Positions 1 through 50,709 of a DNA stretch of 50,709 bases are shown one piece after another. The notes beneath the pieces are model-generated. The model did not search any database, was not told the DNA's origin, and saw nothing but the letters and a program-made list of their open reading frames with translations. Positions within the stretch are counted from its first letter, which is position 1; each line of letters opens with the position of its first letter. The DNA is from Rhizobiaceae bacterium (GTDB lineage: Bacteria; Pseudomonadota; Alphaproteobacteria; Rhizobiales; Rhizobiaceae): contig JAHBYY010000028.1 of NCBI GenBank assembly GCA_019635715.1, positions 1 through 50,709 of the forward strand. Reading direction: 5' to 3'. The position numbers were made by a program, and so were the translations under genes.

Positions 1-1994
1 TCCTCGCCGAGCTCCAGCGCGCGGTCCCAGGCCGCCTTGGCCCGCTCGCCGAGTGCTGCCTGCTTCAGATCGGCATGGACGAGCGGCACGGGGTTGACCG
101 CCAGCTTCTCGTAGCCGTCCTTGACGCCGTGCGCGGCGCGGCGGTGGTTGCGCATGACGCGCAGCATGTGGCCGGCGTTGCGGTCATAGTCCGGGAAGGC
201 GCCGAGCTCGGCGGCCATCTCGGCCGAGGTCGCGTAGGCGGTGCCGGTCATGATTGCCGTGAGCGCGGCGCAGATGGCGCGGCCCTCATCGGAATCATAG
301 GGAATGCCGGACGTCATCAGCAGGCCGCCGATATTGGCATAGCCGAGGCCGAGCGTGCGGTATTCGTAGGACAGCCGTGCGATCTCCTTGGAGGGGAACT
401 GCGCCATCATGACGGAGATTTCCAGCACGATGGTCCACAGCCGCGCCGTGTGCTCATAGGCGTCGATGTCGATCGTGCCGTCGGCGTTGCGGTAGGGCAG
501 CAGGTTGATCGAGGCGAGGTTGCACGCCGTGTCGTCGAGGAACATGTATTCCGAGCACGGGTTGGAGGCCCTGATCGCTCCCGCCGCCACACAAGTGTGC
601 CAGTCGTTCATCGTCGTGTTGAAGTGCAGGCCCGGATCGGCCGAGGCCCAGGCGGCGTGGCCGATCTTCTCCCAAAGGTCGCGCGCCTTCAGCGTCTTCG
701 CCACCTTGCCGTCGATGCGCTTGATCAGGCTCCAGTCGCCATCCTTCTCGACGGCGCGCAGGAAGTCGTCCTTCAGCGAGACCGAGTTGTTGGAGTTCTG
801 GCCGGACACGGTCAGGTAGGCGTCCGAATCCCAGTCCGTGTCGTAGGTCTTGAACTCGACGGCGCTGTAGCCCTGCCGGGCGAACTGGATGACGCGCTTG
901 ACGTAGTTTTCCGGCACGGCCGCCTTCTTGGCTTCCCGGATCGCCCGCTTCAGCGCGGTGTTGATGGCCGGGTCGAAGCAGTCGTCGGACTTCGTTCCCC
1001 CCTGGCCCTCGCAGTTGACGCAGGCCTTCATGATCGCGGCGAGATGCTTCTTGACGATCTTGGAGCCGGTGACGAGTGCGGCGACCTTCTGCTCCTCCAG
1101 CACCTTCCAGTCGATATAGGCCTCGATGTCGGGGTGGTCGGCGTCGACCACCACCATCTTGGCGGCGCGGCGCGTCGTGCCGCCCGACTTGATGGCGCCG
1201 GCGGCGCGGTCGCCGATCTTGAGGAAGCTCATCAGGCCGGACGACTTGCCGCCGCCCGACAGCTTCTCGCCTTCGCCGCGCAGATGGCTGAAATTCGAGC
1301 CGGTGCCCGAGCCGTATTTGAACAGGCGCGCCTCGCGCACCCACAGATCCATGATGCCGCCCTCGTTGACGAGGTCGTCGGAGACCGACTGGATGAAGCA
1401 GGCATGCGGCTGCGGATGTTCGTAGGCGGACTTCGACTTGGTCAGCCGGCCGGTGAACGGGTCGACATAGTAGTGGCCCTGGCCGGGGCCGTCGATGCCG
1501 TAGGCCCAGTGCAGGCCGGTGTTGAACCATTGCGGCGAGTTCGGCGCGACGCGCTGGCTGGCGAGCATGTAGGCGAGCTCGTCGCGGAAGGCCAGCGCAT
1601 CATCCTCGGAGGCGAAATAGCCGCCCTTCCAGCCCCAGTAGGTCCAGGTGCCGGCGAGGCGATCGAAAACCTGCGCCGCGCTGGTTTCCGAGCCGTAGCG
1701 CTGGTCCTCGGGCAGTTCGAGCAGCGCCATGTCGTCGGCGGTCGAGCGCCACAGGAACGACGGGACGGAGGTCTCCTCGACCTTCTTCAGGCGGGCCGGG
1801 ACGCCGGCCTTGCGGAAATATTTCTGGGCGAGAACGTCGGTGGCGACCTGGCTGAATTTGGCGGGCACGTCGATGTCGGCGAGCCGGAAGACGATCGAGC
1901 CGTCCGGATTCTTGATCTCGCTGACCGCCTTGCGGAAGGCGATGTCCGCATAGGGAGATTGACCGGCTCTTGTGAAACGCCGCTCGATGCGCAT
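1..1994 (-). CDS. nrdJ: Vitamin B12-dependent (class II) ribonucleotide reductase, 3' end outside window
   Basis: Reduces ribonucleotides to deoxyribonucleotides in the cytoplasm using adenosylcobalamin, so it works with or without oxygen. The frame is open on the minus strand from ATG at 1994 to the window edge, giving about 664 residues; class II enzymes of this kind are usually 900-1250 aa, so the C-terminal part is missing. The start gives MRIERRFTRAGQSPY. The catalytic N-x-C-x-E motif NPCSE is at about residues 478-482, and a cysteine-containing CVNCEGQGG segment lies upstream of it. Long open frames on the opposite strand are shadows of this gene. A candidate NrdR box lies about 270 bp upstream, and no other gene is co-transcribed ahead of it. 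Identification is firm. Confidence 0.95.
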   Translation of the reverse strand, partial: MRIERRFTRAGQSPYADIAFRKAVSEIKNPDGSIVFRLADIDVPAKFSQVATDVLAQKYFRKAGVPARLKKVEETSVPSFLWRSTADDMALLELPEDQRYGSETSAAQVFDRLAGTWTYWGWKGGYFASEDDALAFRDELAYMLASQRVAPNSPQWFNTGLHWAYGIDGPGQGHYYVDPFTGRLTKSKSAYEHPQPHACFIQSVSDDLVNEGGIMDLWVREARLFKYGSGTGSNFSHLRGEGEKLSGGGKSSGLMSFLKIGDRAAGAIKSGGTTRRAAKMVVVDADHPDIEAYIDWKVLEEQKVAALVTGSKIVKKHLAAIMKACVNCEGQGGTKSDDCFDPAINTALKRAIREAKKAAVPENYVKRVIQFARQGYSAVEFKTYDTDWDSDAYLTVSGQNSNNSVSLKDDFLRAVEKDGDWSLIKRIDGKVAKTLKARDLWEKIGHAAWASADPGLHFNTTMNDWHTCVAAGAIRASNPCSEYMFLDDTACNLASINLLPYRNADGTIDIDAYEHTARLWTIVLEISVMMAQFPSKEIARLSYEYRTLGLGYANIGGLLMTSGIPYDSDEGRAICAALTAIMTGTAYATSAEMAAELGAFPDYDRNAGHMLRVMRNHRRAAHGVKDGYEKLAVNPVPLVHADLKQAALGERAKAAWDRALELGE

Positions 1995-2262
1995 GGTCCG
2001 AAAGTCCCTTCGAAGTCTATATGTAGCGTTCGCCTGCCGGCCGTCCAACCGGCATCATCGGCTCCGCTCGTTCCGCCGCATGGCCCAGGCCGTCATGGTC
2101 CGGGCCGCTCTTGCCGGGGGCTTCAACCCCGTTCGGAAAACAGGCTTCCTCGGAGCCCTTTCCTGCGAAGACGAACGGCGCCGGCCGAACCGTCTCCCTA
2201 ACGCAGGCCGGAGCTTCTGGTTCCGGCCGACAACTTCATCTAGCGTCGAGCATCGCCCGTAA

Positions 2263-2278
2263 ACACTAAATATAGGTT
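2263..2278 (-). promoter_or_regulatory. Candidate NrdR box upstream of nrdJ
   Basis: The 16-mer ACACTAAATATAGGTT closely matches the NrdR-box consensus, which is an AT-rich palindrome with ACAC and GTGT ends. A weaker half-site, CCACAATTTT, starts near 2295, about 32 bp away centre to centre, and paired boxes about three helical turns apart are typical. NrdR is the ATP/dATP-sensing repressor of ribonucleotide reductase genes and is known to act on nrdJ in alphaproteobacteria. The distance of about 270 bp to the nrdJ start implies a long leader. The function is inferred from sequence only. Confidence 0.5.
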
Positions 2279-2581
2279 ACCCACACGTTCTGCGCCACAA
2301 TTTTCCGCTCGCGAAAAAGGAACTCGGACGCGAAAAATCCCGTGCGCGGCCCATCCGCCGCAAAGCGGTGAGGCACACCCGAAACTTGCGAAAATCAGTC
2401 ACTGGAGAGCGGCGGGAGACCGCCGGACACGCCTCGAACGGAGACGCATGGCCGATATGAGACGACTCGCCGCGAGCCGTCAACGATTCGTTCGTGAAAC
2501 CCTGATGACCCCCAACATGTTGTGTGTCGGCCATGTGGATAACGGGGAAGGACCGGTGCGGCGGCGGCGGCCTGCATGGCT

Positions 2582-2648
2582 GCCGCCGCCGGAGACCCGC
2601 CGCGTGTCGACAGGCGACATCGAGTGGCGCGACACCCGGATAAATGAG
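2582..2648 (-). pseudogene. Remnant of a GlxA-type AraC regulator gene
   Basis: Two blocks match the intact regulator gene at 5841-6872. Positions 2582-2616 match 6585-6619 (sharing GCCGCCGCCGGAGACC and GTGTCGACAGGCG), and 2617-2648 match 6769-6800, which encodes the conserved LIYPGVAPLDVA stretch. The two blocks are joined directly here, so about 149 bp present in the intact gene are deleted, and nothing downstream of the N-terminal quarter remains. It sits where the intact copy sits relative to the second RTX gene, that is, divergent and just upstream. This is the decayed regulator of a duplicated regulator-RTX unit. Confidence 0.7.
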
Positions 2649-2726
2649 CGTGGCATCAGTCGCGAAGCTGTCGCGCCACCGGGCCGCTCTTCTCCAGTTG
2701 CAGGACGGCTTCGCATTCGGCGACGG

Positions 2727-2758
2727 ATTCGGACAAAATGCGATCATTTTCGGCCAAA
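2727..2758. promoter_or_regulatory. Direct-repeat operator candidate upstream of RTX gene 1
   Basis: Two copies of a TTTCGGmCAAA-like motif (ATTCGGACAAA ending at 2737 and TTTCGGCCAAA ending at 2758) are repeated 21 bp apart, two helical turns, which suits AraC-family proteins. The same pair with the same spacing occurs upstream of RTX gene 2 (6894-6925), and flanking sequence such as CTTCCGCAATC is also shared. It is probably bound by the GlxA-type regulator encoded at 5841-6872. The rest of the gap 1995-2952 holds the NrdR box, the regulator remnant and no credible gene. Confidence 0.5.
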
Positions 2759-2952
2759 TCGCGGGCTCGCGTCCGGCGCCCGCTTCCGCAATCCGCGACG
2801 ATCGGGTTTGCTTCGCGGTACCCGTGATCGGCAACGGCGGAGCTTTGTCCGGCTCCGCACGAGGCGATGACGATACCGGGCGCAGGTCGGATGATGGTGA
2901 GCCGCCGCCGACCATCGGTTTGGCGGATCGGCACCAGAAGGAGGGCTATCCT

Positions 2953-5727
2953 ATGGCCAAGGTCAGCTTTGCAAACCTCGACGAGCAATTCAGCTTCGTG
3001 CTGGAGCGTTACGCGGTCTACAACGGCGGCACGCTCGAAGTCGCCAGCATCCAGTTCTGGAGCTGGCTCACCGCCAACGGTCACGATGTGGATTTCGCGG
3101 GGCTCGACCTTGCCTTTGACGGAGGCGACGCGCCGACCGGCGGCACGCTCAAGCAACTGACCCTCGATCTCGACAATGACGGCTTTGCCACGGGCGAACT
3201 GCGGATCACCGACCTCTCCGTCAGCGCCAAGGATCTGGCGCCGCTGGTCAATGGCGGGCTGACCGACGAGCAGCAGGAAAACCTGTTCTGGCGCACAGTG
3301 CTGGCCGGGAACGACGAGATCGACTTCACGGGCTATGCCGGCAACGATCCGATCGACTTCTCGGCCGACGGCCGTGTCGTCGAAGCGAACCAGACCCTGT
3401 TCGGCGGCGACGACATCTTCATCGGTTCCGCGGGCAAAGACAACTCTCTGAGCGGCGACTATGTCACCGTGGAGGCCGGCGGTTCCGCCCATGGCGGCGA
3501 CGACATCTTCGCGATGACGGTTGCGGGCAGCATCTACGGAGATTTCACCTTTGTCAGCGGCGTGGCATCCGGCGGCCACGACAGGATCACCGTCGAGGCG
3601 GGCAACACTTTCGGCGCGGCTTATGGGGATGCTTTCGGCGTGAATGCCGGCGGTGTGCTGGCCGGAGGCAATGACACGCTGATGCTGTCCGGTACGTCCC
3701 CCAGCCCGCATGCCGGCATAGGCGACGCCTATGTCGTCGACGGCCAACTGATCGGAGGCGACGACACCATCATCGGCAGCGATCAGGGCGAAGCACTGCT
3801 CGGCGATGCCAACGAGGTCAGGGCGACCGGCGTGCTGCGCGGTGGCAACGACGTCATCAGGGGCGGCGGCGGCGGCGATACGCTCCACGGTGACTGGATC
3901 ACCGTGGTGGCGGGGGGCAAGGCGATCGGCGGCAACGACGACCTGTTCGGCGAAGCCGGCGACGATACGCTGTTCGGCAATGGCGGCAACGACCGGCTCG
4001 AAGGCGGCGCCGACAAGGACGATCATTTCGGCGGCGACGGAAACGACACTCTGGTGATATCCGCCGTCACCGACGTCGTCGTCGGCGAGACCTACGATGG
4101 CGGCGGAGGCAAGGACACGCTGCTCCTGAGCATCGCCGGCAGTTTCGGCCTCGGCCTCAACGCCGTGACGCTCAAGGACATCGAGGCGCTGACCTTCGCC
4201 GATCCCGGCGCGAACAAGACGGCCAGTGCGCTGCTGGCCGCCACCCAGATCGGTTCCGGGCTCGCTTCCGACGCCACCATCACCGGAAACGGCTTCGGCG
4301 ACGTGACCAACACCTTGCAGATCCTCTTCGGCGCCGTGCATGCGGATATCGACCTGTCCAAACTGAAAATGGTGGATTTTGACCAGGCGAACGATTCTGT
4401 CGTCATCGCCGCAAACGCCAACAGCAACATCATCACCGGAACCAGCGTCCGCGATGAGATCATTGCCGGCGGCGGTGTCGACACGCTGAATGGTGGCGAT
4501 GGCGACGATACGCTCGACGGCGGCGAAGACGACGACAAGATGAATGGCGGCACGGGCGACGACACCTATCTCGTCGACAGCAATGGCGACGTGATCGTCG
4601 AGGTCGCGGGCGAGGGCACGGGCGATCATGTGATGGCTTCCGCCTCGTTCGACCTGCTGGAGGACGTCGATGTCGAATTGCTGTCCACCACGGACGACAA
4701 GGGCACGAGCGCGATCAACCTCTACGGCAACACGCTGAAGCAGACGATCACCGGCAATGCCGGCGCCAACCTGATCTCGGACGGCGGCAAGGGTGCCGCC
4801 GACGTGCTCATGGGCCTGGGCGGCGACGACACCTACCGGGTCTACAACAGCGGCGACACGATCGTCGAAGGGGCCGCCGAGGGTGCCAACGACACGGTGC
4901 TGGTCAATGTCAGCTTCGACCTGCTGGAAGGCGTTTACATCGAGACTTTTGGCGCGCTGAACCAGAAATCGACGGCGTCGCTCAACCTCTATGGCAACAC
5001 GCTGGCCCAGGAAATCACCGGCAATGCCGGCAAGAACATCATCTCGGACGGCGGCAAGGGCGCCGCCGACGTGCTCAAGGGCCTCGCCGGCGACGACACC
5101 TACCGCGTCTACAATTCGGGAACCGTCGTCGTCGAAAGCGCCGGCCAGGGTTTGAAGGACACGGTGCAGGCCGCGGTCAGCTACACGCTGAAGGCGGGCG
5201 TCGAGGTCGAGGTGCTGACCACCACCAGCGCTTCGGGCAAGTCCGCCATCTCGCTCTACGGCAACGAGTTCGGCCAGACGATCACCGGCAACAAGGGCGC
5301 CAATGCGCTGCGCGGCTATGACGGCGACGACACGATCAACGGCGGCGACGGCGCCGACAAGATCTCGGGCGGTCTCGGCAACGACACGCTGGCCGGCAAT
5401 GCCGGCGCCGACACCTACTATTTCAGCTATGCGCTGGACGAGGCGACCAATGTCGACACGATCAAGGGCTTTTCGTCGATCGACCTGATCTCGCTGTCGG
5501 CGTCGATCTTCACGCAGGCGGGACCGGCCGGTGCACTGGCAGCCAGCGCCTTCCGGGCCAACACCACCGGCAAAGCCGGCGACGCCAGCGACCGCATCAT
5601 CTGGGAAACCGATACCGGCAAGCTCTACTACGATCCCGACGGCACGGGCGCGGCCGCCGGCACGACCTTCGCGATCATCACCGGCAATACCGGTCCGATC
5701 AACGCCGGCGACTTCGTCATCGCATGA
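2953..5727 (+). CDS. RTX calcium-binding protein 1, type I secretion substrate
   Basis: Predicted secreted protein of 924 aa, rich in GGxGxD nonapeptide repeats that bind calcium and fold as parallel beta rolls outside the cell. The start at 2953 is chosen because AAGGAGG sits just upstream and the product begins MAKVSFANLDEQF. Residues about 150-500 hold loosely repeated GGDD/GGND segments; RTX motifs such as GGDGDDTLDGG lie near 505-545; two 89-aa modules occupy about 588-765; the last 160 residues form the shared RTX and secretion tail ending DFVIA. There is no signal peptide, as expected for type I export, and no catalytic domain is recognised. No ABC exporter or HlyD gene is in the window, so the secretion system must be elsewhere. 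It could be an adhesin or surface-layer-like protein. Confidence 0.85.
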   Translation: MAKVSFANLDEQFSFVLERYAVYNGGTLEVASIQFWSWLTANGHDVDFAGLDLAFDGGDAPTGGTLKQLTLDLDNDGFATGELRITDLSVSAKDLAPLVNGGLTDEQQENLFWRTVLAGNDEIDFTGYAGNDPIDFSADGRVVEANQTLFGGDDIFIGSAGKDNSLSGDYVTVEAGGSAHGGDDIFAMTVAGSIYGDFTFVSGVASGGHDRITVEAGNTFGAAYGDAFGVNAGGVLAGGNDTLMLSGTSPSPHAGIGDAYVVDGQLIGGDDTIIGSDQGEALLGDANEVRATGVLRGGNDVIRGGGGGDTLHGDWITVVAGGKAIGGNDDLFGEAGDDTLFGNGGNDRLEGGADKDDHFGGDGNDTLVISAVTDVVVGETYDGGGGKDTLLLSIAGSFGLGLNAVTLKDIEALTFADPGANKTASALLAATQIGSGLASDATITGNGFGDVTNTLQILFGAVHADIDLSKLKMVDFDQANDSVVIAANANSNIITGTSVRDEIIAGGGVDTLNGGDGDDTLDGGEDDDKMNGGTGDDTYLVDSNGDVIVEVAGEGTGDHVMASASFDLLEDVDVELLSTTDDKGTSAINLYGNTLKQTITGNAGANLISDGGKGAADVLMGLGGDDTYRVYNSGDTIVEGAAEGANDTVLVNVSFDLLEGVYIETFGALNQKSTASLNLYGNTLAQEITGNAGKNIISDGGKGAADVLKGLAGDDTYRVYNSGTVVVESAGQGLKDTVQAAVSYTLKAGVEVEVLTTTSASGKSAISLYGNEFGQTITGNKGANALRGYDGDDTINGGDGADKISGGLGNDTLAGNAGADTYYFSYALDEATNVDTIKGFSSIDLISLSASIFTQAGPAGALAASAFRANTTGKAGDASDRIIWETDTGKLYYDPDGTGAAAGTTFAIITGNTGPINAGDFVIA
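4714..5247 (+). repeat. Two tandem 267-bp (89-aa) modules in RTX gene 1
   Basis: Module starts at 4714 and 4981, ending at 5247, give exactly 2 x 267 bp. Each begins with an INLYGN-like stretch, runs through ITGNAG, GGKGAADVL, DDTYRVYNSG and ends near the variable NQKSTA or ASGKSA segment. The same unit recurs in RTX genes 2 and 3 at very high similarity. Confidence 0.85.
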
Positions 5728-5840
5728 CCTGTCGCGGCAGCCGTCATGAAGCCTCGATGAATCTCCGGAGGCCTTGGGGTCGAACCGCGCCGGGGAGAAG
5801 GTGACGGCCCGCCCTCGCCGGGGCCGCGCACATCCCAAGC

Positions 5841-6872
5841 CTATCGCATCTGGCCCGGACCTGCCTCGGCCGGGCCGAAGCGGGCGCGGTAGAGCGCCGG
5901 GGTGACGCCGCAGGCGGAGAGGAAGGCGCGGCGCATCTTGGTCGGCGTGCCGTAGCCGCAGCGTGCCGCGATCGCCTGCAGCGATTGCGAACTGCCTTCG
6001 AGCAGCCGGCACGCCGCCTCGATCCGCATGCCCGCGACGAAGGCCTTCGGCGTCGTTCCGGTCTCCCGGGCGAAAAGCCGTGCGAAGTTGCGGGGACTCA
6101 TGCCGGCCTGCCGCGCCAGCTCCGGTACGGAAAGATCGCCGTCCAGATTGTCCAGGCACCAGGCCTGCGCCTTCTGGATGCCCGGAACGTCGGAGAACTG
6201 GGCGCGTAGCTGGGTGCTGAACTGCGCCTGCCCGCCGGAGCGCTTCAGATAGAGAACCAGGAACCGGGCGGCCATCAGCGCCAGGTCGCGGCCATGGTCC
6301 TCCTCGACCAGCGCGAGCGCCAGATCGATGCCCGAGGTGATGCCGGCCGAGGTGTAGAGATTGCCGTCGCGAATATAGATGGCGGCGGCATCGATCTTCG
6401 CCGTCGGCACGAGCTGGGCCAGTTGGCCGGCGAAGGCCCAGTGGGTGGTGACGCACTTGCCGTCGATCAGCCCGGCCGCGCCGAGCGCGAATGCGCCGGT
6501 GCAGATGGAGCCGAAGCGGCGTGCCTGGGGCGCGGCCTTGCGGAGCCACCTGCCGATCGGCTCCGTGGCGCCGGCGGAAGCCCCGCCGCCGCCGGAGACC
6601 AGCAGCGTGTCGACAGGCGGCGCCAGATCGTCCATGGCCAGGTCGGGCAGGAAGGTGATGCCGACCGGCGTGCGCACCGGATCGGCCGTCGGCGCGACGG
6701 TCACGATATCGTACAGCGTCTCGCCGCTGAGAAAGTTGCAGACGCCGAACACTTCCAGCGGGCCGGCGACGTCGAGCGGCGCGACGCCGGGATAGATGAG
6801 CATGACGACACGGCGCGGCGGAGCTTCGGCTGGCCGCCGCGATCCCGTACCAGCGCTACCGATCTGCATCAT
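5841..6872 (-). CDS. GlxA family transcriptional regulator (DJ-1/PfpI domain plus AraC-type HTH)
   Basis: DNA-binding regulator of about 343 aa. The N-terminal half is a DJ-1/PfpI-like ligand-sensing domain (start of domain VVMLIYPGVAPLDVAGPLEV; cysteine in FGSICTGAF at about residue 124). The C-terminal third, about 230-335, is an AraC-type double helix-turn-helix (LARQAGMSPRNFARLFARE, then CGYGTPTKMRRAF). An ATG at 6872 is preferred because GGGGG precedes it, but a TTG at 6893 or ATG at 6869 are alternatives. It is divergent from RTX gene 2, with the direct-repeat operator pair in the shared promoter region, so it probably controls itself and the RTX genes. The ligand is unknown. Confidence 0.9.
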   Translation of the reverse strand: MMQIGSAGTGSRRPAEAPPRRVVMLIYPGVAPLDVAGPLEVFGVCNFLSGETLYDIVTVAPTADPVRTPVGITFLPDLAMDDLAPPVDTLLVSGGGGASAGATEPIGRWLRKAAPQARRFGSICTGAFALGAAGLIDGKCVTTHWAFAGQLAQLVPTAKIDAAAIYIRDGNLYTSAGITSGIDLALALVEEDHGRDLALMAARFLVLYLKRSGGQAQFSTQLRAQFSDVPGIQKAQAWCLDNLDGDLSVPELARQAGMSPRNFARLFARETGTTPKAFVAGMRIEAACRLLEGSSQSLQAIAARCGYGTPTKMRRAFLSACGVTPALYRARFGPAEAGPGQMR

Positions 6873-6893
6873 ACCCCCATACGAAGCGATCAA

Positions 6894-6925
6894 TTTCGGA
6901 CAAAGGCCGGCCGTTTCCGGCCAAA
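6894..6925. promoter_or_regulatory. Direct-repeat operator candidate between glxA-type gene and RTX gene 2
   Basis: TTTCGGACAAA (6894-6904) and TTCCGGCCAAA (6915-6925) are repeated 21 bp apart, immediately ahead of the regulator start and about 190 bp before RTX gene 2. The motif, spacing and position relative to the RTX start match those upstream of RTX gene 1. This is the likely site of the adjacent AraC-type regulator. Function is inferred. Confidence 0.5.
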
Positions 6926-7114
6926 ATGCAGGCTAGCGTCGGGCCGGGGCTTCCGCAATCACCGCGACCGGATTTACCTAACGTTAGCTATGGCCGGATC
7001 GGCCGGGCCGCGCGCAGCATGAACCCGGCCATCCGCCAAACTCATCCGGTCTGGCGTGTCCATGCCGGACCTTCGATCAAGGCATAGTCCAAATCCGTTC
7101 CCTGGAGAACGCGC

Positions 7115-10100
7115 ATGCCCGATACACCGGTAACCTGGCTCGACGATTTCGTCGCCAACCTCGAGACGACCGGCGTGCAGAACGACCCGTCGATCACGGT
7201 GCTCGCCAGCGGCCACTTCCTGGTCGTCTGGACCGACTTCGATAACACTGGCGTCGGCGCGCCGGCGGGCACCGACATCGTCGGGCGCGTGTTCGACAGT
7301 CTTGGCGTGCCGGTGACGGACGACATCCGCCTGAACACGGCGACCCTTGCCGACCAGTTCAACGTCGAAGTGACAGCACTTCCGGGTGGCGGCTTCACCA
7401 TCGTCTATGACCGGGCCAACGTGTTCAACGACCTGATCCTGGACACATATGATTACGAGCCCGGCGTGGGCGTGTCATATGTCGGCGGTGGCGACCTGTA
7501 CTCCGCTGCCGGCTCCGACAACCCGATCCATCCGGTCATCGCCGCGAATTCCGACACCGATGCGCTGGCCGCCTACCACATGATTTTCGCGGACGGCACG
7601 GAGCAGATCTTTCTCCGCCCCTATAACCCTTCCACCAATACATTCGGAGCTGCTGACGACGTCTTTTTCGGCGCGTCCGGCGCCGGCGAGGACCTCGAGG
7701 GGCCGGAAATCGTGGCGCTGGGCGAAGGCAGGTACGCGCTGGCGGTCATCAACCGCAACGCCGGGACGGACGTCGTCAACCTGCTGATCCGCGAGGCAAA
7801 CGGCGCCGTCGCAATCCACACGATCGATAGCGGCTTCGAGTCCACCGACGTCGCGCTCGCGGCTTTGACGACCGGGCAGATCGTTGTCGCCTACAGCGAT
7901 GCAAAAGGCAGCGGCGACATCGTGTACGCCGTCGTCAACAATAACGGCTCGATATACGGACCTCTTGTCATTACCCCGAACGCGCAGGTCGATCCCGCCG
8001 TGGTCGGTCTTGCCGACGGCTCCTTCATCGTCGCCTGGCTCGACGCCACAACCGGCGAGATCCGAGGCGCCCACCGTTACATGGATGACAACGGGCCCTT
8101 CGCAATCGAACTGGATTTCATCATCGACGACACCGGCGGCGCCGGCATCAGCGGGATCAAGCTCACCGCCTTCGCGGACGGGCGCTTCGCCGTCACCTGG
8201 GAGGCTGGCGGCGACATCCGCACCAAGATCATGGACACGCGCGACGTCGTAAACGGCTCTCCGGTCTACACCCCGGACCGTCAGCAGATCGGCACGATCG
8301 GCGACGATGTCTTCACCGCCGATCTCGATGCGGACCAGGTGTTCGGCCACGACGGCCACGACACGATCACCGAGAACGGCTTTCCCAAGCAGTATTTTGG
8401 CGGCAAGGGCGACGACACGCTCCTCGTCAACTCGGCCATCGACACCGACCTGCATGACGGCGGAGACGGCACGGACACGATCGACTGGTCCGGCAGCAGC
8501 GCCGCCGGAGGCACGTTCAACCTCGCGGCGGGAACCGCGACGGCGGGCGGCTTCACCGAGAAAATGACCGGCTTCGAGAATTTGAACGGCACCAACAACG
8601 GCGACATCATTGTCGGCGGCATCGGCGTCAACATTCTCAACGGCAATGCCGGCGACGACACGATCCGCGGCGAGGGCGACGTCGACACCGTCAATGGCGG
8701 CGCCGGCAACGACACCATCATCGTCAGCGGCAGCGATTTCGCCGATAATGTCGACGGCGGCACCGACACCGACCTCTACCAGTTCGACTTCAACGATCTG
8801 CAGGTGGCGATCGACCTCGAGGCGCAGACGCTCAATGTAGTGTTGCCCGGCTTCGGCCTGTGGGGCTCGCCGGTCACGGTCGCAAATGTCGAGAACGTCA
8901 CCGGCGGCGCGCTCGGCGACACCATCCTTGGCGACGGATTCGCCAACGTGCTCAAGGGGCGCGGCGGCGCCGACACGCTGAAGGGGGGCGGTGGAGGGGA
9001 CACGCTGGACGGCGGCGAGGGTGCCGACGAGATGACCGGCGGGTTGGACGACGACACCTATTTCGTCGATACCAACGGCGACGTGGTCGTCGAGGGCGCC
9101 ACCGAGGGCACGGCCGACCATGTGAAGGCCTCGGTTTCCTACAACCTGCTGGACGGCGTCCATGTCGAGTTCCTGTCGACCACCGACGAGTTCGCCACGA
9201 CCAAGATCGATCTCACCGGCAACGAGTTCAGCCAGTTCGTCGTCGGCAATCACGGCGAGAACACACTCGACGGCCGGGGTGGCGGCGACATTTTGCTCGG
9301 CAATGGCGGTGACGACACCTACATCGTCAATTCCTCCAATGACGTGATCCAGGAGACGGATGCCGGGGGCGCCAACGATCAGGTGCTGGCCAAGGTGTCG
9401 TTCGATCTGCTGGAAGGAGTCCATATCGAGACCTTCAGCGCCTTCGACGCGGGGTCGGCCGACGCCATCAACCTCTACGGCAACACGCTGGCGCAGACGA
9501 TCACCGGCAATGCCGGCGCCAACCTGATCTCCGACGGCGGCAAGGGCGGCCCCGACGTGCTGAAGGGGCTGGGCGGCGACGACACCTACCGCGTCTACAA
9601 TTCCGGCGACACGATCGTCGAAGGCGTCGACGAAGGGGCCAACGACACGGTGTTGGCGAATGTCAGCTTCGACCTGCTCGAAGGCGTGCACATCGAGACC
9701 TTCGGCGCGCTGAACCAGAAATCGACGGCGGCCATCAACCTCTCCGGCAACGCGCTGGCGCAGCAGATCACCGGCAATGCCGGCAAGAACATCATCTCCG
9801 ACGGCGGCAAGGGGGCGGCCGACGTGCTCAAGGGCCTCGCCGGCGACGACACTTACCGCGTCTACAATTCGGGAACCGTCGTCGTCGAAGGCGCCGCCGA
9901 GGGTGCCAGCGACACGGTGCTGGCCAATGTCAGCTTCGACCTGCTGGAAGGCGTGCACATCGAAACCTTCGGCGCGCTGAACCAGAAATCGACGGCAGCC
10001 ATCAATCTCTACGGCAACACGCTGAAGCAGACCATCACCGGCAATGCCGGCGCCAACCTGATCTCGGACGGCGGCAAGGGCGCCGCCGACGTGCTGAAAG

Positions 10101-11014
10101 GCCTGGGCGGCGACGACACCTATCGCGTCTACAACAGCGGCGACACGATCGTCGAAGGCAAGAGCGAGGGCGCCAACGACACGGTGCTGGCCAATGTCAG
10201 CTTCGACCTGCTCGAAAACGTCTTCATCGAGACTTTTGGCGCGCTGAACCAGAAATCGACGGCAGCCATCAACCTCTACGGCAACCGGCTGGCCCAGGAA
10301 ATCACCGGCAATGCCGGCAAGAACATCATCTCGGACGGCGGCAAGGGCGCCGCCGACGTGCTCAAGGGCCTTGGCGGCAACGACACCTACAAGATCTACA
10401 ATACCGGCACCGTCGTCGTCGAAGGCGCCGGCCAGGGTTTGAAGGACACGGTGCAGGCCGCGGTCAGCTACACGCTGAAGGCGGGCGTCGAGGTCGAGGT
10501 GCTGACCACCACCAGCGCTTCGGGCAAGTCCGCCATCTCGCTCTACGGCAACGAGCTCGGCCAGACGATCACCGGCAACAAGGGCGCCAATGCGCTGCGC
10601 GGCTATGACGGCGACGACACGATCAACGGCGGCGACGGCGCCGACAAGATCTCGGGCGGTCTCGGCAACGACACGCTGGCCGGCAATGCCGGCGCCGACA
10701 CCTACTATTTCAGCTACGCGCTGGACGAGGCGACCAATGTCGACACGATCAAGGGTTTTTCCTCGATCGACCTGATCTCGCTCAACGCGTCGATCTTCAC
10801 GCAGGCGGGGCCGGCCGGTGCACTGGCAGCCAGCGCCTTCCGGGCCAACACCACCGGCAAAGCCGGCGACGCCAGCGACCGCATCATCTGGGAAACCGAT
10901 ACCGGCAAGCTCTACTACGATCCCGACGGCACGGGCGCGGCCGCCGGCACGACCTTCGCGATCATCACCGGCAATACCGGTCCGATCAACGCCGGCGACT
11001 TCGTCATCGCATGA
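7115..11014 (+). CDS. RTX calcium-binding protein 2, type I secretion substrate
   Basis: Predicted secreted protein of 1299 aa. ATG at 7115 follows GGAGA at good spacing. Residues 1 to about 390 contain repeated blades of the form ITVLASGHFLVVW, VTALPGGGFTIVY and LADGSFIVAW, consistent with a beta-propeller. RTX motifs start near 395 (GDDVF, GHDGHDT, GGKGDDT). More diverged relatives of the 89-aa module lie at about 520-785, then four close copies at 785-1140, then the 160-aa tail, nearly identical to that of RTX protein 1 and ending DFVIA. About 110-145 bp after the stop, sequence matching the trailer of RTX gene 1 (GTGACGGCCCGCCC) shows the duplication reached past the gene. No enzyme domain is recognised; a surface or biofilm role is a guess. 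Confidence 0.87.
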   Translation: MPDTPVTWLDDFVANLETTGVQNDPSITVLASGHFLVVWTDFDNTGVGAPAGTDIVGRVFDSLGVPVTDDIRLNTATLADQFNVEVTALPGGGFTIVYDRANVFNDLILDTYDYEPGVGVSYVGGGDLYSAAGSDNPIHPVIAANSDTDALAAYHMIFADGTEQIFLRPYNPSTNTFGAADDVFFGASGAGEDLEGPEIVALGEGRYALAVINRNAGTDVVNLLIREANGAVAIHTIDSGFESTDVALAALTTGQIVVAYSDAKGSGDIVYAVVNNNGSIYGPLVITPNAQVDPAVVGLADGSFIVAWLDATTGEIRGAHRYMDDNGPFAIELDFIIDDTGGAGISGIKLTAFADGRFAVTWEAGGDIRTKIMDTRDVVNGSPVYTPDRQQIGTIGDDVFTADLDADQVFGHDGHDTITENGFPKQYFGGKGDDTLLVNSAIDTDLHDGGDGTDTIDWSGSSAAGGTFNLAAGTATAGGFTEKMTGFENLNGTNNGDIIVGGIGVNILNGNAGDDTIRGEGDVDTVNGGAGNDTIIVSGSDFADNVDGGTDTDLYQFDFNDLQVAIDLEAQTLNVVLPGFGLWGSPVTVANVENVTGGALGDTILGDGFANVLKGRGGADTLKGGGGGDTLDGGEGADEMTGGLDDDTYFVDTNGDVVVEGATEGTADHVKASVSYNLLDGVHVEFLSTTDEFATTKIDLTGNEFSQFVVGNHGENTLDGRGGGDILLGNGGDDTYIVNSSNDVIQETDAGGANDQVLAKVSFDLLEGVHIETFSAFDAGSADAINLYGNTLAQTITGNAGANLISDGGKGGPDVLKGLGGDDTYRVYNSGDTIVEGVDEGANDTVLANVSFDLLEGVHIETFGALNQKSTAAINLSGNALAQQITGNAGKNIISDGGKGAADVLKGLAGDDTYRVYNSGTVVVEGAAEGASDTVLANVSFDLLEGVHIETFGALNQKSTAAINLYGNTLKQTITGNAGANLISDGGKGAADVLKGLGGDDTYRVYNSGDTIVEGKSEGANDTVLANVSFDLLENVFIETFGALNQKSTAAINLYGNRLAQEITGNAGKNIISDGGKGAADVLKGLGGNDTYKIYNTGTVVVEGAGQGLKDTVQAAVSYTLKAGVEVEVLTTTSASGKSAISLYGNELGQTITGNKGANALRGYDGDDTINGGDGADKISGGLGNDTLAGNAGADTYYFSYALDEATNVDTIKGFSSIDLISLNASIFTQAGPAGALAASAFRANTTGKAGDASDRIIWETDTGKLYYDPDGTGAAAGTTFAIITGNTGPINAGDFVIA
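9467..10534 (+). repeat. Four tandem 267-bp (89-aa) modules in RTX gene 2
   Basis: Module starts at 9467, 9734, 10001 and 10268, ending at 10534, give exactly 4 x 267 bp with no indel. Copies differ at a few residues, for example TLAQT, ALAQQ, TLKQT and RLAQE after the INLYGN-like start. They are long and similar enough for unequal recombination or gene conversion with RTX genes 1 and 3. Confidence 0.88.
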
Positions 11015-11420
11015 GCCGTCACCGTAGCCAGGCTGCGCGGCTGGACCGCGAGCATTCCGGATCGGGGCGTTCCATCGTCTTGCCTGCGAGGGGAACCAGG
11101 GTCGAGTTGCGCCTGGAAAACCGTGACGGCCCGCCCCGGCCGGTGGCCGCGCCCATCCTCCACATGAGGGCCCGCCAAGATTGCGGGCGACGGTCGCCTC
11201 GCCATGATCTCCCCGCCGAGGCGGTTGCACCGTCTTCTTCGAAGAGCGCGAAGAACATCGCGGCCAACGTCAAATTAACACCATTGCCAGAAGCGGGCGC
11301 TTCTATAGAACATTGCTTCCGGCGGACGCAACTCAGGCCGGCGGGTACTTGCGGTCCAAGCAAGGCCGGCAGTTCCGGTGTGCGCGTCCTTTCGATCGAC
11401 GGTGCTTTGGAGGGAAAGTA
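11015..11420. other. Intergenic region between RTX genes 2 and 3
   Basis: This 406-bp gap carries a short trailer related to that of RTX gene 1 (from 11123) and no credible gene. A near-perfect 14-bp palindrome, GAAGCGGGCGCTTC, lies at 11290-11303, followed by TATAGAA; it may mark a promoter or operator for RTX gene 3. The TTTCGGmCAAA direct repeats of genes 1 and 2 are absent, so gene 3 is probably regulated differently. Confidence 0.4.
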
Positions 11421-14400
11421 ATGGCGATCAATGTCAAACTCGTCGATTCCGAAGGTTTCGAGTGGGATTTTCTCTCCGGACTTGATCCCGCCGCGTCGTT
11501 CGGGAAAGGGCTCGGCGTCTTCGACGGTCAGAACGACGTGTTCGACAGCGGCCTGGTCGTCAGCGTCGGCGGCAACGGCGTCGATCCCCAGACCCATTCG
11601 CTCGACTTCGGCGGCCGGGAGATCAACACCATTCCCGTCATCGTGCAGGCCGGTATCGCCGCGACGCGATCGATCCTCGTCTCGGATGCCTCGATCTCGC
11701 CCGTCGGTTTCGCCCGCTTCCTCGACAGCTTCACCAATACGAGCAAGACGGACCAGACCATCACCGTCACCATGTCCAGCAATTCCGGCGCGGACCAGGC
11801 GACCGCGATCCAGGCGTCGAGCAGCGGCGATACGCTGCTGACGGCCGCCGATGTCGGCTTCGTCGTCGACGACGCCAATACTACGGGTGCGGATACGTCG
11901 GTCGGCTTTGCCTATGGCGACGGCAACATGCTGCTGCCGTCGAGCGCGACGATCACGAACGGCGATCTTATCACCGTCCAGCACACTTTCACGCTGAAGG
12001 CGGGCGAGACCAAGAGCCTGCTCAGCTTCGCGGTGCAGAACAACACGGCGGCCTCCTCGATCGCCGATTACACCAAGTTCACGCGGTCGCTAAACGATAT
12101 GCGCGCCGACAACTATCTCGCCGGCCTCAGCGAGAAGGAGATCAGCCAGATCCAGAACTACGCGTATATCGGCGGCCCGTTCGGCACCGGGCCGCTCGGC
12201 CTGACTCACCTGACCGACGGCGAGGGCAACCGCTGGGGCGTCAACAACAACCGCATGGGCGTGCAGACGCTGGACAGCGACGTGCTGCGGGATCTCAACC
12301 CGGGCGCGGTGCTGCTCCAGAACCTCATGACCAACGGGACGATGACGATCGCCGAGGACGGGCAGGAGGCGACCTACACCGGCAGCTTCCTATTGCGAGA
12401 CGGCGCCTATTCGGTGATGGCCTCTCCGGAGGAGGGCTTCATCCGGGTGATGCTGCGCATCGACTACAGAAACCCGTTCGAGAGCGGAAGCTTCGGGGGC
12501 GTCTACGGCCTCCAGGCTCTCCTGGCCAGCGCGCAGACCCTGGTCGCCGACCGCAACGTCGACGGCAGCGAGGGCAACGGCGTGCTGGGCCTCGGCGACG
12601 GCGGCGTCGTCATCGACGACAGCGTCTCCGGCAGCGGCGGCACGCGCCCGGCGCTCACCCTCGTATTCGGCGACACCTCGAAGATCGACGCCCAGGCCGA
12701 CAACGACACCGAGGAGCAGGTCTCGCTCACCGGCAATACATTCTCCGCGACGGACGGCCCACAGATGCTTCCGAATCCCGGAGACACGTTCGGCCTGCTC
12801 TATTTCGTCGCCGTGAACGACAACGGCCTCGACGCGATCGCCGACCTCGATCGGCTGATCCGGCCGGACTACAAGGCGCTGGCCGGCCTTTCCGCCTTCG
12901 AGGTTTCCAAGATCAGGAACTTCAACCTGACGGAGTCCGACCGCCTGCTGACCACGGACGGCAATGGCGACGACAACACGCTCCAGGGCGACTACTGGGG
13001 CGACCTGATGAACGGCGGCGACGGCGACGACACGCTGTCCGGCCTCGGTTCCGACGACGTGCTCAACGGCAACGACGGCAACGACATCCTGCTCGGCGGC
13101 ATCAGCAACGACCGCCTGTTCGGCGGCTTCGGCAACGACCGTCTCGACGGCGGCACAGGCGACGATCTGATGCAGGGCGACCAGGGCGACGACACCTTCA
13201 TCGTCGACAGCGCCGGAGACAGGATCATCGACGCGCCCGGCCAGGGCACGCTCGACTGGGTCAAGACATCCGTCAGCTACGATCTGCGAAACGCCAAGGG
13301 CGGCGGCGATCCGCTCGAGATCGAAAAGCTCAGCACCAGCAACGACAAGGGCACCAGCAACATCAACCTGACAGGCAATGAATTCGCGCAGACGATCATC
13401 GGCAATGACGGCAAGAACACGATCGACGGCCGGGGCGGCGGAGACCGGCTGGAGGGCCGCGGCGGCGACGACACTTATTTCGTCCACGACGCGAATGACG
13501 TGGTGATCGAGGCGGTCGGCGGGGACGACGACGTCGTCGCCGTGGCCGTGGGCGCCAGCATAACCGCCTACGCGCTCGCCGCCGGCCAGGAGATCGAGCT
13601 GCTGCAGGTGCACGCGTTCGGCGAAAACATCGCCATGGACCTTACCGGCAACGAGTTCAGCCAGAGGCTCTACGGCAGCGAGGGAAAGAACGTGCTCGAC
13701 GGCGGCGGCGGCGGCGACGTTCTGGAAGGCAATGGCGGCGACGACACCTACATCGTCAATTCCATCAATGACGTGATCGTGGAAACGAGTACCGGGGGCG
13801 CCAACGACACGGTGCTGACCAAGGTCACCTTCGATCTCCTGGAAGGCGTCTACATCGAGACCTTCAGCGCCTTCGACGCGAAGTCGATCGGCGCCATCAA
13901 CCTCTACGGCAACACGCTGGCGCAGCAGATCACCGGCAATGCAGGCGCCAACATCATCTCCGACGGCGGCAAGGGCGCCGCCGACGTGCTCAAGGGTCTG
14001 GGCGGCGACGACACCTACCGTGTCTACAACAGCGGCGACACGATCGTCGAAGGCGTCGACGAAGGGGCCAACGATACGGTGCTGACCAATGTCAGCTTCG
14101 ACCTGCTCGAAGGCGTTTACATCGAGACTTTTGGCGCGCTGAACCAGAAATCGACGGCGTCGCTCAACCTCTATGGCAACACGCTGGCCCAGGAAATCAC
14201 CGGCAATGCCGGCAAGAACATCATCTCGGACGGCGGCAAGGGCGCCGCCGACGTGCTCAAGGGTCTCGCCGGCAACGACACCTACCGCGTCTACAATGCG
14301 GGCACCGTCGTCGTCGAAGGCGCCGGCCAGGGTTTGAAGGACACGGTGCAGGCCGCGGTCAGCTACACGCTGAAGGCGGGCGTCGAGGTCGAGGTGCTGA

Positions 14401-14906
14401 CCACCACCAGCGCTTCGGGCAAGGGCGCGCTCTCGCTCTACGGCAACGAGTTCGGCCAGACGATCACCGGCAACAAGGGCGCCAATGCGCTGCGCGGCTA
14501 TGACGGCGACGACACGATCAACGGCGGCGACGGCGCCGACAAGATCTCGGGCGGTCTCGGCAACGACACGCTGGCCGGCAATGCCGGGGCGGACACCTAT
14601 TATTTCAGCTACGCGCTGGACGAGATGACCAATGTCGACACGATCAAGGGCTTTTCCGGCATCGACCTGATCAGCCTGTCATCTTCGATCTTCAGCAAGG
14701 CCGGGCCGGCCGGCAACCTGGCGGCGTCGGCCTTCGTCGCCAATGTCGACGGCAAGGCGGCCGACGCCTCGGACCGCATCATCTACGAGACCGACACCGG
14801 CATCCTGCGCTACGACCCGGACGGCACCGGCGCGGCTGCGGCGATCACCTTCGCGATCATGGACGGGTTGCCGTCGATGAATGCCGGGGACTTCGTCATC
14901 GCCTGA
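11421..14906 (+). CDS. RTX calcium-binding protein 3, type I secretion substrate
   Basis: Predicted secreted protein of 1161 aa. ATG at 11421 is chosen over upstream starts because GGAGGG precedes it and the product starts MAINVKLVDSEGF. Residues 1 to about 510 form a region unlike proteins 1 and 2, with no recognised domain; two related segments around KEISQIQNYAYIGG and FEVSKIRNFNLTE suggest an internal duplication. RTX motifs begin near 520 (GGDGDDTLSGLGSDD, GGTGDDLM), two 89-aa modules span about 826-1003, and the 159-aa tail ends DFVIA. The tail has diverged slightly from that of proteins 1 and 2. It ends 7 bp before the convergent Nudix gene. Confidence 0.86.
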   Translation: MAINVKLVDSEGFEWDFLSGLDPAASFGKGLGVFDGQNDVFDSGLVVSVGGNGVDPQTHSLDFGGREINTIPVIVQAGIAATRSILVSDASISPVGFARFLDSFTNTSKTDQTITVTMSSNSGADQATAIQASSSGDTLLTAADVGFVVDDANTTGADTSVGFAYGDGNMLLPSSATITNGDLITVQHTFTLKAGETKSLLSFAVQNNTAASSIADYTKFTRSLNDMRADNYLAGLSEKEISQIQNYAYIGGPFGTGPLGLTHLTDGEGNRWGVNNNRMGVQTLDSDVLRDLNPGAVLLQNLMTNGTMTIAEDGQEATYTGSFLLRDGAYSVMASPEEGFIRVMLRIDYRNPFESGSFGGVYGLQALLASAQTLVADRNVDGSEGNGVLGLGDGGVVIDDSVSGSGGTRPALTLVFGDTSKIDAQADNDTEEQVSLTGNTFSATDGPQMLPNPGDTFGLLYFVAVNDNGLDAIADLDRLIRPDYKALAGLSAFEVSKIRNFNLTESDRLLTTDGNGDDNTLQGDYWGDLMNGGDGDDTLSGLGSDDVLNGNDGNDILLGGISNDRLFGGFGNDRLDGGTGDDLMQGDQGDDTFIVDSAGDRIIDAPGQGTLDWVKTSVSYDLRNAKGGGDPLEIEKLSTSNDKGTSNINLTGNEFAQTIIGNDGKNTIDGRGGGDRLEGRGGDDTYFVHDANDVVIEAVGGDDDVVAVAVGASITAYALAAGQEIELLQVHAFGENIAMDLTGNEFSQRLYGSEGKNVLDGGGGGDVLEGNGGDDTYIVNSINDVIVETSTGGANDTVLTKVTFDLLEGVYIETFSAFDAKSIGAINLYGNTLAQQITGNAGANIISDGGKGAADVLKGLGGDDTYRVYNSGDTIVEGVDEGANDTVLTNVSFDLLEGVYIETFGALNQKSTASLNLYGNTLAQEITGNAGKNIISDGGKGAADVLKGLAGNDTYRVYNAGTVVVEGAGQGLKDTVQAAVSYTLKAGVEVEVLTTTSASGKGALSLYGNEFGQTITGNKGANALRGYDGDDTINGGDGADKISGGLGNDTLAGNAGADTYYFSYALDEMTNVDTIKGFSGIDLISLSSSIFSKAGPAGNLAASAFVANVDGKAADASDRIIYETDTGILRYDPDGTGAAAAITFAIMDGLPSMNAGDFVIA
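13896..14429 (+). repeat. Two tandem 267-bp (89-aa) modules in RTX gene 3
   Basis: Module starts at 13896 and 14163, ending at 14429, give 2 x 267 bp. They are highly similar to the modules in RTX genes 1 and 2. The second copy is almost the same as the last module of gene 1. Confidence 0.85.
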
Positions 14907-14913
14907 TTTTCGT

Positions 14914-15408
14914 TCAGGCGGTGCGGCCGCGCGGATTGCGTCCGAAGTTCGCGATGAGTTCGGAGAGATCGGGTTCCCGGACCAGCTTCGCCGCCTCGGC
15001 CGCCGAGAACCAGGCGCGGCGGCGCTTCTTGCGCTCCGGCCATTTGTCGCGGACCACGTCGATTTCCAGGGCGAAGACGTGGACCTGGCAGCGCTTCTCG
15101 GCCCCCGAGGAGAGCTGCTTGAAGTAAAGGTAGCGGCCGATCTCGCCCGCCGACACGGCGCCCGAAACGCCCGCTTCCTCGTTGGCCTCGCGCGCCGCGG
15201 CGGCGCCGAGCGCCTCATTGCCCTCCGGCCAACCCTTCGGGATGACCCAGCGGCCGGTATCGCGGCTGGTGATCAGCATCACCTCGACGCCGCCGCCGCT
15301 GCGGCGCCACGGCAGGGCGGCGACCTGTATCCGGCACGCCTTGGCCCCGAGGAACCGCCGCAGGCGGTCCAGGACATGGTTGCGTGTCGTGTCACCGGTC
15401 AGGGTCAC
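14914..15408 (-). CDS. Nudix hydrolase
   Basis: Cytoplasmic pyrophosphohydrolase of 164 aa acting on a nucleoside diphosphate linked to some other group. The Nudix box is complete, G59-x5-E65-x7-R73-E74-x2-E77-E78-x-G80, and lies in GWPEGNEALGAAAAREANEE. The length and the ending are typical of small bacterial members resembling diadenosine polyphosphate hydrolases. The start is GTG at 15408; no clear ribosome site is seen, so it may be off by a few codons. A TTGACA hexamer on the minus strand at about 15486-15491 is a possible -35 element. The substrate cannot be told from sequence. Confidence 0.9.
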   Translation of the reverse strand: MTLTGDTTRNHVLDRLRRFLGAKACRIQVAALPWRRSGGGVEVMLITSRDTGRWVIPKGWPEGNEALGAAAAREANEEAGVSGAVSAGEIGRYLYFKQLSSGAEKRCQVHVFALEIDVVRDKWPERKKRRRAWFSAAEAAKLVREPDLSELIANFGRNPRGRTA

Positions 15409-15456
15409 CGCCTGCGAGCCGCCTTGGAATCGTTTGCCGACTTACCAAATCTTAGG

Positions 15457-15472
15457 GTTAATCATGGGTAAC
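15457..15472. promoter_or_regulatory. Dyad GTTA-N8-TAAC upstream of the Nudix gene
   Basis: GTTAATCATGGGTAAC is an interrupted dyad and also resembles a CtrA site (TTAA-N7-TTAA) with one mismatch. It lies between flanking AAATCTTA and TAAGATTT arms, in the only AT-rich stretch before the Nudix gene. An operator is plausible but unproven. Confidence 0.25.
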
Positions 15473-15543
15473 GAAAGTTAAGATTTGTCAAATCTTCCGT
15501 GGCATCCGCGCCCCGGGGCGACCTGCGCGGCAGATGCGCAGCG

Positions 15544-16041
15544 TCAGCCGACGTGATCGTCGGCGATCGGCTTCTGGTAGGTGAAGCCCATGTCCCATGG
15601 GAAATAGATCCACGTATCCTGCGACACCTCGGTGACGAAGGTGTCGACCAGCGGACGGCCTTTCGGCTTGGCGTAGACGGTGGCGAAATGCGCCTTCGGC
15701 ATCATCTTGCGCACGACGGCGGCGGTCTTTCCGGTATCCGTCAGGTCGTCGACGATCAGCACGCCGACGCCGTCGTCGGCGAGCAGGCCGGGGGTGATCT
15801 CCTTGAGGACGGCGAGTTCCCCCTGCGAGGCGTAGTCATGATAGGAGGCGACCGAGACGGTCTCGATCACCCGGATTCCGAGTTCGCGGGAAATGATGGC
15901 GGCAGGCACCAGGCCGCCGCGCGTGATGCAGACGATCGCCCGCCACTGCACGCCCGAGCCCGACAGTCTCCAGGCCAGCGCCCGGGCGTCGCGGTGGAAC
16001 TGGTCCCAGGAGACCGGGAAGGCTTTTTCGGGAAGGGACAT
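15544..16041 (-). CDS. gpt: Xanthine (guanine) phosphoribosyltransferase
   Basis: Purine salvage enzyme of 165 aa that joins xanthine or guanine to PRPP, giving XMP or GMP. The PRPP-binding loop is [13 protein letters not shown] at residues 94-106, and the N-terminal [18 protein letters not shown] segment matches type I phosphoribosyltransferases. The C-terminal [12 protein letters not shown] is characteristic of the XGPRT group. The length is close to the E. coli enzyme (152 aa). It follows the kinase gene by 41 bp on the same strand, but no functional link is evident. Confidence 0.92.
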
Positions 16042-16082
16042 GGGCGCGCATCCGCTGTCGGCGACAATCGATGCGTCTCCGA

Positions 16083-17150
16083 TTAGCGGCGAGTCGGCTG
16101 ACTTGGCAAGGGCCGGTCGGCCGGCTTCGGCGGCAAAGGCCGGCAGGCATCGTCGGGATCGTCTCCGATCGCCGACGCAGGCGCTCCGAGGCTCCAGCGC
16201 AACAGTCCCGGCAGCAGGTCGAGCGTTGCCAGCCCGTTCATCGACTGGGGGGTGACCCGCTTCAAGACCACCGTTCCAAAGCCGCCCCGACGTTCCGCGT
16301 CCGCCTCGGCCACCTCCGCCACCGGCGTCTTCTCTTCCCAGACCATCCGGAACATGCCGTCCTCGATCGACCAGGTCACCGAAAGCGAACCGGACTCGCC
16401 GGTCAGGGCACCGTATTTGGCGGCATTGGTCGCCAGTTCGTGCAATGCCATGCCGAGATGCTGGACCGCATTCGGCTTCAGCGTCACGATCGGCCCGCGG
16501 ATCGTGATGCGGTCGTCGTGTCCGAACGGCGCCAGATGCTCGGCGATCAGCACCGAGAGGTCGGCTCCGGTCCAGTCGGAGTTCACCAGCAGGTCATGGG
16601 TCCGCGACAGCGCCATGATGCGGTCGCGCACCCGCGCCTCCACCTCGCGCGGATCGATCGTCCGCTTGACGGTCTCGCGGACCATCGACAGGATCACCGC
16701 GAACTGGTTCTTCACGCGGTGATTGACCTCCCGCATCAGCAGCCGGATGCGGCGCTCGTTGGCCTTCGTTTCACTGATGTCCCGCGCGATCTTGGAGGCC
16801 CCGACGATCGTGCCGTCCGGATCGCGGATCGGCGAAACGGTGAGCGACACCGGGACGAGGCTGCCGTCCTTGCGGCGCCGTGTCGTCTCGAAGGTGGCGA
16901 CCCGCTCGCCGGCCCGGATGCGGCGGATGATCTCCTCTTCCTCCACCTGGAGGCCGTCGGGGATGAGCATGAGGATCGACCGTCCGACCGCCTCCTCGGC
17001 GGCGTAGCCGAAAAGCCGTTCGGCGGCGCCGTTCCAGGTGCGGATGATGCTGTTCAGGTCCTTGCTGATGATGGCGTCGAACGAGGAATCGACGATCGCC
17101 GCCAGCCTGGCGTTCGTCAGATCCTCGACGCTGTGATCGCTAGACGACAT
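16083..17150 (-). CDS. PAS domain HWE-family sensor histidine kinase
   Basis: Soluble sensor kinase of 355 aa. A PAS domain with its PAC segment covers about 12-128 and probably senses a small cytoplasmic signal. The phospho-acceptor is H144 in [10 protein letters not shown], the N box is [13 protein letters not shown] (237-249), and W271-E272 in FRMVWEE supply the W and E of the HWE name. These kinases are typical of alphaproteobacteria and often feed the general stress response through PhyR-type regulators. No response regulator is adjacent, so this is an orphan. The proline-rich last 30 residues look disordered. No transmembrane segment is seen. Confidence 0.9.
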
Positions 17151-17283
17151 GATTCAGTCCGGGGGCGCGGCCATGGGGCGCAAAACCCCTTGCGTGACGA
17201 TGCGCGTCGGTGCCGCCCGACCTTTCTGTTTTCGGAATGTGCGAAATGCGTTCCCCCTGGGATGGTGGTGCGACGCGGGCCGT

Positions 17284-18114
17284 TCAGCGAGACACGAAGG
17301 TTGCGATGGGCATGCTTTGAAGGACGCTGCGCGTCACGCCGCCGAACAGCAGCTCGCGCAGCCAGGAATGGCTGTAGGCGCCGAGAACGACGAGGTCTGC
17401 TCCGGTCTCGGCGACCCGGCCCTGGACGATCTCGTCGACTGAACTGCCACCGGATTGCGAGGTCGTCACCGTGACGCTTGCGCCGTGGCGCGACAGCGCT
17501 CCGGCGAGCGCGGCGGCGCTTTCGGTGCTTCCCGGGTGAGCTTCGGGGTCGACCGTCAGGATCTCGACGGTCTCGGCCGCCTCGATCAGGGGCAGGGCGT
17601 CGAACGCGGCGCGGGCGGCCTCCCGGCTGCCGTTCCAGGAGACCAGCACGCGGGCAAACGTTCCGACCAGGGCACCGTCATGCGGCACCACCAGGACCGG
17701 GCGGCCCGATTCGTAGATCGCCGAGTCGAGATTTGCGCCATCGCCCGACGGCGAGTGGGGATCGCGCTGCGCCACCACCACGAGGTCGGCGCACCGTGCG
17801 AGCGACAGAGCTCCATAGGCGCTGTCGCCGGTCATGTTGCTGTGCGACTGCCACTCATGGCTTTGATCGGAACCCATGCGCGCGGCAAAGGCACCGGCGA
17901 CCGCGGCGGTGCGCTGCGCGGCCGCTTCCGTCGCCGCCTGAATGACGCCGACATCGGGAAAGCCTATCCCGCTGCTGTAGTCGACCGGCAGCGGCTCGGC
18001 ATGAATGCCGACGATGTGGGCCTGCCAGGCTGCCGCGACGGGAAGAAGGAAGTCGAGGACGCGGTCCGTCTCCTCGACGGTCTGAAGGATCACCGCGATC
18101 GTCTTGAACGTCAT
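17284..18114 (-). CDS. Universal stress protein, two UspA domains
   Basis: Cytoplasmic stress protein of 276 aa with tandem UspA folds. The start ATG at 18114 gives MTFKTIAVILQTVEETDRVL; the frame is open further upstream but that part is not protein-like. The second domain carries VVLGAYSHSWLRELLFGGVT, a version of the G-2x-G-9x-G(S/T) nucleotide-binding signature, so this half may bind ATP. The first domain is more degenerate. It lies between the CinA-like gene and the kinase gene on one strand, with gaps of about 65 and 130 bp, so co-transcription is possible. Confidence 0.9.
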   Translation of the reverse strand: MTFKTIAVILQTVEETDRVLDFLLPVAAAWQAHIVGIHAEPLPVDYSSGIGFPDVGVIQAATEAAAQRTAAVAGAFAARMGSDQSHEWQSHSNMTGDSAYGALSLARCADLVVVAQRDPHSPSGDGANLDSAIYESGRPVLVVPHDGALVGTFARVLVSWNGSREAARAAFDALPLIEAAETVEILTVDPEAHPGSTESAAALAGALSRHGASVTVTTSQSGGSSVDEIVQGRVAETGADLVVLGAYSHSWLRELLFGGVTRSVLQSMPIATFVSR

Positions 18115-18178
18115 GTCCGGACCCGCCCCAACTCGGATTTTTGAGTACAATTCCTTGCTCGGAAGATGGTTCCGTGGC

Positions 18179-18919
18179 TCAGCCGGATTTCGACAGGCCG
18201 GCGACCATGGCTTCGACCGCGCTCCGCGCCACTTCGAGAGCTTCCGGCGACCGGGACCGCACCACCAGTTCCGTCCAGAACTTCCCGTCGCCATATTTCG
18301 GATAGGAGCCGATGATCGTCTCGGGATTGGCCTTCTGGATGTCGCCGAGCGGCCCGCCGATGACACCTTCGCCATGCGGACACTGGACGGTGGCCGACAG
18401 CAGTTTCGTGCCCGTGCGCAGCGTCGGGATCACATTGTCCAGCATCGCCTGGAAGATCGACGGCACGCCGGCCATCACATGGACGTTGCCGATGACGAAC
18501 CCCGGTGCCACCGAGACGGGATTGTCGATGTGGACCGCGCCGCGCGGCATGCGCGCCATGCGCTTGCGGGCGTCGGTGAATTCCATCGCCCGCTTCGCAT
18601 AATGCGCCCCGAGGAGCGCCAGCGCCGCCGCATCGTGTTCGCAGGGCACGCCGAACGCCTTGGCGATCGAGTCCGCCGTGATGTCGTCGTGGGTCGGGCC
18701 GATGCCGCCGCTGGTGAAGACATAGGTGTAGCGCGACCGCAGCGCGTTGACGGCCGCGGCGATCTCGTCCTCCTCGTCGGGCACGATGCGCACTTCCTTC
18801 AGGTCGATGCCCACCGCCGTGAGGATATCGGCCAGGTGGCCGATGTTGCGGTCCTTGGTCCGCCCGGAGAGGATCTCGTCGCCGATGACCATCATTGCAG
18901 CGGTAACGATCTCGGACAT
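18179..18919 (-). CDS. Molybdopterin-binding domain protein, CinA N-terminal type
   Basis: Protein of 246 aa with a MoCF-biosynthesis fold, as in the N-terminal half of CinA. GDEILSG (13-19) and GGIGPTHDD (71-79) are the family's conserved loops, the latter equivalent to the nucleotide- or pterin-binding loop. It lacks the C-terminal nicotinamide-nucleotide deamidase domain of full CinA, a common form in alphaproteobacteria. ATG at 18919 follows AGGAGA at 5-nt spacing. It is divergent from wrbA. The substrate is unknown; CinA N-terminal domains are associated with ADP-ribose pyrophosphatase activity. Confidence 0.88.
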   Translation of the reverse strand: MSEIVTAAMMVIGDEILSGRTKDRNIGHLADILTAVGIDLKEVRIVPDEEDEIAAAVNALRSRYTYVFTSGGIGPTHDDITADSIAKAFGVPCEHDAAALALLGAHYAKRAMEFTDARKRMARMPRGAVHIDNPVSVAPGFVIGNVHVMAGVPSIFQAMLDNVIPTLRTGTKLLSATVQCPHGEGVIGGPLGDIQKANPETIIGSYPKYGDGKFWTELVVRSRSPEALEVARSAVEAMVAGLSKSG

Positions 18920-19098
18920 GGCGGTCTCCTGGGCGGGGCGCAAAGGCTTAGCGCGCACCTTGCCTGCCTGCAACACTCGCCGGATTGTGAACGATCTGTC
19001 AGCGAACGGGGCGCTTTTCCTGAACGACGGACGCGATATCTGTTGCGGCGAAGCGGACGTGCCGATCGCACCCGCGCAGAAACCTGAAGGAGATGAAG

Positions 19099-19698
19099 AT
19101 GGCCAAGGTACTTGTGCTCTACTATTCGAGCTGGGGCCACATGGAGCAGATGGCGAAGGCCGCCGCCGAGGGCGCAAGGGAGGCCGGCGCCACGGTCACC
19201 ATCAAGCGCGCTCCCGAACTCGTCCCGGAAGCCGTGGCAAAGGCGCAGTACTACAAGCTGGACCAGGAGGCAGAGATCGTCGATCCGTCCGAGCTCGGCG
19301 ACTACGACGCGGTCATCCTCGGCATCTCGACGCGCTTCGGCGCGATGTCGGCCCAGATGAAGAACGTGCTCGACCAGACCGGCGGCCTGTGGGCCAAGGG
19401 CGCGCTGCTCAACAAGGTCGGCTCGGTGATGGCCTCGACAGCCACCCAGCACGGCGGCCAGGAACTGGCGCTGATCAACGCACAGGTGTTCATGCAGCAT
19501 CACGGCATGATCATCGTGCCGCTGTCCTATGCCTATCAGGGCCAGTCGGGCAATGACGTGGTTCGCGGCGGCGCTCCCTACGGCATGACCACCACCTCCG
19601 ACACCGACGGCTCGCGCCAGCCCTCGGCCCAGGAACTGGAAGGCGCAAAGTTCCAGGGCAAGCGCGTGGCGGAGATCGCGATCAAGCTGCACGGCTGA
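19099..19698 (+). CDS. wrbA: NAD(P)H:quinone oxidoreductase WrbA
   Basis: FMN-dependent flavodoxin-like quinone reductase of 199 aa that protects against quinone and oxidative stress. The start [19 protein letters not shown] contains the phosphate-binding loop, and [20 protein letters not shown] and [12 protein letters not shown] are WrbA signatures. ATG at 19099 is preferred over 19093 because AAGGAG at about 19087 sits six bases before it, whereas the earlier ATG would abut the ribosome site. The length equals the family norm. It has its own promoter region, shared with the divergent CinA-like gene. Confidence 0.95.
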
Positions 19699-19777
19699 CC
19701 GCGACGCCCAAGGAACCACGGTCGGGCGACCTCGGTGCGACCGGCCGGCGGCAGCATTCCGATTGCGTTGACCATGT

Positions 19778-19799
19778 GCCCGGCCCGTGTTGGCCGGGC
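19778..19799 (+). terminator. Hairpin after wrbA
   Basis: GCCCGGCC and GGCCGGGC pair perfectly around a six-base loop, about 80 bp after the wrbA stop and 64 bp before the hydrolase gene. There is no clear T run, so it is a weak intrinsic terminator or an mRNA end stabiliser. Confidence 0.4.
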
Positions 19800-19862
19800 C
19801 TGTTGCGTCGGCGGTGCCTCGGCTAGCATTGTCGGCATGCAGAATGGACATTTGCCGCCGTG

Positions 19863-20864
19863 ATGGCAGAGACGCTTGCCGGGCTGGTGGCGGCCGCCTT
19901 CCTGATCGTCAGCTTCGTGACGGGCTATTTCGTGCTGGCGACGCGGCGCATCGCCGCCGAGGCCGAGCGGCGGATTCCCCTGGCCGGACGCCTCGTCGAG
20001 ATCGGCGGCAACAGTCTGCATGTCGTCGAGGCAGGGCAGGGGCGTCCGATCCTGTTCCTGCACGGGCTCGGCGGGCAGCTTCATCATTTCCGCCACACCC
20101 TGTTCGACCGGCTGGCCGGCGATTTCCGCCTGATCGCCGTCGACAGGCCCGGCTCGGGATATTCGACGCGTGCCGCCGGCAGCTCGGGCCGGCTGACGGA
20201 GCAGGCAAAGATCCTTGCGGCGCTGATCGAAGAATTGGGCCTGGAGCGGCCGCTGATCGTCGGCCATTCCTTCGGCGGCGCCGTCGCCCTAGCGCTCGGC
20301 CTCGACAGTCCGCGCAAGGTTGCCGGGCTCGCCCTGATCTCGCCGCTGACCCACATGCGCGACAGCGTGCCGCCGGAATTCCGGCCACTCTACATACGAT
20401 CCGCGTGGAAGCGGAGGATACTCGCCAACACAGTCGCCATCCCCACGGCGCTCAAATATGCTCCCCGGACGCTGGACTTCGTGTTCGGGCCGCAAGCCGC
20501 GCCGAAGGATTATGTCGTGGGCGGCGGCGGCCTGCTGGGCCTGCGGCCCAGCCACTACGAGGCGACCGTCATGGACCTGGTCGGCATCGAGGCGGACCTC
20601 GGCGCCATGCAGGCGCGCTACGCCGAACTCGACATGCCGGTGGGCGTGCTTTTCGGAACCGCGGACCGCGTGCTTCGCCCGGAGGAGCACGGCCAGCCGC
20701 TCGCCGGCACGGTCCGCGACTTCGAACTCGAATTGCTCGACGGCATCGGCCACATGCCGCAGTTCGTCGCGGCCGATGCGACGGAGGCGTTCATCCGGCG
20801 CATGGCGGCCAAAGCCTTCTTCGATGCCGGCCGCCCGCCCTTCTCCGACGAAGATGCCGGGTAG
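19863..20864 (+). CDS. Alpha/beta hydrolase, membrane-anchored
   Basis: Serine hydrolase of 333 aa. One N-terminal transmembrane segment (about 5-27) anchors it. The oxyanion region is HGLG (67-70), the nucleophile elbow GHSFGG places S136 as the catalytic serine, LFGTADRVL supplies the acid and GIGHMPQF the histidine. The product should act on an ester, amide or related bond, but the substrate is unknown. GTG at 19860 lies one codon upstream and could be the start. It ends 5 bp before the convergent SH3 gene. Confidence 0.85.
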   Translation: MAETLAGLVAAAFLIVSFVTGYFVLATRRIAAEAERRIPLAGRLVEIGGNSLHVVEAGQGRPILFLHGLGGQLHHFRHTLFDRLAGDFRLIAVDRPGSGYSTRAAGSSGRLTEQAKILAALIEELGLERPLIVGHSFGGAVALALGLDSPRKVAGLALISPLTHMRDSVPPEFRPLYIRSAWKRRILANTVAIPTALKYAPRTLDFVFGPQAAPKDYVVGGGGLLGLRPSHYEATVMDLVGIEADLGAMQARYAELDMPVGVLFGTADRVLRPEEHGQPLAGTVRDFELELLDGIGHMPQFVAADATEAFIRRMAAKAFFDAGRPPFSDEDAG

Positions 20865-20869
20865 GACCT

Positions 20870-21181
20870 TTAGTAACCGCAGGAATTGCGCATCCAGCGC
20901 GCATGCGCCCAGCCGTCGATCCCGCCCATGGCGACGCGGTACCAGTTGCCGCGCCGGTCGAAGATCTCGACCGTATCGCCGTTGAAGAGCTGGCCCACCA
21001 TGCGGGCGCTCGAGGAAGGCCGGGCCCGCACGGCCAGGAAGCCGGTCCCCTTGGCCAGGTTGTATCTGCCCGACAGGCCGTGGACGGTTCCCTCGCAGTA
21101 CTGCGCCGCCGCGCTGCCGCTGCCAAGGCCGAATGCCAGCGCCGCGCCGGCGAATGCGATAAGTGCGGAACGTCTGTCCAT
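20870..21181 (-). CDS. Secreted SH3-like domain protein
   Basis: Small exported protein of 103 aa. A signal peptide (MDRRSALIAFAG..., cleavage near SAAAQ) is followed by a bacterial SH3 domain with LAVRARPSSSARMVGQL, NGDTVEIFDRRGNWYRV and WAHARWM, a fold that often binds cell-wall peptides. Two cysteines (in QYCEG and NSCGY) could form a disulfide. ATG at 21181 follows GGGGGA at about six bases. It lies 66 bp downstream of the lipoprotein gene on the same strand. Confidence 0.85.
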   Translation of the reverse strand: MDRRSALIAFAGAALAFGLGSGSAAAQYCEGTVHGLSGRYNLAKGTGFLAVRARPSSSARMVGQLFNGDTVEIFDRRGNWYRVAMGGIDGWAHARWMRNSCGY

Positions 21182-21247
21182 GAAGATCCCCCCATCTGTG
21201 CCGTCGCGACAGTCGAAGCCGATTGTGTCGGCGTCACGGCGGACCGG

Positions 21248-21925
21248 TCACCCTGAGCAGCCCGGCCCACCGCCCTTTCGCACACTTCCGCCCGAAACCA
21301 GCGCATTGGCGACGAAGTCGAGCGCCGCCGGTTCCTTGGAAACGCCCCAGTGGTCGTATCTGCCGCCCTGTGGATGGCGTCGAGACCAGTCGACGCGCTC
21401 GATCGATCCGGTGAAGCGACTGCCGGCTTGCAGGCGGCGGGACAGGCTGAAGGCACCCGCCGAACCGTACATGTCGATGGCGCGCCGGACGTTGCAGGGT
21501 ACCGGCGTGGGGTCGTAGGCCTCGAAGACGAGCAGGGTCTGCACGGCCACGCCTGCAGCGCGCAGCCGTTCCGCGAAGCGCGTCGCCGCGCCGCCGCCCA
21601 TCGAGTAGCCGCCGACCGAGACGGGAATGCTCCTGTGGTCGGGCTGCGACATGAAATTGTCCGCCGCGGCCCGCCACTGCGACGGGTTGTAGACGTCGGC
21701 GCGCACCCCGGCATCGCGGATCCGCTGCGTCAGGGTGTACATGCCGCTGTGCGCCATCGTGTCGCCGGCAGGTGTCAGTCCGGCAAAAAGATAGACGACA
21801 CCGCCTTTCGCAGCTTCCGGATTTGGGCGACCGCCCGGCTGCACGACCGTCGTGGTGCAGGCGGACAGCGCGAGGAGCAAAAGGGCGGTTGCGGCAGAAG
21901 GAAGGCGGTAAGGACGGACGGGCAA
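21248..21925 (-). CDS. Lipoprotein with alpha/beta hydrolase-like fold
   Basis: Predicted lipoprotein of 225 aa. The signal peptide ends in the lipobox LSAC, so the mature N-terminus is a lipidated cysteine. GGYSMGGGA resembles a serine hydrolase nucleophile elbow, and ALDFVANALV is near the C-terminus; a full catalytic triad is not obvious. The start is TTG at 21925, because no ATG or GTG precedes the signal peptide; AAGGAG lies about 11 bases before it. The role is unknown; similar small exported hydrolase-fold proteins are common and uncharacterised in this group. Confidence 0.72.
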   Translation of the reverse strand: MPVRPYRLPSAATALLLLALSACTTTVVQPGGRPNPEAAKGGVVYLFAGLTPAGDTMAHSGMYTLTQRIRDAGVRADVYNPSQWRAAADNFMSQPDHRSIPVSVGGYSMGGGAATRFAERLRAAGVAVQTLLVFEAYDPTPVPCNVRRAIDMYGSAGAFSLSRRLQAGSRFTGSIERVDWSRRHPQGGRYDHWGVSKEPAALDFVANALVSGGSVRKGGGPGCSG

Positions 21926-22417
21926 GGCGGGAGGCGCTCCTTTACAAGGGTCCCGGATACCGCCCCACCGGTGTCTCGACCTTGCTAACCTGCCGGCCGC
22001 CGATTTTGTTCCCTCCCGGTTGAACGACGTTGCGCCGCCGCTGGCCGGCGGTCCTGTGCGCTCGGCGCGTCGGGCCTTCGGCGCCGCGGGATCCAGCGGC
22101 GGGCAGGGTACCGGCCCGCGATGCGCCCTGCCGTGCCGCTGATGAAAAATGTCGGGCCGGAGATCGGCCGAAAAGTCGTGGTGATCGCCGTGGGCACAGT
22201 CCTCAAGCCTGTACCGCGCAGCCTTGCCGCTGCCTCAGGCGAAAGTGGTGGACGAGTTGCCCGGCGAGCAAAGCTGCGACAGTGGCCGCGCCGGGAAGTC
22301 TCCTCAATATAGATTCAGGGTCAAATACCAGATTGAGAATTTTTTAAGATTGCGGGTCGCGGGTTTTGGATAGTTTCGTTTGGCAATTCGATTGCATAGC
22401 TAAGTTGGGAGGACATG
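21926..22417. other. Intergenic region with sugar-operon promoter
   Basis: No convincing gene is seen in the first 350 bp; open frames there show no conserved features. The last 100 bp are AT-rich (for example AATTTTTTAAGATTG near 22340) and must hold the promoter of the sugar ABC operon. No regulator gene (LacI, ROK, DeoR) is next to the operon, so any repressor is encoded elsewhere. Confidence 0.4.
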
Positions 22418-23560
22418 ATGACTATTTTGAAAGTGCGGCTTGCCGCGCTCGCCTCTGCCGTTTGCCTTGGCGTAGCTGCCCTTGGTTCTGCCTACGCGGA
22501 TGAAACAGCGCCGGCCCGTGCTTCGCGCTCCTATCTCTGGCACAATGGCCCTGTCGCGTTCACCGATACGAGCGCCTTCAAGAAGGAAGGCCCGTACACG
22601 ATCGGCTTCTCGAACGCTTCGATCTCGAACATCTGGGCGGTCGGGTTCCTCCACGCGCTCGAACATTCGGCCGAGAAGCACAAGGACAAGATCAAGAAGC
22701 TGATCATCACCGACGCCAACGACAATCCGACCAAGCAGGTCTCCGACATTCAGGATCTGATCCAGCGCAATGTCGACCTTCTGATCATTCGGCCTTCGAC
22801 CGAAGCGGTCGACGCCGCCGTCGTTCGCGCGATCAAGCAGGGTATCCCTGTCGTGCTCGCCGACCGCCGCACGGCAACCGACGACTACACCTCGTTCGTC
22901 ACCGCCGACGACTGGGGGATGGGTCGTTCCATGGCTCTCTGGATGGTCGAGAAGCTCGGCGGCAAGGGCAATGTCGTGCTGCTCTCGGGCATTGCCGGCG
23001 CAAGCCCCGCTGAGCTCCGCGCCCAGGCCGCGATGGAAGTGTTCAACCAGTACCCGGACATCAAGGTGCTCGACCGCCAGTTCACCGACTGGAGCCCTGC
23101 CAAGGGTAAGACGGTCATGGCCGCCCTGATCCAGAAGTATGGCCAGGACATCGATGGCGTTTGGTCGGACGCCGGCCTGCAGGCATCCGGTGCGATGGAG
23201 GCCTATGTCGCGGCCGGCGTGAAGGACGGCGAGATCCCGCCGATGACCTGCCAGGATCTGAACTCCTGCTGGGTCAATGCCATCAAGCACAAGGTGCCGA
23301 TGATGAGCATCGACAACCCGCCGGCTGGCGGCGGCGTGGCGATGGATGTGGCGATCAAGGTGCTCGAAGGTCTCCCCGTTCCGCACAACAATTTCATCGA
23401 CTCCACGATCACCGTGACCAAGGGCGATGAGACGCCGTCCGTCAAGGCCGACATCCCGGCCGAGGACTATGCCAAGATGGACGCCCCCGGCGATCTGATC
23501 CTGTCGACCGGCATCCCCAACTACGATCCCAAGACGTTCACTGCGGACTACCCGCGCTGA
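22418..23560 (+). CDS. Sugar ABC transporter substrate-binding protein
   Basis: Periplasmic binding protein of 380 aa for a CUT2 (ribose/xylose-type) importer. The signal peptide is about 27 residues with cleavage near SAYA-DE. The ribose-binding-protein fold is seen in YTIGFSNASISNIWAVGF, the IQRNVDLLIIRPS segment and GVWSDAGLQASGAMEAY. ATG at 22418 has GGAGG at 5-nt spacing; ATG at 22415 is only two bases away from it. A strong hairpin after the stop separates it from the ATPase gene. The sugar cannot be assigned; the isomerase at the operon end suggests a pentose, tetrose or polyol derivative. Confidence 0.92.
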   Translation: MTILKVRLAALASAVCLGVAALGSAYADETAPARASRSYLWHNGPVAFTDTSAFKKEGPYTIGFSNASISNIWAVGFLHALEHSAEKHKDKIKKLIITDANDNPTKQVSDIQDLIQRNVDLLIIRPSTEAVDAAVVRAIKQGIPVVLADRRTATDDYTSFVTADDWGMGRSMALWMVEKLGGKGNVVLLSGIAGASPAELRAQAAMEVFNQYPDIKVLDRQFTDWSPAKGKTVMAALIQKYGQDIDGVWSDAGLQASGAMEAYVAAGVKDGEIPPMTCQDLNSCWVNAIKHKVPMMSIDNPPAGGGVAMDVAIKVLEGLPVPHNNFIDSTITVTKGDETPSVKADIPAEDYAKMDAPGDLILSTGIPNYDPKTFTADYPR

Positions 23561-23569
23561 CGGCTTGCC

Positions 23570-23603
23570 AGGCCCGCCCGCGCATCGGTGCGCGGGCGGG
23601 CCT
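23570..23603 (+). terminator. Intercistronic hairpin between binding protein and ATPase genes
   Basis: Two perfect 15-nt arms, AGGCCCGCCCGCGCA and its complement, enclose the loop TCGG ten bases after the binding-protein stop. There is no T tract, so it most likely causes partial termination or protects the 3' end of the binding-protein mRNA, giving excess binding protein over the membrane parts. Confidence 0.6.
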
Positions 23604-23663
23604 GCTGTCGACCGCCTTCCCGATTTCCATGTCCAAACTCTCAACTGTTTTCCGGATGTTCCA

Positions 23664-25145
23664 GTGATCCGCCTGTCGGCGATTTCGAAAAGCTTTCCCG
23701 GTGTGAAGGCGCTTCAGGACGTGTCCTTCGAGGCGCGCGCCGGCGAGGTTCATGCGTTGCTCGGTGAAAACGGCAGCGGCAAGTCCACGCTGACCAAGAT
23801 CATCGGGGGCCTGTACCAGCCGGACGCCGGCAAGATCGAATATGACGGCGCGGTGGCGCGGTGGTCGCGGACCCGCGACGCAAGCGATGCCGGCATCCAC
23901 GTGATCTACCAGGAGCACGTGATGTTCCAGGATCTCACGGTCGCCGAGAACGTGTTCATCTCGGAGCAGCCGCTCAATCGCTTCGGATTTGTCGACTATG
24001 CGCAGATGGAACGCCGCGCCGCCGAGGCGCTGAAGCAGCTCGGCACCGACATCGACGTCAGGCGCCTGGTGAAGACGCTGTCGGTCGCCGAGCAGCAGAT
24101 GGTCGAGATCGCCAAGGCGCTGGTCGGCACGATCAAGGTGCTGATCCTGGATGAGCCGACGGCGGTGATTGCCGGCCGCGAAGTGGAGCTCCTGTTCGAA
24201 CGCATCGCGATGTTGCGCTCGCGCGGCGTGGCGGTGATCTACATCTCGCACCGCCTCGAGGAGATTTTTCGCATTGCCGACCGGGTCACCGTTCTGAAGG
24301 ACGGCAGGCTGGTCGGCACCTGCCCGATCGCCGAGGTGGACCGGGAGAAGCTGGTGTCGATGATGGTCGGGCGCAAGCTGTCCGACTATTTCCCGCCGAA
24401 GACGCCCGTCCGCCCGGACGCGCCGATCGTGCTGGAGGCCAAGGACGTCAACGTCGGATCCCGGGTTCGCAACGCCAGCTTCGCCTTGCGCGCCGGCGAA
24501 ATCGTCGGCCTGTCCGGCATGGTGGGGTCGGGTCGAACGGAACTCGCCATGGCGGTCTTTGGCGGACTGCCGATGTCCGGCGGCCGCGTGACCATCGACG
24601 GTACCGCCTACGAACGGACGGCGCCGATGCAGTCGATCCGCAACGGTGTCGGCATGCTGACCGAGGACCGCAAGGCCGAAGGTCTGATGCTCAACATGAA
24701 CATCGCCCAAAACATCAGCGCCGCCTCGCTTCAGGAGATCGCCTCGGGACTGTTCCTCGACAGCCGCCGCGAGCTGGATATCGCGGTCCGCGAGATGGAC
24801 GCTTTCAAGGTCGCGGCGCCCGGCCCGATGACCAAGGTGCTCGGTCTCTCCGGCGGCAATCAGCAGAAGGTGCTGTTCGGTCGCTGGGTCCATGCCTGCA
24901 AGAAGGTGCTGCTGCTCGACGAGCCCACGCGTGGCGTCGATGTCGGCGCCAAGGCGGAGATTTATCGGCTGATCCGAACCTTGGCCGACCAGGGCTTGGC
25001 GATCCTCGTGATCAGCTCCGAACTGCCCGAGATCATCGGTCTGTCCAATCGCGTGCTGGTGATGCGGGACGGCGAAATCCGCGGCGAACTTCTCGGTGAC
25101 GATATCGGCGAGGAGAACATCATGGCCTTGGCCACGCACCACTGA
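23664..25145 (+). CDS. Sugar ABC transporter ATP-binding protein (CUT2)
   Basis: Cytoplasmic ATPase of 493 aa with two fused nucleotide-binding domains, as in RbsA/XylG/AraG. Domain 1 has GENGSGKS (34-41), a signature variant LSVAEQQMVEIAKAL and Walker B LILDEPT. Domain 2 has a degenerate Walker A (GMVGSGRTEL), the signature LSGGNQQ (395-401) and LLLDEPTRGVDVG, the usual pattern for this subfamily. The frame has no ATG near the domain start, so GTG at 23664 (MIRLSAISKSFPG) is taken; no strong ribosome site is seen. It drives the two permeases that follow. Confidence 0.92.
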   Translation: MIRLSAISKSFPGVKALQDVSFEARAGEVHALLGENGSGKSTLTKIIGGLYQPDAGKIEYDGAVARWSRTRDASDAGIHVIYQEHVMFQDLTVAENVFISEQPLNRFGFVDYAQMERRAAEALKQLGTDIDVRRLVKTLSVAEQQMVEIAKALVGTIKVLILDEPTAVIAGREVELLFERIAMLRSRGVAVIYISHRLEEIFRIADRVTVLKDGRLVGTCPIAEVDREKLVSMMVGRKLSDYFPPKTPVRPDAPIVLEAKDVNVGSRVRNASFALRAGEIVGLSGMVGSGRTELAMAVFGGLPMSGGRVTIDGTAYERTAPMQSIRNGVGMLTEDRKAEGLMLNMNIAQNISAASLQEIASGLFLDSRRELDIAVREMDAFKVAAPGPMTKVLGLSGGNQQKVLFGRWVHACKKVLLLDEPTRGVDVGAKAEIYRLIRTLADQGLAILVISSELPEIIGLSNRVLVMRDGEIRGELLGDDIGEENIMALATHH

Positions 25146-25162
25146 GGATCCGGGCCGGAATT

Positions 25163-26104
25163 ATGAAGACCCTGTTTCAGAAAAACCCCGCAATCCTTGG
25201 CGTCCTTGGCCTGCTGCTGCTGCTGCTGGCGGTGGGCTTCATCTTCAACGAGGATTTCCGGTCAGTCCGCAACCTGCAGAATGTCTATGAGCAATCGGCG
25301 CCGCTGGCCTTCGTGTCGCTCGGCCAGACGGTCGTGATTCTGACGCGCGGCATCGATCTGTCGCTGGATGCCCAGATCGCGCTGCTTTCCTCTCTGGCCT
25401 CGGGCCTGATCGACAACCAGCCGGAGAGGGTGTTGCCGGTCGTGCTGGGGGCGCTGGTGCTCGGTACGTTCATCGGCGTGATCAACGGTGCGTTGATCGT
25501 GATCCTGAGGATCCACGCCTTGATCATAACGCTCGGCATGGCCGCCATATTGCAGGGCTGCGCGCTGCTCTACACGCTGAGCCCGGTCGGCGGCATTCCG
25601 ATCGACTACGACTTCTTCGCCTATGGCCGGGTGGCGGGCATCCCGGTCGGTACGACTGTGGCGGTGCTGCTGTTCATCGTCGTCGGCCTGTTTCTCAAAT
25701 ATACGCGTCTCGGACGGCAGATCTTCGCGTTCGGCGGCGATCCCCATGCCGCGACCATGGTCGGCATCCGGACGACGCGCGTCACTCTTTTCACCTACGG
25801 ATTGGCCGGCTTCCTGACGGCGGTCACGGCGATCTATCTCGTCAGTCGCCTCGGCGTCGGCAATCCGGTGGCCGATGGCGGCTTCAATCTCGGATCGATC
25901 ACCGCCGTCGTCATCGGCGGCACCATGCTCACCGGGGGGCGCGGCAGTGTTCTCGGCACCCTGCTCGGGGTCTTCCTGGTCCAACTGCTGAACAATCTGC
26001 TGAACTTCATGGACGTCTCGACCTTCTACCAATGGATGATCCAGGGGGCGATCGTCGTGGTTGCCGTGTCTCTCTACATCGAACGCAAGCGGACGCCGCA
26101 ATGA
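25163..26104 (+). CDS. Sugar ABC transporter permease 1 (CUT2)
   Basis: Inner-membrane permease of 313 aa with about ten hydrophobic helices, BPD_transp_2 family. VVILTRGIDLSLDAQIALLS and VIGGTMLTGGRGSVLGTLLGV match the conserved loops of RbsC-type proteins. It starts 17 bp after the ATPase stop, and its own stop overlaps the start of the next permease (ATGA), so it is translationally coupled. The two permeases likely form a heterodimer. Confidence 0.92.
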   Translation: MKTLFQKNPAILGVLGLLLLLLAVGFIFNEDFRSVRNLQNVYEQSAPLAFVSLGQTVVILTRGIDLSLDAQIALLSSLASGLIDNQPERVLPVVLGALVLGTFIGVINGALIVILRIHALIITLGMAAILQGCALLYTLSPVGGIPIDYDFFAYGRVAGIPVGTTVAVLLFIVVGLFLKYTRLGRQIFAFGGDPHAATMVGIRTTRVTLFTYGLAGFLTAVTAIYLVSRLGVGNPVADGGFNLGSITAVVIGGTMLTGGRGSVLGTLLGVFLVQLLNNLLNFMDVSTFYQWMIQGAIVVVAVSLYIERKRTPQ

Positions 26105-27078
26105 CCTCGACATCCCCGGAGAGCAGTCGCTACAGCAACGCGGTAGATTTCGGAACGCTGCTCGAGCGCTATGGCCTCGCGGTGTTCTGCGGCGTCCTGG
26201 TGCTCGTCACGGCGTCGATCTCGCCGGCATTCCGCTCGCCGACCAACATCCAGAACGTGTTCACCAACGTCGCGCCGCTGGGCATCGTCGTGCTCGGCCA
26301 GGCGATGGTGATCATCGTTCGCGGCTTCGACCTGTCGATCGCCTCCATGATGGCGACCGCGGCGGTCATCGCGACGCAGTTCGATGGCTGGGGAGGCATG
26401 GCGCTGCCGGCGACGCTGGTGACGACCCTCGTCGTTTCGCTGATCGTCGGCTTTGCCAACGGCTTCCTGGTGACCAAGCGCAACATGTCGCCGTTTCTGG
26501 CGACGCTGGCGACGATGATCATGCTGCAGGGCGTGCGCTTCGCGTGGACGCGGGGAGCGCCGTCGGGGCGCATTCCGCCGGAGCTCCAGGTGCTCGGGAC
26601 CGGACAGATCTACGGCATCCCGCTGAACCTCATCCTCCTGGCGATCCTGGCGCTGTTCGTGTGGACCGTGCTGACCAAGACCTCCTTCGGACGCAGCGTC
26701 TACATGATCGGCGGAAATCCGCGCGCCGCGGAACTCGTCGGCGTAAAGGTCGATCGCACCGTGATCGCCTGCTACATGGCCAGCGCGGTGCTCGCGGGCA
26801 TCGGCGGCCTGGTGCTCGTCGGCTATGTCAGCGGCGTCGACAACTGGGTCGGTCGCGGCTACGAGCTCGACTCGGTGATCGCCGCGGTCATGGGCGGTGT
26901 GGCCCTGTCGGGCGGCCGCGGCAGTGTTCTGGGCGGGATCCTCGGTGCATTCCTGCTGACCGTGATCTTCAACATCGTCCTGCTGCTGGGCTTTCCGGTC
27001 CAGTTCCAGTTCGTGGTCAAAGGCATGATCATCATTTTGGCAATGGCGATCTACCGCTTCGGCGGCAGGTCCACGTGA
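26101..27078 (+). CDS. Sugar ABC transporter permease 2 (CUT2)
   Basis: Inner-membrane permease of 325 aa, BPD_transp_2 family, paralogous to the preceding gene. VIIVRGFDLSIASMMATAAV and VMGGVALSGGRGSVLGGILG are the conserved loops. ATG at 26101 lies in the ATGA overlap with permease 1; the frame is open further upstream only because it overlaps that gene. Two different permeases rather than one homodimeric RbsC is a common variant in rhizobial CUT2 systems. Confidence 0.92.
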   Translation: MTSTSPESSRYSNAVDFGTLLERYGLAVFCGVLVLVTASISPAFRSPTNIQNVFTNVAPLGIVVLGQAMVIIVRGFDLSIASMMATAAVIATQFDGWGGMALPATLVTTLVVSLIVGFANGFLVTKRNMSPFLATLATMIMLQGVRFAWTRGAPSGRIPPELQVLGTGQIYGIPLNLILLAILALFVWTVLTKTSFGRSVYMIGGNPRAAELVGVKVDRTVIACYMASAVLAGIGGLVLVGYVSGVDNWVGRGYELDSVIAAVMGGVALSGGRGSVLGGILGAFLLTVIFNIVLLLGFPVQFQFVVKGMIIILAMAIYRFGGRST

Positions 27079-27150
27079 CCGAGTCTGCAATGGAACCCCA
27101 CTCGGCGGGACACCTAATCGCGCGCTGATCTCAACAACTGGAAACTTGCC

Positions 27151-28011
27151 ATGACGACCTTGCGTTCCGACCTGACCTTCGCCATGCCGTTCTCCAACGT
27201 GCTGCACCTGTCGTTTCCCGACAAGGTGAAGGCGACCAGGTTGGCCGGCTTCCAGCAGATGAGCATCCAGCCGCAGGAGGTGCTGAAGCTCGTCGCCGAG
27301 GGCGTCTCCATCGCCGACATGCGGGCGATGGCGGCCGACGGCGGCATCAAGATCGCGCGTCTCGACCCGCTGTGTCCCTGGGTGCCGGACTGGAAGCCGA
27401 CCAATTTCGGCGCCGACTACGCAACGGCCCACGATGTCTCGCCACGCGTCTTCTTCGACCTGTGCGACCAGTTGGGCTGCCACTTCATGAGCCTCAACGC
27501 CACCTTCCCGGCGAGCCGCTACACGACCGAACAGATCACCGGCTTCTATGCCGAGATCTGCCGGCAGGCGGCCGAACACGGCGTGACCTGCGATCTCGAA
27601 TGCATTCCGATGTGGGGCGTCGTCAGCCTCGAGCAGGGCTGGACGATCCTGCGCGACTCCGGCGCCAGCAACGGCGGCTTCGTCTTCGACTGCACCCATT
27701 TCACCCGAAGCAATCCGTCGCTGGAGACGCTTGCGGCTATTCCGGGCGAGTTGATCCACTGCGTCCAGGTGTGCGACGGCCATATTCCGATGCAGCCCGG
27801 CGTGACGCTGGAGGGCGAATGCTTCGAGCGGCTGTGGCCGGGCGACGGCGATTTCGCCATCCCGGACATCCTCGACACGCTCGACAGGACGGGCGGCCTG
27901 ACCCAGATCGGACCGGAGGTCTTCTCGGCCAAGATGGCAGCGATGTCGGCGGAAGAGGTGGCCGAGCGCTCACGGGCTTCGCTCGAGCAGTATGGCGCGC
28001 TGACGCGGTGA
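27151..28011 (+). CDS. Sugar phosphate isomerase/epimerase family protein (xylose isomerase-like TIM barrel)
   Basis: Predicted cytoplasmic enzyme of 286 aa with an AP endonuclease 2/xylose isomerase-like TIM barrel. Strand-end acids and histidines expected for a divalent metal site are seen in CDLECIPMWG, FVFDCTHFTR, HCVQVCDGH and TQIGPEVF. It follows permease 2 by 72 bp and probably processes the imported sugar by isomerisation, epimerisation or ring opening. The substrate is unknown. It is the last gene of the operon, followed by two hairpins. Confidence 0.85.
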   Translation: MTTLRSDLTFAMPFSNVLHLSFPDKVKATRLAGFQQMSIQPQEVLKLVAEGVSIADMRAMAADGGIKIARLDPLCPWVPDWKPTNFGADYATAHDVSPRVFFDLCDQLGCHFMSLNATFPASRYTTEQITGFYAEICRQAAEHGVTCDLECIPMWGVVSLEQGWTILRDSGASNGGFVFDCTHFTRSNPSLETLAAIPGELIHCVQVCDGHIPMQPGVTLEGECFERLWPGDGDFAIPDILDTLDRTGGLTQIGPEVFSAKMAAMSAEEVAERSRASLEQYGALTR

Positions 28012-28039
28012 GACGGCGGCGGGGGGCACCCGTTTCGGT

Positions 28040-28058
28040 GGAGCCGGCCGGCGGCTCC
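28040..28058 (+). terminator. Hairpin after the sugar operon
   Basis: GGAGCCG and CGGCTCC pair around a five-base loop, about 28 bp after the isomerase stop. No T tract follows, so termination is only suggested. Confidence 0.35.
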
Positions 28059-28127
28059 GCGGCACGCCGACCCGTGCAGCCGGCAGCGCCACCTCCGCCC
28101 GACGCGGCGGATGCGCATCCTCGCCGA

Positions 28128-28176
28128 TAATGCATGTCGCCCGAAACCGGTTCCCACTTTCGGGCGACATGCATTA
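28128..28176. repeat. Palindromic intergenic repeat with 19-bp perfect arms
   Basis: The arms TAATGCATGTCGCCCGAAA and its exact complement surround an 11-base loop (CCGGTTCCCAC). Hairpins with ATGCATGTCG arms recur between genes in many Hyphomicrobiales genomes, so this is likely one member of a dispersed family. It may also act as a bidirectional terminator between the sugar operon and the toxin gene. The rest of 28012-28419 is non-coding; an AT-rich tract near 28230-28300 probably holds the toxin promoter. Confidence 0.65.
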
Positions 28177-28419
28177 AGGCCCAGTCCGCATGCAATGAAG
28201 CCCGGTGGCCGAAGGCGCATCGATCCGATCGATGTGGACTTTTTATAGAACATCCGCAGATGGTTTGGGAAATATCTTGAGGTAATGGTGTAAGTGTGCC
28301 GCGCCGCGTCGGTCTGATCTGCAGACGAAAGCAAGAACAGCCGAGGATGCAGCCGGCGGCTCGGCAAGAAATGCGTTCTCAGTATCGAAGGAATATGCGA
28401 GGGTCGCCATTCGCCAGGG

Positions 28420-31400
28420 ATGGGGACGGCGATGACCTCCATGAAATCCGCCTGCGGAAATAGACAATCGATCGTCGAGCCGTTCAGGCGCTTGTCCTGG
28501 AAGATCGGCCGGCGCCTATTGTTGAACATACTGGTATTGCGTTGGCCGGCTTTGCTGTTGTTCGCCGGCACTGCTCATGCCGACTTTCTGCCGCTGAAGC
28601 CATCCGAGCCGGTCGGGGCGCTGGCCGGCGAATTTGAAGTGGATGGGAACGGCAACGCCGTTCTCAAGATTCCGATCGAAGTGCCGCCCGGGACTGGCGG
28701 CTTTGCTCCGGACCTCACCGTTTCCTACAACAGCCAGCAGCAGAACGGCATAGTCGGCGTCGGCTGGACGGTCACGGGATTGCCGCAGATCGCCAGGTGC
28801 CCGCAGACCGCCGCGCAGGACGGCCCGCTCTTCGTTCCGGGCATCACCTACAACACCACCGACCGCTTCTGCATGTATGGCGAGCGCCTCATCGCGACGC
28901 GCGGCGCCTACGGCCAGCCCGGCACCGAGTACCATACCGAGCAGGAGAGCTGGACGAGGGTCACCTCGCTCGCCGCCGACGGCCGGCAGTGCGGGTCGGG
29001 TCCCTGCGCATTCCTGGCGATCACCAAGTCGGGGACCCGCATCGAGTTCGGCATGACCGCGGATTCTCGCATCGAGGTCGCCAACCCGCAGGACGGCACG
29101 GTTTCGGTGTGGGCGATGAACCGCATCACCGACCGCAACGGCAACTACCTGACCGCCTCCTACAGCGAGGACACCAAGAAGGGCCAGTTCCGGCCCGACG
29201 CGATCGCCTATACCGGCAACGCGTCGACGGGTTCCGGCGGGCCGCTCGCGCCGCTCCGCCATATCCGTTTCGACTACGGCACCAGCCGTGGCGATGCCAC
29301 GGTTACCTTCGTGGACGGAGCGCGGTTCGAACTGTCCAACCTGCTGACCGGGATCCGTACCATGGTGCAGTCGGCGCCGCAGGCGAAGGAGGAGTTGGTC
29401 AAGCAGTACCGGTTCGCCTACCGGCAGAGCCCGGTTACCCGCCGTAGCCTGCTGTCGTCGATATCCGAATGCGACGGCAACACGCCTCAGGTGTGCCTCC
29501 CGCCCACCCGGTTTGGCTGGCAGGCGGGTGTCAACGGCTTTGCCAACGCACCGGGCACCAAGAGCACGGACAACGCCGTGCTGGGCAAGCGCACCCACAG
29601 CGTCGACGGCGACGGCAGCATGATCTGGTTCGAGGACATGGACGCCAACGGCCTGCCGGATCTCGTGTACCGGTCGTCCGGAACGTTCTACGTCATGCTC
29701 AAGCGCGGTTCCGTCTACGCGGGCGAGGTCGCGTGGGGCAAGCCGCCGAAGCCGGCCGGCAATGGCGGCACGCTGCAATGGTTCAGCGACGTCAATTCCG
29801 ATGGGCTTCCCGACCTGCTCTATCAGGGCGACGGCAAGGACAAGGACCGGTATTTCGCGCTGCTCAATACGGGAACGGCGTTCAAGCCGGCCCAGGCCTG
29901 GGGCGGCAGACGCGGCCACGACGTCGGGAACGAGGGGGCGCTGCAGTGGGTCGAGGACATGAACGGCGACCAGTTGCCGGACCTCGTCTACCAGACCGCC
30001 GCTGGCGGCAGCGCCGATCTCTATGTGATGCTGAACCGTCTGGCGCCGTCGTCGGGTGGGCAGAGCGGCTTCCAGGCCGACAGCTTGTGGGCCAGGCGCA
30101 CGCAGGCGGTCGCCGAGGGCGGCGCGAGCCAATGGTTCGTCGACGTGACCGGCGATGGTCTGACCGACTATCTCTACCATGCCGAGGGCGGCCAGAAACT
30201 CATCGCGATCGTCAATCGCGCCGAACGCATCAATGACGGCCGCGCCGTCGGCAAGGAGACCGCGTGGGGAACTCTGGGCGGCAGTCCCTATGCCGCCACC
30301 CATGCGCTCTGGGCGATCGACGTCAACCGCGACGGCATCACCGACCTGATCTACAGGGACAAGGACGCGCCCGACACCTATCACGTCCAGATCAATACCG
30401 GTCTCGTTTTCCAGGAATCCACCGGCTTCGCCAAGCGCAGCAAGGCGCTCGCTTCGGACGCGACACAGTGGTTCGGCGACATGAACGGCGACGGTCTCGT
30501 CGACTATTTCTACGAGGAGAGCAAGTCCAGGACATACTGGGCGATGCTGAGCAACGGAAAGACGCTGCCCGGCACGACCAAATGGGGCGCACGCACCAAA
30601 GAGGTGAAGGGCCCCGATCCCTCCTTGCTCGACATCAACGACGATTCGCTTCCCGACCTGGTCTACGGCAGCGCCAAGGGCGACTACCTCGCGATGCAGT
30701 CGGTGCCGGTCTTCCCCGACCTGATGACGTCGATCGCGGATGGCGGTGGCGCCGTGACGAGCATCGACTACGGCGGGACGAGCGAGCGCGCGGTCTATGT
30801 GCGCGGCAGCGGTGCGACCTATCCGCAGGTCGACATCGTGCCATCGAATCCGGTCGTGGCCTCGCATACGCTGACGAACGACCCGGCGATCAACAGCGGC
30901 GTCAACTACCGCTACCGCTACCAGTATTCCTATGCCGCCGCCCGGATCCAGGTCGACGGCCGCGGCTGGCTGGGCTTTCAACGCAGCACGCTGATCGACT
31001 CCCAGTCGATGATGCCCACCGACACCTACTATCATCAGGATTTCCCGTTTACCGGCGCCATCGACAGGATCGTCATGCGCGCCCAGAACGGCGGCACGCT
31101 GCAGGAGAATCGCGACACGCTCGAATGCCTGAGCGGCGGCCCGAACCCGTCGGGATGCGGGGTCGGATCGGGCGCCGGCTATTTTGCCGGGGTCTACCAG
31201 AGCTTCAAGACCCGCGACCGCCGCACCATTCACGGCGCCGACTACCAGCCGGCCTACACGCTCGGCAACGACTATCTCTACGACGATTACCAGAACCTCA
31301 TCGCCAGGCGGGAACTGGCCGACGTCGCCGATCCCGCCGACGACGTTCTGCTCTGCCAGGCCTACGCCAACGACGCCGCCGGCTGGGTCATCGGCTACCT

Positions 31401-34400
31401 CGTCGCCGAGAAGACGGTGGCGCCCAATGGCGGCGATTCGCGCCAACTCTGCGCGGCCAGCCATATGCCGATGCCCGACCTCGCCGCCGCGACTCCGCCG
31501 GCGCCGGGGACGTGGAGTTGGAACCCGGCCACCGACCTGCGGGCCAGCTTCATCCTCTACGACGGGCGTGGAAACATCGCTTCGACCGGCCGGTACCTTG
31601 CGGAGGAAAGCCGGTGGCTGGTGGTCCGCGCAGTCTGGAGCGACTACGGCAACGTCGTATCGAGCACCGACGAAGTGGGCGCGCAGTCGCTCTTCTTCTT
31701 CGACGAGACCTATCAGACCTTCGCGGTTCAGCAGCAGTCGCCGGAGATTCTGGTAAGCCAGAACGGCGCGGCGATCAGCTACAGATTGCCGTCCTTCAGC
31801 GTGTACGATCCGCGCTTCGGCGTCGTCACCAAGTCGACCGATGCCAACGGCATCACCCTCGAGGCCACCTTCGACGGTTTCGGACGCCAGGTCGAGGGAT
31901 TCGGGCCGTCGCCGACGGACCCCCGCCAGAGGCGGCTGCTGGGACTCTCCCGCAGCGTCGCCCGGAACGGCGCCCTCTATATCGAGACGAAGTCGCTGCG
32001 CGACTGGGACGTGGCTGACCCCGGCCAGTGGCCGTGGCAGCGCGTCTATGCGGACGGCATGGGCCGCAAATACGCCACCAAGATTTCGGGGCCGAGCGAT
32101 CAGGTCGATCTCGAAAACGAAGAGCAGTTCGATGCGCGCGGGCGGCCGACGGCGAAATCGCTGCCGGCCTACACCGGTCAGACCAAGAATTACGTCGTCA
32201 CGGCCTATGACGACTACAACCAGCCGATCAGCATCACCTATCCGGGCGGTGGCATCCAGAACTTTGCCTACGACATCGCCGGACGGACGATGACGGAATA
32301 CAAGACCGACACCGACTCCGCCGGCCCGCGCGAACAGACAACGGTCTATTCCTACGATGCGCGCGGCAACACCGTGAAGATCGATCAGGCGAACGGAGGC
32401 CGCAAGCTCCAGGCCTACGACCTCCTCGGCCAACTCATGGAAAAGCGCGACGCGAGCAATTCGCGCACCGTCTACGCCTATGATTCGCTCGGCCGCATGA
32501 TCCGCACGGAGGACGACTCCACCGGGACCATGCTGTACCGCTATGACGACGCCGACAGGCTGCTGTCGCGCACCGACGCCAATCTGAACCAGACCAGCTA
32601 CAATTATGACGCGCTCGGACGCATCGTGCGGCGCTGGACCGGAACCACCTCGTCGACGAGCGTTTCGGAGATCTATGCCTATGACGGCTACGACATCAAC
32701 GGCTTCCAGACGCCCTTTGCCAATGCAAAGGGCAACCTGACGCAGATCTACGTTGTCGCCACCGGCACGCGCTATGATCTCTCCAACGACGCCTACGGCA
32801 ACCTGACCAATAGCACGGTCTGGTTCAACAACCGCATGTATCAGACGACGAGCGTCTATGACGCCGCCGGCGCGCTCACCGAACTCACCTTCCCGAACCA
32901 GATCTCGATACGCAACGAGTACGACAGGCAGGGCTATACGCATAAGGTTCGCATGAAGCGGCCGACGGATGCCGCGCCCGCCGACATCGCCACCTTCGAT
33001 CGCTATACGGCGAGCGGCGACTATGTCGATGCGGTCTACGGCAATGGCAATCGCGCGACCTACGGCTACGAGATCCTGGGACGGATATCGACCGCCCGGA
33101 TGAGCAACGCGCGCGGAGACATCCTGCTGTCCAACAGCTTCGACTGGGACACGTTCAACAAGCTCCACAGCATCACGGACGGATTGAATCCGCAGAACAG
33201 CCAGCGATTCACCTACAATGTCATGGGCTGGCTGCAGGCGGCGTCGGGCAGCTACGGCTCGGCGTCCTACGACTACAACCTGTCCGGGGATCTGAAATCC
33301 ATCGGCGGCTGGACCCTCGATGCCGATCCGTCGAAACCGCACCGGCTTGTCGGCCGCAATCGGCCGGGCGTTCCGCAGAGGCTCGCCATCGGCTACGACG
33401 CCGCGGGAAATTCGACGTCGAAGCAGATCGTCGCGCCTGACGGCAGCGTCGCGACGCGCGGTTTTTCCTATGACAGCCTGGGCCAGTTGACGGCGGTGAG
33501 CCTCATCGACGCGTCCGGTCAGGTGAAGCCCGGCGAAAGCTACACCTACGACCCGTTCGGCAATCGCTTGAGCAAGACCGACAGCCGCGGCACGGCCGAT
33601 CCGTCCGACGATGTCGCGTCGTTCTACATTTCGGGCGGGTTCGAGATCACGGTCTATCCCGACCCGCAGACCGGACAACGGATGGCGGTGACCACCGTCA
33701 GCATAGCCGGCCCGCGGGGCGTGCTTGCGACCGTCACCTCGGAGCCGGAGGTCTTTCAGGCCGCCGTCGACCCGGGTTCCGCGCCGGGCGGAGGCGGCCG
33801 TCGCTTCGCCGACGCCGGCACGGCGGGCATCGCCGCCGCGCAACTCGGCGCCGTCGGCACGCCGCTCGGCTGGCTGTGGCTGTCGGTGTTGCCGGTGCTG
33901 CTTGCGCTGTGCGGAGCGCGGCGGCCGCGCTGGCGCGGAATGGCGGCGCGGTTCGTCCATGTCGTCGTGGCGTTCTGCTACGTCACCGTCTATGTGCTCG
34001 GCCAGACGCTGCCCGCCTCGGCTGAGCTGACGCCGGCGCCCAACGGCCCCGGCGTGCCGACCCCGGGCCTGCTCTACCTGCACCAGGACCATGTCCTCAG
34101 CACCAATCTGGTGACCGACGAGGCCGGGCAGGTCACGGCACGCATCAACTATGCGCCATTCGGCGCCATCGACCCCGGTGCGAGCGGCGGCTTCGACAAT
34201 TTCCGCCCGAAATTCAGCGGCAAGGAATGGGACGGCGGCAGCGCCCTCTATTATTTCGGATCGCGCTACTATGATCCCGAACTCGGGCGCTTCAACACGC
34301 CCGATCCCGCCGGCCAGTTCGACAGCCCCTATGTCTACGCCGACGACAATCCGGAAGTCTTCATCGACCCGGACGGCGAGTTCGCCATGGCGCTGGGCAT

Positions 34401-35667
34401 CCTCACCGGCATGGTGGTCGCCGCCGTCATCGGCGCCTATGCGTCGACCGTGCTGGCGACGGGCGAATGGAACCCGGCCAAGTGGAACTGGAAGACGGGC
34501 GAAGTCTGGGAGGCGATCGGCATCGGTGCGCTGCTCGGCGCCGGTTTCGTCCTGTCCTTTGCCGTTCCGCAGGCGGGCGTCGCTCTCGACCTTGTCTTCC
34601 TAGCCTATGATTCCTACAAGTTCGCCCGGAATCCGACGCTCGAAAATGCCGCCTTCGTCGGCATGGACGTGGTTTCTCTCGGCCTCGCCTCGGCGGCAAG
34701 CCGTGCCGCGCGCGCCGGCCGGGCCGCCGGGGGCGCGGCCGAGGAACTGGCCGAAGCCGGGACGCATATCCATTCCGGCTGCAGCTTCCCGGCGGGCACG
34801 CTGATCGCGACCCCCGCCGGGCCCGAGCCGATCGAGACCGTGGCGCCCGGCGACACCGTCTACGGCTTCGACGAATCCCGCGGGGCATCCGGCGCCTACA
34901 AGGTCCTGAACACGTTCGGGCGGGTCGCCGCGGCGCTGACCGTCGTCACCCTGCTGGGCGGCGAGACGATCGCGGCGACGCCCGAGCACCCGTTCCTTGT
35001 CGAGGGCCGCGGCTGGGTCGAGGCTGGGGAGCTGGAGCCCGGCGTGAGGCTTGCGACGCGCGCTTCGACGCCGGCGGTGGTCGAAACGGTGCAGCAGCAG
35101 GCCGGCTCCCAGCACGTCTACAATTTCGAGGTGGAGGTCGCCCACAACTACTATGTCGGTACCACCGGCCTGCTGGTCCACAACGCGCCGCATTGCGAAT
35201 ACAGGTCGGCAAAGCTGGTCGCGACCAAGGGCAGCAAGACGACCGAAAAGATGCGGAAATATGTGAACAGTAAGTCGACCAAGGTTCCCTACAAGATTGA
35301 AATCGAACTGACCTATATCAGCGACGACAAGACGCAGAAGGTCCGATCGATGACCGTCGACAATCCGAAAAGCGGCGAATGGGACGCGGGCCATCTGCGA
35401 GGCTTCCAGAATGGTGGAAGTGGGAAGATAAAGATAAACATCGTTCCTCAGAACAAATATGTGAACAGATGGAAGGTGAAAGGAAGCAAGTATGTTCTTA
35501 GTGGATACAAGAAGGTCGACTACATAAGCTCAAAAAACAAGAAACCATACCGATCCTGGAGGGATTTCGAGGATAAGATTAATCGAAAGATTGCGAAATA
35601 CGGGGATACATCGTCGCAATTTTACAATGGATCGGTTTCGCAGAAGGTGACTTTGTTCTATCACTAG
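28420..35667 (+). CDS. SpvB/Rhs-family polymorphic toxin with Hint domain and C-terminal nuclease
   Basis: Exported protein of up to 2415 aa. A signal peptide ends near residue 54 (THA-DF). An SpvB/TcaC-like domain follows (about 60-260). About seven VCBS/FG-GAP calcium-binding repeats such as DMNGDQLPDLVYQ cover about 400-760. YD/Rhs repeats run from about 1290 to 1800, then a hydrophobic stretch, then the Rhs core end (FSGKEWDGGSALYYFGSRYY, RFNTPDPAGQ). A Hint domain spans C2121 to N2255 (start CSFPAGTLIATP, ATPEHPF, end LLVHN) and should cleave off the last 160 residues. That tip has D2322-A-G-H2325 and NIVPQNKY (from 2340), matching DNA/RNA non-specific endonucleases. The tip is clearly AT-richer than the rest. 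ATG at 28432 or 28441 are alternative starts. No immunity gene follows. Confidence 0.88.
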   Translation: MGTAMTSMKSACGNRQSIVEPFRRLSWKIGRRLLLNILVLRWPALLLFAGTAHADFLPLKPSEPVGALAGEFEVDGNGNAVLKIPIEVPPGTGGFAPDLTVSYNSQQQNGIVGVGWTVTGLPQIARCPQTAAQDGPLFVPGITYNTTDRFCMYGERLIATRGAYGQPGTEYHTEQESWTRVTSLAADGRQCGSGPCAFLAITKSGTRIEFGMTADSRIEVANPQDGTVSVWAMNRITDRNGNYLTASYSEDTKKGQFRPDAIAYTGNASTGSGGPLAPLRHIRFDYGTSRGDATVTFVDGARFELSNLLTGIRTMVQSAPQAKEELVKQYRFAYRQSPVTRRSLLSSISECDGNTPQVCLPPTRFGWQAGVNGFANAPGTKSTDNAVLGKRTHSVDGDGSMIWFEDMDANGLPDLVYRSSGTFYVMLKRGSVYAGEVAWGKPPKPAGNGGTLQWFSDVNSDGLPDLLYQGDGKDKDRYFALLNTGTAFKPAQAWGGRRGHDVGNEGALQWVEDMNGDQLPDLVYQTAAGGSADLYVMLNRLAPSSGGQSGFQADSLWARRTQAVAEGGASQWFVDVTGDGLTDYLYHAEGGQKLIAIVNRAERINDGRAVGKETAWGTLGGSPYAATHALWAIDVNRDGITDLIYRDKDAPDTYHVQINTGLVFQESTGFAKRSKALASDATQWFGDMNGDGLVDYFYEESKSRTYWAMLSNGKTLPGTTKWGARTKEVKGPDPSLLDINDDSLPDLVYGSAKGDYLAMQSVPVFPDLMTSIADGGGAVTSIDYGGTSERAVYVRGSGATYPQVDIVPSNPVVASHTLTNDPAINSGVNYRYRYQYSYAAARIQVDGRGWLGFQRSTLIDSQSMMPTDTYYHQDFPFTGAIDRIVMRAQNGGTLQENRDTLECLSGGPNPSGCGVGSGAGYFAGVYQSFKTRDRRTIHGADYQPAYTLGNDYLYDDYQNLIARRELADVADPADDVLLCQAYANDAAGWVIGYLVAEKTVAPNGGDSRQLCAASHMPMPDLAAATPPAPGTWSWNPATDLRASFILYDGRGNIASTGRYLAEESRWLVVRAVWSDYGNVVSSTDEVGAQSLFFFDETYQTFAVQQQSPEILVSQNGAAISYRLPSFSVYDPRFGVVTKSTDANGITLEATFDGFGRQVEGFGPSPTDPRQRRLLGLSRSVARNGALYIETKSLRDWDVADPGQWPWQRVYADGMGRKYATKISGPSDQVDLENEEQFDARGRPTAKSLPAYTGQTKNYVVTAYDDYNQPISITYPGGGIQNFAYDIAGRTMTEYKTDTDSAGPREQTTVYSYDARGNTVKIDQANGGRKLQAYDLLGQLMEKRDASNSRTVYAYDSLGRMIRTEDDSTGTMLYRYDDADRLLSRTDANLNQTSYNYDALGRIVRRWTGTTSSTSVSEIYAYDGYDINGFQTPFANAKGNLTQIYVVATGTRYDLSNDAYGNLTNSTVWFNNRMYQTTSVYDAAGALTELTFPNQISIRNEYDRQGYTHKVRMKRPTDAAPADIATFDRYTASGDYVDAVYGNGNRATYGYEILGRISTARMSNARGDILLSNSFDWDTFNKLHSITDGLNPQNSQRFTYNVMGWLQAASGSYGSASYDYNLSGDLKSIGGWTLDADPSKPHRLVGRNRPGVPQRLAIGYDAAGNSTSKQIVAPDGSVATRGFSYDSLGQLTAVSLIDASGQVKPGESYTYDPFGNRLSKTDSRGTADPSDDVASFYISGGFEITVYPDPQTGQRMAVTTVSIAGPRGVLATVTSEPEVFQAAVDPGSAPGGGGRRFADAGTAGIAAAQLGAVGTPLGWLWLSVLPVLLALCGARRPRWRGMAARFVHVVVAFCYVTVYVLGQTLPASAELTPAPNGPGVPTPGLLYLHQDHVLSTNLVTDEAGQVTARINYAPFGAIDPGASGGFDNFRPKFSGKEWDGGSALYYFGSRYYDPELGRFNTPDPAGQFDSPYVYADDNPEVFIDPDGEFAMALGILTGMVVAAVIGAYASTVLATGEWNPAKWNWKTGEVWEAIGIGALLGAGFVLSFAVPQAGVALDLVFLAYDSYKFARNPTLENAAFVGMDVVSLGLASAASRAARAGRAAGGAAEELAEAGTHIHSGCSFPAGTLIATPAGPEPIETVAPGDTVYGFDESRGASGAYKVLNTFGRVAAALTVVTLLGGETIAATPEHPFLVEGRGWVEAGELEPGVRLATRASTPAVVETVQQQAGSQHVYNFEVEVAHNYYVGTTGLLVHNAPHCEYRSAKLVATKGSKTTEKMRKYVNSKSTKVPYKIEIELTYISDDKTQKVRSMTVDNPKSGEWDAGHLRGFQNGGSGKIKINIVPQNKYVNRWKVKGSKYVLSGYKKVDYISSKNKKPYRSWRDFEDKINRKIAKYGDTSSQFYNGSVSQKVTLFYH

Positions 35668-35696
35668 AGCATCGTGCGCCGCTCGCGAGACGTGTC

Positions 35697-35818
35697 GAAC
35701 CCGGAGGGTTCAAGGGGTCCGAAGGATCCCCGTTGGCCGGTCGGGCCGCCCGATCGGAGGCGTGAGCGAAGCGAACCGCCGTGAAATCTGGAAGATGGTG
35801 CGCCTCTCCGGAGAGGCG
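35697..35818. other. Candidate oriT: inverted repeats upstream of mobC
   Basis: GAACCC-GGA-GGGTTC (35697-35711) and a perfect 18-bp palindrome, CGCCTCTCCGGAGAGGCG (35801-35818), lie between the toxin gene and mobC. Transfer origins usually sit just upstream of mobC-relaxase operons and carry such repeats beside the nick site. No nick site can be named from sequence alone. The second palindrome overlaps a small reading frame. Confidence 0.4.
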
Positions 35819-35905
35819 TCGAACCAGATATTCGCAGAACTGGCCGATTGGGAGCAAGTTCTAAAAGATACGTCGCTGGCGAAACCAACGCCGCCCTCAC
35901 CGTGA
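35762..35905 (+). CDS. Possible 47-aa protein upstream of mobC
   Basis: An open frame with GTG start encodes MSEANRREIWKMVRLSGEAS... and ends in a proline-rich tail; its stop overlaps the ribosome site of mobC, as in a coupled operon. A ribosome site for the GTG is too close (CGGAGG with one base between), so an internal ATG at 35795 (36 aa) may be the start. Not recognised. It overlaps the candidate oriT palindrome, so it may not be translated at all. Confidence 0.3.
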   Translation: MSEANRREIWKMVRLSGEASNQIFAELADWEQVLKDTSLAKPTPPSP

Positions 35906-35917
35906 GGAGGCGTCGCA

Positions 35918-36331
35918 ATGACATATTCCGACGACACCCACGCGGCCGGCCCATCGCGAGACCGGCCTGAAGCCAAGCCATTTTCCATACGCCTGACGGA
36001 CAAAGAGAAGCAGCGGCTGCTGGCTCGCGCCGGTCGCCTGCCGTTGGGAACCTACATTCGGGATCTCATTCTCAGGGGTGAAGCCCAGACGACGCGGCGC
36101 CGGTGGACGACACCCTTGAAGGGTCAGACGGCGCTGGCCGGAGTACTGGCAGCACTCGGCCAATCGCGTATCGCGAACAATCTCAATCAGCTCGCGAAGG
36201 CCGCGAACATGGGTGCTCTGCCGGTGACCGAGGAAACCGAGGCGGAGATTTCTGAGGCCTGCATCGCTGTCAGCGCCATGCGCCGGGATTTGATTGTCGC
36301 GCTCGGATTGAACGAGAGCGGGCGTGCGTGA
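35918..36331 (+). CDS. mobC: MobC-like plasmid mobilisation protein
   Basis: Relaxosome accessory protein of 137 aa that helps the relaxase open oriT. FSIRLTDKEKQRLLARAG looks like a ribbon-helix-helix DNA-binding start, and GQSRIANNLNQLAKAANMG is the conserved MobC/NikA-type C-terminal helix. GAGGAGG sits six bases before ATG at 35918. Its stop overlaps the relaxase start (GTGA), showing tight coupling. Confidence 0.85.
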   Translation: MTYSDDTHAAGPSRDRPEAKPFSIRLTDKEKQRLLARAGRLPLGTYIRDLILRGEAQTTRRRWTTPLKGQTALAGVLAALGQSRIANNLNQLAKAANMGALPVTEETEAEISEACIAVSAMRRDLIVALGLNESGRA

Positions 36332-37620
36332 TTCTGAAAGGAAGCAAACGCGGCGGCGCTGCCGATCTCTCGCGCCATCTTCTTAAGGCTGAAAACGAGC
36401 ACGTTGAGGTGCATGAGATACGGGGCTTCGTCGCCGACAATGTGCCGGATGCGTTCAAGGAAGCCCAGGCGATAAGCCTCGGCACGAAATGCCGCAAGTT
36501 TCTGTTCTCACTCGCGCTTAGTCCGCCGGAAACCGAAAGCGTCCCCGTCCGCATGTTCGAAGAGGCGATCGGCGCGATCGAAGAGAAACTCGGTCTGCAA
36601 GGACAGCCGCGCGTGGTCATCTTTCATGAAAAGGAGGGACGCCGTCATGCGCATTGCGTCTGGTCGCGCATCGATGCCCAGACCATGACGGCAATCGACC
36701 AGCCGCATTTCAAGCTGAAGCTTGGTGATATCTCGCGACAGCTCTATCTGGAACACGGCTGGAAGATGCCAGAAGGCCTCATAGATCCGGCCTTGCGCAA
36801 TCCGCTCAATTTTGACCGCTATGAGTGGTTTCAGGCAAAGCGCACAGGAAACGATCCGCGCGCCATCAAGGCTGCTTTCCACCAGTGTTGGGCAGCGTCC
36901 GATTCCGGCAAAGCGTTCCGGCAAGCGCTGCAATCGCGCGGCTACTACCTCGCGCGCGGCGACCGTCGCGCCGTTGTCGCTGTCGACATGCACGGAGAGG
37001 TCTATGCAGTAGCGCGCTGGGTGGGCGTTAAATCGAAAGACATCGTCGATCGCGTTGCCGACATCGACAGCCTTCCTTCCGTTTCTGAGGTGAAGGCCGA
37101 AATCTCGCGCCTTGTGCGTGAAAAGCTCGCCGGCTTTCTCGGCTCTATCACCGACGAGTTCGCCAAGGCGGCAGGGGAGCTGGAAGCGCGGCGGATTGCG
37201 ATGGTCGGTCGACACCGCACAGCAAGGTCAGACCTTCAATCGGCACAGGAGATCCGCTGGGCCGCTGAGGCTCGAATCCGGGCGGGGCGTTTTCGTAAGG
37301 GCCTTCCAGGACTTTGGGATCGCGTCATCGGAAAGCATGCGAAGCTGCGCCAGGAAAACGAAACTGAAGTCAAAGCCGCCGAGCTTCGCGACGCTGGGCA
37401 GAAGCAGGAGTTGATTGGCAGGCAGCTCAGAGAACGCCAGCTCCTCCAGCGGGAAATCAAATTCGCCCGACGCGCTCATCTGCATACGATCACGAGATTG
37501 CACAAGGACATCATGGCATTTCGGCGGGTGGATGATTCGATTGGCGTCGAAGTTGCCGATTTTGCAACGTCTTCAGAGGTGCGGCGCGGCCGGAATAGGC
37601 GCCATGTTTCGGGACCGTGA
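36328..37620 (+). CDS. Relaxase (MobA/VirD2-type, three-histidine)
   Basis: DNA-nicking transesterase of 430 aa that starts conjugal mobilisation. The metal site H100-x6-H107-x-H109 (HEKEGRRHAHCVW) is intact. The N-terminal GSKRGGAADLSRHLL is typical of alphaproteobacterial relaxases with a catalytic tyrosine or equivalent that cannot be placed with confidence here. The start is GTG at 36328, overlapping the mobC stop. The C-terminal 150 residues are basic and helical. No coupling protein or type IV secretion genes are in the window, so the element is at most mobilisable on this evidence. Confidence 0.88.
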   Translation: MILKGSKRGGAADLSRHLLKAENEHVEVHEIRGFVADNVPDAFKEAQAISLGTKCRKFLFSLALSPPETESVPVRMFEEAIGAIEEKLGLQGQPRVVIFHEKEGRRHAHCVWSRIDAQTMTAIDQPHFKLKLGDISRQLYLEHGWKMPEGLIDPALRNPLNFDRYEWFQAKRTGNDPRAIKAAFHQCWAASDSGKAFRQALQSRGYYLARGDRRAVVAVDMHGEVYAVARWVGVKSKDIVDRVADIDSLPSVSEVKAEISRLVREKLAGFLGSITDEFAKAAGELEARRIAMVGRHRTARSDLQSAQEIRWAAEARIRAGRFRKGLPGLWDRVIGKHAKLRQENETEVKAAELRDAGQKQELIGRQLRERQLLQREIKFARRAHLHTITRLHKDIMAFRRVDDSIGVEVADFATSSEVRRGRNRRHVSGP

Positions 37621-37658
37621 AGATTTGTCAGGCGGAAGGCGTTATGGTCGGCTTTGAA

Positions 37659-37688
37659 ACCTCGATATGACGCGCGTCATATCGAGGT
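37659..37688. terminator. 30-bp perfect palindrome between relaxase and helicase genes
   Basis: The 15-nt arm ACCTCGATATGACGC is followed directly by its exact complement. It lies between two convergent genes, 38 bp after the relaxase stop and 78 bp before the helicase stop. A bidirectional terminator is the simplest reading, but there is no T tract, and a perfect arm with no loop is also typical of protein-binding or recombination sites. Confidence 0.45.
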
Positions 37689-37766
37689 GAAACGCCCTAC
37701 GGATTGCGACTGCGGAGGCGTCCCGCAAACAAAAAGCGTGGTCAGCGCGAGTGTCTTCGCCCCGAC

Positions 37767-40040
37767 TTAATGAGATGTCCCTGCACGCTCTACATCAAGG
37801 TGGCGTAGACGTACTGCTACCGCCGGGATCTGATCGATTTCCAGGCGCTCGCGTACAGTAACAAGAGTCATCAAATCCCATGAAAGAAACCCATCGAATT
37901 TTGCGACATTCGGTTTGGACACCCCGGACATCAACGCATGCGTTGACGGAATGTCGCCTTCGGCAAATGCTTTCGCATAGCGGGCGACGCCGTCGACGTC
38001 ACACTCTTGCAATTCGATCGCGAAGGCCAATGGTGTCGTCTTGAACTCTCGGCTCTGGAAAGCGAGAGCGAGCGTAGTGAGCTTCCTTGTTCCTACCCAG
38101 GGAAATGCGATGACGCCATCGCCATATGGAATAATTCGCCGCTGATGGAGTTCAAGTTCCCGGAAGACCTGCCGCGCGCTCGTGAGCAGTTCGCCGGCTA
38201 CCAAGTCGATGTAGGGGTATGCATCCTCCGTGGACAATATCTCACGCATCTTGTTGACGATGTAGTCATGGACACTACCTCCGTTGCCACTGAATCGAGG
38301 AGGCTTTCCACCCTTGTTCGGCCGGACAGAGATCACCCTGGTTGCGTCATCGACCGTCAAAACGAGCCATCGACGCCCCGCGAAGATCAATGTCTCGCCA
38401 TTCTTGATAGCTGAATCGAGGGGGTAATTCCCGAGAACGCGCGCCTCGTGCATAATCCTGTATTCCCGCTCTGTCGCGAATACAGGATAGAACTCGTGGG
38501 TCTCCGTGATTTTCTCGCCAGTCTCCCCGATCATAAGCAGGCCATCCGGTGATTGTTCGATAAGCTTGTTCTCTGATGACGCCATGCACCTCAGAAGGTC
38601 TGCGAAGAGCGTCTTGTCGACTGTCCTGAACGGACCGCGTTCACATAGAGTTCGATAGGCGGCCTGCGGCCTGATGCCAGATTTCTGGAGGATGAGAGCA
38701 AGAATTTGGTGGAGGAGCGTGGATAGGTGCAGGCCAGAGATATCAGGCGGCTCGCACCAGCCATCCTTGAGGCATTCGATCATGGCGATCGACTGGATTA
38801 GCCCGAGGTTGAGACGATCGAGGGGATGTTGGCCGCGGCCGGGACCTCTCTCAATCACGAAAAGCCGCATGATCGCCGGGTTGCCAGCGCGCCGACCCGA
38901 TCTGCCGAGGCGTTGGCGAAGGGACGAGACGGCAAATCCGGGACCTATCTGGGCGACGCTTTCCACGTCGCCGATGTCGATTCCGAGTTCAAGTGTGGTC
39001 GTCGCGACGGCGGTTGTCGGCCTCGGATCATCTCTTAGCCGAATCTCGATGTCCTCGCGTTCCGCCCGCGACAAGCTACCGTGATGCGGAAAAAACTCGT
39101 TCGGACGATTGCCGTCTTCGCACATCGTACGCAGGCGGTCGGCGTAGAGTTCAACACTTGCGCGGGAGCCAGCAAAAAGAAGATTCCGTTTGCCTCGGAG
39201 AAATCGAAAAAGATCGTCTGCAACACGGTAAGGCACCCCGTGGCTCTCGGTACCTTCGGCGTCATTCTCAACCGGCTCGTCGGTATCCTTGGGCCTCTCC
39301 TCATTCGCGAGATAGCCTCTTATTTGAAGCTTGAGGCCGTTGCCTTCGTCGTTGCCGTTTACGAGGAAGACCGAATGGCCTTCACCCGGCCTCAACGCCT
39401 CGGCGGCGAGTCTCATATCGCCAAGCGTGGCCGATAGTCCGATGCGATCAATCCGCTCCCGCCCGCATTCAACCTCTATTCTGTTCAAGATCGATTGGAG
39501 TTGCATCCCGCGCTCCGTCCCGATGAACGCGTGAAGTTCGTCGATGACTACCGCCTCAAGCGCGGAGAACAGGAAGCGAATTTCTCTCCCGCGTCGGACG
39601 AGCAGTGCTTCGAGCGACTCCGGCGTGATCAGCACAATTCCACTGGGATTCTTCCGCGCCCGTGCCTTGGCGTCCGCCGACACGTCGCCATGCCATTTGT
39701 ACAGGCCTATGTCGCAAGCGTCGCAAAGGCTTTCGAGTCGGCGGTGTTGATCGTTTATGAGCGCCTTGAGGGGGCTTACGTAAAGAATGGCAAAGCCGTC
39801 ACGGTTTTGTTTCGCTACGACGCGCGTCAAAAGCGGCAGCATTGCCGCCTCGGTCTTGCCTGCGGCGGTACGAGCGGAAACAACGACGTCCCCTCCCGAA
39901 AGGATCGCGGGGACGGCCTTCTCCTGTACATCCCGCAGTTTTTGCCATTTTTTTTGCCATATCCAGCGCTGAACAGGCTGAGCGAGGCGGTCAAATGCGG
40001 AAGGTTGCGAGTTCATCGTCCGATTCTTCGGTTTCCGCAT
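37767..40040 (-). CDS. sngC: Lhr-type DEAD/DEAH-box helicase, Shango system SngC
   Basis: Superfamily 2 helicase of 757 aa, last gene of a three-gene defence operon. Motif I is ARTAAGKTEA, motif II VIDELHAF, motif III LSATLGD and motif VI RQRLGRSGRR, with an Lhr-like C-terminal domain. It matches the DEAD/DEAH helicase of the Shango anti-phage system; BREX type 2 also has an Lhr-like helicase, but no other BREX gene is present. ATG at 40040 overlaps the ATPase gene by 50 bp; ATG at 40016 (MNSQPSAFDRL) is equally plausible. Neither has a strong ribosome site, which fits translational coupling. Confidence 0.85.
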   Translation of the reverse strand: MRKPKNRTMNSQPSAFDRLAQPVQRWIWQKKWQKLRDVQEKAVPAILSGGDVVVSARTAAGKTEAAMLPLLTRVVAKQNRDGFAILYVSPLKALINDQHRRLESLCDACDIGLYKWHGDVSADAKARARKNPSGIVLITPESLEALLVRRGREIRFLFSALEAVVIDELHAFIGTERGMQLQSILNRIEVECGRERIDRIGLSATLGDMRLAAEALRPGEGHSVFLVNGNDEGNGLKLQIRGYLANEERPKDTDEPVENDAEGTESHGVPYRVADDLFRFLRGKRNLLFAGSRASVELYADRLRTMCEDGNRPNEFFPHHGSLSRAEREDIEIRLRDDPRPTTAVATTTLELGIDIGDVESVAQIGPGFAVSSLRQRLGRSGRRAGNPAIMRLFVIERGPGRGQHPLDRLNLGLIQSIAMIECLKDGWCEPPDISGLHLSTLLHQILALILQKSGIRPQAAYRTLCERGPFRTVDKTLFADLLRCMASSENKLIEQSPDGLLMIGETGEKITETHEFYPVFATEREYRIMHEARVLGNYPLDSAIKNGETLIFAGRRWLVLTVDDATRVISVRPNKGGKPPRFSGNGGSVHDYIVNKMREILSTEDAYPYIDLVAGELLTSARQVFRELELHQRRIIPYGDGVIAFPWVGTRKLTTLALAFQSREFKTTPLAFAIELQECDVDGVARYAKAFAEGDIPSTHALMSGVSKPNVAKFDGFLSWDLMTLVTVRERLEIDQIPAVAVRLRHLDVERAGTSH

Positions 40041-41313
40041 TCACGTCGTGGTCCTGCGCCCCCTGTCGATCCTCGACAACGTCGACTTGTTCCAGAAAAT
40101 CCTTCCAGCTGACGCCGGGGTTTTGTTCGAGGACCGCCATCAGATCGACGAATGCCTTAACCGTGTTTCGCGGGGTCCTGAAGTAGGAATCTCCGATGGT
40201 GCTCGAGCAGTGCTCCATGAACGCGACCAGCGCTTCGTCGGGAACCAGGTGATTCTCCGCGCTACCGGCCGCGAATACGTCCCGCAGTCGTTCGAGGAGA
40301 TGGTAAAGCTCCTCTGGCGTCAGGCTCGGCAGATTTAGGACTGGACCTGAATAATCCGCAATGCCGTTCACGGCGAACGTGTTTTCCGCAAGTCGGCTTT
40401 GAAGGGCTTGGTAGGAGTACAGACCGCGCCGGGTATCGAGGAGAAACTCCGGGGTGCCGCTCATAATAAAACCGATGCCCTCTGTCGTTCCTTGGAGGAC
40501 ATCGTTCAGGATGCGGAGAATCTGCTCGTAGTTTTGGTTGCGCGCCTGCGAACTCTGAAGCTTGTAGAGATTTACCAGTTCGTCGAGGCAGACGAGCAGG
40601 CCGCCAAAGCCCGCAACCCGCACAAAGCGTGCGAGCAGTCTGAGGCCGTCGTAAAACGAGGTGTCGTCGATGATCGTGCGGACGCCGAGGTCATGACGTG
40701 CCTCCGTCTTGGTGGTGTACTCGCCCCGTAACCAGCGAAGAGCGGAATCCTGAAGGTTTCCGTTGCCTTCCTCGTACCCGCGAGCATATGCGGCGATCAC
40801 GGAAGCAAAGTCGTAGCCGCCGACCATTTCGCGAATATCGCCAAGGCCCTCCTTGACGGCATTTTCCACGGGAATGCCTTTGGATGCGGCGTTTTCCGTT
40901 GCCTTCTGAATATAGCTCTCAAGAATGTTTCGGAGGGCACCCCCGTCCGGAGCGGTTCGGGTCGAGAGGCTTCGAGCGAGTTCCGCGTATAGGGTGCGCG
41001 CCTGGCCATTCGATGCGTGGATGCGGCGGTCGGGCGAGAGGTCGGCCTGGCAGACAGCGAGCTTGCTTTGTAGGGCGATCTGTCGAACGAGGAATAGGAA
41101 GAAGGTTTTCCCTGCGCCATAGGCTCCGATCACGAACCTGATGCTGGCTCCACCGTCGCCGACCCGCCGGATGTCGCGGATCACGGCGTCGATCTCGCGC
41201 TGTCGTCCAACCTGGATGTGCTGCAGGCCAAGCCGCGGTACGACGCCAGCCCGCAGTGCGCTGATGATGGTGTCACGGTCACGCGGCCGTATGGCGGGTG
41301 GCTTTGTGGTCAT
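39991..41313 (-). CDS. sngB: P-loop ATPase (BrxD-like), Shango system SngB
   Basis: ATP-binding protein of 440 aa of the DUF2791/BrxD kind. Walker A is GAYGAGKTFFL (about residues 63-73) and Walker B is LLVCLDELV, with a sensor-like FIMSGTPEFLLD and an arginine-rich RGLYSYQALQSRL segment that suggest an AAA+ fold. It overlaps the TerB gene by ATGA at its start and the helicase gene at its end. Partner order TerB, ATPase, helicase is that of Shango. It probably powers or gates the helicase during phage infection. Confidence 0.85.
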   Translation of the reverse strand: MTTKPPAIRPRDRDTIISALRAGVVPRLGLQHIQVGRQREIDAVIRDIRRVGDGGASIRFVIGAYGAGKTFFLFLVRQIALQSKLAVCQADLSPDRRIHASNGQARTLYAELARSLSTRTAPDGGALRNILESYIQKATENAASKGIPVENAVKEGLGDIREMVGGYDFASVIAAYARGYEEGNGNLQDSALRWLRGEYTTKTEARHDLGVRTIIDDTSFYDGLRLLARFVRVAGFGGLLVCLDELVNLYKLQSSQARNQNYEQILRILNDVLQGTTEGIGFIMSGTPEFLLDTRRGLYSYQALQSRLAENTFAVNGIADYSGPVLNLPSLTPEELYHLLERLRDVFAAGSAENHLVPDEALVAFMEHCSSTIGDSYFRTPRNTVKAFVDLMAVLEQNPGVSWKDFLEQVDVVEDRQGAQDHDVNAETEESDDELATFRI

Positions 41314-44300
41314 GCTGGCTTGCCTTCCATACCGTCTGCTGAAATAGCCATTTCCAGCGAGGGGAGCAGGTGCAGGCAGATCTCGACCGGATCATCACCC
41401 TCGATGATGAGTTCGTTAAAGCGATCCATCGACCAGTCATTGATGGCCTCGCGGGCGGCGCCCGGCATCAAACCTGCGTCGCGGGCCAAATGGTCGAAAT
41501 CCGCGGCGGCCCACGATGCCTGTAGGCGCAGCTCATTCAGGAGCGCGCCGTAGCGTTGCTCAAGGCCTTCAAAAGTTCCACTTTCAGGCGCATCTGTGTT
41601 CACCTCAACCAGGATCGGCTCGGAGGCGCCTGCATCGTCGTCGGCAAATATGTCGGCGAGCACGTTGGCGGTCACACTCGTTTCCGAGCGGATGCTGTGA
41701 AGCTTTGATTGGTCGATCCGGGTCGCGGGTTTGGCGGTGGGAATTCCTGTTGAGGTGCCGTTGGCAGACGAACCAGCCGTGCTAACCGGTGAACTCGTCC
41801 CGGAGTGCAGACGGTCGTAGAGAGCCTGATTGGCGAGACCCATCCGCTTGAAAATGAGCTCCAGCTTTCGGATTTCAGCGGCGTGGAGATTGCCATCAGC
41901 GGATGCCACCGAGATAAGCTCGTCAGCCACCGTCATTTTAGCCTCGGCGCTTACGTCTTTCAAACGCTTCGTCCAATCCTCAAGCCGATCGGGATAAACT
42001 TCGTTCAGTCGCAATTCGGCGCGCAGGCGGCTGCGCTCATTTGCATTCAACGAAGACTCGCGCTCGATGCGCTGGATCAATGTATCCCGCTCGCTGTCAT
42101 CAAAATGGCCGTCCGCATGGCCAATGATGAGTCCGAGCATCACGGCAAGCTGAATAGAACGATAACGATCAGTTGGCTCGGCGGTCGTTTCGGCGGCGAT
42201 TGCAAATATAAGCGCCGGGTCGCTGCCCGAGAGAGCTTTCGTGGCAAATGCTGGATCGAACGTCACACCGAATCCGAAAGCTGCCAAGAGTTGCGATACT
42301 TCGCGGAGCTTTGATTTGGTGGGAGGTATTCCGACATCGATTCCGGCAAGGTGGGCGACATTGCTCACCGTGGTAAGGGTCGCCCCGCGTGACATCTCTG
42401 CGAATTGATCGAGCGGGGAGCCTTCAAGCAAGCCCGCCTGCTGCGCGCGAAGTGCCTTTGGCAGTTTGGAGACGGCGATGAAGTTCGGCGTCAAGCCCGG
42501 CAGTCTGCCGAGCGCACGACTGTAATCGTCCAGCGCGTCGGAACAAGCCTCGAAGATGCGCCGAGCCATGCCTATGGGTTGGGAGTGATGTGCAATATCG
42601 GGGATCTTGCCGCCGAGGATTTCGATATCGACCTCGAAAGACCCGCTGCATGCCTTGTAGTGTTTCTGCAACGGCTTCGCTCTTGCGGCTTTGTAGCGGA
42701 AACCCGACGGATGCTCATTCAACAATTGCTGGGCAAAGAGCTGTCGCATGAGCTCGGGCGCACGTTTCGCGGGTGTACGCGCCCGCGTCTCTGGGTGCGT
42801 CATCGCAAATCGATAAAGCAAGTCCGGTTCCATTATCCGGTCGTCACGGACACAAATGCCCAAGGCTATCCTTATGGCCGTTGGGACCTCGTAGCCATTC
42901 GGCTCGATGCGAGCCAGGAAATGCGCCGACGGTTCGCCACTCCTGAGTTCGACGGCGGTCAGTAACTCCATCGAGTAGCGGTTGAATGAACTGTTGCCAC
43001 CGTAAATCTCGAGGAGGCGACGAACCTCAGCTGTTACGACGGGGGCATCCGGCGCGTTCCGCTCAAGCATAAGGCGGCGTTCGAGGCCATAAAAATAGAG
43101 AAAAACATATCCGATGTAAGTGTTCGGATCGGACCGTTCTCCCGCCAGCCATTCCAGATAGCTTCGACGCGCCTCCGGACTGATCGATGAGTACGATGGC
43201 CAGTAACCCATCGTGCGGCCCTCACGATCTCCCCATTGTGCGACGTGGAGTCCGGGGTTGATGAGACAATTCTCGGCTTCGTGGCGACCTCCGTCCTTGC
43301 CAAGAGATTTGCCAACGTAGATCAGCCCTTGCGATATGGTGATGCCAGCAATGGTAGTCGGGGAATCTTTTTCCCTCCATCCTGTCGACGAGGAGGTGAC
43401 GGCCAGAGTCCTTGTAGGGGTGTTGGGCTGCTGTCGCTGGGCTTCGTCATGCCGTCGCCGTGAAGCCTCGGCATTCTCAGTAACCCATTGCTTGACCGCC
43501 CCGTTGTGTCCCGCCAACGATATCGCCGGATTAACTTCCGCCGTCGGTTCCTTCCATCCGGTAGATGAGGGTGTAGAGGCCTGCCGCTCTGAGTGGATGT
43601 CAAAGTAACGTTTCTGCGCTTCGTCGTGCCGTTGCTTTGAAGCCTCGGCGTTGTCAGTGATCCATTGCTTGACCGCCGCGGCATGTGTTGACAAGGATGT
43701 CACCTGCTTGTCATCGCCCGCGGGGCTTCGTTCTTCTATTTCGGTGAGCGCGTCGTTGGGAGGTGCGTAAGGTCGGCTTGTGTTTCTCCCCGCGTTTTGT
43801 TTCACCCAATCCATGACCGCGGAATTGTGTGCCGCCAGGGATTCTGGGATTGACTGCACTGCCGGTCTTTGCATTTCCGTGGCTGTAAGGTCATCGACAC
43901 GAGGTTCAGTTGGCTGGGCAAGAACCCGCGATACATCTGGTGGGATCGTCGCTGGAGCGGGGTCTACTGAACGAGGCGATAATACAGTTAGAGTATTTGA
44001 TTTTCTCTTGCGAATAAAGAGGATTAACATCGCAAAAACGATCAAAGCGACGATATGGAGTGTAAATGGCTCACCTAACGTCTCTTCAGGGATTGACGAT
44101 GAAACTTTCGCGCCGACTCCGACCTCCGGCGTCTTTGTCATCGCGTTCGGTGTGATCTCGGTGGTCGTCGAAATGCCGGCGATCGATTTCTCTGGCACCG
44201 CATCGATTTTCGAAGGGACTTCTCCCGTCTTCTCATCCGATGCGGTCTCGGCGGAAGGTGCTGGATTCACATGATGATCGATCGGTTTGTTCTCGATCTC

Positions 44301-44594
44301 ATCACGCAACATATTCGGTTCGTCTTGAAGCTGTGGACTTTCCAAGAAAAGAGCGGCAATTGTGGCGTCGTCGGGCTTGCCGGTTGGCGCCAACCCATTG
44401 GCTTTTTGGAATTCGCGGAGGGCATTTGCAGACTTTTTTCCCCAAAGGCCGTCGATTGATCCAGGGCTGAACCCTTTGCTGCTCAAAGCCTGCTGAATGT
44501 CCCTAGGAGTTCGTTCGATAGCTTGCGCTGGCGCTCCTACCAAGCAGGCCAGGACAATCAACCTCAGGATCATCAGAGCATTGTGCAGCTTCAA
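41310..44594 (-). CDS. sngA: TerB-domain protein with peptidoglycan-binding and membrane segments, Shango system SngA
   Basis: Protein of about 1094 aa. The N-terminus has a signal peptide (LRLIVLACLVGAPAQA), a PG_binding_1 domain (IQQALSSKGFSPGSIDGLWG, about 30-90), a linker, and a transmembrane helix (HIVALIVFAMLILFIRKRK, about 178-198). Three related segments follow (AVMDWVKQNAG, AVKQWITDNAEAS, AVKQWVTENAEAS). Then come a TerB-N domain (GITISQGLIYVGKSLG), TerB (AVMLGLIIGHADGHFDDSER, VASADGNLHAAE) and TerB-C at the end. The expected topology is wall-binding domain in the periplasm, TerB parts in the cytoplasm. TTG at 44594 is chosen because GGAGG lies seven bases before it; ATG at 44645 or 44573 are alternatives. 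Known Shango operons begin with a TerB protein. Confidence 0.82.
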   Translation of the reverse strand: MKLHNALMILRLIVLACLVGAPAQAIERTPRDIQQALSSKGFSPGSIDGLWGKKSANALREFQKANGLAPTGKPDDATIAALFLESPQLQDEPNMLRDEIENKPIDHHVNPAPSAETASDEKTGEVPSKIDAVPEKSIAGISTTTEITPNAMTKTPEVGVGAKVSSSIPEETLGEPFTLHIVALIVFAMLILFIRKRKSNTLTVLSPRSVDPAPATIPPDVSRVLAQPTEPRVDDLTATEMQRPAVQSIPESLAAHNSAVMDWVKQNAGRNTSRPYAPPNDALTEIEERSPAGDDKQVTSLSTHAAAVKQWITDNAEASKQRHDEAQKRYFDIHSERQASTPSSTGWKEPTAEVNPAISLAGHNGAVKQWVTENAEASRRRHDEAQRQQPNTPTRTLAVTSSSTGWREKDSPTTIAGITISQGLIYVGKSLGKDGGRHEAENCLINPGLHVAQWGDREGRTMGYWPSYSSISPEARRSYLEWLAGERSDPNTYIGYVFLYFYGLERRLMLERNAPDAPVVTAEVRRLLEIYGGNSSFNRYSMELLTAVELRSGEPSAHFLARIEPNGYEVPTAIRIALGICVRDDRIMEPDLLYRFAMTHPETRARTPAKRAPELMRQLFAQQLLNEHPSGFRYKAARAKPLQKHYKACSGSFEVDIEILGGKIPDIAHHSQPIGMARRIFEACSDALDDYSRALGRLPGLTPNFIAVSKLPKALRAQQAGLLEGSPLDQFAEMSRGATLTTVSNVAHLAGIDVGIPPTKSKLREVSQLLAAFGFGVTFDPAFATKALSGSDPALIFAIAAETTAEPTDRYRSIQLAVMLGLIIGHADGHFDDSERDTLIQRIERESSLNANERSRLRAELRLNEVYPDRLEDWTKRLKDVSAEAKMTVADELISVASADGNLHAAEIRKLELIFKRMGLANQALYDRLHSGTSSPVSTAGSSANGTSTGIPTAKPATRIDQSKLHSIRSETSVTANVLADIFADDDAGASEPILVEVNTDAPESGTFEGLEQRYGALLNELRLQASWAAADFDHLARDAGLMPGAAREAINDWSMDRFNELIIEGDDPVEICLHLLPSLEMAISADGMEGKPA

Positions 44595-44922
44595 TTTCGC
44601 TCCTCCCCCGTGTGGGCCAATATACACGGAGAGCGCACGACGCAAAGGCGCTCATGCGGTCGTCGCTCCAATTGCACGAGAAGAGGAGAGAAAATTGCCC
44701 CCGATCGCGGGCGGGAACCCGGGTCGTGAGAGGTGGTCATTTCGCGGCCAGCTCTTACTGATAGGTGGGGATTGGAGGCTGGGCATGTTGGGGACTCAAG
44801 CAGGTCAGCATTCTTGCCCTTGCTCTCCCGGCCAGCCTCCTTCCGGCCTCGCTGCCGACTTGCAACAGCATGCCGTAGGATGGACTCACGTGCTGAGTTT
44901 TTACACGGCACCGTTGAGCAAA
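44595..44922. other. Non-coding gap between ArdC gene and Shango operon
   Basis: No credible gene is seen. The GGGGGAGGAG ribosome site of the TerB gene lies at its lower edge, and the region must hold the Shango promoter on the minus strand. No clear -35/-10 pair or operator could be assigned by eye. Confidence 0.35.
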
Positions 44923-44938
44923 AGCACCTCACGGTGCT
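44923..44938 (-). terminator. Intrinsic terminator overlapping the ArdC stop codon
   Basis: On the minus strand AGCACC-GTGA-GGTGCT forms a six-bp stem whose loop contains the TGA stop of the ArdC gene, followed by TTTT. It would separate ArdC transcription from the Shango operon. The stem is short, so its efficiency is uncertain. Confidence 0.45.
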
Positions 44939-45837
44939 GCCCTTAGGCTGGGCTCGATGAGCCAGTTCGCGGCTTGGCTCGCCTTGGAAGCTGCCGTGAA
45001 GATGGCGCGCTTGTCGTCCTTCAAGACTTTCAGCCAGTTTGCGATGTACTGAGCGTGATCGGCGCGAGGTTCGAGCGTGATGGCAAGATTGCTGCAAAGG
45101 AAAGCTGCGCCGAGTTCGGCGATGAGTTCTTCGACAGCGTAGGCTTCGGTCCCGAAGCGGCCCGAGAGGTCGCGGTCGAGGCGGGTCTTGCTGCCAGACC
45201 AGTGGACGAGTTCGTGACAGAGAGTGCTGTAGAATCCTTCGGCGGGCGTGGTGGTTTCGGTGCCGGTGAAGCGACGGCGTTCCGGCATGCGGATCAGGTC
45301 GGCTGAGGGGATGTAGCAGGCGCGATCGCCGGTTTCCTCGATTGTCGCGCCCGTGGCCTTGGCGAACTGTTCGGCCCGCTCGATCCGATCGAAGGTGGGT
45401 GCGTCGGGTAAAGCTGCGACAGTCTCGGCCGCGAAGTTGTCGACCTGGGCGGCGTTGAAGACGTGGCTGGCGCGGGCCATCAGGCGTTCGCCGTGCTCGG
45501 TCTCCCCGGTTTCTTCGTTGGTCTGCTCGATATCGAGTTTCTTGTAGAAGACGACAAGCGAGGATTTCTCGCCGCGTCGGACTTGGGCTCCGCGCTCCCG
45601 CCACTGACGATACGTGCCCCAGAGGTTCGAAGGATAGTCGGACGCCAGCGCCGAAACCCAGAGCGAGAGAATGTTGACGCCGTTGTAGGGCTTTGCGGGG
45701 GCGATGTTGACGGGGCGGGCGAAGCTGCCGCCCTTGCTCCTGATCCAAGGGAGACGGAATTCTCCTGCGGTTTCGATGCTTGCGACGATGCGGTTGGTGA
45801 TTTCCTGATGGACATCGAACTTCTGTTTGGCGGACAT
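44929..45837 (-). CDS. ardC: ArdC family anti-restriction protein
   Basis: Protein of 302 aa with an N-terminal single-stranded-DNA-binding ArdC domain (about 8-130; WIRSKGGSFARPVNI, GVNILSLW, WGTYRQW) and a C-terminal zincin-like metallopeptidase domain with H208-E209-L-V-H212 in CHELVHWSG and a third ligand likely in VEELIAELGAAFL. ArdC proteins protect incoming DNA from restriction when mobile elements enter a new host. ATG at 45837 follows GGAGAG; the frame is open upstream without protein-like features. Its presence supports the mobile nature of this region. The roughly 270 bp ahead of it are non-coding. Confidence 0.92.
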   Translation of the reverse strand: MSAKQKFDVHQEITNRIVASIETAGEFRLPWIRSKGGSFARPVNIAPAKPYNGVNILSLWVSALASDYPSNLWGTYRQWRERGAQVRRGEKSSLVVFYKKLDIEQTNEETGETEHGERLMARASHVFNAAQVDNFAAETVAALPDAPTFDRIERAEQFAKATGATIEETGDRACYIPSADLIRMPERRRFTGTETTTPAEGFYSTLCHELVHWSGSKTRLDRDLSGRFGTEAYAVEELIAELGAAFLCSNLAITLEPRADHAQYIANWLKVLKDDKRAIFTAASKASQAANWLIEPSLRAAP

Positions 45838-46107
45838 GGTGTCTCTCCCTTCGCCTGTGCTTTCCGGCCGCGACCGTCGCGGCCTGATGGCGTCCGAAGA
45901 GGCGGGAGGAGAGAGGCCCTGCACCCCGAGCAAAGCGAGCGGGCGGGCGAAGCGGAAAGACGGCGCATGCCGTTGCAGGGAGGAAAGCCTTCCGCCAGGA
46001 ACGCCAGCAAGAAGGCCGCAACGGGCGCGGCTTATCAGGTCAGGGAATGGAGAGACATTGCTCCGCCGAGAAAATCGGTCGGCATGACTAAACCGGGGCG
46101 TCGCAAC

Positions 46108-46599
46108 TCAGAGGCTGCGTAGATCCTTGACGAGCGCGAACAGGTGCAAAGGGTCGGACGGCGATTCCACAAATCCGAAATGTCGATAGAAAGATCGCGC
46201 GCGATCGTCTTTGGCGTGCACGGTGAAGGCGCGGATGCCGGCGATGTCGGCGGCCTGGAGCGTCCGAAGGATGGCATCACGCAACAATCCGGCGCCGACG
46301 CCCTTGCCTTGCCAGTCTTTTCCGACGGCGAGACGTGCGAGCAGCATGATGGGAACCGGGTGACGGGCGAGACCTATGGTCAGGCGCTCCGGCGCGCCTT
46401 CATAAGCAACCTCGCCGACGACCAGGGTGTAGAAGCCGATGACGTTCTCGCCGGATAAGCCGACATAGGTCTGTGAGGCGTTGGCCTGCTGATTGGGAAG
46501 CGCATAGCGGACGAGAAAGCGGTTGAGCGGTTCCTCGCCGCAGTCGAAGGCATCGACCGCATGCTTGCGTGTCAGCTTCTCAATGCGAAGCCCGCTCAC
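46108..46599 (-). CDS. tacT: GNAT N-acetyltransferase toxin (TacT-like)
   Basis: Type II toxin of 163 aa that, in studied relatives, acetylates the amino group of charged tRNAs and stops translation. The acetyl-CoA loop is WQGKGVGAGLL (96-106), and Y138 in RARSFYRHFGF occupies the place of the catalytic tyrosine. Its start overlaps the antitoxin stop by ATGA, the standard arrangement for this family. Target tRNA cannot be read from sequence. Both members appear intact. Confidence 0.9.
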   Translation of the reverse strand: MSGLRIEKLTRKHAVDAFDCGEEPLNRFLVRYALPNQQANASQTYVGLSGENVIGFYTLVVGEVAYEGAPERLTIGLARHPVPIMLLARLAVGKDWQGKGVGAGLLRDAILRTLQAADIAGIRAFTVHAKDDRARSFYRHFGFVESPSDPLHLFALVKDLRSL

Positions 46600-46886
46600 G
46601 CAGGATCACGGCCGGAGAAGATGCCGGGCTCGTTGAGCAACCGTTTCAGGCGCGGCATATCCCGTGTCGGCGCGTCGAGCGCGGCAGAAAATGCTGCCCA
46701 TCTGTCAGCGTCGAGCTGGAAGCTGCGCCGGTCGGCGAGCGTCTCTTCGGCCCGGCCAAGGGCGCTTTCGAGAACGAAGTCGGAAACGGAGCGCCCGGCG
46801 GCGGACGCGGCGGCTGCTAGCATGCGCTTGGCCTCGGCGCTGAGCCTCAGATCGAGCTTTTCGGAACGGGTTGTACGTGTGGTCAT
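46596..46886 (-). CDS. tacA: DUF1778 ribbon-helix-helix antitoxin (TacA-like)
   Basis: Antitoxin of 96 aa. The N-terminal RSEKLDLRLSAEAKRMLAAA and GRSVSDFVLESAL form a ribbon-helix-helix DNA-binding dimer unit, and the C-terminal half (WAAFSAALDAPTRDMPRLKR) should wrap the toxin. It precedes and overlaps the GNAT gene. Inverted repeats directly upstream suggest self-repression. Confidence 0.9.
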   Translation of the reverse strand: MTTRTTRSEKLDLRLSAEAKRMLAAAASAAGRSVSDFVLESALGRAEETLADRRSFQLDADRWAAFSAALDAPTRDMPRLKRLLNEPGIFSGRDPA

Positions 46887-46891
46887 GATTA

Positions 46892-46937
46892 CCTCTCACG
46901 GAGAGGATATCACAGATTGCCCGACAATGTCATGACA
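46892..46937. promoter_or_regulatory. Operator candidates upstream of the TacAT-like pair
   Basis: CCTCTC-ACG-GAGAGG (46892-46906) lies 6-20 bases before the antitoxin start and covers its ribosome site; TGTCATGACA (46928-46937), a perfect 10-bp palindrome, lies 22 bp further up. Ribbon-helix-helix antitoxins bind such palindromes to repress their own operon. Which one is used is not known. Confidence 0.4.
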
Positions 46938-46960
46938 ATTCTAAGAACGGGTGGAAGCCG

Positions 46961-47713
46961 CTAGCCAGGCATGCCGGGCATAGGCGGCTTCGGCGCGGCG
47001 GCGGTCGGAACCATGTCGTCCGCGATATCGAGTTCGATGTCGATAGCGGCATTGGCGTCGGCCTGCACCGCCGGTTCCTTGGCGTGTTCCGGCAGCACCT
47101 CGCGGACAGCGTCCGGCATCTCGGCTTTGAGTTCCTTGCGCAGCTGGTCAAATTCGCCCTTGGTCATGTCGCCGGCGTCGAGACGCTTGCGGGCTTCATC
47201 CAGCTTCTGCTGATAGTCGAGAATGTCCGCGCGTTCCTTTTCCAGTGCCTTGTTTTCTTCGATCACTGTCTTGGCAGCTTCCCAGCGCGGACGTTCGTCG
47301 CCGATCTCACCCGGATCGATTTGTTCGGATCGAAGCTCCTGGCCGTTCTCGTCGAAGACGCGCGTTCCATCCTCAGTCTTGAAGACGCGGCGACCGTCGG
47401 GAAGGACATGCGCTTTCGCAAACAGCTTCTCCAGACGAGCGCGCGCCTGTACCAGCTGGGCATCATTGATCTGCAACGCTTCGACAGTCGCGGCATCATG
47501 GGTGTCAAGCTCGACGCGGAAGTGGTCGGCCTCGGCGACGGATATGACAGCGAGCGCGATGTCCATTGAATCATCGGCACCACGCTCGGCAGAATTCTCG
47601 CGGTCGCGGCGTTTGCGGTCGTCCAGTTCACGCTGCCGGAAACGCTCATACGCGGCTGCCTCGGCGCGAACCGCAAACTCCCGTCTGAGCATCTCGGACA
47701 TCGCCAGCGCCAT
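46961..47713 (-). CDS. Hypothetical protein, acidic coiled-coil rich
   Basis: Not recognised. The 250-aa product is highly charged. Residues 1-45 are basic and helical (RREFAVRAEAAAYERFRQRE), about 140-215 look coiled-coil (EENKALEKERADILDYQQKL), and the C-terminus is a proline/methionine-rich tail (PKPPMPGMPG). No signal peptide or membrane segment is seen. It overlaps the stop of the upstream exported-protein gene by one base, so the two form an operon. Position within the island suggests an accessory role in transfer, but no function can be assigned. Confidence 0.65.
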   Translation of the reverse strand: MALAMSEMLRREFAVRAEAAAYERFRQRELDDRKRRDRENSAERGADDSMDIALAVISVAEADHFRVELDTHDAATVEALQINDAQLVQARARLEKLFAKAHVLPDGRRVFKTEDGTRVFDENGQELRSEQIDPGEIGDERPRWEAAKTVIEENKALEKERADILDYQQKLDEARKRLDAGDMTKGEFDQLRKELKAEMPDAVREVLPEHAKEPAVQADANAAIDIELDIADDMVPTAAAPKPPMPGMPG

Positions 47714-48084
47714 TATTCACCGCACTCCTTCTTCAGCATCGTTGCTAGCAATGTGGACGGGAAGTGATCCGGGTATTTGGTGAAGGCAGCATCGATGCGG
47801 GCAAACGCGGCCTTTGTATCCTTCCAAAGCCAGTCATAGATACACCGCATGCCGGTGACATCCTTGTTGCCGGCGGCTTGCGTATCCTTGCGAAAGCGCG
47901 CGTACGCAAAGCCCTCGACGATGCCCATGACATAGGCTGAACGTTCGCCTGGTGGCATTTCTTTCATGATGATGCCTGCGGTCATATCGGTCGCGAGGGA
48001 GGGCGAAACCCCCACCGCAACGCTAATCACCGTTGCAGACATCGCATGTTTTACTTTGCTGATTGCGTGACTGACGAAGCTCAC
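47713..48084 (-). CDS. Small exported protein, possibly Rap1a/Tai-like
   Basis: Exported protein of 123 aa with a signal peptide (about 1-32, cleavage near SLA-TD). The mature part has YVMGIVEGFAYARF, then CIYDWLWK and a C-terminal LKKECGE, so two cysteines could form a disulfide. The layout of a YVxG-like helix, a Cys and a late KYPDHFPSTL helix recalls the Rap1a/Tai immunity-protein fold, but similarity is weak. It is first in a two-gene operon with the coiled-coil protein. Function unknown. Confidence 0.6.
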   Translation of the reverse strand: MSFVSHAISKVKHAMSATVISVAVGVSPSLATDMTAGIIMKEMPPGERSAYVMGIVEGFAYARFRKDTQAAGNKDVTGMRCIYDWLWKDTKAAFARIDAAFTKYPDHFPSTLLATMLKKECGE

Positions 48085-48251
48085 AAACGTCCGTTTTTGT
48101 TTATATTTGTGTAATGCCCATCATTTTTGGTAAGATATTATAGAAATTGAGGATTTCCGGCCACTTCCACCATTGGGACGCTGGCAGAGCCTCGGAGAGC
48201 AAAAGGGGACGATTGTGTGACGGCTCGATAACCCATAACCGATTGATTTGT
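48085..48251. other. AT-rich divergent promoter region before the recombinase
   Basis: The 167-bp stretch contains an unusually AT-rich tract (for example TTTTTGTTTATATTTGTGTA and TAAGATATTATAGAA). It separates the divergent exported-protein and recombinase genes, and would be the natural place for promoters and, if the recombinase is a resolvase, its res site. No convincing paired recombination sites could be defined. Confidence 0.35.
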
Positions 48252-48818
48252 ATGAGAAAGATTGCATACGCCCGTGTTTCGACGCCCGACCAGCGTCACG
48301 ACCGCCAGATTGAGGGCGTGAAGGCCCTCTGCGACGAACTCCATATCGAGACCTTGTCGGCCTGCGCGGCCCGGCGACCAGTGTACGACCGGGTGCTCGC
48401 CGCGCTCCAGCCGGGCGATATGCTGGTGGTGTGGGATCTGGACCGGGCGTTCCGCTCCGTGGTCGATGCGCTGACCGAGGCGGAGAAGCTGCGAGGGCGC
48501 GGCGTCCACTTCCAGATTGCCAATCTCCATATCGACACCTCCACGCCTGCGGGGATTTTCGTCTACACGATGCTCTCGGCGCTGGCCGAGTTCGAACGCA
48601 GGACGCTGCCCCAGCGGACGAAGGAGGGGCTTGAAGCCGCGCGCCGTCGCGGCGCCAGAATAGGCAGGCCGCCGGTGATGAGCGATGACGAACTCCGCGC
48701 GGCGCGAACCCTGATTGACCTGCCGGGAAACACAAAAGCCAGCGTCGCACGTGCGATGAAGGTGCCTCGCTGGACGCTGGCGCGGTCGCTCAAACGACGG
48801 GAAACGGCGGAGACCTGA
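48252..48818 (+). CDS. Serine recombinase (resolvase/invertase family)
   Basis: Site-specific recombinase of 188 aa. The catalytic serine is S10 in KIAYARVSTPDQ; the helix ALAEFERRTLPQRTKEGLEAA and RRGARIGRPP link to a C-terminal helix-turn-helix (KASVARAMKVPRWTLARSL). The usual DRLGRS motif reads DRAFRS, a modest deviation. ATG at 48252 is chosen since the family N-terminus begins there. Such enzymes resolve cointegrates or plasmid dimers, or invert segments; which applies here is unclear. Confidence 0.9.
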   Translation: MRKIAYARVSTPDQRHDRQIEGVKALCDELHIETLSACAARRPVYDRVLAALQPGDMLVVWDLDRAFRSVVDALTEAEKLRGRGVHFQIANLHIDTSTPAGIFVYTMLSALAEFERRTLPQRTKEGLEAARRRGARIGRPPVMSDDELRAARTLIDLPGNTKASVARAMKVPRWTLARSLKRRETAET

Positions 48819-48905
48819 TTTTACTGGCGGATGGCGGATTGGGCTAACCTCGGGCAGCCGCGCGAATTTCTGGCGTTTGGACGCAAATTCCGGTAAAATG
48901 TGAGG

Positions 48906-49112
48906 ATGAAAAGGACCCACGACAACAACACGACCGATGGCTTGACGCTTGAGGAGGCCATGCACCTACAGGCTCTGGAGAGCAATCCGCTCGACATGGA
49001 CCAGGTGGCGATGGAGCGGATGTTCGACCGCGAAGGCTGGTCGGAGGAGAGCCGTATTGCGCATCTGCGCAAGCTCGCTCTCGAACGCTACGGCGTGCCC
49101 GCCGCTGAATGA
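48906..49112 (+). CDS. Putative antitoxin of the Fic toxin
   Basis: Small protein of 68 aa (70 aa from GTG at 48900) immediately upstream of the fic gene, which it overlaps by ATGA. It is helical and acidic (LTLEEAMHLQALESNPLDMD, then EESRIAHLRKLALERYG). Small fic-linked antitoxins normally insert an (S/T)xxxE(G/N) helix into the toxin's ATP pocket; a clear copy of that motif is not visible here, so assignment rests on position and size. It stays intact although the toxin is broken. Confidence 0.7.
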   Translation: MKRTHDNNTTDGLTLEEAMHLQALESNPLDMDQVAMERMFDREGWSEESRIAHLRKLALERYGVPAAE

Positions 49113-49540
49113 GCGGCGACGAAATTTACTGCTATCCGCCGGATTTTAACGTTCTGCGCAATCGCTTCGGCATCCGTGATACGGCCGAACTGGACCATTT
49201 GGAACGCGGCTTCGTCGCAAGACGACTGCGCCAGCGTCTTCCTTCCGGCACGTTCGACCTTGCGCATCTGCGCGCCATCCACCGCCATCTGTTCCAGGAC
49301 ATCTATGATTGGGCGGGCGAGGTTCGCACCGTCGAGATTTCGAAGAACGGCAATCAGTTCCAGTTCCGCCGCTTCATCGAGACCGGCATGGCGGATGTTC
49401 ACCGGCGGATTGTGGCACGGTATTTCCTGCGCGGCCTGAAGGTCCCGGAGTTTGCGCGGCAGGCTGGCGAAATCCTCGGCGACGTGAACTACTGCCATCC
49501 ATTCCGTGAAGGGAACGCACAGTACACGACTCATGGCTGA
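49109..49540 (+). pseudogene. fic: Fic-domain toxin (AMP transferase) cut by IS4-family element
   Basis: Fic proteins transfer AMP or similar groups to target proteins. The product starts MSGDEIYCYPPDFNVLRNRF and keeps the normal fold through WAGEVRTVEISKNG and the flap. The catalytic motif HPFxxGNGR starts at H130 (HPFREGN) but breaks after N136, where the left inverted repeat of the IS begins (about 49518); the frame then runs through a few IS codons to a stop at 49540. The two residues that bind the ATP phosphates (G and R of GNGR) and all of the C-terminal helices are lost, so it should be inactive. The rest of the gene would lie beyond the window. Confidence 0.88.
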
Positions 49541-50708
49541 TGGAGAGGTCTGAGGGCTCTTTGGTGTGTTTTCCTTGTCCATGCGTTGGCGGCTGCTTGA
49601 GGGGCGTTGACGATCCAGTTGCGCAGCGCGTCGAGACCGATGCGGAACCATGACTTTTGTCGTCTGCCATGGCGTTTGCGCGGAATGGCTTTGATGCTCA
49701 TGGTCGTGGTGGCGCATCGGTAGGCCCATGTGATGGCGAGCATGAGGACGACGAGGAGGCTTGCCAGCTTTTCGGGATTGGTGATGTGGGTGTCCTCGAT
49801 GTTGAGGCCGCGGGTCTTTGCGTCGCCGAACAGGCATTCGATGCCCCAGCGCTTTCGATAATCGTTGAGGGCCTGCATTGGGTCGGGGCGGTTGGTGGCA
49901 ATGATCAGCCACTCACCGCTTGCGAGGCGTTTTGCGACAAGGCTGACCTGCTCGCAGGTTGCGCCTTGTGCGCCATTGAGGTGGCCCGTGCAGATGAAGG
50001 TGGCGGATCGCGCCCGCCTGCGCCGCAGCAAGGTTGCAATCGACTATGTGCGACCATCATCGCCAGTGACGGTCATGTCGATCTTCACGCGGATGGCGAA
50101 GGGGATATTGTTTTGGTTGAGGAAATTCATCCACTCCGCGCCAATGAACTCGCGGTCGGCGAGCAGGCAGCAGATCGAGCTTGCGGGAAACAGCGCCAGA
50201 TAGCGCCTGATCAGCGCGATGCGGCTTGCGGTGTCGCAACTGCCCTGATGCGGCAGCAGCGTAAACAGCAGCGGCACCCGGAAGCGGCGGGTGACGATGG
50301 CCAGCACCAGGATGTTGATGTCGCGCGCGCCGAGCTTCCAGTTGGTGCGGTCGAGCGCCAGATATTTGGGCCGCTCCAGGTTGAGCATGTGCACGACGAG
50401 CCTGGCCGCCACGGCCTGGTCGAGCCGGACGAACTGGAAGAAGCGCTGCAGCCGCCGATACTTCGACGCAAGGCAGGCAGGCCCGGACAGATGCACAGCC
50501 AGATGCGAGAGGTTGACCGTGCGCGACTGCACCAGCCCGGCGATCAGCACCACCAGCGTCACAAGACGGCTCTTGCTCAAGGCGAAATGGATGCCTAACG
50601 TCCTGATGAGAGCGGCTTGATATAGGGGCATGACCGGAGATCCTTTTGGCGAAGAATCTTCAATTCAACCACTCCAAGCCGTTCTCACCCTGACTGTCGT
50701 GTACTGTG
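49518..50708 (-). mobile_element. IS4-family insertion sequence
   Basis: An element of about 1.19 kb with terminal inverted repeats: CACAGTACACGAC at 49518-49530 and its complement at 50696-50708. It holds one transposase gene on the minus strand and is inserted in the fic gene. Target-site duplication cannot be checked because the right flank is outside the window. Confidence 0.85.
49531..50631 (-). pseudogene. IS4-family transposase interrupted by an in-frame TAG
   Basis: DDE transposase of about 366 codons. The first part (start MPLYQAALIRTLGIHF) runs through LALDRTNWKLGARDINIL and CLLADREFIGAEW, which carry the first two catalytic acids. A TAG at 50044-50046 stops it after GDDGRT. The same frame continues with no shift through the second part, which has the IS4 signature Y-x2-R-x3-E-x6-K (YRKRWGIECLFGDAK) with the third acid, down to TGA at 49531. 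One base substitution would explain the break. Unless the amber codon is read through, the copy is inactive. Confidence 0.85.
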
Positions 50709-50709
50709 G

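Follow-up and report, generated by a model that had tools for sequence, protein, structure and literature searches.

Zorya, Kiwa, and SNIPE are grouped as membrane-localised defence systems in the part of a review considered here (PMC12904381; for SNIPE also PMC13190303). For Zorya, the passages available describe peptidoglycan binding by ZorB as needed for defence and propose wall deformation or damage as the trigger (PMC11890865), and ZorD is counted among the defence helicases (PMC12278908). A further point of comparison is BREX type 2, in which the proposed task of BrxD is to load BrxHI onto target DNA or to activate it there (PMC12839542). The Shango system of PA14 gives modest protection on plates and strong protection in liquid culture, with phages inhibited in P. 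aeruginosa (PMC10250203); the passages of that paper considered here call SngA TerB-like, mention no anchor, and give no Shango mechanism. Across the literature passages covered, no explanation of how Shango detects invaders was found, and no description of a PG domain or a membrane anchor in SngA was found among the matches listed. The founding work on TerB domains and Shango, reportedly a 2012 TerB survey and Millman 2022, lay outside this scope.

The DNA analysed here (the window) is a stretch of 50,709 nucleotides from a Rhizobiaceae bacterium (GCA_019635715.1, JAHBYY010000028.1) that makes up one whole contig. Three overlapping genes follow one another on its minus strand, SngA first (Table 1), and because PADLOC names them SngA, SngB, and SngC, the operon is a complete Shango system. 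The first product matches the PADLOC SngA model (E 6.6e-77) and contains TerB_N, TerB, and TerB_C by Pfam, bearing out the original prediction that this protein is the SngA of Shango. A TerB-domain SngA is found in one operon with the SngB ATPase and the SngC helicase, and the locus shares its three genes, their order, and their domains with the Shango systems of PA14 and E. coli. The alignment to the PADLOC SngA model begins only at residue 381 of a 1111-aa reading of the frame and leaves the earlier part outside the model. SngB, a relative of ORC-Cdc6-type BrxD, and SngC are by PADLOC related to the BrxD-BrxHI dyad of BREX type 2, from which Shango differs in having a TerB protein instead of the BREX core.

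Relatives were taken from a scan of 84,980 species genomes, and this set leans toward the window because it comprises the 80 best-scoring of at least 520. SngB lies downstream in 76/80 and SngC in 74/80 of these loci. Both are present in 17 of the 18 loci whose SngA carries the PG domain described below (PG type), the remaining one (L057) stopping 278 bases past SngA. No extra partner gene was found for the PG-type operons, since neighbour-gene clusters present in at least 4 loci hold at most 3/18 PG-type loci. One locus (L094) continues for 5312 bases beyond SngA, yet neither SngB nor SngC was found in the expected places. Around the window operon lie genes for a MobA/VirD2-like relaxase, an ArdC antirestriction protein, and a resolvase (window positions 36328-37620, 44929-45933, and 48147-48818), so the operon may sit on a mobile element. 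Elsewhere on the plus strand, three consecutive genes (2644-5727, 7115-11014, and 11313-14906) encode large proteins with RTX calcium-binding repeats, and a 526-aa ORF (23565-25145) that matches PADLOC mads_3 (3.6e-33) and mads_8 (1.3e-16) is a possible second defence gene.

The window SngA begins with a signal peptide and a PG_binding_1 domain, which a long linker connects to a single transmembrane helix; three short helical repeats and then TerB_N, TerB, and TerB_C follow, and Pfam places PG_binding_1, TerB_N, TerB, and TerB_C in this order. The modules that had been predicted ahead of the TerB domains (signal peptide, PG domain, helix, and three repeats) were all recovered by sequence, Pfam, hydropathy, and the structure model. 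Signal peptides typically end in an AxA-type cleavage motif, here AQA. The PG domain scores 56.8 bits against a cut-off of 23, and its confidently modelled fold matches SltB3, CtpB, and SleB, on which grounds a chance match was rejected. PG_binding_1 is the name of a fold, and the SngA domain probably binds peptidoglycan. The model holds one helix between the PG domain and TerB, and under the positive-inside rule the RKRK following it predicts an N-terminus outside and a C-terminus inside. The whole SngA model gave no Foldseek match at E <= 0.001. In L058 and L140, about 100 extra residues with two cysteines, presumably exported, lie between the PG domain and the helix; Pfam found no family above cut-off in this segment of L058.

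Table 1. Features of the Shango operon and of SngA in the window (positions in the window; residues of the 1094-aa SngA).
Feature	Position	Strand	Details and evidence
SngA gene	41310..44594	-	1094 aa, TTG start; shares its last 4 nt with the start of SngB
SngB, BrxC/BrxD-type ATPase	39991..41313	-	PADLOC SngB 7.5e-174, BrxD 5.5e-53
SngC, DEAD-box helicase related to BrxHI	37767..40040	-	PADLOC SngC 2e-251, BrxHI/BrxHII 2.7e-123
Promoter-like CTTTGC - 17 nt - TATATT	44619..44647	-	ends 24 nt before the start codon
Shine-Dalgarno GGAGGAG	44600..44606	-	5 nt ahead of TTG
Signal peptide, residues 1-25	44520..44594	-	sequence, AxA-type cleavage motif (AQA); model helix 2-19
PG_binding_1 domain, residues 31-82	44349..44504	-	Pfam 2.6e-15; fold match; purifying selection
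Transmembrane helix, residues 178-197, then RKRK	44004..44063	-	hydropathy 2.63; helix in model
HN repeat 1 (SLAAHNSAV...), model helix 250-268	43791..43841	-	
HN repeat 2 (SLSTHAAAV...), model helix 301-338	43581..43697	-	
HN repeat 3 (SLAGHNGAV...), model helix 362-388	43431..43520	-	
TerB_N domain, residues 413-609	42768..43358	-	Pfam 3.6e-44
TerB domain, residues 817-923	41826..42146	-	Pfam
TerB_C domain, residues 951-1080	41355..41744	-	Pfam 1.6e-24

We read the HN repeat as a putative short interaction helix. Its strict pattern, [ST][ILVM]xx[HR][ND]xx[VI], catches two of the three repeats in the window, the middle one having HA for HN. The pattern occurs 21 times in the N-terminal regions of a set of 25 PG-type SngA proteins, against 0.18 expected from shuffles, and zero times in their cores, counts that are not an independent test because the pattern was drawn up after the sequences were viewed. 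The occurrences fall in 12 of the 25 proteins (thirteen have none), and the distant PG-type L069 has three. Among 73 SngA proteins scored as PG-free there are four occurrences (0.20 expected), all in L055, which is truncated and related to the PG type.

A membrane anchor is not peculiar to the window variant, as had been supposed. A hydrophobic segment before TerB_N, defined by hydropathy of at least 1.6 over 19 residues and not by a topology program, is present in 85/94 SngA proteins, E. coli included, and in 54/62 after removal of close copies; frames were read stop to stop for this count, and what was counted in PG-type proteins may be their signal peptide. The same cut-off is reached in 16/94 cores and in 11.25/94 shuffled N-termini. 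Nine proteins fall under it, five of them scoring 1.49-1.60 and looking like anchors. No anchor was found by hydropathy in L100, L112, L120, and L031 of this set, nor in L021, L022, L025, and L139 of the genome samples, which means that anchoring is no strict requirement. The sequence after the last helix is richer in K/R than that before it in 43/57 non-redundant proteins. The SngA of E. coli Shango (L126) begins with MELWIFIVAIYLIYILFFKKKK, a membrane-anchor-like segment (MELWIF...), and resembles the window protein in this start, but lacks the PG domain (by Pfam), the signal peptide, and the HN repeats.

The envelope modules vary among SngA proteins, comprising a single anchor, a hairpin (these two kinds assigned by eye), DUF805, or a signal peptide with PG domain and helix. 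An N-terminal DUF805 membrane domain replaces the simple anchor in sphingomonad SngA (by Pfam in L079 and L119, by sequence likeness in L083), and L090 and L094 were put with this kind only by length and hydropathy pattern. The original prediction is upheld as regards a Shango SngA with signal peptide, PG domain, helix, and repeats, but not as regards the anchor being its special feature; because the anchor is common in SngA, only the exported PG module marks the window variant.

To survey this module, an HMM was built from 13 unrelated PG domains, after one of 14 retrieved had been set aside for containing a stop. It matches 18 of the 80 relatives (best 80 of at least 520), and with the window and 14 other SngA proteins added and L060, cut at a contig end, left out, the PG type accounts for 22/94 in what is a window-biased set. 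Pfam agrees, finding the PG domain in 16/40 members of alignment A2. Of three evenly drawn genome samples, that of the order (397 genomes) yielded 20 matches in 19 genomes, including 3 fragments (L034, L039, and L142), with the PG domain in 7/17 readable SngA proteins, or 6/16 without the window; among these six, four (L131 and L133-L135) belong to a single genus, and L140 is probably the same record as L058, whose beginning it shares. The class sample (385 genomes, 6 of them with a total of 7 matches) and the phylum sample (398 genomes, 12 of them with a total of 14 matches) contain the PG domain only in the window's own SngA; in the phylum sample, the matches L034, L037, L038, and L039 are fragments with an unreadable N-terminus. 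The three samples have several loci in common. All PG-type proteins of named origin are from Alphaproteobacteria, and 0/13 SngA proteins from named organisms outside this class in the set of 94 have the domain. From these counts the PG domain is therefore a minority feature and alphaproteobacterial as far as seen, and most SngA proteins examined lack it, so the original prediction is not undone by an extension common to all homologues. A search for SngA in phages gave no match, and no relative was confirmed in viral contigs. DNA similar to a Klebsiella-plasmid SngA-SngB is present in 497/5426 complete E. coli genomes (438 over at least 80% of the length).

In the tree of TerB cores, 14 of the 15 members of one well-supported group are of the PG type, the fifteenth being the truncated L060, and four further PG-type sequences sit on deep branches. 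A single clade of PG-type sequences was not rejected with 11 of them among 30 (p 0.13) and was rejected with 13 among 38 (AU p 4.4e-5), both results coming from quick trees (LG+G4 without mixture) of sequences hand-chosen after earlier trees. The larger set includes L129 and L131, PG-type members of the order sample that are placed within a starred group of 11 whose other members are PG-free. As one clade is rejected, the module was gained or lost more than once; gain and loss are not distinguishable from these trees. The PG-type SngA of Mesorhizobium huakuii (L042:5194-9766) is interrupted by an IS256 transposase gene.

Our explanation as a whole, to which we give roughly even odds (about 0.5), is that a membrane- and wall-tied SngA would hold SngB and SngC and act on incoming DNA; the anatomy of SngA alone we rate above this, at more than even odds. 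SngA would be a single-pass inner-membrane protein whose N-terminus is exported by the signal peptide, with PG_binding_1 on a flexible linker of ~90 residues that would let it reach the peptidoglycan. The short repeated helices and the TerB_N/TerB/TerB_C body would lie in the cytoplasm, where the body may recruit the ATPase SngB and the SF2 helicase SngC and keep both under the membrane. A phage or conjugating plasmid piercing or pressing the wall would alter the wall contact of SngA, which would then present SngB, and SngB would load SngC onto the incoming DNA. By analogy with described systems, SngA would most likely tie SngB and SngC to the inner membrane and, in the window type, to the wall at DNA-entry sites.

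A close analogue is Zorya (ZorAB with ZorCD or ZorE), which in the passages available likewise has a membrane unit with a peptidoglycan-binding domain in the periplasm, together with an arm that targets DNA in the cytoplasm (PMC11890865, PMC12904381), whereas SngA has one helix and PG_binding_1 in place of the Pal-like domain of ZorB. The resemblance is a likeness of proposed working, not of membership. Membership of the window operon in Zorya was rejected, as neither SngA nor SngB matches ZorA or ZorB: no Zorya family is among the PADLOC matches of SngA (1) and SngB (2) at E up to 0.01, with 25 of the 59 SngC matches covered in this check. A search of SngA for a Pal/OmpA-like domain found no OmpA family at E up to 10, a range in which the HMMER filters drop most matches above 0.1. 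Kiwa and SNIPE share with the proposed Shango mechanism a membrane-placed defence at DNA entry, but use other proteins and effectors, and the passages considered mention no PG domain in either (PMC12904381, PMC13190303).

Were translation to start downstream of the helix, SngA would be cytosolic, and the annotated starts of L044 and E. coli L127 do fall past the PG domain, the anchor, or both in the open frame, so that the database copies of these two proteins look cytosolic, a warning that some database gene starts remove the SngA anchor. A downstream start was nevertheless rejected and is barely credible, given the promoter-like box and Shine-Dalgarno motif immediately before the signal peptide and the codon selection within the PG domain; the original prediction, which a start beyond the helix would have undone, gains from the same evidence. 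Before the PG domain, a script found a Shine-Dalgarno motif for just one ATG, GTG, or TTG, namely the originally assigned start, the TTG at 44594. In the scan of 18 sequences (the window and 17 loci), six orthologues (L046-L051) have a GTG with a GGGTGAGG-type motif directly before the signal peptide; the motif is weaker in L053, L054, and L102, lies only further upstream in L059 and L069, and was not found for L052, L056, L058, L061, and L099. The start of L045 could not be judged because a stop cuts its reading frame. A GTGTATA box ends 24-31 nt before the start in 10/10 sequences (window, L045-L052, and L061), and the scorer gave a promoter-like spacing of 17 nt in nine of the ten and of 16 nt in L046. 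Over nine orthologue pairs, dN/dS is 0.06-0.26 in the PG domain and 0.04-0.23 in TerB_N, and the PG domain is thus under purifying selection, like the core. For the linker, eight of these pairs give finite values, which lie at 0.38-0.91, and in a tenth pair (window vs. L045) the PG domain is saturated and the linker at 0.34. The signal peptide, with 27-28 codons, varies between 0.20 and 1.61, and the helix segment, with 23, is above 1 in four pairs; these values are not read as selection either way, because codons are few and hydrophobic residues interchange freely. The substitution rates therefore speak for translation of the extension. A functionless fusion, decaying or neutral, would fit the fast-evolving linkers and the in-frame stop inside the PG region (4990-5100) of L045, the closest relative (Shinella, 78% core identity), which has SngB and SngC downstream; it is very unlikely, however, in view of the low dN/dS of the PG domain, ten invariant columns among 11 aligned PG-type N-termini, and the recurrence of the extension in distant SngA proteins.

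The PG domain may be a static tether or a placement signal (growth zone, septum), with SngB and SngC detecting invader DNA in the cytoplasm in the manner of other helicase systems, a serious possibility that we nonetheless place on the unlikely side. The differing N-terminal membrane segments among SngA proteins suggest that the module may only localise, and outside Shango, too, these genomes commonly contain PG_binding_1-like matches, but a mere tether leaves a wall-contacting domain on a long linker in separate SngA groups unexplained. That the envelope variant targets conjugating plasmids and not phage, with the wall breach of a mating channel as trigger, seems quite unlikely to us. The window operon does lie between the relaxase gene and ArdC, and 542 of 680 plasmid records with an SngA-like match are predicted to be conjugative (450 are from Klebsiella and 144 from Salmonella, and the matches are mostly without confirmation as Shango); yet plasmid carriage tells where Shango travels, not what it stops, and the PA14 system inhibits phages according to the passages available (PMC10250203). 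We keep to a wall- and membrane-tied SngA that would hold SngB and SngC at DNA entry as the preferred reading.

The common membrane anchor of SngA points to a defence working at the cell envelope: a membrane anchor is predicted for the majority of SngA proteins examined, and a wall-binding domain was gained or lost more than once among them. A bolder and rather doubtful extension of this idea is that Shango is an envelope-mounted entry detector with interchangeable sensor modules (single helix, hairpin, DUF805, or wall-binding domain), in which the alphaproteobacterial PG type would be a motor-free counterpart of Zorya, wall deformation being read by the tethered PG domain and relayed across the membrane via the HN-repeat arm to TerB, SngB, and SngC. 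If SngA does work at the envelope as proposed, Shango would join Zorya, Kiwa, and SNIPE as a defence stationed at DNA entry.
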